This document shows positions 1 to 64,000 of a stretch of DNA of 64,000 nucleotides, piece by piece; position 1 is the stretch's first letter; each line of letters opens with the position of its first letter. Location of the stretch: contig CAJQUW010009243.1 of NCBI GenBank assembly GCA_907163375.1, positions 74,501 to 138,500 on the forward strand, read 5' to 3'. Source of the stretch: Prostheceraeus crozeri (Eukaryota > Platyhelminthes > Polycladida > Euryleptidae). The notes under the pieces were generated by a model, which saw only the letters and a list, made by a program, of their open reading frames with translations, did not search any database and was not told the origin of the DNA. The translations under genes and the position numbers were made by a program.

Positions 1-2
1 AT

Positions 3-708
3 CTCATTGACAACCATAAGACTCGGATCAAGATTCCTCTCGATGAAAAGGTATGGATAAAGTGTGATTCATCAGTCAAACTATACGTCTGTTCACCAAA
101 ACGTGAAGATGTTGAATATCGATTTTTTCGTTTCAGTGACGTCACATGGGAAACCTTTACAAGGGAGATACTACCACAGAGAACGTCATTCATTAAAGAT
201 GGAGGACATCAAACGGTTGGAAGTTGTAAATCGGATGTTAACTACAAAAGCAAAGTCAAAACTCAATCTACAAGAGATCGAGAGGAATATACCCAACCGA
301 AAACAATGGTTACTGATAAAACGCAAATTGAAGCCGACAACGAGCTTACATCTTGGAAGACCCTCAATGTTAACATGGAGGATTCAGAGGAAGGATAGAT
401 CTCTCACTATCCTATTCTTTCCAAATGGAACAATCCAATGTATTGGAAGGGTCATGGAGGGTGATCTCTCATATTTACACTTAACTTTGGAACATTTACT
501 TGGTGATTCATTATCTGATTGGAAAGTGAAGACAATGACCGTGTTATGTGAATTACACTATCACTATGATTTCCGTAAAGTTACATCATCACATAATCTA
601 ACTTATGAAGTGGAGTTATTTCCAGCAGCTCAATTGACTAACTGGCATCCATATCATGTTCATGTGTTCCATAATGGAAAGATTGTGATAACCGCATTAA
701 AGACATAA
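3..708 (+). pseudogene. Polinton TBP-like protein, frameshifted, 5' end outside window
   Basis: The last part, read in the frame ending at 706-708, resembles a TATA-binding-protein repeat. A block with FFPNGTIQCIGRV is followed by YEVELFPAAQL and then HVHVFHNGKIVITAL. TBP repeats have the same order: a YEPELFPGL-like turn, then a strand ending in SGKxVxTG. The upstream coding sequence appears to continue in the other frame from position 3 (WIKCDSSVKLYVCSP at its start) to a stop at 396-398. The two frames therefore have to be joined by a frameshift near 385-400, and I call it broken. It is the only plus-strand gene of the element here and converges on the protease gene. A role in element transcription is inference from the fold resemblance; fold-level comparison was not possible here. 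Confidence 0.55.
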
Positions 709-915
709 GTGATGTGCCTCCCATCATATGTGATTTGAAAAAATGTTTCATGAAAACCAAATTGTAGATTTTGTATATATGTGGATAGATAATGAAATGT
801 GAACATGTTTTTTGTATATATGTGAATAGATAATGAAATATGAGCATGTTTTTGTTTTCCTTATAAACCCTTGTTTTGGAAAAAAAGAGAGCAAGTTAAT
901 GATACAACATAAAAC

Positions 916-921
916 TTTATT
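916..921 (-). terminator. Polyadenylation signal overlapping the protease stop codon
   Basis: On the minus strand AATAAA overlaps the TAA stop of the protease ORF (917-919). This fits compact, virus-like gene packing. The signal would serve the MCP-protease transcript. Confidence 0.4.
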
Positions 922-1381
922 TCAAAACTGTTTCAACATATTTAGTAAGAATTACATCATTTTTATCACAGTTTTTTGAAAATCGTTCTAAAGCACTTTT
1001 ACAGTTATTTTTCAATGGTCTCTCGTTGACAAAATAGAGTACATAGCCACCGCACATTAGAGATGTATTACTTTGAAGTGGGAACGATGTCACTTTCCTA
1101 ACAGTCCAGGAAAACCTGTTCATCCATAATGCGATATCATGTAAACGAGGTTGATTAAGAGAGTCAAAATATTCGGCAACTTTATAACGATTGATGTATA
1201 CAGCAATCCAATGTTTTCCGGGAAGATTGTTGGTATCCGTATTGATGATAAGCGAACAAGGATAGAAAGGAATTGAATCAGGTAAATTATCTCTAGAAAA
1301 GACATTGAGAAATATTGTCTTGGAGTAGGGATGAGCTTTCCTCATTTTCCTCAAGATTTCTATGTTGCTTAAGTTACTCAT
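917..1381 (-). CDS. PRO: Polinton adenain-like cysteine protease
   Basis: This 154-residue ORF is a C5-type (adenain/Ulp1-like) cysteine protease, expected to mature capsid proteins during virion assembly. The catalytic order is visible: His57 in GKHWIAVYI, Asp73 in EYFDS, Gln103 in FPLQS and Cys110 in MCGGYVLYF. Length and spacing fit Polinton proteases and adenovirus protease. The ATG at 1381 overlaps the stop of the major capsid gene by four bases (ATGA), so the two are probably co-transcribed. The ORF is uninterrupted and all catalytic residues are present, although its upstream neighbour is frameshifted. Confidence 0.88.
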   Translation of the reverse strand: MSNLSNIEILRKMRKAHPYSKTIFLNVFSRDNLPDSIPFYPCSLIINTDTNNLPGKHWIAVYINRYKVAEYFDSLNQPRLHDIALWMNRFSWTVRKVTSFPLQSNTSLMCGGYVLYFVNERPLKNNCKSALERFSKNCDKNDVILTKYVETVLK

Positions 1382-2660
1382 CTCTGATAGCTGACAGTCA
1401 CGTCTCTCATTCTTGTTATCTCAACTTTGCTATCATAGATAGCATAAATGAGACAAGTAATTGTTTTCTTCAAAGGTGACTCAAATGATACCTCCAGTCG
1501 TAGATTTCCAGGCTTTGTAACTCCTACACTTTCACCACCTAGATCTGCATCTGCTGTGAGGTTGTACATAATGAAGAAGTAGCCATTCTTGTACATATCC
1601 ATTGTAATTCCATTTGAATCGTCTGTATTAAACATGTTGAGGGCGGTGAAAATAGAACCATATTCACGTGCGAATTTACCATCTTTGAAATTAGGCTCAT
1701 ATGCTTTGCAAGATACAAATTTCCCATCCTGATAGAGTGCTAGTTTGCTAACATTAAAGTGTTGGAAATTGAATGGATTCTTTTCAAAAGCACCAATGAA
1801 TGCCTCATTTTCCACAAATGTGATATACACCGCCTTTGGCATTGCAGTGGGAAAAAGATTTGGGTAGGCATGTGAGGATGATCCCGCACCAATTGTGAAG
1901 TTTGTCAACACACTGTGATTAACTGGATATATTGCATTGTTTTTCCTCAATCCTGTCGCATGCTCGTTGATGACTGACGGGTTCATTGTTACTCGCCTTA
2001 CATTGAGCACGGCATTACTTATGTTGACTTGATAGTTTGTAGCTCCAAAAGCCATTAACGCGAACTCAGGATTTGCGCGAATAAATTTTATTTGCATTTT
2101 AACCTGTGATAGCAGATATCTAGATTGACGAAGGAAATCAAGATAGACGGGTCCTTTCAAGTATAATTCCTTTGAATCCGCTGTTAAATCCATTCGTCTT
2201 TTCAACCCTGTATTTGAGACATCATCAAATTTCCCTTGTGATCATCATACCACCCAGAAACTTGCAAGTGTGACTGTTTAGCTTGCTTTTGAAATTGAGT
2301 CATTGTATGTATATATGCTCCATATGGATATGCTCGATCCCCTCCTTCAATCTGTTTGTCATTCAATATTAGATACACATCTGAGAACAGACTGGCAATA
2401 GGAAGATTTGCTAACCCCACTTTATCCTTGGATGAATCGATATTTGTACCATCAGTCTTCTTAATTTGTATACACAACTCTAAATCAATGGATTGACAGT
2501 CAATATAATCTTGAGGATTGGCAGGTATATCAAACTGAATAGGCTGCTGGTTACCATCGATATTTGTTGTGGGGACTATGTCTACAATTGTTGAGGAGAT
2601 GATGTCTGTCTGATGAGGGGGAGAATCGAAGAAACACAAAGCCGAATTGATACTCTGCAT
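1378..2660 (-). pseudogene. MCP: Polinton major capsid protein, one frameshift
   Basis: Two ORFs in different frames make up a double jelly-roll major capsid protein of the kind annotated in animal genomes as F54H12.2-like. The N-terminal 152 residues carry the diagnostic PTTNIDGNQQPIQFDIP and DYIDCQSIDLEL. The C-terminal part carries RMDLTADSKELYLKGP, SRYLLSQV and the IKFIRANPEFALM strand. The N-terminal frame stops at 2202-2204 and the second frame picks up immediately, so a single small indel lies near 2205-2210. Otherwise both halves are clean. The frameshift could be genuine decay or an assembly error. The gene is followed by the overlapping protease ORF. Confidence 0.85.
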
Positions 2661-2670
2661 CGTATTAGCT

Positions 2671-3108
2671 CTACAAATATGTTGTCTTCCTTCGTTTTGA
2701 CTTGTTTCTAGTAGCTGTGGAATTTCGTTTGCGCTTTCTTGTTTTCACTCGACGTCTAGATCTAGAACGTGCTGCTCTAGTCGGCTTTTTACTTTTCCTG
2801 CGTCTTTGCTTAGTAACTCGGCCTGATCCAACTTGTCTTGACTTCCTACGCTTCTTCCGAACTGTACGTCTCGTCTTTGTTAAATCATCTAATGCGTCTA
2901 TGGCAGATTGCTGCGCGCGCATTTTCATAGATTCACCGATATCCTCACCTTGAAGCGCATCAGCTGCAACATTTGCACCAAAATCTAAAGCCCTGCTTCC
3001 AACACGCTTCATGATTGGTACGCCATACTTTTTGAGTGTTGGAAGAACCATACGTCTTAGTGCACCAAATATGCCTCCTCCAACTTGTCGTCTACCTCCA
3101 ACAAACAC
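2671..3108 (-). CDS. Basic virion core-like protein (Polinton)
   Basis: This ORF of about 145 residues starts with a Gly-rich amphipathic stretch (GGRRQVGGGIFGALRRMV), continues through a helical middle with FGANVAADALQG, and ends in roughly 60 residues packed with Arg and Lys. The layout recalls the small DNA-condensing core or minor capsid proteins of adenoviruses and adintoviruses. DNA packaging is inferred from composition and position beside the capsid gene. There is no good ATG: the ORF opens with GTG at 3108, and the first in-frame ATG is about 20 residues in. A start codon may have been lost by an A-to-G change, or a short upstream exon may exist. Confidence 0.6.
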   Translation of the reverse strand: MFVGGRRQVGGGIFGALRRMVLPTLKKYGVPIMKRVGSRALDFGANVAADALQGEDIGESMKMRAQQSAIDALDDLTKTRRTVRKKRRKSRQVGSGRVTKQRRRKSKKPTRAARSRSRRRVKTRKRKRNSTATRNKSKRRKTTYL

Positions 3109-3195
3109 GGATAACCGCTCTGATATGATGGTCTACTGTAAATGCCTGTCATTATGACTATTGAATAACTATGGAAGTCACAATAGCGTAAAGCC

Positions 3196-4773
3196 TTATT
3201 CTCGTGACCTAATATGTAGGGTCAAAACAGTAACACCACCACAGAACGGTACTACTTCTCCTGCATCATCATGAATTGATATGTCAATTCTATTGGTGAA
3301 ATTTCGGCTGATTGGTAGATACATTGTGTTAAAAAATTCTCGATTGATTAGTTGCTTCCTTACGGATGAGAGAGGAAATGTGCGCAGAAGTGGGGCCTCA
3401 ATGTCGCCAACCCTTGTATATTCAATAATGTTACAATAGACGTATAAGTTACTTATATCACGCTCTAGTGATGGGGCTGTATCGCCTATTGATGTACCTT
3501 CATAAATAGTTGATTTTGAGAATCCCAATGTGGTCGTTAACACGCTATCCAGCTTGATAAGAGAGTTCTTCCCTACCTTTAGAATCATGCGTTTCTTATG
3601 TGGGTCATAAGAAAAGTGATATTCATCTGCATCAATGTAATCTACCCCAAACTCATTTAACTTTGTACACAATTCAGATGGCGTTTTCAAGCTTTCAATG
3701 TTCAAATTAACTCTTTTTACAAGTTCACTGGAAGTAGACAATTCATCACCCGATATGTCTTCGCTGTATACGTGGATATCCCATGAAGCATTTGTTGATG
3801 CTTTGAGTTTAGAAGAGGACAATTGAACCTTGAATGTATCATTTAATTCTGTCAACCAAGGTGCGCTTTCAAGGCCCTTAAACATCCCAATCATTTCAGA
3901 TCCAAATTCAATAACAGCGGACTCAGACTTTTCCAATGGTGTCTTTTTAGTAAAAACAATAAATTCTGCCTCCGTTTCAACAGTAAATAAAGTTACTTTC
4001 TCTTTCTTATATTCACAAGTCATTAACGTTTCTGGCACTGATCCTTGAAACTTTCTTGCAAAGTCTTCAACACTTCTAATGACCTCAAATTTATTTTTTA
4101 CTCGGATGCTCCTTTTTTGTAATGCATACAATGGCACAATTCTACATTTAAAATCAGTGACTTTCCTCTCCGAATTCCACCCACGTCCATTGTACCAATA
4201 CCTTGATGAGAAAGTTGTTCTGGAATACCCAAAAGTATGACTCAAATCCTTACCTAATACAAGAAGAACATGCTTCCCTTCCTTCATCAATTTTGTTGAC
4301 CCCTTTATGACTGGTTTGTAGAATTTATTCAAAGTCAGCTTGAAGAGATCATTTATTCGTTCAAACATTCTACCGATTTCCTTTTCTGTATCTTGCAAGC
4401 TCATTGTGGGAACCTTAGAATCAAAAGTTGACGTTACAAATGCCTTTTGAATTTTAATCATGTTTTGAACAGATGGTAAAGATGTTGAAAAAGGATGTAA
4501 AGTTAGATGATGAAAAGCCCATGTACCATGTAGACTATTTTGAAATATGCGAAAGCAATCATCCTTCTCTCGCACTTCTTTATGTAATTCAAAATAGTTG
4601 TTCTTCAGCAAACTGATATCGTTGTAATAAGTAATTTCAGTTAGAGCAACTTCATGGGGTCCATGCAGAGTAATTGGATTAGCGAATTCAACAGAGTATA
4701 GAGATGGTTTGTTACTTGGGAATATCTTGGGGTTGCTATTGCTTGGAAGAATGATATTGAAGTTAGTAGACAT
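3196..4773 (-). CDS. Large Polinton structural protein, possible penton or minor capsid protein
   Basis: This uninterrupted ORF of about 525 residues is read from the ATG at 4773; an upstream GTG at 4800 is less likely to be used. The N-terminus (FNIILPSNSNP, then FANPITLHGPHEVALTEITYYN) matches a pattern I associate with a conserved Polinton protein in many animals: a short strand, a Pro-rich turn, then GxxEVALTEI. The family is thought to be structural. Whether this is the penton-like protein is inference and would need structure comparison. It lies between integrase and core protein, all on the minus strand. The C-terminal FCGGVTVLTLHIR suggests a final beta strand. Confidence 0.6.
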   Translation of the reverse strand: MSTNFNIILPSNSNPKIFPSNKPSLYSVEFANPITLHGPHEVALTEITYYNDISLLKNNYFELHKEVREKDDCFRIFQNSLHGTWAFHHLTLHPFSTSLPSVQNMIKIQKAFVTSTFDSKVPTMSLQDTEKEIGRMFERINDLFKLTLNKFYKPVIKGSTKLMKEGKHVLLVLGKDLSHTFGYSRTTFSSRYWYNGRGWNSERKVTDFKCRIVPLYALQKRSIRVKNKFEVIRSVEDFARKFQGSVPETLMTCEYKKEKVTLFTVETEAEFIVFTKKTPLEKSESAVIEFGSEMIGMFKGLESAPWLTELNDTFKVQLSSSKLKASTNASWDIHVYSEDISGDELSTSSELVKRVNLNIESLKTPSELCTKLNEFGVDYIDADEYHFSYDPHKKRMILKVGKNSLIKLDSVLTTTLGFSKSTIYEGTSIGDTAPSLERDISNLYVYCNIIEYTRVGDIEAPLLRTFPLSSVRKQLINREFFNTMYLPISRNFTNRIDISIHDDAGEVVPFCGGVTVLTLHIRSRE

Positions 4774-4813
4774 GTTAAAGTCATATATGGAAGAAGTCAC
4801 ATGCTATATTAGC

Positions 4814-5056
4814 TTAAAAGTTACGAGTGTCTCCCATCTCCACATTTTGTAGATCCTGGTGCGTTATCCAGCTATTGAATGAATCAGGATATCCTTTCCA
4901 TTTAACTAGATATTTCCTTTGATTGCCATGACCTTTCCTCCTAATTATTTTATCAATCATATACACCTCTTCACTTCTGTCTACTACTTGCAATTCATAA
5001 GAGTAAAATTTTCCTTCAATTGGATTGCCATGGTAATCTATTAATTTATAGATTAA
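4814..5056 (-). pseudogene. INT: Polinton integrase, C-terminal chromodomain piece
   Basis: The minus strand reads a C-terminal integrase tail: YKLIDYHGNPIEGKFYSYEL, then YMIDKIIRRKG and the chromodomain core YLVKWKGYPDSFNSWI, stopping at 4814-4816. In Polintons this tail directly follows the rve domain. Here the upstream part is 7.7 kb away at 12770-13624, beyond the tandem array. The piece has no start of its own and is unlikely to be translated. It is too short to appear as a long ORF and was found by reading the gap. Confidence 0.8.
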
Positions 5057-5195
5057 TGGACAATCGATCCCCGCTACTTGCCTTAATGTCGGCGGTCACA
5101 ATTGTGACGTGTTATTTATTCATTGATTATTATTGCCTTGACAACTGATGTGTGGTGGTGAGGGTTTGATCCTGCCAACTGACAGAGTCGCGTAA

Positions 5196-5269
5196 GTGGC
5201 TCGTAGCTCAGATGGTTAGAGCACAGGTCTAGTTAACCTTGGTCGTAGGTTCGAATCCTACCAGCCGCA
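5196..5269 (+). tRNA. tRNA-like gene, array copy 1 (anticodon AGT, Thr-like)
   Basis: The 74 nt fold as a cloverleaf: acceptor GTGGCT plus G against CAGCCGC with one bulged C; D arm GCTC/GAGC with a 9-nt loop; anticodon stem CAGGT/ACCTT (four pairs) with loop CTAGTTA; a 4-nt variable loop; T arm GTAGG/CCTAC with loop TTCGAAT; discriminator A. The anticodon reads AGT (Thr). Pol III signals are intact: A box TAGCTCAGATGG, B box GGTTCGAATCC and TTTT five bases downstream. Odd points are the acceptor bulge, T instead of a purine at position 37 and a mismatch at 27-43. It could be a working tRNA, a pseudogene or the head of a tRNA-derived SINE. If the loop is read with extra bases, GTT (Asn) is also possible. 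Confidence 0.65.
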
Positions 5270-5493
5270 CATCTTTTGCATGGCAATTTGATCTATCGTT
5301 TATCTAATTTCATTGTTGTTAATTGCATTCACGACATGGTTTAAGATGCTTTGGTGGACAATCGATCCCCGCTACTTGCCTTAATGTCGGCGGTCACAAT
5401 TGTGACGTGTTATTTATTCATTGATTATTATTGCCTTGACAACTGATGTGTGGTGGTGAGGGTTTGATCCTGCCAACTGACAGAGTCGCGTAA

Positions 5494-5567
5494 GTGGCTC
5501 GTAGCTCAGATGGTTAGAGCACAGGTCTAGTTAACCTTGGTCGTAGGTTCGAATCCTACCAGCCGCA
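5494..5567 (+). tRNA. tRNA-like gene, array copy 2
   Basis: Identical to copy 1. Confidence 0.6.
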
Positions 5568-5791
5568 CATCTTTTGCATGGCAATTTGATCTATCGTTTA
5601 TCTAATTTCATTGTTGTTAATTGCATTCACGACATGGTTTAAGATGCTTTGGTGGACAATCGATCCCCGCTACTTGCCTTAATGTCGGCGGTCACAATTG
5701 TGACGTGTTATTTATTCATTGATTATTATTGCCTTGACAACTGATGTGTGGTGGTGAGGGTTTGATCCTGCCAACTGACAGAGTCGCGTAA

Positions 5792-5865
5792 GTGGCTCGT
5801 AGCTCAGATGGTTAGAGCACAGGTCTAGTTAACCTTGGTCGTAGGTTCGAATCCTACCAGCCGCA
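5792..5865 (+). tRNA. tRNA-like gene, array copy 3
   Basis: Identical to copy 1. Confidence 0.6.
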
Positions 5866-6089
5866 CATCTTTTGCATGGCAATTTGATCTATCGTTTATC
5901 TAATTTCATTGTTGTTAATTGCATTCACGACATGGTTTAAGATGCTTTGGTGGACAATCGATCCCCGCTACTTGCCTTAATGTCGGCGGTCACAATTGTG
6001 ACGTGTTATTTATTCATTGATTATTATTGCCTTGACAACTGATGTGTGGTGGTGAGGGTTTGATCCTGCCAACTGACAGAGTCGCGTAA

Positions 6090-6163
6090 GTGGCTCGTAG
6101 CTCAGATGGTTAGAGCACAGGTCTAGTTAACCTTGGTCGTAGGTTCGAATCCTACCAGCCGCA
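6090..6163 (+). tRNA. tRNA-like gene, array copy 4
   Basis: Identical to copy 1. Confidence 0.6.
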
Positions 6164-6387
6164 CATCTTTTGCATGGCAATTTGATCTATCGTTTATCTA
6201 ATTTCATTGTTGTTAATTGCATTCACGACATGGTTTAAGATGCTTTGGTGGACAATCGATCCCCGCTACTTGCCTTAATGTCGGCGGTCACAATTGTGAC
6301 GTGTTATTTATTCATTGATTATTATTGCCTTGACAACTGATGTGTGGTGGTGAGGGTTTGATCCTGCCAACTGACAGAGTCGCGTAA

Positions 6388-6461
6388 GTGGCTCGTAGCT
6401 CAGATGGTTAGAGCACAGGTCTAGTTAACCTTGGTCGTAGGTTCGAATCCTACCAGCCGCA
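6388..6461 (+). tRNA. tRNA-like gene, array copy 5
   Basis: Identical to copy 1. Confidence 0.6.
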
Positions 6462-6685
6462 CATCTTTTGCATGGCAATTTGATCTATCGTTTATCTAAT
6501 TTCATTGTTGTTAATTGCATTCACGACATGGTTTAAGATGCTTTGGTGGACAATCGATCCCCGCTACTTGCCTTAATGTCGGCGGTCACAATTGTGACGT
6601 GTTATTTATTCATTGATTATTATTGCCTTGACAACTGATGTGTGGTGGTGAGGGTTTGATCCTGCCAACTGACAGAGTCGCGTAA

Positions 6686-6759
6686 GTGGCTCGTAGCTCA
6701 GATGGTTAGAGCACAGGTCTAGTTAACCTTGGTCGTAGGTTCGAATCCTACCAGCCGCA
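6686..6759 (+). tRNA. tRNA-like gene, array copy 6
   Basis: Identical to copy 1. Confidence 0.6.
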
Positions 6760-6982
6760 CATCTTTTGCATGGCAATTTGATCTATCGTTTATCTAATTT
6801 CATTGTTGTTAATTGCATTCACGACATGGTTTAAGATGCTTTGGTGGACAATCGATCCCCGCTACTTGCCTTAATGTCGGCGGTCACAATTGTGACGTGT
6901 TATTTATTCATGATTATTATTGCCTTGACAACTGATGTGTGGTGGTGAGGGTTTGATCCTGCCAACTGACAGAGTCGCGTAA

Positions 6983-7056
6983 GTGGCTCGTAGCTCAGAT
7001 GGTTAGAGCACAGGTCTAGTTAACCTTGGTCGTAGGTTCGAATCCTACCAGCCGCA
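6983..7056 (+). tRNA. tRNA-like gene, array copy 7
   Basis: The tRNA part is intact. This unit lacks one T upstream (TATTCATGATT near 6907). Confidence 0.6.
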
Positions 7057-7280
7057 CATCTTTTGCATGGCAATTTGATCTATCGTTTATCTAATTTCAT
7101 TGTTGTTAATTGCATTCACGACATGGTTTAAGATGCTTTGGTGGACAATCGATCCCCGCTACTTGCCTTAATGTCGGCGGTCACAATTGTGACGTGTTAT
7201 TTATTCATTGATTATTATTGCCTTGACAACTGATGTGTGGTGGTGAGGGTTTGATCCTGCCAACTGACAGAGTCGCGTAA

Positions 7281-7354
7281 GTGGCTCGTAGCTCAGATGG
7301 TTAGAGCACAGGTCTAGTTAACCTTGGTCGTAGGTTCGAATCCTACCAGCCGCA
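7281..7354 (+). tRNA. tRNA-like gene, array copy 8
   Basis: Identical to copy 1. Confidence 0.6.
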
Positions 7355-7577
7355 CATCTTTTGCATGGCAATTTGATCTATCGTTTATCTAATTTCATTG
7401 TTGTTAATTGCATTCACGACATGGTTTAAGATGCTTTGGTGGACAATCGATCCCGCTACTTGCCTTAATGTCGGCGGTCACAATTGTGACGTGTTATTTA
7501 TTCATTGATTATTATTGCCTTGACAACTGATGTGTGGTGGTGAGGGTTTGATCCTGCCAACTGACAGAGTCGCGTAA

Positions 7578-7650
7578 GTGGCTCGTAGCTCAGATGGTTA
7601 GAGCACAGTCTAGTTAACCTTGGTCGTAGGTTCGAATCCTACCAGCCGCA
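7578..7650 (+). tRNA. tRNA-like gene, array copy 9, 1-nt deletion
   Basis: One G is missing in the anticodon stem (CACAGTCTAG instead of CACAGGTCTAG), which disrupts the stem. The same unit also lacks a C near 7453. Probably a non-functional copy, or sequencing error. Confidence 0.5.
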
Positions 7651-7874
7651 CATCTTTTGCATGGCAATTTGATCTATCGTTTATCTAATTTCATTGTTGT
7701 TAATTGCATTCACGACATGGTTTAAGATGCTTTGGTGGACAATCGATCCCCGCTACTTGCCTTAATGTCGGCGGTCACAATTGTGACGTGTTATTTATTC
7801 ATTGATTATTATTGCCTTGACAACTGATGTGTGGTGGTGAGGGTTTGATCCTGCCAACTGACAGAGTCGCGTAA

Positions 7875-7948
7875 GTGGCTCGTAGCTCAGATGGTTAGAG
7901 CACAGGTCTAGTTAACCTTGGTCGTAGGTTCGAATCCTACCAGCCGCA
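7875..7948 (+). tRNA. tRNA-like gene, array copy 10
   Basis: Identical to copy 1. Confidence 0.6.
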
Positions 7949-8172
7949 CATCTTTTGCATGGCAATTTGATCTATCGTTTATCTAATTTCATTGTTGTTA
8001 ATTGCATTCACGACATGGTTTAAGATGCTTTGGTGGACAATCGATCCCCGCTACTTGCCTTAATGTCGGCGGTCACAATTGTGACGTGTTATTTATTCAT
8101 TGATTATTATTGCCTTGACAACTGATGTGTGGTGGTGAGGGTTTGATCCTGCCAACTGACAGAGTCGCGTAA

Positions 8173-8246
8173 GTGGCTCGTAGCTCAGATGGTTAGAGCA
8201 CAGGTCTAGTTAACCTTGGTCGTAGGTTCGAATCCTACCAGCCGCA
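8173..8246 (+). tRNA. tRNA-like gene, array copy 11
   Basis: Identical to copy 1. Confidence 0.6.
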
Positions 8247-8470
8247 CATCTTTTGCATGGCAATTTGATCTATCGTTTATCTAATTTCATTGTTGTTAAT
8301 TGCATTCACGACATGGTTTAAGATGCTTTGGTGGACAATCGATCCCCGCTACTTGCCTTAATGTCGGCGGTCACAATTGTGACGTGTTATTTATTCATTG
8401 ATTATTATTGCCTTGACAACTGATGTGTGGTGGTGAGGGTTTGATCCTGCCAACTGACAGAGTCGCGTAA

Positions 8471-8544
8471 GTGGCTCGTAGCTCAGATGGTTAGAGCACA
8501 GGTCTAGTTAACCTTGGTCGTAGGTTCGAATCCTACCAGCCGCA
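8471..8544 (+). tRNA. tRNA-like gene, array copy 12
   Basis: Identical to copy 1. Confidence 0.6.
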
Positions 8545-8768
8545 CATCTTTTGCATGGCAATTTGATCTATCGTTTATCTAATTTCATTGTTGTTAATTG
8601 CATTCACGACATGGTTTAAGATGCTTTGGTGGACAATCGATCCCCGCTACTTGCCTTAATGTCGGCGGTCACAATTGTGACGTGTTATTTATTCATTGAT
8701 TATTATTGCCTTGACAACTGATGTGTGGTGGTGAGGGTTTGATCCTGCCAACTGACAGAGTCGCGTAA

Positions 8769-8842
8769 GTGGCTCGTAGCTCAGATGGTTAGAGCACAGG
8801 TCTAGTTAACCTTGGTCGTAGGTTCGAATCCTACCAGCCGCA
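8769..8842 (+). tRNA. tRNA-like gene, array copy 13
   Basis: Identical to copy 1. Confidence 0.6.
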
Positions 8843-9066
8843 CATCTTTTGCATGGCAATTTGATCTATCGTTTATCTAATTTCATTGTTGTTAATTGCA
8901 TTCACGACATGGTTTAAGATGCTTTGGTGGACAATCGATCCCCGCTACTTGCCTTAATGTCGGCGGTCACAATTGTGACGTGTTATTTATTCATTGATTA
9001 TTATTGCCTTGACAACTGATGTGTGGTGGTGAGGGTTTGATCCTGCCAACTGACAGAGTCGCGTAA

Positions 9067-9140
9067 GTGGCTCGTAGCTCAGATGGTTAGAGCACAGGTC
9101 TAGTTAACCTTGGTCGTAGGTTCGAATCCTACCAGCCGCA
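9067..9140 (+). tRNA. tRNA-like gene, array copy 14
   Basis: Identical to copy 1. Confidence 0.6.
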
Positions 9141-9364
9141 CATCTTTTGCATGGCAATTTGATCTATCGTTTATCTAATTTCATTGTTGTTAATTGCATT
9201 CACGACATGGTTTAAGATGCTTTGGTGGACAATCGATCCCCGCTACTTGCCTTAATGTCGGCGGTCACAATTGTGACGTGTTATTTATTCATTGATTATT
9301 ATTGCCTTGACAACTGATGTGTGGTGGTGAGGGTTTGATCCTGCCAACTGACAGAGTCGCGTAA

Positions 9365-9438
9365 GTGGCTCGTAGCTCAGATGGTTAGAGCACAGGTCTA
9401 GTTAACCTTGGTCGTAGGTTCGAATCCTACCAGCCGCA
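9365..9438 (+). tRNA. tRNA-like gene, array copy 15
   Basis: Identical to copy 1. Confidence 0.6.
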
Positions 9439-9662
9439 CATCTTTTGCATGGCAATTTGATCTATCGTTTATCTAATTTCATTGTTGTTAATTGCATTCA
9501 CGACATGGTTTAAGATGCTTTGGTGGACAATCGATCCCCGCTACTTGCCTTAATGTCGGCGGTCACAATTGTGACGTGTTATTTATTCATTGATTATTAT
9601 TGCCTTGACAACTGATGTGTGGTGGTGAGGGTTTGATCCTGCCAACTGACAGAGTCGCGTAA

Positions 9663-9736
9663 GTGGCTCGTAGCTCAGATGGTTAGAGCACAGGTCTAGT
9701 TAACCTTGGTCGTAGGTTCGAATCCTACCAGCCGCA
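9663..9736 (+). tRNA. tRNA-like gene, array copy 16
   Basis: Identical to copy 1. Confidence 0.6.
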
Positions 9737-9960
9737 CATCTTTTGCATGGCAATTTGATCTATCGTTTATCTAATTTCATTGTTGTTAATTGCATTCACG
9801 ACATGGTTTAAGATGCTTTGGTGGACAATCGATCCCCGCTACTTGCCTTAATGTCGGCGGTCACAATTGTGACGTGTTATTTATTCATTGATTATTATTG
9901 CCTTGACAACTGATGTGTGGTGGTGAGGGTTTGATCCTGCCAACTGACAGAGTCGCGTAA

Positions 9961-10034
9961 GTGGCTCGTAGCTCAGATGGTTAGAGCACAGGTCTAGTTA
10001 ACCTTGGTCGTAGGTTCGAATCCTACCAGCCGCA
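9961..10034 (+). tRNA. tRNA-like gene, array copy 17
   Basis: Identical to copy 1. Confidence 0.6.
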
Positions 10035-10258
10035 CATCTTTTGCATGGCAATTTGATCTATCGTTTATCTAATTTCATTGTTGTTAATTGCATTCACGAC
10101 ATGGTTTAAGATGCTTTGGTGGACAATCGATCCCCGCTACTTGCCTTAATGTCGGCGGTCACAATTGTGACGTGTTATTTATTCATTGATTATTATTGCC
10201 TTGACAACTGATGTGTGGTGGTGAGGGTTTGATCCTGCCAACTGACAGAGTCGCGTAA

Positions 10259-10332
10259 GTGGCTCGTAGCTCAGATGGTTAGAGCACAGGTCTAGTTAAC
10301 CTTGGTCGTAGGTTCGAATCCTACCAGCCGCA
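10259..10332 (+). tRNA. tRNA-like gene, array copy 18
   Basis: Identical to copy 1. Confidence 0.6.
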
Positions 10333-10556
10333 CATCTTTTGCATGGCAATTTGATCTATCGTTTATCTAATTTCATTGTTGTTAATTGCATTCACGACAT
10401 GGTTTAAGATGCTTTGGTGGACAATCGATCCCCGCTACTTGCCTTAATGTCGGCGGTCACAATTGTGACGTGTTATTTATTCATTGATTATTATTGCCTT
10501 GACAACTGATGTGTGGTGGTGAGGGTTTGATCCTGCCAACTGACAGAGTCGCGTAA

Positions 10557-10630
10557 GTGGCTCGTAGCTCAGATGGTTAGAGCACAGGTCTAGTTAACCT
10601 TGGTCGTAGGTTCGAATCCTACCAGCCGCA
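10557..10630 (+). tRNA. tRNA-like gene, array copy 19
   Basis: Identical to copy 1. Confidence 0.6.
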
Positions 10631-10854
10631 CATCTTTTGCATGGCAATTTGATCTATCGTTTATCTAATTTCATTGTTGTTAATTGCATTCACGACATGG
10701 TTTAAGATGCTTTGGTGGACAATCGATCCCCGCTACTTGCCTTAATGTCGGCGGTCACAATTGTGACGTGTTATTTATTCATTGATTATTATTGCCTTGA
10801 CAACTGATGTGTGGTGGTGAGGGTTTGATCCTGCCAACTGACAGAGTCGCGTAA

Positions 10855-10928
10855 GTGGCTCGTAGCTCAGATGGTTAGAGCACAGGTCTAGTTAACCTTG
10901 GTCGTAGGTTCGAATCCTACCAGCCGCA
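10855..10928 (+). tRNA. tRNA-like gene, array copy 20
   Basis: Identical to copy 1. Confidence 0.6.
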
Positions 10929-11152
10929 CATCTTTTGCATGGCAATTTGATCTATCGTTTATCTAATTTCATTGTTGTTAATTGCATTCACGACATGGTT
11001 TAAGATGCTTTGGTGGACAATCGATCCCCGCTACTTGCCTTAATGTCAGCGGTCACAATTGTGACGTGTTATTTATTCATTGATTATTATTGCCTTGACA
11101 ACTGATGTGTGGTGGTGAGGGTTTGATCCTGCCAACTGACAGAGTCGCGTAA

Positions 11153-11226
11153 GTGGCTCATAGCTCAGATGGTTAGAGCACAGGTCTAGTTAACCTTGGT
11201 CGTAGGTTCGAATCCTACCAGCCGCA
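11153..11226 (+). tRNA. tRNA-like gene, array copy 21, G-to-A variant
   Basis: One transition lies next to the A box (GGCTCATAGCTC instead of GGCTCGTAGCTC) and removes the pair that closes the acceptor stem. Two further transitions lie elsewhere in the unit, making it the most diverged copy. Confidence 0.55.
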
Positions 11227-11450
11227 CATCTTTTGCATGGCAATTTGATCTATTGTTTATCTAATTTCATTGTTGTTAATTGCATTCACGACATGGTTTA
11301 AGATGCTTTGGTGGACAATCGATCCCCGCTACTTGCCTTAATGTCGGCGGTCACAATTGTGACGTGTTATTTATTCATTGATTATTATTGCCTTGACAAC
11401 TGATGTGTGGTGGTGAGGGTTTGATCCTGCCAACTGACAGAGTCGCGTAA

Positions 11451-11524
11451 GTGGCTCGTAGCTCAGATGGTTAGAGCACAGGTCTAGTTAACCTTGGTCG
11501 TAGGTTCGAATCCTACCAGCCGCA
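11451..11524 (+). tRNA. tRNA-like gene, array copy 22
   Basis: Identical to copy 1. Confidence 0.6.
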
Positions 11525-11748
11525 CATCTTTTGCATGGCAATTTGATCTATCGTTTATCTAATTTCATTGTTGTTAATTGCATTCACGACATGGTTTAAG
11601 ATGCTTTGGTGGACAATCGATCCCCGCTACTTGCCTTAATGTCGGCGGTCACAATTGTGACGTGTTATTTATTCATTGATTATTATTGCCTTGACAACTG
11701 ATGTGTGGTGGTGAGGGTTTGATCCTGCCAACTGACAGAGTCGCGTAA

Positions 11749-11822
11749 GTGGCTCGTAGCTCAGATGGTTAGAGCACAGGTCTAGTTAACCTTGGTCGTA
11801 GGTTCGAATCCTACCAGCCGCA
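11749..11822 (+). tRNA. tRNA-like gene, array copy 23
   Basis: Identical to copy 1. Confidence 0.6.
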
Positions 11823-12046
11823 CATCTTTTGCATGGCAATTTGATCTATCGTTTATCTAATTTCATTGTTGTTAATTGCATTCACGACATGGTTTAAGAT
11901 GCTTTGGTGGACAATCGATCCCCGCTACTTGCCTTAATGTCGGCGGTCACAATTGTGACGTGTTATTTATTCATTGATTATTATTGCCTTGACAACTGAT
12001 GTGTGGTGGTGAGGGTTTGATCCTGCCAACTGACAGAGTCGCGTAA

Positions 12047-12120
12047 GTGGCTCGTAGCTCAGATGGTTAGAGCACAGGTCTAGTTAACCTTGGTCGTAGG
12101 TTCGAATCCTACCAGCCGCA
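12047..12120 (+). tRNA. tRNA-like gene, array copy 24
   Basis: Identical to copy 1. Confidence 0.6.
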
Positions 12121-12344
12121 CATCTTTTGCATGGCAATTTGATCTATCGTTTATCTAATTTCATTGTTGTTAATTGCATTCACGACATGGTTTAAGATGC
12201 TTTGGTGGACAATCGATCCCCGCTACTTGCCTTAATGTCGGCGGTCACAATTGTGACGTGTTATTTATTCATTGATTATTATTGCCTTGACAACTGATGT
12301 GTGGTGGTGAGGGTTTGATCCTGCCAACTGACAGAGTCGCGTAA

Positions 12345-12418
12345 GTGGCTCGTAGCTCAGATGGTTAGAGCACAGGTCTAGTTAACCTTGGTCGTAGGTT
12401 CGAATCCTACCAGCCGCA
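12345..12418 (+). tRNA. tRNA-like gene, array copy 25
   Basis: Identical to copy 1. Confidence 0.6.
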
Positions 12419-12642
12419 CATCTTTTGCATGGCAATTTGATCTATCGTTTATCTAATTTCATTGTTGTTAATTGCATTCACGACATGGTTTAAGATGCTT
12501 TGGTGGACAATCGATCCCCGCTACTTGCCTTAATGTCGGCGGTCACAATTGTGACGTGTTATTTATTCATTGATTATTATTGCCTTGACAACTGATGTGT
12601 GGTGGTGAGGGTTTGATCCTGCCAACTGACAGAGTCGCGTAA

Positions 12643-12716
12643 GTGGCTCGTAGCTCAGATGGTTAGAGCACAGGTCTAGTTAACCTTGGTCGTAGGTTCG
12701 AATCCTACCAGCCGCA
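12643..12716 (+). tRNA. tRNA-like gene, array copy 26
   Basis: Identical to copy 1. It lies in the last unit, which is cut off 53 bp downstream where integrase sequence resumes. Confidence 0.6.
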
Positions 12717-12769
12717 CATCTTTTGCATGGCAATTTGATCTATCGTTTATCTAATTTCATTGTTGTTAA

Positions 12770-13624
12770 ATACATGGTGGGTCTAAATTTTGTATTTACT
12801 TCATCCACAAAAAACTCTTCTTCATTCCAATTAGGTAGATACCCCTTCTCAAATGTAGACTTAACCTTTGAAATCCGAACTCTATCACCAACATTAATTT
12901 TCTTTTCATTGGAAATGTTTTTCGCTTTCTTATCATACAATCGAAGCCATACATCCATCGCATTATCTGGGGTAACATCAACTGGTTTCATCTTAATGAT
13001 TCGATGGTAGCTTTCATTGTAATTCTTAACAAATTTCTGCAGCTCACCTACCCAAACATGTGTATTTTTTGCAGTGAAATAGCGCCATATTTTTGTCTTC
13101 AGTGTGCGATTGAACCTCTCAACCATGGCAGCTTTATAAGCACTTTTGACACTAAACAATTCCACATTATGACTTTTAAGGAGACTTCGAACATGAGAGT
13201 TTTCGAATTCCTTCCCTTGATCGGTCTGTATTCTTTGCGGAACACGCCCCTCATCGAAAATGCTCTGAAAAGCCGCTTCAACTTCTGGTCTTCGTTTAGA
13301 TTTCAGCGCACGTGCCCAAGCATATCGAGATAAAATATCTATTACGGTTAAGATGTATTTATAGCCATCATTGTACTGTGATATCTGTTTCATGTCAGCC
13401 AAGTCCGCTTGCCATTGACTATCTATATTGTTAACAACATATTTTCTTGTTGGAAACCGCTTTCTCGCATTTTTGTGAAGAGTGTAAGTCGGTTGACTCC
13501 TCAACCACTTCTTGACTTTCTCTATTCCCACACCTGCTGCACGAGCTAGAACCTCCGGACGACTGAAACTTGCGGGATGATTTAAGTCGTAATAAATCTT
13601 TCTGAGTTTCACTGCTGTACTCAT
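12770..13624 (-). pseudogene. INT: Polinton integrase (rve, DDE), catalytic part, cut by the array
   Basis: Read from the ATG at 13624 (MSTAVKLRKIYYDLNHPASF) this is the Polinton retroviral-type integrase, which inserts element DNA into the host genome. An N-terminal helical domain (KVKKWLRSQPTYTLHK) precedes the rve core. The catalytic triad is visible: Asp74 in WQADLADM, Asp135 in IQTDQGKEF and Glu169 in MVERFNRTLK. After the SH3-like part (NVGDRVRISKVKSTFEKGYLPNW) the frame runs into the tandem array at about 12770 and stops a few codons inside it. The missing chromodomain tail is at 4814-5056. The catalytic core is intact, so loss of function rests on the split. An upstream in-frame TTG (13687) is not a likely start. 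Confidence 0.88.
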
Positions 13625-13757
13625 CGTCTTTGTTCTGATTTGCACGCGTATTACTCGCACAGCAACTGCTAACACAATTGATATCAACCTCTATGCCCTC
13701 TTCTCCTTTGCCTTCGAGCGCAGATTTCAAACAACAGCAAAATTTTTGTAACGACAT
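13431..13757 (-). CDS. Small Cys-rich ORF upstream of integrase (doubtful 3' half)
   Basis: An ATG at 13757 opens a 108-residue ORF. Its first 50 or so residues look protein-like, with two Cys clusters (FCCCLK and CVSSCCAS) around an acidic linker (EVDINCV). The rest overlaps the integrase start in another frame and has shadow composition. The true product may be only about 50 residues long, with its original stop lost. Cys-pair motifs near an N-terminus suggest a lipid-anchored or metal-binding small protein, but I do not recognise a family. Confidence 0.3.
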   Translation of the reverse strand: MSLQKFCCCLKSALEGKGEEGIEVDINCVSSCCASNTRANQNKDDEYSSETQKDLLRLKSSRKFQSSGGSSSCSRCGNRESQEVVEESTDLHSSQKCEKAVSNKKICC

Positions 13758-13791
13758 AATATGAGAGAGGCAAGGCTTAATTCATATTTGC

Positions 13792-14442
13792 TTAATATTT
13801 ACTATACTCCTTCGCAACACGCATTGAGCGCCTAGTAGCTCTTTTTGGTTGCAGATCATCGGGATCTGCAAGCTCTCGCTCGACCGCCATCGTGGGTGTT
13901 TTACTCTTTGATCCATCTTGTAAGTGACCCTTATCCAATTCATTCACAGTCGGTCCTCCAATAATATTGTGAGGTACATTTTGATCAGATAAAATTTTCT
14001 GAAAATATGACCACCCTTGTGGTGCACCTAGTTTTCGCCTTACATCTCTGACAGCATATTGTAGAAGGTCATCTATGTGACTATTTCTAATAACATCACC
14101 AGTTGTTTCATCTATTATCTCCCCTCTCTCATTGAACTTCACATGTGGATCAATGAAGTCAAATAATCGCTCAGCGCGCACACGATATGGTCGAGGTGTT
14201 GACAAGGTTATAAATCGTCGCAACTTGTCACGAATCTGTCGCCTCTCGTCAATGTTTTCAGCTGCTAACTGCATTCGTCGATAGGGATCCTTAATCTTCT
14301 GAATTTCCATATCCTTTTGTGTTAGTTCCTTAAGTTGATTCGTAATAGGTTGATCTATATTTTTGACTTCCTGTGCACTTTGTAATGTAGTCAATTGTAC
14401 ATACTCCTCTTGAGGAATGACTACCATCTTTGAATACGACAT
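13792..14442 (-). CDS. Conserved Polinton protein of 216 residues, function unknown
   Basis: The start is taken at the ATG at 14442 (MSYSKMVVIPQEEYVQL), because residues before it look non-coding. The N-terminus is a predicted coiled helix (LTTLQSAQEVKN to QKIKDPYRRMQL). The middle has EIIDETTGDVIRNSHIDDLL, and a conserved-looking PQGWSYFQKILSDQNVPHNI precedes a basic tail. A ValIlePro-GluGluTyr start plus a GWxxF...NVPxxLIG block is, to my knowledge, a recurring Polinton protein found next to the packaging ATPase. No enzymatic motif is visible. The gene sits 39 bp after the ATPase stop, so co-transcription is likely. Confidence 0.6.
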   Translation of the reverse strand: MSYSKMVVIPQEEYVQLTTLQSAQEVKNIDQPITNQLKELTQKDMEIQKIKDPYRRMQLAAENIDERRQIRDKLRRFITLSTPRPYRVRAERLFDFIDPHVKFNERGEIIDETTGDVIRNSHIDDLLQYAVRDVRRKLGAPQGWSYFQKILSDQNVPHNIIGGPTVNELDKGHLQDGSKSKTPTMAVERELADPDDLQPKRATRRSMRVAKEYSKY

Positions 14443-14481
14443 GTTTGAAAATAATAAGGCAACAAAGTACATTGCTTAAAA

Positions 14482-15117
14482 CTAACTGTGAACCGAGAAA
14501 ACTGTCATTGGTTCAGCGGAATTAGGTATGATATTTGTTCGAAATCGAAGTCGTTCCGGACATTCCTGGGTTAGATCAATAAATAGATAACCATGTGGTT
14601 TCTTTGTTACATCTTCATATATTTTTGAAAGTACTTTAGGTTGTTGAGGTAATATCTGTCTACTGAGATGATGTATCTGACTGCTATCTCTTGGATTTTT
14701 AAATATTGCCAAATAATGTGTATTCAAACTTCTAGTTCTTTGCTCTTTCCCTCCATCGAAGATGTTTTGGGTGATGTAGATAATAAAAGCTTCCCTATGA
14801 TGTGCAGTTTGAATGAACATTTCAGTTACATCCTTTGAAGATTTGCTTTCTCGTAATAGATCATCTAATACTAGTAAGTCACCTGCTTTGATATCCTCAG
14901 TTGATGGCAACCCTTGCTTCACCTCATAACCTTTCTGGCGAAGTGCAGAATGTAGTTGTGGTTGAAATATTCCATAATACCATTTGACTCTCTTAATTTC
15001 CTTGTTAAACATTTCATTTCTATATTGTAGCAATTCAGTTACAAATGTAGTTTTACCGGACTGACTTGGTCCAGCGACACACATTGTGCGATCAGTGAAT
15101 AGACGAAAATCTGTCAT
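14482..15117 (-). CDS. ATP: Polinton FtsK/HerA-type packaging ATPase
   Basis: This 211-residue protein is the A32/FtsK-HerA genome-packaging ATPase of Polintons, which drives DNA into capsids. Walker A is GPSQSGKTT (residues 16-24) and Walker B is LLVLDD (81-86). The polar strand motif IIYITQNIFDGG follows, then the arginine-rich stretch EQRTRSLNTHYLAIFKNPRD, which is typical of the family. Length is normal for Polintons. The ORF is intact from an ATG at 15117, so this gene has not decayed like its neighbours. Confidence 0.92.
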   Translation of the reverse strand: MTDFRLFTDRTMCVAGPSQSGKTTFVTELLQYRNEMFNKEIKRVKWYYGIFQPQLHSALRQKGYEVKQGLPSTEDIKAGDLLVLDDLLRESKSSKDVTEMFIQTAHHREAFIIYITQNIFDGGKEQRTRSLNTHYLAIFKNPRDSSQIHHLSRQILPQQPKVLSKIYEDVTKKPHGYLFIDLTQECPERLRFRTNIIPNSAEPMTVFSVHS

Positions 15118-15258
15118 CTTATAATTCCATTAACATTAAACTCATCATCCCACTAATTTTGCTTAGAACAACAAAACAGACACATGTTCCAGATCAAGTT
15201 TATTTACATTCAGAATAGAAACTTTCAAGTTACATTTACAAATTAAAACATTTACAAA

Positions 15259-15994
15259 TTAAAACATTTGTGTTTCCTCATCACAATTAGGATTATAAAA
15301 AGTTTTCAAGTCAGCGTCTTGGCGCTTCAACTTCAATTTAGGATTCCCATCTTTAGATTTCCGCCCTCGCTTTTTGCTCTCTTCCTTCCCATCACTTGAA
15401 GCAGTCTTATCAATGTTAATTAAACATTTATCAATTGGTAGTGGTTCATAGACTAGTTGAAGAACCTTCATTTGCAAAGATGCGACTTTACCAGTCGAAC
15501 CATGTGAACCAATATAAAGTCCGGTAACGTGCACTAAGCCCATATAGCGGCCCCGTTTTGAGATCCTCACATTCCATCGCGTTTGTAAAGAGATCGAATG
15601 CTTGAAAATGATCCGATAGTTTTAAAAACAGTGTATCGAATTCCGGCAATTCCTTATAACCAACTCCTTCCTCTAATGCCTTTCTCCAATGAGTGGGAGC
15701 ACTTTCAGGCAGCTCAACACATTCTTTCGCGAAAGAGTCAATAGTTTTAAGAATCACCTGTTGCCATTTTGGAAAAGTCACTCGCATTTGTCTCATATTG
15801 CTATACCCTGATGTAGACATACCATTACTGTGGAAGAATGGAACTTGAAGATAAAAGCCATCATCACCATAATTCAAGGTTTGAAAGTAGAACGTATTTC
15901 CAATCCCTTGCACCTTTCGTGTCGGACGAAGCTTCAAGAGATCTTGCTCAAAAGCGTCACCTTCCTCTCTGATTGTATACATTTTCTGAGTCAT
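15259..15994 (-). pseudogene. Conserved Polinton protein of about 245 residues, frameshifted
   Basis: From the ATG at 15994 one frame gives 160 plausible residues (YFQTLNYGDDGFYLQVPFFH, then MRQMRVTFPKWQQVI). Another frame takes over near 15560-15570 with RGRYMGLVHVTGLYIGSHGS and a basic tail (KKRGRKSKDGNPKLKLKRQ). The two parts abut, so I read one protein with a single frameshift. Aromatic beta strands plus a basic tail would suit a nucleic-acid-binding protein, but this is only an impression and I do not recognise the family. A TATA-like box lies about 85-94 bases before the start. Confidence 0.5.
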
Positions 15995-16078
15995 GTTTCA
16001 ACAAGTACTAATTCGGAGCTTTCAACCAGCGCAAATGAATTGTCACTTGAAAGTGGTAAAATATCATTAAAGCGTCTT

Positions 16079-16088
16079 CCTTATATAC
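16079..16088 (-). promoter_or_regulatory. TATA-like box upstream of the 15994 gene
   Basis: The minus strand reads GTATATAAGG. It is the strongest TATA match in this intergenic space, which is compact and otherwise featureless. Confidence 0.35.
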
Positions 16089-16145
16089 ACCTATATATGA
16101 CTCATCAATCAAAGTGATGACGTGTCACTTTATCATTCGCTAACC

Positions 16146-16538
16146 TTATATTAACATTGCAGCAGTTGCTGCAATCCTTCCAAGCGGACTATTGATTACA
16201 CCATTAATACTGTTTCCGATATCATTTAACATACTTAGAAACCCACCACCACCGCGCTGAATTAAGTTTCGCCTTTTCTTATCACTACTCCTTGGATTTG
16301 AAAACTTTTTAATGCTATTCAAAGAGCCAGCATTCAACAGAGGCTTGTAAATAGGTAGACATTTGTGTATTGCAAAAGCTAAATCACGAATGAAATCATC
16401 ACTTGAATTTTGAATCAATTTACACTTCTTCTTATTATCATGTATCCTGTTTAACTTTCGCAACGCCTTTTTAAACTGACTTGAAGGTTTGAAGGACCGT
16501 TTCGATTGACGAGAAGATGCCTTACGTTTTACAGACAT
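16146..16538 (-). CDS. Small basic Polinton protein with GGGFL motif
   Basis: This 130-residue ORF starts at the ATG at 16538 with a Lys/Arg/Ser-rich head (MSVKRKASSRQSKRSFK). A helical middle (DDFIRDLAFAIHKCLPIYKPLL) leads to a KKRRNLIQRGGGGFLSML motif and a hydrophobic tail ending AATAAMLI. A short basic protein with a Lys-Arg/Gly-Gly-Gly-Phe-Leu junction and greasy C-terminus recurs in Polintons, usually near the ATPase. It may be a membrane-active or minor virion component, similar in layout to adenovirus pVI. That function is inference. Confidence 0.55.
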   Translation of the reverse strand: MSVKRKASSRQSKRSFKPSSQFKKALRKLNRIHDNKKKCKLIQNSSDDFIRDLAFAIHKCLPIYKPLLNAGSLNSIKKFSNPRSSDKKRRNLIQRGGGGFLSMLNDIGNSINGVINSPLGRIAATAAMLI

Positions 16539-16666
16539 TTTTATTCTAATATGGAAATAGATAATACAATTACAATTTTTGCTTAGTACTTACAACATTA
16601 TATACAAAAGTTTACAAGCATTCACACAGAGTTTGTTGCGGGTACTTATAAAATTACATAAAACAC

Positions 16667-17290
16667 TTAACAAGTTGTAGAGGGAAACTGATATACACTC
16701 ACATCGGCTAGAGTCTGATTTGTAGCAGTTATGAGCTGCTCAATGTCTTTCATTAGATGTTTTGAAATTGGACAGCACATACAGCAGGGCTTTGAATGGA
16801 AAGTCTTTAAAATATTGGCATAGTATGCCCGCAAACTGATTACCTCAGAATGTCCTTGAGCAGCCACATTGATGCTTACTGATGGCGGTCCACTGAACAA
16901 GTCCAGTTTGCATTTGTCACCCTTCTCGTCATAGTAGCTGGAGGTGATAATGTCATGGAGACATGTGTTGAGTTTCCGTTGGATACTGCTGCACCAACAG
17001 CGAGAGTATTCCGGTACAATCTCCGTTTGAGCTAGTGGGCGAAATACTTCATTGAGCCAGAATCTTGCAACTCGTGTAAGAGCGTTGTTCACGACTCTCA
17101 TCAACATTCTCTGCACCACAACGTCCTCTCCGCAGCGGAAATACTTCACTATTTCCTCCATCAGATCCACCAAATCCGCTTTATAGCCAGTTATATTCAC
17201 GGCAGAATAAAATATATTGCCCGTGAAGAGTTGACTTCGGTAAATTATTGAAATGGGAATGTTGGTAGTGAACGACATGCTGATTGACAT
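16667..17290 (-). CDS. Unrecognised Cys-rich protein of 207 residues in the Polinton
   Basis: The ORF runs from the ATG at 17290, about 48-56 bases after a TATA-like box (CTATATAAG, minus strand), and is uninterrupted. Visible features are a hydrophobic beta-like start (SFTTNIPISIIYRSQLFTGN), a helical middle (LVDLMEEIVKYFRC to NNALTRVARFWLNEVF), a CWCSS turn, and a C-terminal PCCMCCPISKHLMKDIEQLI. Five clustered Cys could bind metal. I know no matching family. It is probably an accessory gene at the variable end of the element, next to the UBA-RING gene. Confidence 0.5.
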   Translation of the reverse strand: MSISMSFTTNIPISIIYRSQLFTGNIFYSAVNITGYKADLVDLMEEIVKYFRCGEDVVVQRMLMRVVNNALTRVARFWLNEVFRPLAQTEIVPEYSRCWCSSIQRKLNTCLHDIITSSYYDEKGDKCKLDLFSGPPSVSINVAAQGHSEVISLRAYYANILKTFHSKPCCMCCPISKHLMKDIEQLITATNQTLADVSVYQFPSTTC

Positions 17291-17337
17291 TGTATTAGCC
17301 TCAAATTATGCTTGAAATAGAACGGTACAATGTCCTC

Positions 17338-17346
17338 CTTATATAG
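17338..17346 (-). promoter_or_regulatory. TATA-like box of the 17290 gene
   Basis: The minus strand reads CTATATAAG, 48-56 bases before the ATG at 17290. Confidence 0.4.
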
Positions 17347-17400
17347 AAAAGTCAAACAAAGACACAATAGTGACCAATCACAGACCTGCATGATGACTCA

Positions 17401-17910
17401 TCATGCACGATATACAGTGACTGTTGAAGATATTTCTTCATCGCAAAGGGGACAAGATGAAGTTTCAAAGGGTACATAACATGTAGAACACATAACGCTA
17501 TGAGAACATGGCAAAAAGAGAAGGGATCGTTCCTGTTTAAAACATTTAACGCAGTTCCGTTCACATAATAATTTAAATGTCTCTTGTTCTAATTTCCTTC
17601 TGAAGTCACTTTTATTGGGAGAACTTTTTATTAAAACACTGTCAGATGTCTCCTTCTTTCCATATCGTTCCAATTTGATCCTCCTAATTTCACTATCATT
17701 GCAGTGTAGCATGGAGAAATCCTCTATCCACCTACGATCCAAATTGTGATTCATAGCATGCTCATCTAGATCAATTAGTCGATCAACTAAATCACCAGCA
17801 TTGATATTTTCACTGAGATTTGTTACAGTTTCTATGGCTTTGAAAGAATATCCAAGGTCTCTTGCGACAACCCACGACGTTGGGATACTAGTCATCATTA
17901 TGTATGTCAT
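17401..17910 (-). CDS. UBA-RING protein, IAP-type E3 without BIR domain
   Basis: This ORF of about 169 residues starts at the ATG at 17910. The N-terminal 50 residues (SWVVARDLGYSFKAIETVTN, then GDLVDRLIDLDEHA) resemble the UBA domain of inhibitor-of-apoptosis proteins. The C-terminus is an IAP/MDM2-type RING: CVKC, then LLFLPCSHSVMCSTC, CPLC and the terminal hydrophobic VTVYR that IAP RINGs use for dimerisation. No BIR domain is present, so the caspase-binding part of a normal IAP is missing. A ubiquitin-ligase role against host defence or cell death is inference. It lies at the outer end of the Polinton gene array, where captured host genes are common, with its own TATA box. Confidence 0.72.
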   Translation of the reverse strand: MTYIMMTSIPTSWVVARDLGYSFKAIETVTNLSENINAGDLVDRLIDLDEHAMNHNLDRRWIEDFSMLHCNDSEIRRIKLERYGKKETSDSVLIKSSPNKSDFRRKLEQETFKLLCERNCVKCFKQERSLLFLPCSHSVMCSTCYVPFETSSCPLCDEEISSTVTVYRA

Positions 17911-17925
17911 CAAAAAACTATCTCA

Positions 17926-17934
17926 TATTTATAG
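17926..17934 (-). promoter_or_regulatory. TATA box of the UBA-RING gene
   Basis: The minus strand reads CTATAAATA, about 16-24 bases before the ATG at 17910. Confidence 0.4.
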
Positions 17935-18116
17935 CATAGTTTGTCTACGTAAAAGGAAAATCAATGTGTCATCTTGATTACAATGGTTGCAATAGTCACA
18001 ATAGTCGCAATTGAGCAAACCCATTCAAAATCAAACAACGGACGTCTATCGGTACGTACCCAAGTGCTCAGAACCAAACCACACAAGTTCGATCATAGAC
18101 GTTCCGAAACACAGTG

Positions 18117-18345
18117 TACCAAACACATGTACCTATCCAGTAAAACAGATCTCATACAAGTTCCTATTGATAACACTGAATTATACATGTACCTATCCAT
18201 GTGCCTATCGATAACTAAAGTATACATGTACCTATCCATGTACCTATCCATGTTCCTATTGACAACACTAAACTTTACATGCACCTATCCATGTACCTAT
18301 TGATAACACTAAACTTTACATGTACCTATCCATGTACCTATCCCT
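18117..18345 (+). repeat. Minisatellite built on ACATGTACCTATCC
   Basis: The motif ACATGTACCTATCCATG recurs with spacers such as GATAACACTAAACTTT and drifts between copies (TGTGCC, TGCACC, TGTTCC). It begins about 200 bp outside the last Polinton gene. Polinton terminal inverted repeats often contain such tandem blocks, so it may mark the element's terminal repeat. The left terminal repeat is outside the window. Confidence 0.7.
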
Positions 18346-20446
18346 GGCAAGTAGGGCACAGTTTTCACTACTCGCACTGCATTGGCAAGGACGCGTGTGA
18401 TGCTAAGTGGACACGTTGAGTAACTTTATCACTGAATGCTCGTAGACAGTAGACTTCACTTTCACTCATTTCCATGGAATTGGATCTTATTCTTTAATGG
18501 ACTCACACGCTTTATGTAATTGAAACCTACGGACATAGATCCACTTTTATCGTTATGTTAATTTGCATTCATGATTCTACAAATATTGCTTCTTCCACCA
18601 ATGCTTTCCACACAACTAAAACCTCATTAAAATAGATATAAACATTATCAGGATGTTGAAAACAAAAGCTGAGGGAAGTGGTGGAAATGATTCAATTGAA
18701 TTTCGAGACATTCAGGAAGCAATCAAACATCAATGGATTGCAGAGTAAAGAAGATACGCTCATACAGCATGAAGAGCACTAAGAACTTATACACGTTATC
18801 AGTGCTAACGGGAAGTTCATCCTTCGTATATTGAAATGATTATATATCAGAAACGGATCAATGAATTTCAACCTGTAGCATAGAGCAAGTTCAGACAAAA
18901 TTTCAAAATTCATAGGGAAAGTCATGACCCATGACAGAAAAGTCAATTGAGATTAATTGAGTTATATAGTGCAACTCGCATTGGCTCAACTTTAGTCTTC
19001 AACTTCTGTCTTTTTCGTCTGACTCCTTATATTTGCGCTCCACAAACCGTAGACAGGGCTTCCTGTTCCTACTAATAATTTAATGAGCCTCGACTGTCCA
19101 AGCTAAAAATGAGCTGCATGTACTTAGCAATCTACATGATAAACAATGCTCGGTTTAACTGCGATATTATTTCACTATTTCGATCATATTGGATACAAAA
19201 ACACAATATTAAATTACCAGCGACATGCTTGACATATTGTTGAACACAAAACATTTCATTACGAGCCAGCCATTTTTAATTGAAATGTTTTTGTTATCAC
19301 AACGTGCATTCACTATAATTACTTATATGAAGCGAATACAATCAGCAAGATACATCAGGACACTTAAGCGTTCAATAAATGATGTCTTCTCCACTTAAAT
19401 CTATCAACACCGGGCTCTGAATCATATAGAGATCCAAATTCAACTCAATATTTTAAATCCTCAATTCTTGCTATTTTTCTGAAAATCTTTTAATTTTTTA
19501 TCGATATTATTAACTGTAATGTAATAGATATAAAATTTATGCCTTCATGCACGCACGATATGTGGGAATCTTTTCAGATGAAATCAAATGCGCCGTTAAC
19601 ATGTGCTTGAAATATAAGCAACTCTAATGAACTCATAGATGAGAATGGGACACGTCGAAAAGAGTTAAACTTGATGAAGTAATTGCATCCTTGCATCCAA
19701 TATTAATGTTGAAGCAATTGTTGAATTATTAAATGATGGCATGATAATGAAATAATTGATTTTCAGTAGCACAATAAGTAGTATATATATAACATCGAAT
19801 AAAAATTCACGAAAATTTGATTTCTTCTGCTTCTGGTAGATGTAGTTGATGCATCATGTGCTCTAAACCACATTTAATTGCTACTAGGAGATCTGAATGA
19901 TATAGTTTCTGATATCATTCCGTCGACGTGATGACAGAGAGTTAATGTATATCTTTATATGCATGTTTTCATTTTTTTAAATCAGTAGTGAGGAAATGTA
20001 TGCACATTTCTATATCTTGTAGTATTCATGATAATTTCAGTAAGCTGACAATCCGGACCTAGGGTGAAATGCCTAAATAACTTGCTAAGACAAAATTCCA
20101 AATTAAATTGCAAAACTGTTTCCATGTATCATGCTGATTCAATACCAAGAGTTAATGGCCTCAAACATCATGAATACATTCACTTGCATGCTTTATGGTT
20201 GTATATTCACATATGATATCAGAATTACAACATCATGAGTTGGAGTAGGTCTGGCTAGTAAGTAATGCTAGTATTATTACTAGCTGTATAAGTAATGCAA
20301 GTAATGTGTTTATTGAAAGTAAATAGAAATCATACAAAGACAGTGAAAAGTCAAATAAGCTGAAAGTTACCCATAAAATGACACCACTTCCTGTTACATA
20401 TTGACTTTGAACGAAGTCAGATTTTACCGTTATCAACCATGCAACA
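18346..20446. other. Non-coding stretch, possible Polinton edge near 18,391
   Basis: I see no gene. A possible element terminus is ...TTTTCACTACT followed by CGCACT near 18,385-18,397, because Polinton ends commonly read AGT...ACT. This cannot be tested without the left end. The rest is AT-rich with no clear repeat. Confidence 0.2.
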
Positions 20447-20731
20447 TCAGACAAAATGCGAATTCTGACGTCTTGACGTTGAAAAATGCGGTGAACAAAA
20501 GTGTCCAGTACGTTGCATTTTGTGAGGCACATGCTCATATAAGGGATGCGCTGGAGATTGACATTCTGTAAGAAATTTACACGACAAACATTTGCACATG
20601 TTATCGAAATCAGGAATGATTGAGCATTTACATTCCTGGCTACAAATTGCACGATGAGCGCGCTTTCGAAATTTCTCGATCCTCTGGCGTACTTCAGTTG
20701 ACAATTTACAGAACAAATGAGTAGCATACAT
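20447..20731 (-). CDS. Small Cys/His-rich ORF, unrecognised
   Basis: The ATG at 20731 opens 94 residues of protein-like composition: a basic helix (EVRQRIEKFRKRAHRAI), then CSQECKC, CKCLSCKF and a His/Cys-rich tail (HPLYEHVPHKMQRTGHFC). Nine Cys and several His suggest a metal-binding or disulfide-rich small protein. A TATA-like GCTATAAGTA lies about 30 bases upstream (20755-20764), as for the outer Polinton genes. It could be a stray Polinton-type gene or chance. A longer overlapping ORF in another frame (20233-20727) has shadow-like composition. Confidence 0.3.
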   Translation of the reverse strand: MYATHLFCKLSTEVRQRIEKFRKRAHRAICSQECKCSIIPDFDNMCKCLSCKFLTECQSPAHPLYEHVPHKMQRTGHFCSPHFSTSRRQNSHFV

Positions 20732-21003
20732 TAAAATTGAAGCTCAACTGTGGAATACTTATAGCAACTTTTCTTTAGAAACATATGGTTTTAGAGTGCG
20801 TAGAACATATAAACGACGAATTGCAAGCATCAAAGTGATGTCAAAATGCTTACTTATTCCACTTTAAGTTATCCGTGAATGTTAAACCAAGAATAGAAAT
20901 TGTGCTGGTATTACTATAGACAAATGTGGGAGCATCCCTTTTGAGACGAAAAGGCATCTGCTTGCACTTTTTTGAGTTAAAAAATATATTGTTCACATCA
21001 AGC

Positions 21004-21016
21004 GAAGATTATAGTA
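21004..21016 (+). repeat. 13-bp direct repeat, left flank of the Crypton-like element
   Basis: GAAGATTATAGTA occurs here and again at 24994-25006, immediately outside or at the edge of the inverted-repeat-bounded element. It may be the tyrosine-recombinase crossover site. Confidence 0.5.
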
Positions 21017-21206
21017 AATCAAAAAAAGTTATCAGTTACCCAAGCTGCTGTATTATTATTCAATCTTACACATCTTCACCGATATGACGGCCTGTTCACG
21101 TAAAAAGGATTTTCAAATTACATCTTGCATAAAAATCAAAATATCAATGTCTGATAAGTTGAACATTTATCTTTGTTATTGAGGCTTGGTTTCATAGATT
21201 TTATTA
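21017..21206 (+). repeat. Left inverted repeat of about 190 bp
   Basis: The sequence from AAATCAAAAAAAGTTATCAG to GAGGCTTGGTTTCATAGATT is the reverse complement of 24768-24954, with only a few mismatches. Confidence 0.85.
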
Positions 21207-21376
21207 ATATGGCCTCTTTGAAACGTGGGTTAGTGCTGTTTGTATCAAACGCTATGATTTTGACTGCAAACGGGAAAGCTATGTTGCTCTCCTAACATAG
21301 CTTTCCCGTTTGCAGTCAAAATCATAGCGTTTGATACAAACAGCATTAACCTACGTTTCAAAGAGGCCATATTAAT
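21203..21376. repeat. Near-perfect 174-bp palindrome
   Basis: Arms of 83 bp (21203-21285 and 21294-21376) pair with about two mismatches around the loop GCTCTCCT. The arms carry CAAACGGGAAAGCTATG. Such a hairpin is typical of foldback ends or a recent inverted duplication. Confidence 0.9.
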
Positions 21377-21475
21377 TTAAACCATGATAGTGCTATAGCT
21401 CCGTAGATATATTTTTAATAACGGAAAAAACTATGATATGTTTTCTTTGTTTGCGGGATATATTTTTACTATTTG

Positions 21476-23134
21476 CAGATTGTTTCATAAAAAATGGATC
21501 ACCCTTAAACATCGCCTTAACTTCAACTTTGTCTAACTCCGCCAAACTTGAACGAATTTCTCTGAAATTTGGAAGATATGTCAGTTGTGCTTACTAATAT
21601 CATTGTTGGAAATTTCAAGCATGAATATTGAGTTGTTTTCCTGTTATAGATAAAAAGTAGTAGATAATTTGATCTTCATTTAGCAATGTTACACAAAATC
21701 ATACCTCATTCTTATAAAATTACATTTGTTTCCTTTGTTATGTAATATGTTGTTCTACAAGCCAAAAGCTATCAAGCAAAGCAAAAATAAAGAAAATCGG
21801 TCAATCAGAGCCAGTATAGCACCATTATTCATCAACAATAATGTAACTGCTACATGTGAGTAACTGGACTTCATGTTCCATAGCTTCCTGACTTCGTTGC
21901 GGTGGTGTTGGCAGCACTCCCGATTGCTTTCAGCCAGAAATCTATCTCTTACCGGTTGAAAACTATACAAAGCACAAATGAACAATAACGAGATCGCATT
22001 CACAAAAGGCAAAGTGTCAGCCTTGCTAGAACTATAAGGGTTTTCTTTGCGAGCTACAAGCAAGCGACTAAATGTCCCTTACACAAATGTGCATCAATGG
22101 CATAATGATGATTTTCGGCTCTGTCGTAAAGAGGGCTCTGGCCGTCCACGCAAAACATCCAAACGTAGAGACCGCCTAATTTTGAGATTTGTTAAAGTTG
22201 ATCCAAGTCTCTCGTTAACTGAGATGGCTGCACTAGACTCGTCTATTTCTAAGTCCACTATTCGTAGATGACTTATTGAGTCGAATTTCAAGAGCTGTAA
22301 GAGGCCCTCTCAGATCGAATTATCAGATCAGCATACAAAAAGACGTCTCAGATGGGCAATGAGTCATCGTCACTGGCGAAATCAATTGGATCGGGTTGTC
22401 TGGTCTGATGAGGCATCAGTCCGTCTGAAGGATAGTGATGGTCGATTGAGATTATGGATAAAATCTGATCAGGAAATTCCGAGACATTTACATCGTCCCC
22501 GGGATACAAGGTGGTGCGACTCTACTGATTTGGGCTGGCATTTGGACCAATGGCCGCTCTGAACTTCACATACAGCAAGGAACCATGAATTCTGAACGCT
22601 ATGTGAATGTTTTACGAATGAACATTGGCCAAATGACAGATCAACTTGGTGATCCATCGACTTGGTTATTTATGGATGATAATGCTACGTGTCAAAGGAG
22701 TAGTAGAGTCAACTTATGCAAGTCTCAATTAGGGCTTAGGACATTATCTTGGCCAGCTCGTTCTCCTGATCTGAATCCCATAGAAAATGCATGGAGTATT
22801 CTAAAACGTAACGTTCGTCGTTCACTGCTACCTACAGATGGCGTATCACAAGTTACGTCACTGTTAAAAAGAGAGTGGAGAAAGTTAGATCAGTCAAAAA
22901 TCAACGATATCATCGAATCAATGCCTAGACGAATTGGTAATGTCATTGACAATAAGGGGAGGGCCACAAAATATTAGCTTCTTAAGAACCGTTACTGTAC
23001 CATAGCTTATCAGATTATATAAGGACATTTAAATATATTAGGGACATGAAATAACATGAAAAATGCTTTCTGTATCATACTTATGTTTTATTTAGTCAAA
23101 TTTTAGGATGTTCCACTTTTTATGAAACGGACTG
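21476..23134 (+). mobile_element. Tc1-family transposon, copy 1
   Basis: The ends are imperfect inverted repeats (CAGATTGTTTCATAAAAAAT at the left, the complement of CAGTCCGTTTCATAAAAAGT at the right). A DD34E transposase pseudogene lies inside on the plus strand. A sibling at 34377-35744 has the same ends. The insertion cuts the 3' end of the Crypton recombinase. No TA duplication is visible at this copy, unlike its sibling. Confidence 0.85.
21983..22977 (+). pseudogene. Tc1 transposase (DD34E), broken
   Basis: The DNA-binding part is legible (LRATSKRLNVPYTNVHQW, then SGRPRKTSKR), and the catalytic triad is present: Asp in VVWSDEASV, Asp in FMDDNATC, and Glu in SPDLNPIENAW, 34 residues after the second Asp. 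A TAA near 22034 (also present in the sibling copy), a TGA at 22269-22271 and a frameshift near 22520-22560 break it. ATG-less segments between breaks are not separate genes. Confidence 0.85.
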
Positions 23135-24533
23135 CCCTAAATGTTAAATAGCAAACGTTCACTGATTGAGTTCCAGTGCTGTAGATCGAAACTTTTGAAT
23201 GGCTGATAAACACGTTCATCTTGATACGGGCATCTTCTCCAGAAGAAGGGCTTGGATTGTTGGGTTGCACTTGACGCAGAAGTTTGCCGTCCAATACTGC
23301 AGAGCACTGTTCTAAATGAATGTCTGATGTCCTTTTATATGCTCTCACTCCATTAACACTCCTGTGTCCTGTCCTTTCCATTATTAACTGCTCATCTACA
23401 TTGGCTTCATAGAGTCGTGTAGCACAGGTTGCTCGTAAACTGTGATTTGTTAGTGATGAGAATTTCCTGCCTTTTCACTAATCCTCTTCATATATCCAGC
23501 CAACTTATTTCTACTGATTGGTCGGTTTGTATACCACGTTGTGTTTGACAAATTACAGTTCTTTTTCGGCATTATATAAAATCGATTTGTATCAGCGGGT
23601 CGGACTTGGTTGAATTTCTCAAAGAATGCAACATGACATCGCGTTTTATTGTCATTTTCAAATTGTACAACTTCTTTTGCCTTATGCCGCATGTTACGTA
23701 GGCCACCAGAATTGTTTTTGGAGCACTTTTCAGTATACACGAGACATTTCTTTTCATTTCGTATTTCCACTTTGAATTGGTCCATTGTTAACATGCCGTG
23801 CTCATCTCCACCTCGTAATGCGAAGTGAATACCATTCAAGTAGAAAAGAGTGTACAGCAGTTTTTCTGGTGTCTCATTCCCCAAAGATTTCTCCCATAAT
23901 TTCTTTTCCTCTTTAAAACTATTAACATCTGCGGATTTTCGTGGTAAGTTGCAACCCAATTTAGCAGACATTTTCATTGCAGTATCCAAGCATTCTTTCA
24001 CATGCAAGAAACTGTTGTCATTAAAGAAATCGACTCGGTTTTTATTTGTAGATAATGTATTCTGAATTCCGGCTACAATTGAAACTAATGTAGCGCCTTG
24101 ATATCGTTGTCCGTCGCTTCTTCTTGCTTCGTGAACAAAGCGTGCCATCACACTACAAAGTTCATTTTTGTTGTAAAAGTCTATTTCTATCTTTCGTTCC
24201 TTTAGCCAATCAGTCAAAATCTTGTAGGCCCATCTATTTCGCTTCAAGGTGTTTTTTTTTTTTTGACTTCCCTTCGTGATTCAAGATGTTGATCTCTTCT
24301 GTACTTATACAGTTTCCAAAGCGAGATACTGATCCATAAGGAAGTTCTTCAGATCCAGGAGAAACAGTTTTTGTTTCATTATTTGCAGGGCTAGAAGAGG
24401 ATCTTATACTTGCATTTTCGCGAAGAACTTCATTTATTTCATGAATTTCCAGGCCACTGATCATTTATCCTGGAAATAGACTAAAATCAATTGGATATGG
24501 CCAGTCATTCATATCATCACTCACATATGCCAT
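23135..24533 (-). pseudogene. Crypton-type tyrosine recombinase, broken
   Basis: The gene probably begins at the ATG at 24533 (MAYVSDDMNDWPYPIDFSLF). A TAA follows after 22 codons, then the frame shifts in a poly-T run (24249-24262) and again near 23460. The DUF3504/Crypton recombinase core is recognisable: Arg in FALRGGDEHGML, the HxxR box in TNHSLRATCATRLYE, GHRS, and a Tyr in VRAYKRTSD. These are the RHRY residues of a tyrosine recombinase, which cuts and rejoins DNA through a circular intermediate. The C-terminus is lost where Tc1 inserted. Domesticated relatives exist in animals (QRICH1, ZMYM and KCTD1 families), but the decay here argues for a mobile copy. Confidence 0.82.
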
Positions 24534-24612
24534 GTTTTCCACTTAGTAGAAATGATGTCTATAGTTTGAAATTAAAACACACGATGCTTAAGACATAACT
24601 AGATTCATTTGA

Positions 24613-24647
24613 ATTTCAGGGATATATTTGCAATATATCCCTGAAAT
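24613..24647. repeat. Short hairpin
   Basis: ATTTCAGGGATATATT pairs with AATATATCCCTGAAAT around a 3-nt loop. Confidence 0.7.
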
Positions 24648-24662
24648 ATCATGGTTTAATAG

Positions 24663-24761
24663 AAATATTGCATAGATTTCTGGGAGGTATCAACTTAAAT
24701 CCCTCGAGCCTTCGACTCTCGGGATATAAAATCATACCTCCCAGAAATCTATGCAATATTT
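24663..24761. repeat. Nested hairpin of about 99 bp
   Basis: Outer 28-bp arms (AAATATTGCATAGATTTCTG and its complement) enclose an inner arm pair around ATCCCTCGAGCCTTCGACTC. It sits just inside the right inverted repeat, mirroring the palindrome at the left. Confidence 0.8.
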
Positions 24762-24767
24762 ACTACA

Positions 24768-24954
24768 AAATCTATGAAACCAAGCCTCAATAACAAAGAT
24801 GAATGTTCAACTTATCAGACATTGATATTTTGATTTTTATGCAAGATGTAATTTGAAAATCCTTTTTACGTGAACAGGCCGTCATATTGGTGAAAATGTA
24901 TAAGATTGAATAATAATATAGCAGCTTGGGTAACTGATAACTTTTTTGATTTAA
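24768..24954 (-). repeat. Right inverted repeat of about 187 bp
   Basis: Reverse complement of 21017-21206. It starts AAAATCTATGAAACCAAGCC and ends AACTTTTTTGATTT. Confidence 0.85.
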
Positions 24955-24993
24955 TTTAAATATGCTGCTTAAAGAAAATTATATCTCATTATT

Positions 24994-25006
24994 GAAGATT
25001 ATAGTA
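24994..25006 (+). repeat. 13-bp direct repeat, right flank
   Basis: GAAGATTATAGTA, identical to 21004-21016. Confidence 0.5.
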
Positions 25007-28000
25007 TTGGCAGATTATCTGGATTCGGTTGATTCTTCGTCGAGGATTCAACAAGGGTGAGGTCACCTGCATATCTCCATGCTCTTAAGAAGTCTGCAAC
25101 CGGCAGAAACCGGTCGGGCTGTCTTATTTATTTGCTTAGTTTTTCTTTATAACATCTGGGTGTGATTACATACTGGTATTAATTTCCATTTTCGATGTGT
25201 TATCATCTATTTCCGTTTTTCGAATTGCTGCTTTACGATGTCATTGGTAGTTTTCAGAGTAATAAATGCGTGCCATTTTAACAATAAGATGTTATTATTA
25301 CGTAATTTACTATTTCCTGGATCCAGCGTCCTGTTACAGGCGAATTGCCAGAAAATCGACTGATTTTATGTCCTTTGTTCTTGAAAGCTCCTTTTGGATC
25401 GGTGAATGCGACAAAGGCAAGATCTTTTTTTCATTTTCATTGAAGTATCTACGCCTAAATTGTAACCGCATATCCTTCATGAATTATGCGGTAAATTGAT
25501 TCCACATTGATTTTAATCATTAATGCAAATAATTTTTATCTGCCATAATTTCTAAAAGTGAATTTCCACTGCACGTAACACTCAGAGCGGAGCATTCATC
25601 ACGTATTGAATGTGTGAAAAGAACCCAAACTTTCACCGTGTTCTCCAATGTGTGCATTCTCAATGTGAGCAATGAGCATGAAGCTGTGAAAATGCTAGCT
25701 AAAAGTGATATAATGATCACTCAATTCATGAGAGGAAACAGGATTGTTAATATATTTAGCAGAGCTTGACAGTTCTTTTAATGAAATCAAAAGGTCAAGG
25801 CAGACAACTATGATTAGCAAAAAGTCATATATTGCGTAATTACACTTCATTCAAATGGCAATTAAGGATGATGAATGAATTAGTCTACATATATGTAACG
25901 AAGTTCCAAAATTCTGGTTTCTCTTCCGCCTTCAATTGCTCATTTTATTCAATGCTTCTCTGATAAAGTCTACAAGACACCCTCATGCCCAGATGAGATT
26001 TTTAGATGACATTTCAGGTAAGCTACATTACTTCAGATCAATAGGCTTGAATAAGAGTAGATAAGCAAGGGATTCAGCTGAATATGTCTCACTTATCGAT
26101 TCAGACAGCCTAGGGAATTCAATATCGCAATTCTTGATACGTTAATATACGATAGAAAGTGATGTGCAATTATGCTTAACTGGTTGGCCTGTAACACCCA
26201 GAGTTGGATGCGAAGCGGGCCGGTGATTGCTGGACAAACGGGCCTGCGCTCATGATCCTAAAAACCTTTTTGAAACAGTAGTATGATCAAGTCACTAATA
26301 ATTATTTAATTTTTCCGTTTGAATACAATGTAGAAAAACCTTTTAGTTTTTAAAATGTAGCACATGCTCGCTTCCCTCGTGCACTCATTTTAACGTCGAG
26401 TAGCTCATAGTTCTCAGCAAAATTTGTTGAAGCTTCAAAACATTCATCTGCTCATCGTGAACATGTTATTTGAAGAACATGAATGTATGTGTATTTGGAT
26501 AACACGTCATGTTTTGTATTTCTACTAAACTTCAGTGATTTCATGGAAGTTGATCGAATGCGATTAAAGGAAATAAGTACCATTGTTATTATCTATTATT
26601 ATCTATTAAGTAAACTAAATTTTCATCTCTATCAATTATTTCATAAAGTTCATGAAACATAAAAATACAAATTCTTTGACAAAGTTATTTTCTAACCTTG
26701 AAGGCACACATTAGACGTTAGGCAAACAATTCATGCTATGAAATGGTATATACGTGCGCTACACTTTCCGTGTATAATTACTTTGGGTTTGCGAGCTGGA
26801 AATTAGATGTACGGGCTTTGATGGGCCTTTATTTAATGACACAGGACGCGGGCTGGCCTACGATGGACTTCAGGCCACTCCTTTGTGGATCGGGTCGGAC
26901 TGTGCCATGAAATCTCGGTCCGCATCCAACTCTGAATGAGCAACTCATCATGAATAAATACCAAAGATGGCTTACTACACTGCAAAAAGCAAACAGTATA
27001 TATCCATTAAAATACGCAGTTAAAATTAGTTTCACTGTTACTTGCAGTCTGAAAAGAAAATGTCTGTAAAAGCCGGCTCTATTTGCGGATATTTTCTGTG
27101 ACGCCTTTCTTTGAAGTTAAATGGTTGTTTCAGCAATTTTTAGTGGTTTACAGTTTGCAGTGCACCTAGCAGTTATCACTATATTCATGGCCCTTTATTA
27201 GTTGCTAATGAGTTTGAAACATCCACAGTGGTTTTTGAAAGACACATATTGTAATAATTGTGGCTGCGGTAGACCTATTTCCGATGCAGTTGGATAAGAC
27301 TAACAATATTGAGCAAGTCCAAAGGTTCTGGAACACGCAATTAGTGAATTTCAATAAAATGATCTGTCTGATGAGGTTATGTTGCAACAGCAGACATCGC
27401 GAAGCCGGATCCTAATTGTGTCAAAAGCCACATAATATGAAAGCACCACATTTTCGATGATGCTTATTAAGAAGGCTCAGCAGCACTCAAAGAAAGCATG
27501 GTTCAGCTGTAAGCGAGCCTCGCTGTTTTACCGGAAATTGACTTTCCTGATGATTTGACAGCGATTCAAGCAGTAAAACTAAGAATTTACATGCATCCCC
27601 CTCACTCAGAAGGCATGGAAAAGTTCACGTTTCTAAGGTTTGAAAAAAGGAGTTCTTTGTAAAGTGTCTCTCAGTGTTTGCAACCAATGGTGCCTTTGCA
27701 GTGTTATATTTTGCAGTAAATAATTAAATTGAGGTAAGCAGTCAGGACATGGATAGCCCGGCCGTTCCAGTCTCCGGCGAACAGGGAAATCCACCGTAAA
27801 TCTGTGCGTCAGAAATTTCATTGGAAAGCATCTCCATGACGATGTTCTCTGTTGTTGCAGGCAACGAGATGTCCTCGTGGATGATTTTTAAGAGTTCCCA
27901 AAAATTTAACATTATCCGCGTTTCACATAATTGAACTGAAAGGGATATTTTATCTAATCGATTGGAATATCTCAAACCTTTAGGCCTCCCCAAAATCAAT

Positions 28001-30176
28001 AACAATGATCCCATTTTTCGTGTTTAGTTTCATATATTGAGATTCATTTTTCCAAATAATGATAAAAAATATTATGAAGAATTGATCCCAGATGTGAGAC
28101 CAGAAGATATCAACCAAATTGTTTGAAATTTTAATGTGTCCAGTCCCCAAGCTAAGTAAAATTTGATTCTCTAAAAGCATCGATTTTTTGGTCACTTCAT
28201 AAGCTTCAAGTTCATTGTGGGACCATGACACCTAAACCAAAATGAATTAAGTTTTGACTGGCAACTTAAATTATGCATTGACGCCGACAAAGACCCTAAG
28301 CATTTGAAATTTGAAAGAAACTGTTTTCTCGACCACTCAAATATTCATGCTTTATGCAATGGACATGGAACTTTGATGATGATGAATCAACTGCAATCCA
28401 TGCATCTTAATTGTTGATGTAGCAGCGGAAACTATCAATTGTCTTGCTTTCTCATGCATCTGTTAATTGGTAAGTTTCCTTCCAGCTTTACAAATTTCGT
28501 CTGTGAGGCTCTCTGAGGCCGAGCGTGCTACAATTTTGGCTCTATCATTTTCTTGGAATGTAAATATAACAGCCAACAGGTTTTAAGCTAAAAATATGCA
28601 CTTCAGTTAAATGTGTGAACCACAGAATTAGATTCATCTGCGCGCGCTTCGGTTTCCTAGAAAGGAAGAGCTATATGTAACCTCAATATCGAAATGGCAC
28701 AGAATTAGACAACTTGCTCCTTCTCGAATGGATAATTCGTGTATCGCTTGCAGCTATTGGAAATGGCAAACAGTAAGCTGTCAGCAGAGGACACCAGAGC
28801 CAGTGAGAGATGCGTGCGTGCTGTGATAACAAGTCGCACACACCAAAACACACATCGATGCCTGGCTTCGATTCAATGTATGCACTATACAGTGAGCAAT
28901 GCCGAGGAGAGGATGTGAAATCATCAAGTGAACTAATTTTCGTACGCCTGCTACTTTCTTTAATAATGATCGGAAGGGTCAACATTATGGAGAAAACTTG
29001 TGGGCAATGATCTGAATTCTTCGAATCTGAAGGAATTTTGGCAATCGAATCACTTTGCTGGAACTCAAATTAATCCGCAAGCGACGCACGATTTTTTTCC
29101 TATCTCTGTAAGGTATTAGGAATTCCTTTTTGCCCACCTAGTAGGTTCCTCAATGTGCCGTCCATTTCGTATTAATCACACTTCTAGCAAACCGAAGCAG
29201 ATAAACAAAATATTTAATTCTGTGGTGTGAACTATGTGCATGAGAAAAGTGCCTATGTGTACAAAGTTGCATGAATTTAGGGCAGTCCTTTTTAAACCTT
29301 TGTAATATGCCACTGGAATTGGAAGCATTGGAAGACACGTGAAATAGAACTTTTATCGCTACCATATCTTTGTTTTGAAGTGAGTCTATATTGGCTCTGC
29401 CACTGTTGGCATAATTAAATTATTTTAGAAAATATCAGCAAGCAGAAGCACTAATGAAAAACAACACTTCCGTGACAAACATTTATGATTAAAGCAATAC
29501 TATGAAGAAATGAGTGAATGAGCAAACTTTATTTTATAACCAACGGATACAAAAATCAGAAAGTACCATTAAAGTCAAAGAGAAAGACAGATAAGTCAAA
29601 CATGAGGTAAGTTTTTTTGCAAGCAATAATTTTTTCATCAGTTTTTTGAAGCAGGCAAGAAACGCGTCAAAAGAGATCGGCAGACGCAACACTTAGGTGA
29701 AAATCATTCATGAATTTTATGAAATTATGAAGAATGCTATGAAAGATATTATTATATCTATTATTATTGTATATATTATTATATATAAAATATATTATAT
29801 ATAAAAAATATATTATTATTCATAAAAAAATACTATGAAGAAATTCCTAACTTACACACAAAGTGATACATCGTGATGAATGACCTCATGGGGCAACGGA
29901 TTTGATAACTTGGCCGTCAAGAGGTGGGTTGTTCATGTATTAGCAAAAGGCTGCACCTTCCGATGCACCTATGAGTTGATTGCAGCCACATTGATTGCTC
30001 AATTCTGCCTGCAGATTTTATCACGATCTGGTGTTTTCATATTAACAACGGTGACTACTGTGTGTGGTTTGCAGCTATTATGTCGCCATGTATAGAATAA
30101 AATTGATTTGTGCGCTTATTTTTACGCTGTGGAAAAACTAACGAGTTAGATGTGGACTGCTAATCTTCATTTTACA
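25007..30176. other. Gene-poor stretch
   Basis: I see no supported gene. It contains an imperfect inverted repeat (CAGAGTTGGATGCG at 26202, its complement near 26922) and a diverged repeat at 28925-29040 that recurs inverted at 43012-43130. An AT-only block lies at 29745-29835. All ORFs here are short and have shadow-like composition. Confidence 0.4.
28925..29040 (+). repeat. Interspersed repeat, partner at 43012-43130
   Basis: GCAATGATCTGAATTCTTCG and the following bases are matched exactly by the reverse complement near 43020-43050, and the match continues at lower identity to the left. The partner lies inside the hAT element at 42140-43569, so this may be a relic of the same family. Confidence 0.55.
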
Positions 30177-30255
30177 ATGAAATCTTCAGATGGCAGCTAC
30201 GTTGACAACTTAAGCAACGGCATGATTTCGGCATCTAATCGTATTGGATACACAG
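30177..30255 (+). CDS. Candidate first exon (phase 1 donor)
   Basis: An ATG opens 26 codons ending NRIGYT plus one base before GTAAGT. The ending resembles the RIVYA end of the exons at 31651 and 39410, and the donor phase is the same. A set of alternative first exons of one gene is inference. The resemblance is short, so confidence is low. Confidence 0.3.
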
Positions 30256-31265
30256 GTAAGTAGTCTAAGTTCAAACCATGGATTGAGTAATCTGATGGTA
30301 TGTCGAACTTTCTTCATTAATTCATCTTTGACACACTGATAATATTCAAGATATTATCTCTGATATCATGATATCAAAGATAATGTAATACAATGTTTTC
30401 TTACTTGACATGTAGTCCGTGCTGATTCAGTGAGTGATGAGATTTTTATCATCTAAACTAAAAAGCGACATAGCTGCAAAATGTCTGTGCTGGTAGCGAG
30501 AATCGTTAGCAACTACCAGCGGTCATCGAATTAAGACACAACCACAATTGTCTTATTACTCAGATGTTGCTAATTCGATAATTTTGTGGTAGAATTTGTA
30601 TTTAATATTAAAATACTCAAGCAATAAGTGACAAAATTATCGATAACCTGAATTAGAAAAAATAAGGCTAGTATTGATTGGTTGCTGTGTCTATAAATTT
30701 GACAATTTGAAATTGGTCGAAGCGATTTTACTTTAAAGCTTACTATGCTCATCGATAGTCTGCTTATCATCAAAAATAGATTTTGCGGCCCATTCTTTAT
30801 TTATTGCTAGAATCAATCTCATATTCATAACTTTTGCCAATTTCATAGTAGGCCCCTTCAGAAAAAATCAACCATGGAGAAATGAATTTGCAGTGTCTGA
30901 TCTACTGCATCAGTATAGATGTACGAACTTAGCAGCCATCCTATCAGACTTTTTTGTGAACGTGCTTGGGCTGGGCCGAGCCCAAAAATTAGTCCATTCA
31001 CAAGTCCATGAGTGTACATTTTGTTAAGACTCATCTATGAAAGAAATGTCACCTCTCATTGTCATTGTGAAAAATGAGCACCAATGGTGACCTTTCTTCT
31101 CTGAATGTCCGCATAGACATCTCTGCAGATCATGTAGTTTTACAGCCTTGCAATACAATAGCCTACATTCGATACACGTCTACTTGAAATCCTTTATAAT
31201 TGTACTATCCCTGAAGATGACCTGAAGGCGCCTGATTGCACATTTTAAACAATTCACCACTGCAG
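30256..31265. other. No feature recognised
   Basis: Intron-like AT-rich sequence apart from the small palindrome at 30350-30382. Confidence 0.3.
30350..30382. repeat. Small palindrome
   Basis: TGATATCATGATATCA is a perfect 16-bp palindrome, with imperfect flanking arms (ATTATCT and AGATAAT). Confidence 0.6.
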
Positions 31266-31782
31266 TGCGTATTATGCTGTGCATCTTCTGAGTAGGAATC
31301 GATGTTGAACATCACCTGCAACATGTTTCCCTTACAACGTTAAGTTATTCAGTGGATCACACAAAGATGCAGATAAGTCTATTGATAATTTCATTGTTAT
31401 AAGGAAGTGAACTGAGAGATGGCACAATTACTGACATTTAGCAATTGTAATAAGTATTGTGTAAGATGGCCCAATTATAAGTCTTCACCAAGGCACATGA
31501 AAGCGAAAACACGATATAGCATCAGCAACCAATGTACTATCGGATTTTGTCAATTGTTTTACATAACCAACACTTCGTGATCACTTTTATTACACTTTTA
31601 GTCGACCAATAATCAATCCTTTTAATCGATTTTCTGGAATTAAGTCCAGGATGTCTGCGATTAATCTTACTTTCAATGTGAACAAAGAGTTGTGTCATTT
31701 CAACGATAATGACACTTTATCGGTGAATCAAAACAAAGATGCAGTTTCATCATCTCATCGTATTGTGTACGCAGGTAAGCCA
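31266..31782 (+). repeat. Direct duplication, copy A (517 bp)
   Basis: Nearly identical to 39023-39541, with about a dozen scattered differences. It spans about 385 bp of upstream sequence plus a candidate first exon and its splice donor, then identity stops abruptly. Confidence 0.9.
31651..31774 (+). CDS. Candidate first exon, copy A
   Basis: An ATG opens 41 codons (MSAINLTFNVNKELCHFNDN at the start, SSSHRIVYA at the end) plus one base, then GTAAGC. The same reading frame is kept in copy B at 39410. Phase 1 fits the candidate acceptor at 51602. The peptide has no signal sequence or domain I recognise. Conservation of the frame between the two copies could reflect either selection or a young duplication. 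Confidence 0.45.
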
Positions 31783-31908
31783 CAAACATTCCTGGTTTTT
31801 TTCATGAGGGCCATCGGACGACGCTCACTTGACCCCAAATTCTGATAGATTCATCACTCGGTCTCCCTTATCATTTTTACCCTTTGAAATGAATCAAATT
31901 GAGTGTGC

Positions 31909-33300
31909 CTGGAGAAGCGATTTCATTTTGAAAATTTTCCCATTACATTTTCGACTGTTACTGTTTCCAAAATCATGGTTTAAAAATCACACAACCAGCC
32001 TTTTTCGAGAAAATTACGAAAATTCAAAATGGCGGACAGAAAAACCGAAACTGCATTCTGGGACTGGATTAAAAAATTCAATCTATTTCGCAAACAGAGT
32101 CCTATGTAATTTGACCCGCTCTTTCCAAATACAATTGCTAGAAAATCATACAGTTAGTCCTTTGGAGCTCGATTAATATTCATTATGCTTCAACAACAGG
32201 TCTTCGAGGTCAGATCAATCTGATGCAGACCACTGATTTACACATTTTGGTTTGTACACAGCCGAACATGAGAAAACGGGTCGTTAAAACTCATCCTTTC
32301 GGTATTTCCTGGACTTGCATTCAGTAATTATACACCAAGTAAAGGATGGCCTTAGGGAAACGGTTTCTAAAAATGACGTAAATGGGGACTGAAACATGCA
32401 TTTATTACAGAAATTGACAATTCACAAAACTCACCAACTTAGTTTGACATTTCACCATGCATTGAATTATTTGCTTTGTAGGCTAAGGTAGGAAAATTTC
32501 AACTTGGGATATACATGGACATCTGTAATGAGATAAATGTCATAGATGTCATAGACATCTACATAGCACAATCACAGCACACTGATCAACTCAACACCAA
32601 GAATTCTATGGTGACCATAAACATAAAAGTCAAGAAGAGAACGATTGGAACTTATAAAATAGGGTGATCCCTAAAAACTTTACACAGACCACTGATTTAC
32701 ACATTTTGGTTTGTACACAGGCGAACATGACATTTCCAACACATTTTAAGAACCTATTAGGACCTCGAAGACCTGTTGTTGATGCATACTGAATATTAAT
32801 CGAGCCCCAGACTGCTGTTTTGGTTTTAAGTTCACCACCTTGAATTTTTCTCATTTCTAGAAAAGTGCAAAGCCGCATGATAATCCAACAGTGAAAACTG
32901 AAAAGAGTGTGCCAAACTACACAGAAAGCTGCTGACGAAATAATCGAAACTTTTTCTAATCTAGCCCCACAGTTCAGTTTCGGTTTCATGTCCTCCCTTT
33001 TGAAATTTCTTTATTTTCTTGAAAAGGGCTAATTGCATGATTTTCTAGCAATTGTATTTGAAAAGAGCGGGTCAAATTACATAGGAAACTGCTGACAAAA
33101 TGCTTGGGAATTTTTTAATCCTGCACCAGAATTCAGTTTCGGTTTTTCTGTCCGCCATTTTGAATTTTCGTAATTTTCTCGAAAAAGGCTAGTTGTGTAA
33201 TTTTCAAACCATGATTTTCGAAATTTTCATGCAAAAGTACATAAGGAGCCGTCGAGAAATATAATGAGAAATTTTCAAAATGAAACCCTGGCAGACCTGG
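31909..33300. repeat. Foldback element of about 1.4 kb
   Basis: The left arm (31909-32163) contains TTCAAAATGGCGGACAGAAA. The right arm (33014-33300) is its reverse complement at moderate identity. A further diverged right-arm copy lies at 32800-33005. The middle also repeats ACTGATTTACACATTTTGGT (32235 and 32692) and has CAACAACAGGTCTTCGAGGT at 32191 with its complement at 32762. No coding sequence is seen. Confidence 0.7.
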
Positions 33301-34374
33301 CATTTCCTCAGTTTTACCAATAATGAATATGATTCCAGCTTGCTGAAAGGTCAAATTTATGCCCAATTTTGAAAAGTGCTTTTTCAAAGGTCCCAAGTTT
33401 GCAATATTTTTGAACTCAATCTGACATGTTTTTAACAGTTTGATTCAAGTGATTTCGCCACTTATTATTGCGAAATGTTAGGCTCATCATAAGTAATGTT
33501 CGCATTCTGATTGGTTAAATGATCCTTCAACATAAAGGACATCTCATGGCGACCAGTGCAGCGACAAGCTTTCTGATGAAGAGAATTGATTAACCTCATG
33601 GCAAGTTTCGTGACCAAGCGGCATTTATAGTGTGATCATGTTTCAAGTTGCGGAAGTTTTTATATCCATGTAAATCTTACATATACATTGGATTTAGAAA
33701 TAAATATCATAGTCATTTATATGACACTAGTTTTTTTACATAGTATTGATTAAGTACCTGCACTGTGATATTTCAAAGAATATACTTTAGAGTAGACTAG
33801 AATAAGCGCATACTTTTGTGGATAAAAATCTCTGTGGAATTTGTTGTGGATACACATCGAAGAAATTAACATAGAAGAATATATCTCCCCCTAGAATATA
33901 AAAGGAAAAAAGAGAAATAAAAGGTAGAGCATGCGAAGGTGTGCATCAGCGTACGCATGAGAATTCGAGGATCGAGGTTCATCAATTAAGCAATTCCAAT
34001 ACCTCAGCAGTCTTAACAGGTTCTTTGCGCACATGCATAATGGTATCTTTGAAAAAATCTTGATATTGCAAGCCGCTTTGAACATGTTAATGAGGATCCA
34101 TTCTCCAATATTTGAATTGGAGACCTCCAATTATTAAAGCCAACGCAAAATCAAACCACACGCGGTTTAGACAGAATCAATGATAGACAGAGTCGCTGAA
34201 GGAAAGTGGTAAGTCTCGAGTGTGAAGCAAGAGAAACGAACGGGGCCAAAAATCCTCCCCTCTCAGGAAAATAAGTTGAAAATTTCTCAAATACGCTTTC
34301 ACAGGGCTCTCATTCTTTTGCTGTTTAGAGACCCTAGATTTCCTGAAATTAGCGGATGATTGTTATCCAACATA
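33301..34374. other. No feature recognised
   Basis: AT-rich sequence without convincing ORFs, repeats or RNA genes. Confidence 0.3.
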
Positions 34375-34376
34375 TA

Positions 34377-35744
34377 CAGTCCGTTTCATAAAAAGTGGAT
34401 CAGCCTAAAATTTGACTAAATAAAATATAAGTATGATACAGAAAGCATTTTTCATGTTATTTTATGTCCCTAATATATTTAAATGTCCTTATATAATCTG
34501 ATAAGCTATGATACAGTAACGGTTCTTAAGAAGCTAATATTTTGTGGCCCTACCCTTATTGTCAATGACATTACCAATTCGTCTAGGCATTGATTCGACG
34601 ATATCGTTGATTTTTGACTAATCTAACTTTCTCCACTCTCTTTTTAACAGTGACGTAAGTTGTGATACGCCATCTGTAGGTAGCAGTGAACGACGAACGT
34701 TACGTTTTAGAATACTCCATACATTTTCTATGGGATTCATATCAGGAGAACGAGCTGGCCAAGATAATGTCCTAAGCCCTAATTGAGACTTGCATAAGTT
34801 GACTCTACTACTCCTGTGACACGTAGCATTATCATCCATAAATAACCAAGTCGATGGATCACCAAGTTGATCTGTCATTTGGCCAATGTTCATTCGTAAA
34901 ACATTCACATAGCGTTCAGAATTCATGGTTCCTTGCTGTATGTGAAGTCTTCTACGAATAGTGGACTTAGAAATAGACGAGTAAAGTGCAGCCATCTCAG
35001 TTAACGAGAGACTTGGATCAACTTTAACAAATCTCAAAATTAGGCGGTCTCTACGTTTGGATGTTTTGCGTGGACGGCCAGAGCCCTCTTTACGACAGAG
35101 TCGAAAATCATCATTATGCCATCGATGCACATTTGTGTAAAGGACATTTAGTCGCTTGCTTGTAGCTCGCAAAGAAAACCCTTATAGTTCTAGCAAGGCT
35201 GACACTTTGCTTTTTGTGAATGTGATCTCGTTATTGTTCATTTGTGCTTTGTATAGTTTTCAACCGGCAAGAGATAGATTTCTAGCTGAAAGCAATCAGG
35301 AGTGCTGCCAACACCACCGCAACGAAGTCAGGAAGCTATGGAACATGAAGTCCAGTTAATCACATGTAGCAGTTACATTATTGTTGATGAATAATGGTGC
35401 TATACTGGCTCTGATTGACCGATTTTCTTTATTTTTGCTTTGCTTGATAGCTTTTGGCTTGTAGAACAACATATTACATAACAAAGGAAACAAAAGTAAT
35501 TTTATAAGAGTGAGGTATGATTTTGTGTAACATTGCTAAATGAAGATCAAATTATCTACTACTTTTTTATCTATAACAGGAAAACAACTCAATATTCATG
35601 CTTGAAATTTCCAACAATGATATTAGTAAGCACAACTGACATATCTTCCAAATTTCAGAGAAATTCGTTCAAGTTTGGCGGAGTTAGACAAAGTTGAAGT
35701 TAAGGCGATGTTTAAGGGTGATCCATTTTTTATGAAACAATCTG
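34377..35744 (-). mobile_element. Tc1-family transposon, copy 2 (internally deleted)
   Basis: The ends match copy 1 at 21476-23134 and are flanked by an intact TA duplication (34375-34376 and 35745-35746). It is about 290 bp shorter owing to one internal deletion in the transposase. Confidence 0.9.
34534..35215 (-). pseudogene. Tc1 transposase, internally deleted
   Basis: Compared with copy 1, the part between STIRRRL and HIQQGTMNSERY is gone. This removes the first catalytic Asp (WSDEAS) while leaving the frame open for 184 codons. A TAG just after REWRKLD (CAG in copy 1) ends it early. The remaining Asp (FMDDNATC) and Glu (SPDMNPIENVW) are present. It cannot be an active transposase. Confidence 0.85.
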
Positions 35745-35746
35745 TA

Positions 35747-38196
35747 TTTAGGTCGGTTCAATTTTATTGTGGGTTATTATTTCCAATCATGTTGCTTGTT
35801 AAACATGAACGACATTTCATACACCATGCATTTCACCACTTCTTTTCAAGGTGTACACTGGCGTGACTCAAAATGAGAAAATGCATAATGTTATGTGCGA
35901 TGAGCAATTGCAATCGATTGAAATGCCAGGAATGACAGCTTAATATCAATTGCTAGAGAACAAAAGAAACAGAAGAGATGGAGAACAATGTAAAAGTCAC
36001 ATGAATGAAATTCAGTTATGATAAAGGTTATAGAGATATAGATAACAGCAAAATTCTTAAAAGACAATGATAATGATTTATATTTAGAAAAGATAAGAGA
36101 GATAATAAAGATCATGCAAGTGTGATATGAATTCGAGAGGAGAATCAAGAAAATTGTGATAGTCCTACTGACAGATACTTAAACGAAAGGCGAGATGGAA
36201 GAGGAGATTGTGAGAAACAAGTTATCTTTGTCAATTGCTTTGAATTTGTCCTTTATTTATGGGTCACGACTAATCGGCAAAAACTCTTTTATACTTATAT
36301 CATCTCATAACTGATGCCACTAAAGATCTTGTCCATTAAGCTTGCATGCGAGACAGCGCCTTAACTGTATAAACCGGTTCAGAAGCTTACGTCACAACCT
36401 CAGCTATTTTAAGTCACAACCTTAAAACAGGTTTCACTCAGTTTGTCTATTACTAAAGAATTACACCCTTCTGCAAATTTAATCACTGTGTATAACAACT
36501 CAGTCACAACATTTTCTTACAATTCTAGAAAAAGATTGGGGGACACACATGCGAGAATTTTTTAAGTAAGTCGAATCAGAAAATATTGAAAAGCTTATAA
36601 TTAAAGTACCACACTGAATGAGAAGATATATTGAAAAATTAAAAAAGATAAAGTCTTAATAAGAAAAAGTTTTTAAAGCTTTCAATAAATCTTCTAATGC
36701 AGTGTGGTACTTTTATTATAATTTGCATATTCAAAGCACATTTTCGAACGCATCCATGATCGGACAACCATTTGAAATAATATTATTATACTAGCAATCG
36801 CATGCATATGGGTATCTCGTCCCTTGGTAATTTGGAGTCACAAATAATTTTCTTGCTTCCTTGACCAAAGCTTCGCCTGCTATGTCAGGATAGAGGCAGA
36901 CCTGAATTATCTACAGTAGTAGCCACATCATCAAAAACAATTCAATAAAAAATTACTTTTGCTAATATATTTTTCAGAATAAAAAGCGTAAAATAGAATT
37001 TCAGTAGACATCAACTTTTTCACAATGTGTCATCAAATCTATAACTCAGAAACTTAGGAGATAAAGTAATTTAGTTCCATTTTACAAAAAACTGCGGGGG
37101 TGCAACATTTTTACCGACAATTAGGAAATTGAATATTCCTGACTTGCATGAACTTAAATGCAGCTAAAGCGCAAATGCAAAGACAGTGAAATGTGGCCAA
37201 CAATACATGCAATTTGTAGGCCTACATTCGAGATTTTTGTTGCGCCAGCTCACAGAGGCGCTCATATCCAGAGACGATCATTTCTGAAGAGTGGTAATGC
37301 TCTTCGAAAGATATTCTTCGACTTAGGCAAATCTCTATCGGTGATCTGAATCATGTGATCTCTGAATGTGCGATCGTCATAGTTCTGTAATAGCAATGTT
37401 TCGCCTAAACAATTCACTTCAGTGCGTATCATAGAGTAAGTATATGTAGGTATAGTGTTGACTCAAAAACGTATCTGCATACAGTGAAAATTTTTATATG
37501 AAAAGATTCAGTTTTTTGCGGACATTACGTTCCTGCGGTCCAAAAAATTATTTGACCAGTTTTTAAAAAGCTAAATTTTTATACCACGGACATGAAGCGC
37601 CTTTGTAAGCAGTATAACACATGTTGGATATCAAAAGGAATGATTGTTTGCTAACAAGCATCTAAATTATGCGGAAATTAAGCTGATGATCAAGGGAATT
37701 TCATGAACTGCATTATAATGCAGGTCTTCATGAAAAAGTCGAGATCATATTGTGATTTCTTGGCTGAAATTTCAAGTTTTTAATTCAATTTTGATGATCA
37801 TGATATTTATGATTCACTAAATTTATACTTCATTTCTTGAATCTGAATAGTGAATTGGAACCATTTACAGCCTTTAAAGTTAGGCTGATTGAAATCATTG
37901 TCTTTGATTATGATGTCTTGAACTTTCAGTTGCAGGTTGCTTGTGTTGTGATAACGCTTAAGAAAATACTCTTGAGGTTGAGCATGAAAGCAATAGCAGA
38001 CGATCGAATTGCTAATCTAACAAACACTACCTCTCTAAGGTTGTCATGATACGGTGGATCTGTAAAATGCTATCATTCCTTCTGCATTACTATCATGATC
38101 AGTCAAATTCGTGTACATTTCTCCAAAAGTAATAATTTGCATATCTCACTGGTGGTACCTGATCTCGACTCATGTTCACTCAATGAAATCGAAACT
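35747..38196. other. Gene-free stretch with one hairpin
   Basis: Apart from the foldback at 36593-36726 I see only AT-rich sequence with short random ORFs. Confidence 0.3.
36593..36726. repeat. Small foldback, about 134 bp
   Basis: ATTAAAGTACCACACTG at 36600 pairs with CAGTGTGGTACTTTTAT at 36700. Inner AGAAGATATATTGAAA pairs with TTTCAATAAATCTTCT. It resembles a short MITE. Confidence 0.75.
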
Positions 38197-38204
38197 GTAT
38201 ACAC

Positions 38205-38958
38205 CAGGGGTGCGCAACCTGCGGCCGTGACAATGAGGAGTAAATGAAAAAGAATGTTGTACATGTATATTGCAAATGTTTCCGGAGTTCAATGCAATCG
38301 AAAAACAATCGGAACTGCAGTAGCATGCTAGTCACCTTGTAACTGTCGAACACCTTTACGCCCATGCTGCTTGGAAAAATGCACGCCCGCAGGCGCGATG
38401 AAGGAGTTCAAGCAGTTCGATAACTCATGAATAGAATACTTTAGGGAAGTTACATTCATGTGCATACATCAGCTAAAAGATACAAAAGGGACAATTGTAG
38501 TTTACTCGAATTGTTCGCGCACGTAGACTTCATGTCCATGGTCTGAATAAGGATTCCTGTTAGATCACCGTCCCTATGAAGAATGAATGAATTTTATCTG
38601 GCTCGTGATTCCTTTAGAAATTATTACAATAGCTTAGTAAAGTGTTTTCTCCTTCGTTTGCCCTTACAAAAAACATCTTTTTCAACTTTTCAAGTGCAAC
38701 TTAACACCTTAATAAAAAAATCGTTTCGGTCAAAAAACCGCCGGTCGTGTATGGTCGTTTAACTAAACTCATTCTTTACGAGAAGCTTTTTGTGTGGTTT
38801 TTTTCACTGCGTCATTCATCAGGGAAAGCTAATTTGAGTGGTGGAATATAAAAAGGATTGGCTATTGACCTAGTTGTTTGCAAACATATTAAGTGTAGCC
38901 GTGATTCTTTCGGCCTTCGAAATGGCTGCCGAAAAATGTAAAAGGTTGCGCACCCCTG
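38205..38958. mobile_element. Non-autonomous hAT element, 754 bp
   Basis: The terminal repeats CAGGGGTGCGCAACCT and the complement AGGTTGCGCACCCCTG are perfect. The element is flanked by an exact 8-bp duplication GTATACAC (38197-38204 and 38959-38966), the hAT hallmark. No transposase is inside. Confidence 0.92.
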
Positions 38959-39022
38959 GTATACACATTGGGGATTTAATAAATGCTGAGTTGCCACTCT
39001 ATCTAATATACTTGCTCTATGA

Positions 39023-39541
39023 TGCGTATTATGCTGTGCATCTTCTGAGTAGGCATCGATGTTGAACATCACCTGCAACATGTTTCCCTTACAATGTTTA
39101 GTTATTCAGTATAGATCACACAAAGATGCAGATAAGTCTATTGATAATTTCATTGTTATAAGGAAGTGAACTGAGAGATGGTACAATTACTGACATTTAG
39201 CAATTGTAATAAGTATTGTGTAAGATGGCCCAATTATAAGTCTTCACCAAGACACATGAAAGCGAAAACACGATATAGCATCAGCAACCAATGTACTATC
39301 GGATTTTGTCAATTGTTTTACATAACCAACACTTCGTGATCACTTTTATTACACTTTTAGTTGACCAATAATCAATCCTTTTAATCGATTTTCTTGAATT
39401 AAGTCCAGGATGTCTGCGATTAATCTTACTTTCAATGTGAACAAAGAGTTGTGTCATTTTAATGATAATGACACTTTATCGGTGAATCAAAACAAAGATG
39501 CAGTTTCATCATCTCATCGTATTGTGTACGCAGGTAAGCCA
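39023..39541 (+). repeat. Direct duplication, copy B (519 bp)
   Basis: Copy of 31266-31782, about 7.76 kb downstream in the same orientation. The hAT element at 38205-38958 ends 64 bp before it. Confidence 0.9.
39410..39533 (+). CDS. Candidate first exon, copy B
   Basis: Same 41-codon ORF and GTAAGC donor as at 31651. The few base changes seen in the exon are synonymous by eye (for example CATTTCAACGAT versus CATTTTAATGAT). Confidence 0.42.
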
Positions 39542-42061
39542 GAGCATACTCTGCCAAAGCGCTTTCTTGACTCAATTCATTAATTGCATTTAGGTTTGTA
39601 AGTAGTTTTTCGGACATTATGAATATCATCCTCCTCCAGTCAGCTGTCATCAAATAATAGAATTTTTAGTCTATACTTAATTTTGCTCATCGATTAACTA
39701 CCGCTATGATTTTATGATATCTTATTTAATGTTGCTTTTGTGCAACAATTTTCCATGAATTTCGCGAGTACGTATCCAATATAAAAACTTGTTGCATGCG
39801 AGATTTGTTGCTTCGAAAAGTTAATACAAATAACCACCAACTCGCGAAAATCAGGGAATGTCCAGGGAGCGTCAGTTGCGAAAGTGTTTTGTTTCACAGT
39901 ATGAAGCCTATTTCATAAGACGCCCACATGAGCTTATGCTCAAATGGATCATGATCAAAAACACAACCTGTACACCCGCTGTCGATTTGAAAGACGATGA
40001 TGAGTGATGAGCTTATGGAGCCTATTTATATCTGAATTTGAATTGTTAGCTCCTTGTCCATATTCACATAATGAGCTTTGAAGTCAGAAAATAACCAAGA
40101 GACCGCACAAATTTGAAATTTACCTGCATGTGGATTTGCATTAGTATAATTGCGCACGAATAGGAAATGTATTCAGACCAAATGTATTGAAATTTTTAAA
40201 ATAGGCTTTGTCTCGAATTTGGAAGTCAGCAAATATGAGATTTATGATTCAACTTTCGATTTTTTTGTCAAAAGATTGAAGTGTGATGTGTGATCGTTTT
40301 GTGTTGATTGGTGGGTCAAACAATGTCACAAGCAATGTACATGTTGGCATACTTCAGATGATTTTGTCGATATTCATTTGTCTGTTTACGTATAGCAGTC
40401 TCTCATCATTCAATTCTAATTTTGATATTGATAGTAAATTACAGTGAGTAGTTTTTTCTACATAGGTTTTGAGAGATGACATCATATCGCATTCATTTCT
40501 GCCATGTGTAGATGCCTAAATGAGTGTCCGTCATAAATTTCATTACTCAAAGTTCCACAGTAAAACATTATGATGCGTCACATTTATGCACAAGCATTCA
40601 TAGCAGAAATATGCATTCCTATTATACTACAAACGTTATTAATCAATGTCCTATATATAGAAACATACTAAATTACGATTTCAAGATTTTGCGTGCATGC
40701 TTGGAGGTAGAAGTTCATTTTTTTCATTTTTTTCATAATTCGCATTCGATGCTTTAATTGTCAATTTAATAATGGTTTGCTCGCAGAAATATGCAGCATA
40801 TCCGGTTTCAAACATCAACCGTGAAAACGAATGGACCACCGGTGTGTGTGTGAAATGTCATTAAATAACCAGAACAACAGGTGAAAGCAAAGGCGAAATT
40901 CAGAGTGAAAGAATTATTCCAAATGGTGTGACTTTGCTGAAACCAATACTTGGAATTCTTATTGCTACTATATTCAAAATAGTGGCATATGCATTGCTTT
41001 ATCTCTCGTAGTAGATGATCAATTTTCCCTTGTCAAAACTGTTTTGCCTTTAAGGATACCGACCTGATTAATGACGATAGAAGTAAAGAAAACGTAGAAA
41101 GATATCTATTCTGCATCGACTATCATAAAAAATCTGAAATCCAATAATTCAGTATAACACACATGCAAATCCCGATTTGCATGTATACTATACTGATATA
41201 CTTGATTTGTGATGAAATTATGACCCTAAATTGTAAATCGTGAATGAATTGAAATGAGTTTCAATTTAAATCATGAACAAAATGCATGAATTTAGTGAAT
41301 TGCATGTAGCATGTCCAATGGATTGATGTAAAGGATAATATTATGCAACCAAGTTGTAGTCAAATATTGTTTTGTAAAAGATATTCTCAACGGAAGAAGT
41401 TAATTGTGCTGTGGAAAAGTAACATTGATCTCATCAGAGTTACTAGACACTTACTGAGAAATTGTTTCAGTTTTTGATCCGCACAGCAAATATGACAAAC
41501 ATCACATAATTAAAATAAACAATAATTATAACTTACTTCAACTTTAATTTTGTTGGCTTCTAGGGTGGCCGAAAACACTAAAATTCAAACACAACACATA
41601 AGAGGAGTTACACAACACATAAGTGAGAAATATTACTGACCTCGCTTGAGCTGAGAACTGCTTCCGAATTTATACGCTATACTTATTAATTCTTACACGG
41701 TACATATAATTCCATATTATTTCTTCATTTTTCATTAACATTTATGCTATCTTGATTTCCCAAGTAGCTTCAATAACATTTATTCAGCGATTGCTCCTAC
41801 ATTACTAAACTGCTGTTGATAAAATTGATCACATCCGGAATCTCCTCTGGAGATTGATTGAAATCAATTTCATGGACAGCATCTCCGAATTCACATAATA
41901 TAACTGACCTTTAATTAATCAGACGCAGCCCTTATGTCAACAGTGAAACAGCTCAACAACTTCATGTGGGTGATTATTTCTCGTCAAATTAAATTTCAAA
42001 CCGCATATACATGCTTCATCCGAGACCAAGAATTAGACAGAGCACGACATTGAATTAATCA
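39542..42061. other. Intron-like, no gene seen
   Basis: Contains a hairpin at 41150-41195 (CAGTATA...ACATGCAAAT against ATTTGCATGT...TATACTG). Otherwise unremarkable AT-rich DNA. Confidence 0.3.
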
Positions 42062-42101
42062 ATGGGTGCGGTTACTAATGCAAGACGTGTAACAAATAAA
42101 A
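42062..42101 (+). CDS. Possible short first exon, weak
   Basis: ATG opens MGAVTNARRVTNK and runs into a GTAAGT donor in phase 1, the same phase as the other candidate first exons. Gly at position 2 would allow myristoylation. At 13 codons this may be chance. Confidence 0.15.
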
Positions 42102-42139
42102 GTAAGTCTGATATTTCTTGCTAAATAAGATATTAGAAC

Positions 42140-43569
42140 TAGTGTTTAAAAATTGCTGGTAAATTATTTTAAGTTACCTTACCGGTAATTTACTGGTAAT
42201 TTATCGGTAAATTACCGGTAATTTATGTTCAAGTCCGTATAACTTCAAATCGAGCGCACCAATATGCTTTGATTTCAACTAAATACACAATTGGCTTAAT
42301 CTGATTCTGATGAAAGCTTGATTTTTGCTCAACGTCTGATTCTTTGTCATAGATATTGCAATTAAGAAATGAAAAATTAACTTTTTTAAGAAGTTTGTTG
42401 GTATTTCACCCAAATAGACCATAATAATCAAAAGTTTGACGGCAAATAAACATTGTTCTAGGGAAGGGTCAATATTTTGTAAATTATACACTGCAGATCC
42501 TTCTTTCTATAAATATAATCAAAATTGGTTGTCAATGTTAGATGCGTAGTAAATTTAGATACATGGAGACAATATTGTTTCAAAAAATGTATTTTGATAA
42601 CTATAATTAGTAATAAATATTACTATCATATGAGAGAGAGATCATGCATCAATGGAAAGAATATGCAGATATCGTCCCTATTGTAGCCACCTGGCAAAAT
42701 TGGACAATACGCGCTCAGGCTATAATTATCATAAAGGTGCATAAAGGCATTGATAAGAGAGCAATAGCGATCGTCTCAACCAATGAGAGACCAGAATTAG
42801 AAGATTTTAAATGCGTGTTGAAGAGATAGCAACCTAGCGTGGAATTTGATAAATTCAGGCATTCTTTAATACTGCTAGGGGTTGGTGATGGCAAAGTGAA
42901 TGGTATAATAACAGAATTAGATTGTTTAAGCATCATCACTTTGCTAGAAGTGCAAACTGATTCAAAGCAATGGCACATGCAGGAGCATGCTGTAAATTCC
43001 TTCAAAATGCCCCGATCGTCACGATTCCTTCAGATTCGAAGAATTCAGATCATTGCGCAAAAGTTTTCTCGAAAATGTTGGGCCCTCCGATCATTATTAG
43101 AAAAAAATAGCAGGCGCACGAAAAAAACGCTCACAAACTTCTCTGTAGAACTTGACATCGACTGTGTCTCTTTGTTGTGTGATCCGGTTGATAACATCAG
43201 TCACTGAAGCACAATTTGGCGTGTTTAATATCGAACTGGCTGCTTATTGTTCGATTGCTGTGGTAATATGTCAGGAGATTGTGCCATTTTCTTAACTTTA
43301 CATGTTCCTATGTTTCCTTTCTAGTCAAGCAGAAGAAGAGAAGACCGATCTAATTCTGTGGGTATAACTATTAATATCGAATTATTCATGCGCACCTGGT
43401 TGAATACATTTATAGGTTAGATACATAAGCTATAATTTAGTAATTTCAAGAAACTCTAAATTCTTTAGGCTACCTGAGAATTGTGAGTGTATTGGAAATG
43501 AAATTTTGTCGGTAATTTATTTCAATCTTACCGGTAAATTACCGGTAATTTACCACACTTCAAACACTA
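42140..43569. mobile_element. Non-autonomous hAT element, 1.43 kb
   Basis: The ends are TAGTGTTT and AAACACTA, flanked by an exact 8-bp duplication ATTAGAAC (42132-42139 and 43570-43577). Both subterminal regions carry runs of GGTAAATTACCGGTAATTTA, a self-complementary motif. No transposase ORF is recognisable. Confidence 0.88.
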
Positions 43570-43577
43570 ATTAGAAC

Positions 43578-45122
43578 CAACATGATAGACAATTGTAGAT
43601 TACATGACATTTCAATAAAATATGTCACCGTTAACATTATCTATCTTTTCTTAAGCAGGAAAGTACATGCCTGAGCTTTATCTGGTGAATGCACAGCTGT
43701 AAAAACTCCAGCTGGCTTAGTAAATCAAACATTAGAACATTGTCCATGATTTTCCTTAGATGTCATCAGAACACAGTCTTGACCAAAATATTAGTTCATT
43801 CCGAATTACTATGTTAAAAGTTTTTATTTGGTATGGAGCTGATTCGAGGTCGAAAAGTGGTAGCACACCTGAATAGTTGCCATTTCATTGATTATCAGTA
43901 GGACAATTTTTCCCTACAAGCTAGAAATTTGACTTCTAAAAATCTAAATTTTGACAAATTTTGACCTGAAAAGAAAAGACAAGTTTTTGTGCTAAAAATT
44001 GTATGCAGCATTAGTTATTCTTGTTGTAGTACAAAGTACATTATGTTCTATATGCCGTAAAGAGAGAGCTGGTGTGCAATTTCAACTTCATCCGCATGCT
44101 TGAAGATATTTTTATTCATGATTCATGCCTACATCTAGGGCTTACGATCATAAGTAAAAAATACGGCGAAGTGTGGATGACTGAAGAAGAAAATACTAAA
44201 AAGACAAGTGTAGAAATGAAACTTAGCTGTATTAAAAAGATGTAGAAAAGATATTTTCTGGGATAATAATTGATGAGCAAAATCAAAAACCAGACAGTGT
44301 ATTTAATTGCCAAAGCAAGCTGATGTTTAAACATCCCTCATCAGCTGCATACAAACGCTGACTATCTGACAGCCTCATTGATTTTGGTAACATAATATCA
44401 CAGAAATATTTCAAAAAAGTACATACAGTTGAATATTTTTATATCAGACAAGAGAAGAGAATTGTCCATACGACAATCCAACGGAGACAAAAATGCCGAC
44501 AAGAAAAGCATAATGAATGACTTTTACCTCTCAGTAAACATGAAAGCACTCCATACCATTCATGAAATAAGATTAACTTACAGACAGTATCATAACAAAC
44601 AAGCGCTAACATTTAAAAAAAGTGGCGAAATCGACTTGGACGGGCTTGAATATCGCAGTGTCTCTTGCGTAATTTACGCAAATTTGCAGCTAGTACATTT
44701 TCAACAATAGCACACAAGTACTTTTCAACATTTTCAGGTGCGAACATTTTCAGTGGTCTTTTCGAAGTAATTAATGGTTGAGTATTGAAAATGAACGCTC
44801 AACGGCACCTGATATTGGTTGGCAGCGCTGAAGGTCGGGGTGCAGTGCTGAAGACACATTATCGCGCTTTGATTAAGTCAAAAATGCTATCGAGATCATT
44901 ATTCGCATTTAAGCGCCTTTTGATATAAGCGCATATGCCCACACAATCGTCCTTCAAGTCTAGTTTTTAATTTTTATCGTACGCTTCCTTGATGCTGTGC
45001 GTTGTACTTTCTATTTTCTGAATTAGGTGGGAAAGAGCTTAGGTAGGTTTTAATTACTGGCAATCGAAATAACGTCGTTTTGTGAATAATGTATCACGGA
45101 AGAAATTTGTTCCCTTGGCTAG
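43578..45122. other. No gene recognised
   Basis: AT-rich DNA with short ORFs that lack family resemblance. Confidence 0.3.
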
Positions 45123-45220
45123 TTTATAAATAAAAATGAAACCGCATTTATATTGGTGTTTTGAATTTGTATTTTGAATTTATTGATAAGATAAGTACAA
45201 TAAATATAGATGATCATAAA

Positions 45221-45680
45221 ATGGTTTCCTTTGACGTTGTATCACTCTTTACATCTTTTCCTGCTTGTGAGACAATTGATATCCTTTTGTCAACAATCGT
45301 CGAAAATGATTGAAATTGTCATGTTATAGATCTTGAAACCTTAAGAAATTGAATTGTGTACCAAAGACATTGCAATTTTGTTCAATGGCCGTTTACTATC
45401 GCCAAATTGACAGCGTTAGAGTGGGTTCATGCTTGAGTCCGATCTTCGTTAAAATATTTTTTCTATTCTATTTTTGACATATGTTGATGACTAATTTGCT
45501 CTTGCTCAGTCTGATATTGATACCAATGATCTTTTGAATATTTTGAACTCGTGTCATCCATCTATAAAGTATATGTGTGAATATGAAAATGGTAGTGGCT
45601 CTTTATCTTTTTGGATGCTACATGCTCTCGTTGATCAGATGGATCTATGTGCACTACTATTTCTCGCAATGCAACATGGA
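45221..45680 (+). pseudogene. PLE reverse transcriptase fragment
   Basis: MVSFDVVSLFTSFPACETID at 45221 matches the conserved PLE block with SFDVxSLFTxxP. Further on, in shifting frames, come FNGRLL, YVDD (45480-45491, the catalytic motif) and HPSIKYMCEYENGSGSLSFL. Several stops and frameshifts break it. The gene should continue across the inserted transposon. Confidence 0.75.
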
Positions 45681-45820
45681 CGGAACTGCAGGGTAACTCA
45701 AAAGTCTTAATCGGGTTTCAAATTGAGATTTCTCAGTATGTACACTACGAACGTAATTTTTAGTTTATGCTGTAGAGGAAGAACCAGAAGCTCCACAAAG
45801 ACTTGAACTTTTGCCATATA

Positions 45821-47181
45821 CGAGGTGTGATCAAAAAGTAACCGAACTTTTCTTCCAAAACTTTATTAAGGAAAAATACAAGCTATTCAAAGCTATCACC
45901 CTCAAAGTACTCGCCTTTGCTAATAACACATCGTTCCCAACGTTGTTTCCAGCTCCTGAAGGCTGTCTGGAAGGCTTCTTTGGGGATGTCTCGAAGATGC
46001 TCCTGCGAATTCTTCTTGATCTCATCGATTGAATCAAATCGTCGTCCCTTCAGCGTGAACTTTAACTTTTGGAACAGGAAAAAGTTTGCTGGGGCAAGAT
46101 CAGGGGAGTACGGTGGCTGGGGAAGCACAGTCGTTTCAGATTTTGCACAGTAATCACGAATCAATAACGATGAGTGGGCAGGGGCATTGTCATGGTGCAG
46201 GACCCATGATTTCCTGCTCCACAGCTCAGGCCTCTTCCTACGAATGTTCTCCCTCAAGCGACGAGCACTTCAAGGTAGTAATGGCGGTTCACAGTGCCAC
46301 CTTGAGGTAGGAATTCGTGGTGGACAACACCGTGAACGTCAAAGAAGACGGTTAGCATCACTTTGACATTCGATCGGACTTGTCGTGCCTTCTTCGGTCG
46401 CGGCGATCCTTTGATCACTGTGAGGATTGGCTCTTCGTCTCCACGTCGTAGCCGTAAGCCCATGTTTCGTCGACAGTGATTATGGATTCCATGAAGTTTC
46501 CATCGTCGTTGGCACGATCCAGGAGCTCTTGACAGATTGCAACGCTATTGACCTTTTGCTCTTGTGTCAAGAGTCTCGGGACAAACTTGGCAGCAACGCG
46601 GCGCATCCCCAAGTTTTCAGTCAGAACGCTCTGACAGGATCCAAACGAAATGTCAGAATCATCAGACATCTCTCGAATTGTTAACCGTCGATTCGAATGC
46701 ACTAGTTCATCGACCAGGCTCACATGGTAAGCATCTGTTGATGTTGAAGGCCGGCCTGAGCGATGGTCATCTTCAACTGATTCCCGTCCAGTCTTGAACC
46801 TTCGGAACCACTCGTAGCACTGGGTTCGGCTGAGGGAGTTGTCACCGTAAACTTGCTTGATCATTTCAAATGTCTCGGTAAAAGTCTTTCCAAGTTTGCA
46901 GCAAAACTTGACATTGACACGCTGTTCGTGAGAAAATTCCATTTTCGACGAAGATCGACGGAAGAATGATCAATTTATCGAGAAAAGCAGATTTCGCAGC
47001 GAGAGAACAGTTATCTCTATTGCTATTGGCTGTAGCTGGATATCTATGCCGATTCAAATCGTGTGTCGTGATCTAAGAGAAGTTCAAGGTCATAGCTTGT
47101 CACTGATATCGAACAATAAGAGTTTAGACCGATTGTATATTGCTAAGAGAAGAAGTTCGGTTACTTTTTGATCACACCTCG
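45821..47181 (-). mobile_element. mariner transposon, 1,361 bp
   Basis: Perfect terminal repeats of about 29 bp (CGAGGTGTGATCAAAAAGTA...) are flanked by TA on both sides (45819-45820 and 47182-47183). The transposase is on the minus strand. The perfect termini indicate a fairly young insertion, the innermost of three nested elements. Confidence 0.93.
45883..46942 (-). pseudogene. mariner transposase, two frameshifts and a D-to-N change
   Basis: The ATG at 46942 starts MEFSHEQRVNVKFCCKLGKT, with helix-turn-helix regions (SRTQCYEWFRRFKTGRESVE, then SGRPSTSTD). The first catalytic Asp is in TVDETWAYGYD and the second in LHHDNAPAHSS. Thirty-four residues later the expected third Asp is Asn (SPDLAPANFFLF). 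Frameshifts lie near 46415-46440 and 46255-46270. The Asp-to-Asn change (GAC to AAC) is the same kind seen in human SETMAR and would weaken cleavage. Confidence 0.9.
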
Positions 47182-47249
47182 TATGTTGGAAGTGAGCTCA
47201 GTTCACTTCGGTACAAAGAATGACGCGTTTTTTGAATTTTTCAAAGGTC

Positions 47250-47564
47250 TTATTCGATGGTGGCTGTCGTCACGGACTGGACTGCTTCAGTTATTTCTAC
47301 TCGCAGTTCTTTGTTGTTCGTTGGCCTATTCTTATACACCATTTCCTTGATATGACCACACAAAAAATAATCAAGAGGCGTCAGATCTGGGCTCCTGGGT
47401 GGCCAGTGGATGGGACCGTTTCGGCCAATCCATCGATCAGGGAATTGTACGTTGAGAAATTCTCTGACATTCAGACCCCAATGATTCGGTGCGCCATCTT
47501 GTTGAAAAAACGTAGTCGAAAATCGTCGTGATCTCTTTAGTTCTGGACTAAAATAATCCGTCAA
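47250..47564 (-). pseudogene. DD41D mariner-like transposase fragment
   Basis: The ORF shows FFQQDGAPNHWGLNVREFL and WPPRSPDLTPLDYFLCGHIK. The spacing from the Asp in QQDG to the Asp in PLDYF is 41 residues, as in rosa-type elements. The N-terminal part with the first Asp is not found, perhaps lost or disrupted when the mariner entered. Confidence 0.75.
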
Positions 47565-47807
47565 TGAGAAAAAAGTTTAGGTGGAAAACGCTTTTCATGA
47601 CATCTGAAGAATTGCTTGACCTCCATAATAAGAGTGAGCTTGGATGGACTTTTAATTCATTTTTTCACAATTGCGACCTGTTATTAAAATTCTGGTTCTT
47701 CTTCTACCACGTAAACAAAAAAATCAAGTTTGCAGTCTTAACACTTACTCAGATATCTTGATTTGAAACCCGATTTAGACTTTTAAGTCACCTTGTATGT
47801 TTTAATT

Positions 47808-48524
47808 TTGATAGTTTAGTTCCTCGTTCGTACAAAATTGCTCTTGTAAAGGTATTGGCTATCCTTGCAAAACGTATTCACTCTCAAGACAGCATTGAAA
47901 GTGAGATAACTTTATTAATAGGCTTTACTTGCCAACGGATTTCCTCCATTTTTTTCTTGATAGAGGCATCTATCTCAATACAAATTGTGAAGAAGTGTTT
48001 GGCCCAGAAAAGAAGCCAATCTTTTTGAAGATGCCGTTTATAGGTGACAATGCAGCGTCGTTTGTTAGACGTTTTGTACGTCAACATGTCAACCTTTTTC
48101 CAGCTGCAAACAGTTCCTATTTTCATCACTTGTCGAATCCCGATTGCTTCACCAAAAGATAAACTTCCGGCCCTTCTTCAACGTCATTTACTCATTCGTG
48201 TGTACGTGTTTTTTATGGTTGCAAGTATTTTGGAAGGACCGGAAGACGTCTGGAGGACCGCATTCGGGAACATGTTCCAAACTGGTTTCCTTCAATCACT
48301 AAGTGTCTTCCACGTTCCACTAGAGTGCCCAACAGTGCCGTAACCCGCCATCTACAACTTTGTGACATATCCGCTCCTGAGGCATGATCACGCTTCAAAA
48401 TTGTGTTAAAATATGACAATGAACGTGTACTGCGAATTTTAGAAGCACTGTGCATTAAACATGATATTGCAGATCTCTGGGTACAAAAAGAACATGTTCT
48501 GTGCTTACTTCTTCCGTGGTGACA
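47808..48524 (+). pseudogene. PLE C-terminal part with GIY-YIG endonuclease
   Basis: The sequence resumes after the nested insertion with FDSLVPRSYKIALVKVLAIL, a PLE thumb-like region. In shifted frames it reaches FYGCKYFGRTGRRLEDRIRE, then SAVTRHLQLC and IVLKYDNERVLRILEALCIK. The YGCKYFGRTGRR stretch is a degenerate GIY-YIG motif with the following catalytic Arg, as in canonical PLEs, where it nicks target DNA. A TGA follows ISAPEA, and other frameshifts occur upstream. Confidence 0.7.
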
Positions 48525-48690
48525 TTTCTTTTCTTTGCACTGTAATTAATGAAAACGTATCTAATAACTTTTCTTTGTAAATAGTATCGTTCACTTCGTT
48601 TTTATATAGAGCTAATTTAGCTTGAATGTTGCGTCATCGATATCTATGTGAACTGTTATTTTCTGTATTGCACACTTAGCTTGTCAGTCC

Positions 48691-48727
48691 CATGTCTAAC
48701 CTGACTGAGAACGGACGAAACATGTCG
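48691..48727 (+). ncRNA. Degenerate hammerhead-like core in the PLE tail
   Basis: CTGACTGAG, then GGACGAAACATGTC, approximates the hammerhead order CUGANGA - stem II - GAAA - short stem III - GUC known from PLE termini. There is one extra base in the first core box and a weak stem II, so activity is doubtful. Confidence 0.3.
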
Positions 48728-48828
48728 TTAAAAACGTTTTGTTGGAACACTAAGAAGCTGACAAATTGAGCACCAAGATGAACGCGGTTTTATTTTTTAT
48801 TTATAAGTTGTGTGTTAGAAAAATAGGT

Positions 48829-49012
48829 ATTCTATGAAGCCAGAAGTGCAAGAAAATGTAGAATTCCGAGACCGCTCTACGATTTCTTTGCCCGCTGGAT
48901 TCATAGAATAGTTTATACTCTAAATCTATGCCAAATGTCCAAAAACCAATGTGATTATACGAATATTTATATGAAAATTTATCCTTGCCCTCGGGTGGGG
49001 GGGGCAAGGATA
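48829..49012. repeat. Two neighbouring inverted repeats, one G-rich
   Basis: TATTCTATGAAGCCAG at 48829 pairs with its near-complement at 48895. TTATCCTTGCCC at 48979 pairs with GGGCAAGGATAA around a G-rich loop containing a run of eight G. Confidence 0.6.
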
Positions 49013-49991
49013 AAAAATATTGCCCTGCGACATTTTTCATATCATTTGCAGATTACTTTCACAGAGTTAGAGGTTAACGATGTTTTACAAAAATTTTCAT
49101 ATTTAAGATAAGATCAATTTTTTTTGACATAACCCAAAATTTTGACAATATTTTGACTTTTTTGACAAGTCAAAGCAGATTTGCCATCAGCAATTTTTTC
49201 TCAACAAACTTAAGCAAAAGATCTCGACATCAACACAACCCCCTGCTTGTCTTTGCAGTTACATTCGTAGAAAATTTGAGACTCAAGTTAAAATTTTAGG
49301 ATAAAAAACTTTTTAAAATTTTTAAAAGTTTAAATTTTTTGATTCATTTGAAGACTACTAATAATATTGAATTTCTGTTGCAGACAAAGCGTTTATGACA
49401 ATGGAATATTCATAAATAATTTTTTTTGAAATGTGCTCAAAAATCCCCATTTTAGTTAAATACTGTATTTGCTTATTCACTTAATTGAAGAATCAGATAA
49501 ACTCGCCATATACATGTATATATTTGAATGCTCAAAATTCAAAACAATTGTTATGATTTAAATTGATGACTTTGCTGTATGACATGATTGTCAAATGATA
49601 CGGCCAACAATTCAGCATTTTTCGATCTAAAATTGATTGGAATTGGAATCACATGAAACACCCAGGCTCCAACTTTATCTACTCAAGAATATTTTTCATG
49701 GCTTGATTTTTGTGATCAACTCATGCTCATTCTTCAAGCGTACATTTTGCGTCACATTGCATAACAATATAATCGCATGATTTTGGATTTCATCATCGAT
49801 AAATCGTAAACAGCATCGCCGATCTTTTTTTAAAATTTTGAGCGCGAATGTTGTTTTTATTATTTTTGAAACTTCATTGAACTATTAGAATTCTTCTTGG
49901 AAATTCATTCCCTTGAAAATTAGCAAGTTAATTTTTGTGGATGTGATAACAGTTTAAAGGAACAATGGCTCATAATTTTGAATTAGCGTTC
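49013..49991. other. No feature recognised
   Basis: Very AT-rich, with homopolymer T and A runs. No ORF worth calling. Confidence 0.3.
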
Positions 49992-49999
49992 ATTGCAAA

Positions 50000-51293
50000 A
50001 TAGAGATGAGCGTTAGGTCAGGTAACATCAACTTTGAAATCCGAGTCGAATCAAAGGACAACCCGATAAGAATATATCATAACCCGATCCGAGCTGACCA
50101 GATCAGATCCGAAAATTGTTCATAATACTATGATAATGCTTGTAAGACATGAAGTATAATTTTAGAACCCATAAGCTCATCGTTCCAAGTTCAAATCGAC
50201 CTAAAACACCATCGGCAGGACAGTGGAGAACGGATGGAGGGCATTTAGACTTGATTGTACGTTCCTGAGATAATCTGACTCAACCACTGCACGATGTAAC
50301 TCTAAAGAAGTTGACAAAACCATGAAATATATGCAAAATAAAAATATGTTATTATGAAGATCTATGAAATAGAGTGCACATATCTAGGATTGTATTAAAG
50401 TTGTTTGACTATCCATCAATTTTCCATTTAGCTAAGTGCATAGGATATGTCAAAGCATCATTTTATCAAAGCAGAGAGATATTTATGTATTTCATTTTGA
50501 TATCACATTAAGTTAGCAGGCTCCATCGTATGAGAGTAGATTAACAACGGACATACAAAATACTACTTATTGTTTATGAGCGGACCATGCATTTTAATAC
50601 ACTGCACTTCACGGTTATCATTAGCATTGAGAACATCAGACAGATAGCTTACAAATATGACTTATTTATGCAAGCTTATTCATTCTCATGACTGGAAGGT
50701 GAATTTTTAATGCAGCCGGAGAGTGAAGAGAAATGAATTTTAAAGTTTATTTAATTTTTAAGTAGCCACCCAAGTGCTTTTTCAGTTATACCGATTATCA
50801 GCCGCAGCATCAACTTTCACATTTCTTCCACACATACTCCTGGTTTGGCGATTATATTTCATTACATGCTGAAGAAAGTTTCAATTATCGATAGTTCTAC
50901 GTATTAGCATGATAATCTTCTTGTTGAGGTTATTTTGGAAATAGATTTGAAGCAGTTACTGTGTATTTCGTTTCTGCACTATTTCTTAAGCAATTTTAAT
51001 TTGAATTAAGCGAGAATGAAAAATAGGAGGCAAGAAACAGCAATTCTTCATACAGAATAATCCAGAAAGTCAAAGTGTTGATCAAATATACGTGTTTATA
51101 GCACAGATTATTGAGCAACATGTGAGAAGTAAATTACATCAAAATTGTTGAGAATTAAATATTGAGCTCGGTTTCTTCGGATTCATGATAAGAGGGATTA
51201 TCCGACCCGACTCGACTTCAAATTTGTAGTACCCGAACCTGTGCTTTCAAGGTCGAGTTTCGGGTCTGGTTTCCGGCACAGTCGCTCATCTTT
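50000..51293. mobile_element. Non-autonomous hAT element, about 1.29 kb
   Basis: The ends read ATAGAGATGAGCG and CGCTCATCTTT, with longer imperfect subterminal inverted repeats (GAAATCCGAGTCGAATC against GACTCGACTTCAAATTT). An exact 8-bp duplication ATTGCAAA flanks it (49992-49999 and 51294-51301). No transposase is present. Confidence 0.85.
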
Positions 51294-51601
51294 ATTGCAA
51301 AGCATGATTTAATGTTGAATATCAGCATGGCATATTGAGATGTGCATTGAATGAAGATTCCGAAGAATTGCATAATGCAAGAGTTTTTCTCTGTCATTGT
51401 GGCTGCAGAAAAAATAATTAAAAATTAGAATTTTTAATTTTTAAAAAATCTAGAAAAATCGTCGCAGCAATAACATCAAAGAAAGAGTTACCATTAGCTG
51501 TATGCTACTCTTCTGGATTAATTGAATGTATGACAGTTTTATGAAAAGTAATGTTAACAACATGCTCCATTTGAACTATTGAAATTGCCTTTTTGTTGCA
51601 G

Positions 51602-51645
51602 AATCATTTAGTGGATCAAGTGACGGAATGCATGGTCGTTATCAC
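51602..51645 (+). CDS. Candidate internal exon, 44 nt
   Basis: A good acceptor (CCTTTTTGTTGCAG) precedes 44 bases, then GTAAGC. Entered in phase 1 it reads (E)SFSGSSDGMHGRYH with no stop and exits in phase 0. The entry phase equals the donor phase of the first-exon candidates at 30177, 31651 and 39410. The peptide is not recognised. Confidence 0.4.
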
Positions 51646-53492
51646 GTAAGCTAAAGCATTATATTAATATTGTCTGTATAATAAAACACTCTATATAATT
51701 TAGAATGATTTTCACAAGGTGGAAAAGTTAAGTTACTGAAACCAGAGCAATTCAGTGATTCTGTTATAAGCCAATTACCACATTTCAACCATCCCTTGGT
51801 TAATAATAATTTAAAAAAATGAAATCAATAGGCCTGTTCAGCATCCAGACAGGAGGGCAAGCTAAAAGGTCAATGGTGAAAACGTTGCAGAATTAATTTC
51901 TACCACAAGGATTTCTGAAGTGACAAGGCAGTTCTTATGTTGTTCATGGCACAGTTCAAAAATCAGATTCATGCATGGAAGTAGACAAAGACAAAGTATC
52001 CAATTTTCCCCCTACAAATACTTTTAATGCATCCATTGCTATGGATAATGTTTGAGATATCCATAGGTTTCGCAGTTTCCCAATAACTTTTTGCGAAGCC
52101 AACATTCATTGCGTTATCTTATTCTTAAGTAGGTGAATATGTTTGCAAACACACTAATATACATAGATTCGAGTTATAAAGCTCAATGGTCTTTTCTTCG
52201 ACAGGTGGATGATATTCGCTCAAAAGTATCATGCATCCACAGATAGTGAAGGACATATTCCTAAATTGACTCAATAATGATAAATTCAAAAGAAAATTCA
52301 TTCCCAATTTTACACCACTAATTTTATTGCAAAGTACTCCTAAATGCACTGGACGCGTGCCGCGTGATACAAACTGTTGCTGTACAAGTGGGTTTATATA
52401 CAAATTTGTCAGTGAAAGTAGCTCATCTGTTCAGTTCATGTCGTCTGTTTAGTTTTGACATGTTCGTCGCAATACAGCGGGATTCAGAAACCCTAGTAGC
52501 AATCGCTATTTGCTGTTGTTCAATAAGTTTGTAGTCGAAATTGTTAGTGGACATCACTTTATCACCGTCGACTATCATGTTCAATAAGTGAACTTTTCTT
52601 GTCTTTATAACGTAAACTATGCTCATGTTCTCTATAGCGAACTTGAAATCGGCGACAAGTTTGACCTATGTAATTCTGTTCACATATCCTTCAGGAAAAT
52701 TCAAGATCACATATTTACTTTTGCAGTTATACCTTGGGCCAATATTTTTACGAATACTGCAAGAACAAACATTTTTGTCAGACTTTTTGAAATTCAAAAC
52801 TAGTTTTTCCAGGAACATCATATCAATTTTTTGTTTTATTGATTTTTCTCAAAAAACCATCACGAACGAAATCAAGTGTCAAAATCGCGTTGTTTTCTTC
52901 AATGTTTTTTGATTTTCGATTTCTATTTTTGTGGTGCATATCGTTTTTACTAAAACCATTGTTGCTTAGTATATTTTTCATAATGTCGTGCGATTTTTCT
53001 AAAGGGTCAGAGCATAGAGCATTGACAGCTATTTTTATAAAATTATTTTTTACGTGAATCGGCAACCACCTATACCTGCGTAAACGTATGCCATGATGAC
53101 AAGGTTTACTGTACCAATTGTATTTTACTTTTTCTTTTACCGAAACGCTTGTGTCCAGGAAATTCAGACAGTCAGTTTCGGGAATAAGAAAAATTAATAT
53201 ATAGACATATGTCTCTAAATGCAGACAAGGAGTTCATCCAAATGTTCCTTTCATAGTTTATCACTTTGACGAAAATTTAAATTAACCGATGTGCTTCTGT
53301 TTAACTCTAAATATCAAACAAAGGTTTAGGTTGTAAATTAATTTTGATATGCATTTGTTGATATGCTAGAAATTTGTTCAAAACACCTGACTGGAGCTTT
53401 TTTGCTGCTTTAGTGTCTTTCTCTTTATACTGCTATTACTTGCATGCATTATTGTATCAATGAATTATTTGACTAATACACTTTTCATGCAG
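51646..53492. other. Intron-like sequence
   Basis: ORFs at 52588-52912 and 52823-53065 overlap on both strands and are shadow-like. No repeat or motif is recognised. Confidence 0.3.
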
Positions 53493-53586
53493 AATTTTGC
53501 TATCATAAAAGAAGTTGTAGCCCTCTGTTTATTGTCCAGAGAAATTCACGAAAACTGTAGACGCAAAAGCCTTGCGGATGAAAAAG
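53493..53586 (+). CDS. Candidate internal exon, 94 nt
   Basis: A CACTTTTCATGCAG acceptor is followed by 94 bases and a GTAATT donor. Entered in phase 0, as the 51602 exon leaves it, it reads 31 codons without a stop: NFAIIKEVVALCLLSREIHE, then NCRRKSLADEK. It exits in phase 1. The amphipathic helical composition looks like real protein. I do not recognise the gene, and the next exon is not certain. Confidence 0.42.
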
Positions 53587-53910
53587 GTAATTAATTCGAA
53601 AAAAATTCCATCAAGTCATTCCATCATTTCATCAAGTGAGCAGACATCCGGTTGATTGTGTGTTGTAAGATCAATAAAAGTTTCTCTACTGCTTCAAACA
53701 ATGACTAACAATGTGTGAACAGCTGATGTAATGAGGGTTAATTCTCACATCTGTCCACCCTAACTCCTAGAAGTAATTTATTGGCGTAAATGACACTATC
53801 CGTACTTTGTCCTGCACTTGGCGACACGTCAGATGTTCATTTTAGATTGGGGTCGGATCGGGTTGCTTTGAGAAGAGAAATGAGAGGAAGTGGCCGCTTT
53901 CGTCTCATAG

Positions 53911-54138
53911 AGAACGTCGCATCCGCCTCATCACCTCTTCACGCTTTATCCCAATAATGCGTCATATGAAAATAAGGTTCTTGCTCATTGTGTTGGCGAT
54001 AATAACAGAGTAACTATCAAATTTAAATCACGTTACAAAATATCTTCGTACCGAGTTGATTCTTATGATAATGCCAGCTGGCAATTTCAAAGGGAAAAAG
54101 TATCAAGTCACCGAGAGAATGCAGTGTCCAGTTATTGA
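53911..54138 (+). other. Open segment of 76 codons, unrecognised
   Basis: The frame reads YPNNASYENKVLAHCVGDNN, then RVTIKFKSRYKISSYRVDSY, and ends at TGA (54136-54138). Composition is protein-like and the segment is richer in CG than its surroundings. No ATG or matching splice phase ties it to the exon at 53493. It may be a terminal exon or a relic of a mobile element. Confidence 0.25.
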
Positions 54139-57100
54139 GTTTGACGTAAGTGTAAAGCATTTTCGTCCTTTATTAATCGCATGAAATCTATATCAAACTG
54201 TTGATAAACGGAACCTATTCTATGATAAGGCAATCACTTATTATCTCAAAAGTAGTCGTAAACTATTGGATTATAAGTGCCACACTTACCGGGAGATTCC
54301 TTCTCCTTGAGATGTATGCATTTTTCAAGGTGATTAGAACTGATGGTATGAACAATAATGTGATGGATTGCCGATGTACATCATGCAAATGTCATTATTT
54401 GAAAGCTTTATTATTCCTCTGCTGTCTTAGACTTCAAGATCTCAAAAAATTAAATTTAAATCGAAAAATACTGAAGCTCCCTCTTTTACCGCGGATTAAC
54501 TTCATAATTGAACCAATTAAGCCGACCCCGTTTTCATGCAAACTAGTCCATTGCGTGCGCTGGTTCGTGATTTTAATTTTTGTCCGACAACTAAGTGAAA
54601 ACAAGAGATCAAAGTCCAGGTCACACAAAGTTAACTCTCGTTTCCATTAGACACATAAGACAATTTTCAATACAAAATAGATTGCTTTGATGTCCCAAGC
54701 AGATGTGCGGCTTTACATGTAATGTTATTATACGTGTATGTTTACATTATTACTGATTGTTAAGTACTACACGTATATAGCGTGTAGAACTGCAGTTAAG
54801 CTCGGATGCCTTATGACAGACTAATAAATTAATTGGACAGATAGGTATGAACCCTTTTAAATGCAGTATCCACATCCCAAGGATTGACTATGTCTGAAAA
54901 ATAATTCAAACCATATTAAATTACATGTTATTGTGTTTTTTACTGTAACGTGGTAGTTTGGTAAAATTCTATAATTCCTTTAATATTTTCGTGATGAATT
55001 TTAGTGATATGTCTGATGTGACGCTCCAACGCCAATCACAACAGTCTCATCATTTCCGTAAAAAAGCATGCACAAGATCAAAACAAAAGAGTCTCTATGC
55101 ATTTTTCTGAGATAAAATCTGTTTTAAGATAGTAAAATGCCATGCGCTGTTTTAAATAGATTGTGTCTCTAACGTAGGGCTAATCTTGTGTCACAGCATT
55201 GCGCTTGAGTTTTTACAGAAGGATCTGATAGTGGCAAGAAATGTAAACAAATCTTATAGTAACGGGATCGGCACATAGAAGGACTTTTCAATTCGTTTCA
55301 CGTTCAACCTAGACTAGACCCTGTGAAAACAGCTTTGATAATTTTAAAAAATAAAACTGTTGTGATATGGTCAGTGAACAATCTCAAAATTGTCAAGTAA
55401 TCTCAGAATATAACTTTCTCCTAAAGTATATAGTTCTCGTAAAAATGAGGCTGAAAGCTAATAGAATATTTAGACATTGTAGTGCACAAAGTGTCCGCAT
55501 TTTGCATCTTTGATAAGCATTTCTCTTCAAACAATGTGTCCGCCATCAAACAGAGCAGTTGGAGTATAGAATAATTAAGTATTGAGTTGTCTCCTCAGTT
55601 GAAAAATGGGAACAGACATGAATAACTGCCATTTCATCCAATATCAGGAAAATGCAACAGAACATAACAAATTTGCATTGATTTAGCAAAACGAAGCTCA
55701 GGCGCACTGACTAAAACGACTTGTCAGTAGTGTTTAAAAGTACTATTTAATGAATAGCCAGCGAAATTTCACGAATATGATAATTGCGTATGTCAGAACA
55801 GTTGTACTTTGCTGCACTTCGACTTTCTCGAAGACTACATAAAACCAGCAGCAAAAACCATGAAATGCCATCAAAACGCTAATGAAATCGTTCCTCTGTG
55901 TCAGACATTAATTGATTAGCTATAAGTGTAGAGTAATGATCGATATTTCGTATATCACCAAACTAAGATTCCTCTGATAGTGCGCGTGTGATACTCGCGT
56001 ACATTGTTCGACCGTATCTATCCATTGTGTTCCGATTCATGTGCTTGATATTGAGTCTGCTGAAAAACAAACATTTGTCCGTGCTGTCTTGAATACTAAG
56101 TACACACAGACGGATCATTTTCCTATACGGTTGGTGCATCTGCATCTAGCCGACTTTTCTCTCTGAGGTTGCTGAGAACCTATATGGGGAATTCTTCATT
56201 AAAAATTGTACATGACGTTGTCATGCGCTCAATAAAAGAACATGATGTGCACTGTCTACATGTGATACACGGGAAGATGCAAACAAGTTTGAGATACTGC
56301 GAAATATCTCATTGTCGCCTCTATAGCCGAAATTGCAATTTAGGTGAAGATTTTGCATAGATCTGCAATTAATTAATAGTAATCATGTTTTGAATAATCT
56401 AATTTGCTGCATTTCTTCCTCTGTTCGTTTTATCATTTCAAGTGATCGAACATTAAAAAGGTTTGTCTACTTCCTGTAAACGGCTCAATACTTTTGAACA
56501 AAGAATTCTCGTGTTCCTTTGTCCAATTGTATGATCTGTACTGAACTATGATTTTAATGCTGTTTATTTACTTTGCAACATTTTGATTAAATTTGAAATG
56601 TACGATTCTCATTGATAATGAAAAATGTAGATGTACATTGCACACTTATCAATCAATCAGCTAATATCATGATAATTTGCTAGACCAAAGACAGAATTCT
56701 TTGGGTATCTGTAAATTGTGTCGTTCTTAAGATGATTTATAGATACAGTAAAATTCAGTGAAGTTTCAAAAATTTTGAATATCTGTTGATATATGATCTT
56801 GAATCAAGATATATGATTTTGAATACTTGAATTTCTATTGTAGTATAGAAATGAGCGAATTAGAGTACATGAGTGCCATTAGAAAGTTCACACACGATAT
56901 TTGCGGTACCGTGAAATTCATGTGATTCGAATTAGTACATGTACATTAGAGTTTTGAAGGGGCGAGACACCCATGATATCTATGCACTTCATGCAGAGCC
57001 CGCTATGGTTTAGTATTATTAGAGGATAAAGTGTAATTGTGGGTAGAATTTTATAAAGACCAGTAGATTTTTTAATTAAACATTTGTTGCATTATACTAA

Positions 57101-57389
57101 CATGCATTTTCTTTCGTTTGCTTTGCTTGATTTCTGAATCTCAAATACTTGATTGGAAATGATCAAATGTTTTTTGATGGTTCTTTGATTTTTTTGTTCA
57201 TTTGACGCTTGTAAATTTTGGTTTCAGTTATTTTCTTTACACGTTTGATTGAATGCTATGTCATTCTTCAGTTTAATATATTTATGAAATATTCTTTCTG
57301 TTTTTCCATACTGTTGTCTTTTGTTCTTAGATAATAATTTCAAAATTATAAATAAATACCATTTGATTATGAAATAGTTCATTCCTTTT
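54139..57389. other. Gene-free by eye
   Basis: The ORF at 54201-54650 has no recognisable motif and several unusual residue runs. I treat it as chance. No other feature was seen. Confidence 0.3.
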
Positions 57390-57427
57390 CGCGACGTTTC
57401 GGACTCAACTGCCTTCATCAAGCTAAC
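57390..57427 (-). ncRNA. Hammerhead-like core, Penelope-type 3' tail
   Basis: On the minus strand TTGATGAAGG, then AGTCCGAAACGTCGCG, gives the order UGAUGA - stem II - GAAAC - GUC typical of minimal PLE hammerheads. The first core base is U instead of C. No PLE coding sequence is seen beside it, so this is a 3' fragment. Confidence 0.4.
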
Positions 57428-59178
57428 AATAAGTGAAGCATATGCTAAAGGATGTCAAATTTGAATTATGTTCGAAATGCAAATATTCCTACAAAATACA
57501 CAGTACAAAATTGTTGAACAAAGATATCAATGATAGATATGGGTAAATATAACAACGGCAGTTAAAAAGTTCTACGTTGACTTATAGCATAGAATCATAA
57601 AATTCTTAAAAAAAAGAATGACAAACATAGATCTATACTACATTCAGGTGACGAGTCAACCCCTTGTCGTGTTGGTTAAGTGACAAAGTTATCCTCAATG
57701 CAAAAGGAATTGGCCGAAAATCTTCGCATATATATGTGATACGGAGTTTCAATGCTGCGCTTTTGAGTTCGCAGCTAGCCTACTATCTTCTATTCTACTA
57801 TATTGTCTATATTAAAATGTTGGGCTAACTCCACACTCATGAAGTTTTAAGATAACTTTCAAATAAAGATCTCTACATGATAAGTTTCAGCTGAAGAAAG
57901 GAGCTTAATGCACCTGCACTCAATTGAGAAGGCACATACAGAAATATGCAGGAAACAGCATTATTTTCATGTCTTGTACTTAAATTAAGTGCATGTTTAT
58001 GTCAAGTGTTAAGTCATTTCTTTCTGGTTCAGTGCTTACAAACTCTACGTACTGAATTTTTTATGATTTTTTATGAATTTCTTATGATTTTTTCTGCTAA
58101 ATTCCGAGGCGCACCTTCAATCTAGCTTATGATGATTGCAAAACAGATTATCTCAATGGACTCTCACTGCTTGCAACTGTCGAATTATTCAGTCAAATTG
58201 GAATTATCAGTCTATTCGTAATTAGTCAGCCGTTTGGAAGTTCACTAAATAATTTCCTTGCACAAAAGGCTTAAGTATAACCTAATATTGCTGTCACAAT
58301 TACCAGAGATGAGAAATCGGAAGAAAAGATCAAATTATCATGATATTTGGAACTTTGGAATATTTTACAACACTCGCCAAATGAGTAGATTTGAAAAGAA
58401 ATGAAAAGATAGGATTATGTAGATATTCATGATACAAATTATTCTATGTTTACACAAGATTTTTTACAAAATACACTCATGCAATTATGTCATTCTCTTG
58501 GCACGCAAAACCTATGACAATATTTGAAAGTGCAAAAAACATAACGCTGCATGAAAGATATACACGATAAATTCGAAAGGTTCAACCGCTAGTTAATTCA
58601 TATGAGCATCAACGCACTATACACACGAGATTTGTCATCACCTCGTAAACAGCAATCATTAAGGTGATTTGTAACTAAAATTCAGTGAAGTTTCAACATT
58701 TCGAATATCTGTTAAGATTGGTGATGTTGAATCTTGAATTTCTATTATGGTATATGAAGTATATATATTCATGAATGTTGAAGTGTACATTGAGTATATA
58801 GTATGAGCGAATTAGAGCAAGCACGTACAATTAGAAAGCTCACACAAGATATATGTCGTACCATGAACTTCATGTGATTTGAAGTAGTTAACTATTGATT
58901 TCTTTGCTTCATGCTGTATCTATTTGCTCTTATGAATGTGTGATCACTATTTCGTGTAAACTACAGAGATGCCTGAACGAATTTTGGGCAACCGGGACAA
59001 GAATGTTGAAGGACACATACTGAAATAAATTTTAAATATCAAGAATCTCAAGCTACTTAAGTCTTCCACACATACAGACCAGGGCAATGGTGTTCGGCAC
59101 GAGTGGCTACCCGAGTCAGCCTACTCACTTTCAGTGTACTACTTGAGTAGTGATTCCGAGTAGTCGAAGCAAAATAAT
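57428..59178. other. No gene recognised
   Basis: AT-rich DNA. A short direct repeat (TTTTTATGATTTTTTATGAA near 58060) is the only pattern noticed. The segments 56750-56940 and 58675-58880 resemble each other (AAAATTCAGTGAAGTTTCAA and ATGAGCGAATTAGAG in both). Confidence 0.35.
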
Positions 59179-59180
59179 TA

Positions 59181-60645
59181 CAGGGTGAGTTTAAAGTAAC
59201 GATACAACTTCCATTTGCTCTCATTTCGTCAATATGAATAATAAAACGAAAATCTTACTTATGTGAACCTAGAATATCCCCGGATTTGCAATAATAATCG
59301 TTCTGTGCTAGTTTGAGATCTACAAACTACTAAATTTTGAGTTAAAAAACTTTTTGGAAACTTATATATTGTCGATCTAATTAAAGAATAATAATTTGAT
59401 TGATGATATCAGAGAAAACAAGCAAATCTAGAGAAAGTATCAGATTCTTGCAAATCAAAAATTGAACACTAAACGAGATACGTTCTCTTACACACTTCAA
59501 GTCGTGATTCAACACTATCAATTGCAGCTTCCAACATGTCAGAAGAGATAGAGTTCACTGCGTCAACAATGTTATTCTCCAATTCTTGTAGAGTGCTCGG
59601 CTTAGGATTGTGAACCTTTCCTTTGAGCATTCCCCACAGCCAAAAGTCGGGTGGCGACAAATCCATGGCCAGGTTTTTCGTTGCATTAGCAGTGTGTGGC
59701 GTGGCTCCATCTTGCTGGAACACTGTCCGTGAGAAGGCTCGTTTTGATTTTAAATGAAGAATAGCGTGACTCTGCATCATCTCACAATATCGCTGTTGGT
59801 TAACAGTAGTTGTTGATCCATCAGAGTCCTCGAAAAAGTAGGGAGGAAGAATGAATGATCGACAATACAGTTATCCATACAGAGACCATAAAGAGTGTTC
59901 GTGAAATTCGTGGGGATTCGTGCGACCCCAAATCCGATAATTCCATGAAATGACAGCTCCATTCAAATGAAAATGGGCCTCGTCTGTCCAAAGAATCCTC
60001 GGCAGAAAAGTGACATTGTTCTCCATTCTACCCAAAGACTCTGCAGAACTCCACACGATTTTTCCTATCACTAAGCACAACATGCATACGATATGAATGT
60101 ATATCCAAATGATATCGGAGGATTTTTGACAAGGCAGACTGGGAAGGTTCAACAGCTCCTGACACTATTCGAGTACTTGCATGCGGATTGTCTTCAACCA
60201 TTTCCTCAACCATTTGAATAGCTTTGCTATTGCAAGGTATTGCGTAGTCAACACTCACACAATCTGTCAGTGCTTGGAATTCCGATGAATAAATCCGCAA
60301 AATCAAAATTCCGCAATTTGTGGATATCAAACTAGCACAGAACGATCATTATTGCAAATTCAGAGATATTCTAGGTTCACATGAGTAAAACTTATGTTTT
60401 ATTACTCATTATTAGATCGACAATATTAAAGTTTTTTAAAATTTTGGAAATTTAAAATACAAAAAATTTTTTTTGATTTTTTAACTCAAAATTTAGCAAT
60501 TTGTGGGTCTCAAACTAACACAGAACGATCATTACTGGAAATCCGAGGAGACTTTAGCCTCATGTAAATAAGATTTTCCCTTCATTATTCATATTGATGA
60601 AATGAGAGCAAATGGAAGTTGTATCGCTACTTTAAACTCACCTTG
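59181..60645 (-). mobile_element. DD41D-type mariner-like element with about 170-bp TIRs
   Basis: The ends CAGGGTGAGTTTAAAGTAAC and the complement of CAAGGTGAGTTTAAAGTAGC are followed by inverted similarity for roughly 170 bp. TA flanks both sides (59179-59180 and 60646-60647). The right arm holds an extra diverged copy of its inner part (CTAGCACAGAACGATCATTA and CTAACACAGAACGATCATTA). Confidence 0.88.
59469..60330 (-). pseudogene. DD41D-type transposase, broken and internally deleted
   Basis: The N-terminal helix region (SIVEEMVEDNPHASTRIVSG-like at about 60170-60230) and the first Asp in ILWTDEAHFHLNGAVISWNY are legible. The second Asp is in VFQQDGATPHTANATKNL. The text then jumps to MDLSPPDFWLWGMLKGKV, so about 35 residues between the last two catalytic sites are missing. 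Frameshifts separate three ORFs (60028-60330, 59871-60152, 59469-59780). Confidence 0.8.
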
Positions 60646-60647
60646 TA

Positions 60648-61949
60648 TGTGATAGCTTTCACAACTAATTGCTCTGCCAGGAATCCACTAAGCAATAAAT
60701 CCTCTTCAACTTATTTCATTGTTTTCATTGTTTCATTGTACAGCAAAGCAACCTGTGACTATACATGTATGTACAATATCATGCCGATCACAGAATGTGA
60801 AAATTTCTATTCGCTATTATTCAGATCGGTAATTACCTATTTCGTTGCACTGAAACTTTCAGCATTAGACAAAACGATCGAAAGTGCCAGCTGTTTAGAC
60901 AAAATCATTCGTTAAATATGTTGTCATTAAATATCTCAATAAGGCATGGCAAACAGAAAGACAAAACATGTCAATTAGCAAGAGAATAATTATATCACTT
61001 AGGTTGGGAGACTTAGCTGTTATGAGCTCGCCTGCTCAACTTGATAGCATGTAAAATTGAAGCTCGACTTTAGTCGCGAAAAAATTCTGCGTGTAATTTG
61101 ATTTTACCGCGTCTTCACACAAATTATGCATTGTTCAGTGTCCATAGATATTGTTGATAAACAATTATACAATCATGCAGTGATATGTTCCATAAACATT
61201 TTGTGTACATCGAAATCAGAAAACGTGGAAAGTAATTTTATTTTTAGCTTTATAAGTTAAGCGAAGGGGATACATTCTCAAGTGCAGTATATACGTAGGT
61301 CCATGAAGCTATGAAACTTCGTTGATTTTATTTCAGAAGAAAATGAGCATGTATACAGTAGATTGTTTATTATATCAAATAAAAAAATTTTGGGCGGTAA
61401 ATTGCCAAAACAAATATATAGTTGACCAATTGGCAAGAATTTTATAATGACAGTGAGGCAGTGAAGAGGAAAAACTCTTTGCACGTCCGATTTTTGTGAA
61501 AAATGAGTAAAAGATTGATAGGCCTTCTATAATCGATCTTGCTGTAGAACATAATTTAGTAAGTCTTAATTATGTATTTTGAGAATATGCAATTATGCAT
61601 TTTTTGTAGAGCTGCATCTCAGCTTACAAAATAGTGTGTTGAATAGTGTTACATTGATATTTTTTCTAGAGGTCTACTCAAGTAATACTCTAATAGTGGC
61701 CATTCGAGTAATGCCGAACACTAATCTGCACTATATGGAATTACATTCCAATCGTTTGCTAATGTTTTTGATATCTTCCCATCCCTTTCGGAAACGGGAG
61801 CCTTCATTTATGGCTCTTGTAGAAGGTGAGGCCTCAATTGCAAGCTACGTAAGAAGATGATTCAGAAAGTTATATTTCCGAGAAAAACGACTAAGTAATT
61901 CTGTTTGATGGGTGTACAAAGTTGACATTTACAGTATGTATCACAGGCT
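60648..61949. other. No gene recognised
   Basis: Short ORFs only. Nothing repetitive noticed. Confidence 0.3.
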
Positions 61950-62075
61950 TGCCGTGGGAATTGATTATGAATTCCCATTCCCATCAGATTCCCACGGGAT
62001 TTTTGATGGGAATCCCATGGGAATTCCCATTCCCACGGGATTTTTCAGTATTTCCCATCAGAATTCCCATGGCTC
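61950..62075 (+). repeat. Minisatellite of TTCCCAT / ATGGGAAT motifs
   Basis: Repeated AATTCCCATTCCCA and CCCACGGGATTTTT units alternate in both orientations (GGGAATCCCATGGGAATTCC is partly self-complementary). The ORFs across it are compositional artefacts. Confidence 0.8.
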
Positions 62076-62724
62076 ATTACTCTTCCTATATACGGTTTAT
62101 GGTTCTCTTCTTTCGGACTACAAGTCGATTAACGGATTTTCGTAATTGAACTGATGAGATTAAGCGCTTTTAGTTGACCTATCTTTTGGATGAAAAAGTG
62201 TTGGCATATCAATCTATTTTATTTTGTAATTTCCAAAAATTGCAAGTTTTTATTAATTATCAAAAATATCTATCATTTTGTTTCAGGGATTAGTCAATCA
62301 ATAAAGACGACTTCATCGAAATAGTCTTCGATCACATATAGGCCTATACATACACATATTCGCATGTCTATTCACTCTGATTCACTTCATGCGGTGCCGT
62401 ACTTGTGATGAACATGGCAAACTTCTAGCTCATCGCAATATCATATTTAAGTTTACAATACAAGTACAGTGCCTGTATACAAGCAATGAAGTCAATACTT
62501 CGCCTACGCATATTTCTACGACTTATCAACAGAAAACAACTACTGATTTATGAATATGTGATAATACGCTCGCTCACATCCCATGTATTTACGTACAGTG
62601 TAATTCCAATTCTATCTAACTTTGATGATAAAGCCACAAATGCAAAAAGACAAATTTATATTCGAGAAACAAACGTTCATTGAAAATTTGACAAACGTTG
62701 CTGCTAAAAAGGCATCAAACATTA
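62076..62724. other. No gene recognised
   Basis: Nothing supported. Confidence 0.3.
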
Positions 62725-63160
62725 AAAAATATCAATGGATTGATGAAAGCTACATATTATAAAACTCTCCAATGTAGGCCCTATTATGTATAAAGGCCTA
62801 CGAATGACAGTAATACAATCTAAGAATAGCAGATCTTCAATAAATTATCAATGGACTAACAACCGTTACTTTGAGACCCGCGTGATGCCGAATGAAGACC
62901 ATCGATGGATTAACAAGCGTCACTTTGAAAACCATCAAGGCAAAAGCAAATACTCAAGAAAATATCAATGGATTAACAAACAAAATGCGGGTATAAAAAC
63001 AATCATGAGAATAGCAGATACTGAAGTAAAATATCAATAGATTAACAAACGTTTCTATGGGTATGAAAATCTAGAGAATAGCCGATGCACTAGAAAAATG
63101 TCAATGGATTAACGAACGTTGTTATGAAATATATCAAATGAATAACAAATGTTCATGCAA
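62725..63160 (+). repeat. Degenerate tandem repeat, about 60-70 bp period
   Basis: ATATCAATGGATTAACAAACGTT-like cores occur near 62730, 62840, 62898, 62959, 63029, 63096 and 63131, with drifting spacers. The array ends close to the hAT transposase stop. Confidence 0.75.
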
Positions 63161-63174
63161 ACCTAGGAACTGAA

Positions 63175-64000
63175 TTATAATACAGTCTCTAACTTACAAG
63201 CATATTTTGTGTAAATCATAGCGCTGAGCTTGTCAGGCTTGCGCCTTTTTCGAAGCTTTGATAAGAGAATCCCCGCCTCGCTGAATAGTCTTTCTACCGA
63301 AGCCGATGACACTGGGGTGGAAAAAAGAATTTTTGCACACTTCGACAAAAGTCTCATTTGTGGTCCTTTCTCTTTCCAAAAATCCTTGGTCGGATGTCTG
63401 GAGGCCACACGAATGGTCTCAAAAAGCAACATTTCTGTTTCAAGTTGTTCATGAAGCGAAGTCTTCATGCGCTTTGGGCGTGGAGCAAACAATGTCTCAA
63501 ACGGATCGCTGGATGTCGAGGGTTCACGTTCCTGGTTATCTCTGACTTTGTCCGTGGGGATATCAGATATGTGCATTGAATCAAGCAGCTGATTCAAATA
63601 GTTCACAACACTCGATTTGAATCCTTGCATCTCCTGCTCCCATTCATTCATGAACACCTGCAATTCTCGGGTCTTTTTGCTGGAATATCTAAGAGTTTTC
63701 ACCATATCCAAAACCGTGTTGCAGACATCAATGCCTGACAAAAAACAAGCCGCTTTTGCAAATGATGAACCACAATATGGCCACAGCTTCTTTCTCATCT
63801 GGTTTCGTAGAAGACAGCAAGTCTCCCGAGCGATGGCAGGCACTTCTTCACTAATCTGCATTTGGAACAAGTGAATATCCAAAGTAAGATAGTTCAGGTA
63901 AGATAGATGAGAAGTTGGCTCATCAACCTCAACTCTGTCAAAGAAGCACTTGACGGCTTCCATAATATCCAACAGAGATTTGAGTGAAGGTAAAGGTGGC
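63175..64000 (-). CDS. hAT transposase, C-terminal part, 5' end outside window
   Basis: An open frame runs from the window edge to a stop at 63175 (about 275 codons visible). Near the C-terminus, residues LLSKCAKILFSTPVSSASVE and RLFSEAGILLSKLRKRRKPD form the hAT family dimerisation domain, with its SxxSSASVERxFSxAG signature. Upstream there is a coiled region (MNEWEQEMQGF), a variable Ser/Glu linker (EREPSTSSDPFETL) and part of the helical insert. The first two catalytic acidic residues would lie beyond the window. The frame shows no stop or frameshift, so this copy may be recent or domesticated. Confidence 0.85.
   Translation of the reverse strand, partial: PPLPSLKSLLDIMEAVKCFFDRVEVDEPTSHLSYLNYLTLDIHLFQMQISEEVPAIARETCCLLRNQMRKKLWPYCGSSFAKAACFLSGIDVCNTVLDMVKTLRYSSKKTRELQVFMNEWEQEMQGFKSSVVNYLNQLLDSMHISDIPTDKVRDNQEREPSTSSDPFETLFAPRPKRMKTSLHEQLETEMLLFETIRVASRHPTKDFWKEKGPQMRLLSKCAKILFSTPVSSASVERLFSEAGILLSKLRKRRKPDKLSAMIYTKYACKLETVL

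Follow-up and report, generated by a model that had tools for sequence, protein, structure and literature searches.

The window analysed here, a stretch of 64,000 nucleotides, contains a tandem array with one tRNA-like gene per unit, lying between the two parts of a Polinton-type integrase gene. The features of the array are as follows.

5057-12769, plus strand: tandem array of 298-bp units, 25 whole units and one partial unit of 266 nt.
5095-5108, no strand: 14-bp perfect palindrome in unit 1 (unit positions 39-52), from sequence inspection.
5196-5270, plus strand: tRNA-like gene of unit 1 (ARAGORN tRNA-Thr AGT; Rfam tRNA, 41 bits), one per unit, the last copy at 12643-12717.
5204-5215, plus strand: A-box-like stretch of unit 1, TAGCTCAGATGG, in the D arm, identified by eye in unit 1 only.
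5248-5258, plus strand: B box of unit 1, GGTTCGAATCC, present in 26 of 26 units.
5274-5277, plus strand: TTTT, Pol III terminator-like, 3 bases 3′ of the tRNA-like gene.

Tandem Repeats Finder reported the array at 5057-12769 (period 298, 25.9 copies, score 15384), exactly the coordinates at which the earlier note had placed a series of head-to-tail 298-bp units. In unit-by-unit comparison, 23 of the 26 units, counting the partial one, are identical to unit 1. Unit 7 lacks one base (297 bp), unit 9 lacks two (296 bp), and unit 21 differs by three transitions, giving six changes in 7713 bp. All three changes in unit 21 are at CpG sites, which make up 26 of the 130 C/G positions of the unit (probability by chance, 0.008). 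This pattern looks like methylation-linked mutation, and a methylation-linked base-calling error would produce the same one. No second copy of the unit was found by blastn in the rest of the window, where the only matches were of 21-24 nt (best E 0.027). The unit contains an open frame of 38 aa.

ARAGORN called tRNA-Thr(AGT) in 26 of 26 units, and every unit exceeded the gathering score of the Rfam tRNA covariance model (RF00005; 24 at 41 bits, one at 37.9 and one at 30.1), in agreement with the earlier note, which had proposed a tRNA-like gene and a B box in each unit. When up to one mismatch is allowed, the B box occurs 26 times in the window, every time exactly and within the array, against a chance expectation of 0.57. 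An exact B box in every unit would fit selection for transcription too; a young array without selection would look alike. The D-arm stretch of unit 1 resembles the A-box consensus. No other tRNA reaches the Rfam gathering threshold in the window, and at E up to 2 the region 12770-64000 has three weak matches, none of them a tRNA. A weak minus-strand match to Plastid-ycf2 (24.9 bits, gathering score 65.7) was set aside.

The tRNA-like gene is probably not a working tRNA, because it scores 41 bits, above the gathering score of 29 but below the 55.0-76.2 bits of 11 ordinary tRNAs (bacterial and phage, not from the host; L001-L004), and because both its acceptor and its anticodon stem are impaired. 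In the acceptor stem six pairs form and the foot is disturbed by a mismatch or an extra base; the anticodon stem has four of five pairs (unit 1; units 9 and 21 were also drawn). The gene thus has neither the complete stems nor the ordinary covariance score of a functional tRNA. The description of the units as cloverleaf-capable stands as far as ARAGORN is concerned, however the cloverleaf is imperfect, and the RNA takes a different shape in its minimum-energy fold, which is hardly more stable than the folds of shuffled sequences (z -1.43; 15 of 200 shuffles fold as well or better). A supply of tRNA by the array, one of the roles previously suggested, was rejected as the main reading on account of the low covariance score and the stem defects. 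Automatic tRNA counts may be inflated by such loci, the 26 'tRNA-Thr' calls here being one degenerate sequence.

The array is flanked by two parts of one integrase gene, as the earlier note had claimed. The rve core is on one side and the chromodomain on the other.

12770-13624, minus strand: N-terminal part of a Polinton-type integrase (rve core), identical at 282 of 285 residues to P0001 residues 1-285.
4838-5050, minus strand: C-terminal part of the integrase (chromodomain), identical by BLASTP at 71 of 72 residues to P0001 residues 284-355, the sole mismatch being within the filler bases of the junction.

The Pfam matches are to rve (PF00665, 12740-13687, minus strand, 1.4e-13) and Chromo (PF00385, 4838-5056, minus strand, 1.7e-10). 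P0001 is an uninterrupted integrase of 362 aa from a public contig; each piece on its own shows 99 % identity to it, and the pieces join at its residue 285. At least one near-identical integrase therefore exists without the array. From this identity to both pieces and their joining at one residue it follows that the array was inserted after the gene existed, and that the two parts are unlikely to have been brought together by a chance misjoin. The clear effect of the array on the sequence is that, in this copy of the integrase, the chromodomain is cut off from the catalytic core.

Across the two pieces, the locus encodes the rve core and chromodomain that characterize a Polinton integrase, domains that occur together in 113 of 120 relatives among the matches listed. 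Of the other genes expected in a Polinton, the packaging ATPase and the protease have as candidates weak matches to AAA_14 (7.1e-5) and Peptidase_C48 (0.04), both under the Pfam cut-offs. Two ORFs without a Pfam match (1381-2241 and 2205-2744) are taken as putative capsid genes. As regards DNA polymerase B, the longest ORF among those listed, which exclude any crossing the window ends, is of 535 aa. The search for terminal inverted repeats of the Polinton covered 1-5056 and 12770-40000, each by itself, and the element seems to continue past the left end of the window. No Polinton relatives were confirmed in IMG/VR, whether the query was P0001 (3 pattern stretches) or 30 aligned sequences out of the 120 listed relatives (67 pattern stretches).

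The junctions bear on how the array entered the gene.

5048-5056, plus strand: left junction, ATA (5048-5050, common to the right flank) followed by GATTAA (5051-5056), from the sequence and the P0001 protein.
12770-12772, plus strand: right junction, ATA, the second copy of the 3-bp overlap, from the sequence.

The empty integration site was inferred from the P0001 protein. GATTAA is foreign to the unit and, judged by that protein, to the gene. TTAA is present at both ends, however insertion at a TTAA site would require extra residues that P0001 does not have, therefore a 3-bp ATA overlap with six filler bases is preferred, at the protein level. A 5-nt match of the filler to the flank is not evidence for copying from there, since an equally good match is reached by 3007 of 20000 6-mers drawn at random from the Polinton. 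Terminal inverted repeats were not convincing at the array ends (best ungapped 12-mer 9/12 over 400 offset pairs, at offsets 6 and 16 and therefore not terminal), and a DNA transposon with such repeats was rejected for lack of inverted ends. Retrozymes are tandem elements with a hammerhead ribozyme core. Such an element was likewise rejected, as CTGANGA is absent from both strands of the doubled unit and no ribozyme family was matched in Rfam at E up to 1 in two units.

Unit positions 267-298, a spacer, are present between units only and are missing from both ends of the array. If the present ends are the original ones, the inserted piece would have contained more than one unit from the start. 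Trimming may also have shortened the ends once amplification was over. Seven bases of the spacer, ACATGGT, recur in the right flank, no more than 200 bases from its start. The match might be a sign that the array was amplified in place and drew its spacer from the site, although it is probably due to chance. The earlier proposal of a single tRNA-bearing insert that was then amplified holds for the insertion into a once-continuous integrase and for a satellite-like amplification; the single insert is not supported, the spacer being at neither end.

The search for the ancestry of the tRNA-like sequence was confined to phages, plasmids, prokaryotes and IMG/VR. An exact 61-base pattern of the tRNA had no match in the IMG/VR viral contigs, and an exact 25-base pattern had none there or in prokaryote genome contigs. 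Fourteen phage records matched at 80-90 %, including the tRNA-Asn of Pseudomonas phage (80.5-81.8 %) and the tRNA-Arg of phage G and Citrobacter phage. Plasmid records matched in 42 cases; the two examined are tRNA-Asn on a plasmid of Bacillus subtilis (86.2 % over 65 nt) and tRNA-Ile of Caballeronia (78.8 %). There was no match in E. coli genomes.

On balance, the array is probably a tRNA-bearing (Pol III-type) satellite of recent origin, by which one copy of a Polinton was disrupted, although this is held with some reserve. It has the form of a satellite, being a head-to-tail repeat with a unit of a few hundred bp (298 bp, 25.9 copies), a label that here describes one array in this window, and each unit has a tRNA-like segment with Pol III boxes (the A box by eye, in unit 1 only). 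The source would have been a multi-unit fragment, either part of an array at some other place or an extrachromosomal circle or a concatemer made by rolling-circle replication. End joining would have fixed this fragment in a broken integrase gene, with the 3-bp overlap and six filler bases as its traces, and the identity of the units could then have been kept by unequal exchange, by gene conversion or by the rolling-circle step itself. The tRNA-like gene would most likely be a relic of the amplified sequence. Pol III may transcribe the array, but neither a service to the Polinton nor a supply of charged tRNA is to be expected from it, and it is probably functionless, without known benefit.

Self-driven insertion of a transposon, such as a tRNA-derived SINE, followed by multiplication at the site is unlikely. 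SINEs have an A-rich or simple-repeat tail and no terminator behind the tRNA head. Here, TTTT follows the tRNA-like gene after three bases and, by eye, the unit has no such tail. A SINE relic could be contained in the unit, which is laid out as a 5′ part, the tRNA and a 3′ part, and the common ATA could be a short target duplication; however, the overlap is of 3 bp only and accompanied by filler, there are no terminal inverted repeats, and neither a relative nor a dispersed copy was found elsewhere within the window. Most SINE heads are tRNA-derived and satellites derived from SINEs are known, but the array lacks the extended terminal unit of most reptile SINE satellites (PMC10702118).

An assembly artefact, with too many copies in the array or the whole of it put into the Polinton by mistake, is considered quite unlikely. 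The extreme uniformity of the units would suit it, as would the three single-base deletions in units 7 and 9, which resemble long-read errors. Against this, a misjoin would hardly hit two flanks of the same gene that meet at one codon of P0001, and the methylation-like changes of unit 21 argue for a real sequence, although base-calling error could mimic them.

It is very improbable that the array is real Polinton cargo, its tRNA-like genes being carried and spread by the element either to compensate for codon use or to yield Pol III transcripts of its own. A collection of Polinton-like viruses and virophages has 558 tRNA genes (PMC12220804), and the B box is kept throughout the array. However, the array breaks the element's own integrase, is absent from the 99 % identical P0001, and has a degenerate cloverleaf. 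One isoacceptor repeated 26 times would hardly be expected of codon compensation.

A chromatin role is highly improbable. tRNA genes can serve as insulators, and Pol III sites acting in this way or as a heterochromatin seed might be kept to silence the Polinton, with the CpG-only changes hinting at methylation, but the array is young and three changes in one unit are few. Just as improbable is a mobile Pol III satellite, in which rolling-circle concatemers would use Polintons as landing sites or carriers and Polinton copies would seed tRNA-like satellites across the host genome.

The array is a snapshot of a tRNA-bearing repeat shortly after it entered a known, once-continuous gene. Since an intact relative allows the empty site to be inferred, the locus lends itself to a test of how tRNA-like satellites originate and move, whether by amplification in place or by entry of a concatemer formed beforehand.

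The earlier note knew of no tDNA satellite inside a Polinton, and none of the titles and abstract openings in the literature searched describes a tDNA array inside an animal Polinton; the context, however, is already in print (PMC10702118, PMC2888827, PMC12220804). What is new is the location and the sequence, since tRNA-like satellites and tRNAs in Polinton-like viruses have been published. In amphibians, the tandem families PolIII/TAN (newt, ~360 nt), OAX (Xenopus) and Rana/polIII (~250 nt) have tRNA-like segments; PolIII/TAN is reported to be transcribed in vitro, and a SINE parent is confirmed for none of the three (PMC10702118). Rana/polIII reportedly accounts for up to 10 % of the genome in some frogs; for PolIII/TAN the abundance is described as unconfirmed, and OAX is said to have a unit too long for a proper satellite (PMC10702118). 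Compared by description rather than by sequence, these families resemble the array in their internal tRNA-like segment and unit length (~250-360 nt, here 298 bp), and differ from the one 26-unit array within a Polinton integrase (PMC10702118). The squamate SINE-derived satellites share tandem amplification and a tRNA-derived part, whereas for the array no SINE parent was found and there is no extended terminal unit; the snake satellite unit is 67 nt, against 298 bp with a whole tRNA-like gene here (PMC10702118). Entamoeba tRNA arrays have units of up to five tRNA genes with short repeats between them (PMC2652664), and the large animal tDNA clusters consist of host tRNA genes and pseudogenes (PMC2888827). 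Both are clustered or tandem tDNA, however the array has one degenerate tRNA-like gene per unit and is in a mobile element. Polinton-like viruses and virophages likewise have tRNA genes in a Polinton-related element; in the part of the source considered these are discussed as cargo, with no tandem array described, whereas here the array breaks the integrase (PMC12220804).

An integrase gene of Polinton type is interrupted by a highly uniform tandem array, as the earlier note had claimed, with its two conserved domains lying on opposite sides.

4838-5056, minus strand: chromodomain (PF00385, 1.7e-10)
5057-12769: tandem array with a 298-bp unit, 25 whole units and one 266-nt partial unit
12740-13687, minus strand: rve integrase core (PF00665, 1.4e-13)

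Both domains are present in 113 of the best 120 of 3840 relatives. One uninterrupted relative, P0001 (362 aa, from a public contig of 3534 bp), is identical to the first piece of the integrase at 282 of 285 residues, reaching residue 285, and to the second piece at 71 of 72 residues, the sole mismatch being within the six filler bases at the left junction (5051-5056). The two pieces therefore join at residue 285 of P0001, which shows that a near-identical gene without the interruption exists and that a single codon marks the position of the array.

All 26 of the head-to-tail units previously proposed were recovered, and base-by-base comparison showed 23 of these, the partial one counted, to be identical to the first copy, unit 1. 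One base is missing from unit 7, two are missing from unit 9, and unit 21 has three transitions, giving 6 changes over the 7713 bp of the whole array. Since the transitions in unit 21 are all at CpG (chance 0.008, with CpG making up 26 of the 130 C/G positions of the unit), there is a hint of methylation, through either true mutation or base-calling error at methylated sites. Outside the array, the window gave only matches of 21-24 nt to the unit (best E 0.027) and no second copy. Away from its tRNA-like gene, the unit contains a 14-bp perfect palindrome (5095-5108).

Each unit carries a tRNA-like gene (5196-5270, plus strand, in unit 1), for which a cloverleaf, B box and TTTT had been reported. 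The calls and signals were upheld: tRNA-Thr(AGT) was identified by ARAGORN in 26/26 units, and the Rfam tRNA model scored above its gathering threshold in 26/26 (24 at 41 bits); the B box is exact in all units (26 matches in the window against 0.57 expected); and in unit 1 TTTT begins 3 bases past the ARAGORN end. The cloverleaf, however, is structurally impaired: the acceptor stem has six pairs, with either a mismatch or an additional base at its foot, and the anticodon stem has four of five pairs. Eleven ordinary tRNAs from four plasmid and phage loci scored 55.0-76.2 bits. Folded as a single strand, the sequence does not form a cloverleaf and is little more stable than shuffled versions (z -1.43), 15 of 200 of which fold equally well or better. 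Within the non-eukaryotic collections searched, the nearest sequences are phage and bacterial tRNAs, including tRNA-Asn; IMG/VR and GTDB contigs, scanned with exact patterns, gave no match, a result that is weakly informative for an animal repeat.

At the left junction ATA is followed by GATTAA and then unit position 1; at the right, unit position 266, ending in TTAA, is followed by ATA. Compared with P0001, the simplest reading would be a 3-bp ATA overlap plus the six filler bases. No convincing inverted repeats were found at the array ends. Because the spacer (unit positions 267-298) is present between units only, the inserted piece probably contained more than one unit. Unless the ends were trimmed later, the first proposal, amplification in place of a single insert (here of 266 bp), is thereby disfavoured. 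Seven spacer bases also occur in the right flank, within 200 bases of the array, which leans toward amplification in place; we assume this match to be chance. Most likely, end joining would have captured either a fragment of a satellite bearing the tRNA-like gene or a concatemer of rolling-circle origin in the Polinton copy, with recombination then maintaining uniformity. The interrupted gene, the uniform units and the degenerate tRNA are direct observations; we infer the capture route and the wider satellite, as we would any transcription of the array.

Assignment of the element to Polinton rests on its integrase type and is probable on that basis. Nearby ATPase and protease matches are under Pfam cut-offs, and no polymerase-sized ORF is among those listed in the window, which exclude ORFs running off its ends. 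Two overlapping ORFs in different frames (1381-2744, minus strand), with no Pfam match, are putatively fragments of a single capsid gene, which would mean that the copy was in decay. Oriented oppositely to the integrase, an ORF at 61-708 (plus strand) has a TATA-binding-protein domain (PF00352, 1.4e-10), and phmmer found no PDB sequence match for it; the presence of such a gene in or next to a Polinton may be uncommon. A RING-finger ORF (17404-17922, minus strand; PF13920, 1.7e-10) is apparently close to the right end of the element.

The window also contains two inverted DDE_3 (Tc1-type) transposon copies (21469-23134 and 34377-35751), approximately 98% complementary. In the first, 288 bases (22275-22562) have no counterpart in the second; the DDE_3 ORF extends into them, therefore deletion from the second copy is likelier than insertion into the first. 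Two ORFs at 23106-24280 (minus strand), one with a tyrosine-recombinase match and the other with DUF3504 and QRICH1 matches, are perhaps a Crypton-like element.

The earlier note knew of no tDNA satellite within a Polinton, and no tDNA array inside an animal Polinton was described in the titles and abstract openings from literature searches. Related arrangements are, however, in print: tRNAs in Polinton-like viruses and virophages (PMC12220804), large tDNA clusters (PMC2888827), and amphibian tandem families carrying tRNA-like segments without a confirmed SINE parent (PMC10702118). Two of the amphibian families have units of ~250-360 nt, and one family is said to be transcribed in vitro (PMC10702118). 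Judged from their descriptions, these are families to which the present 298-bp unit looks similar.
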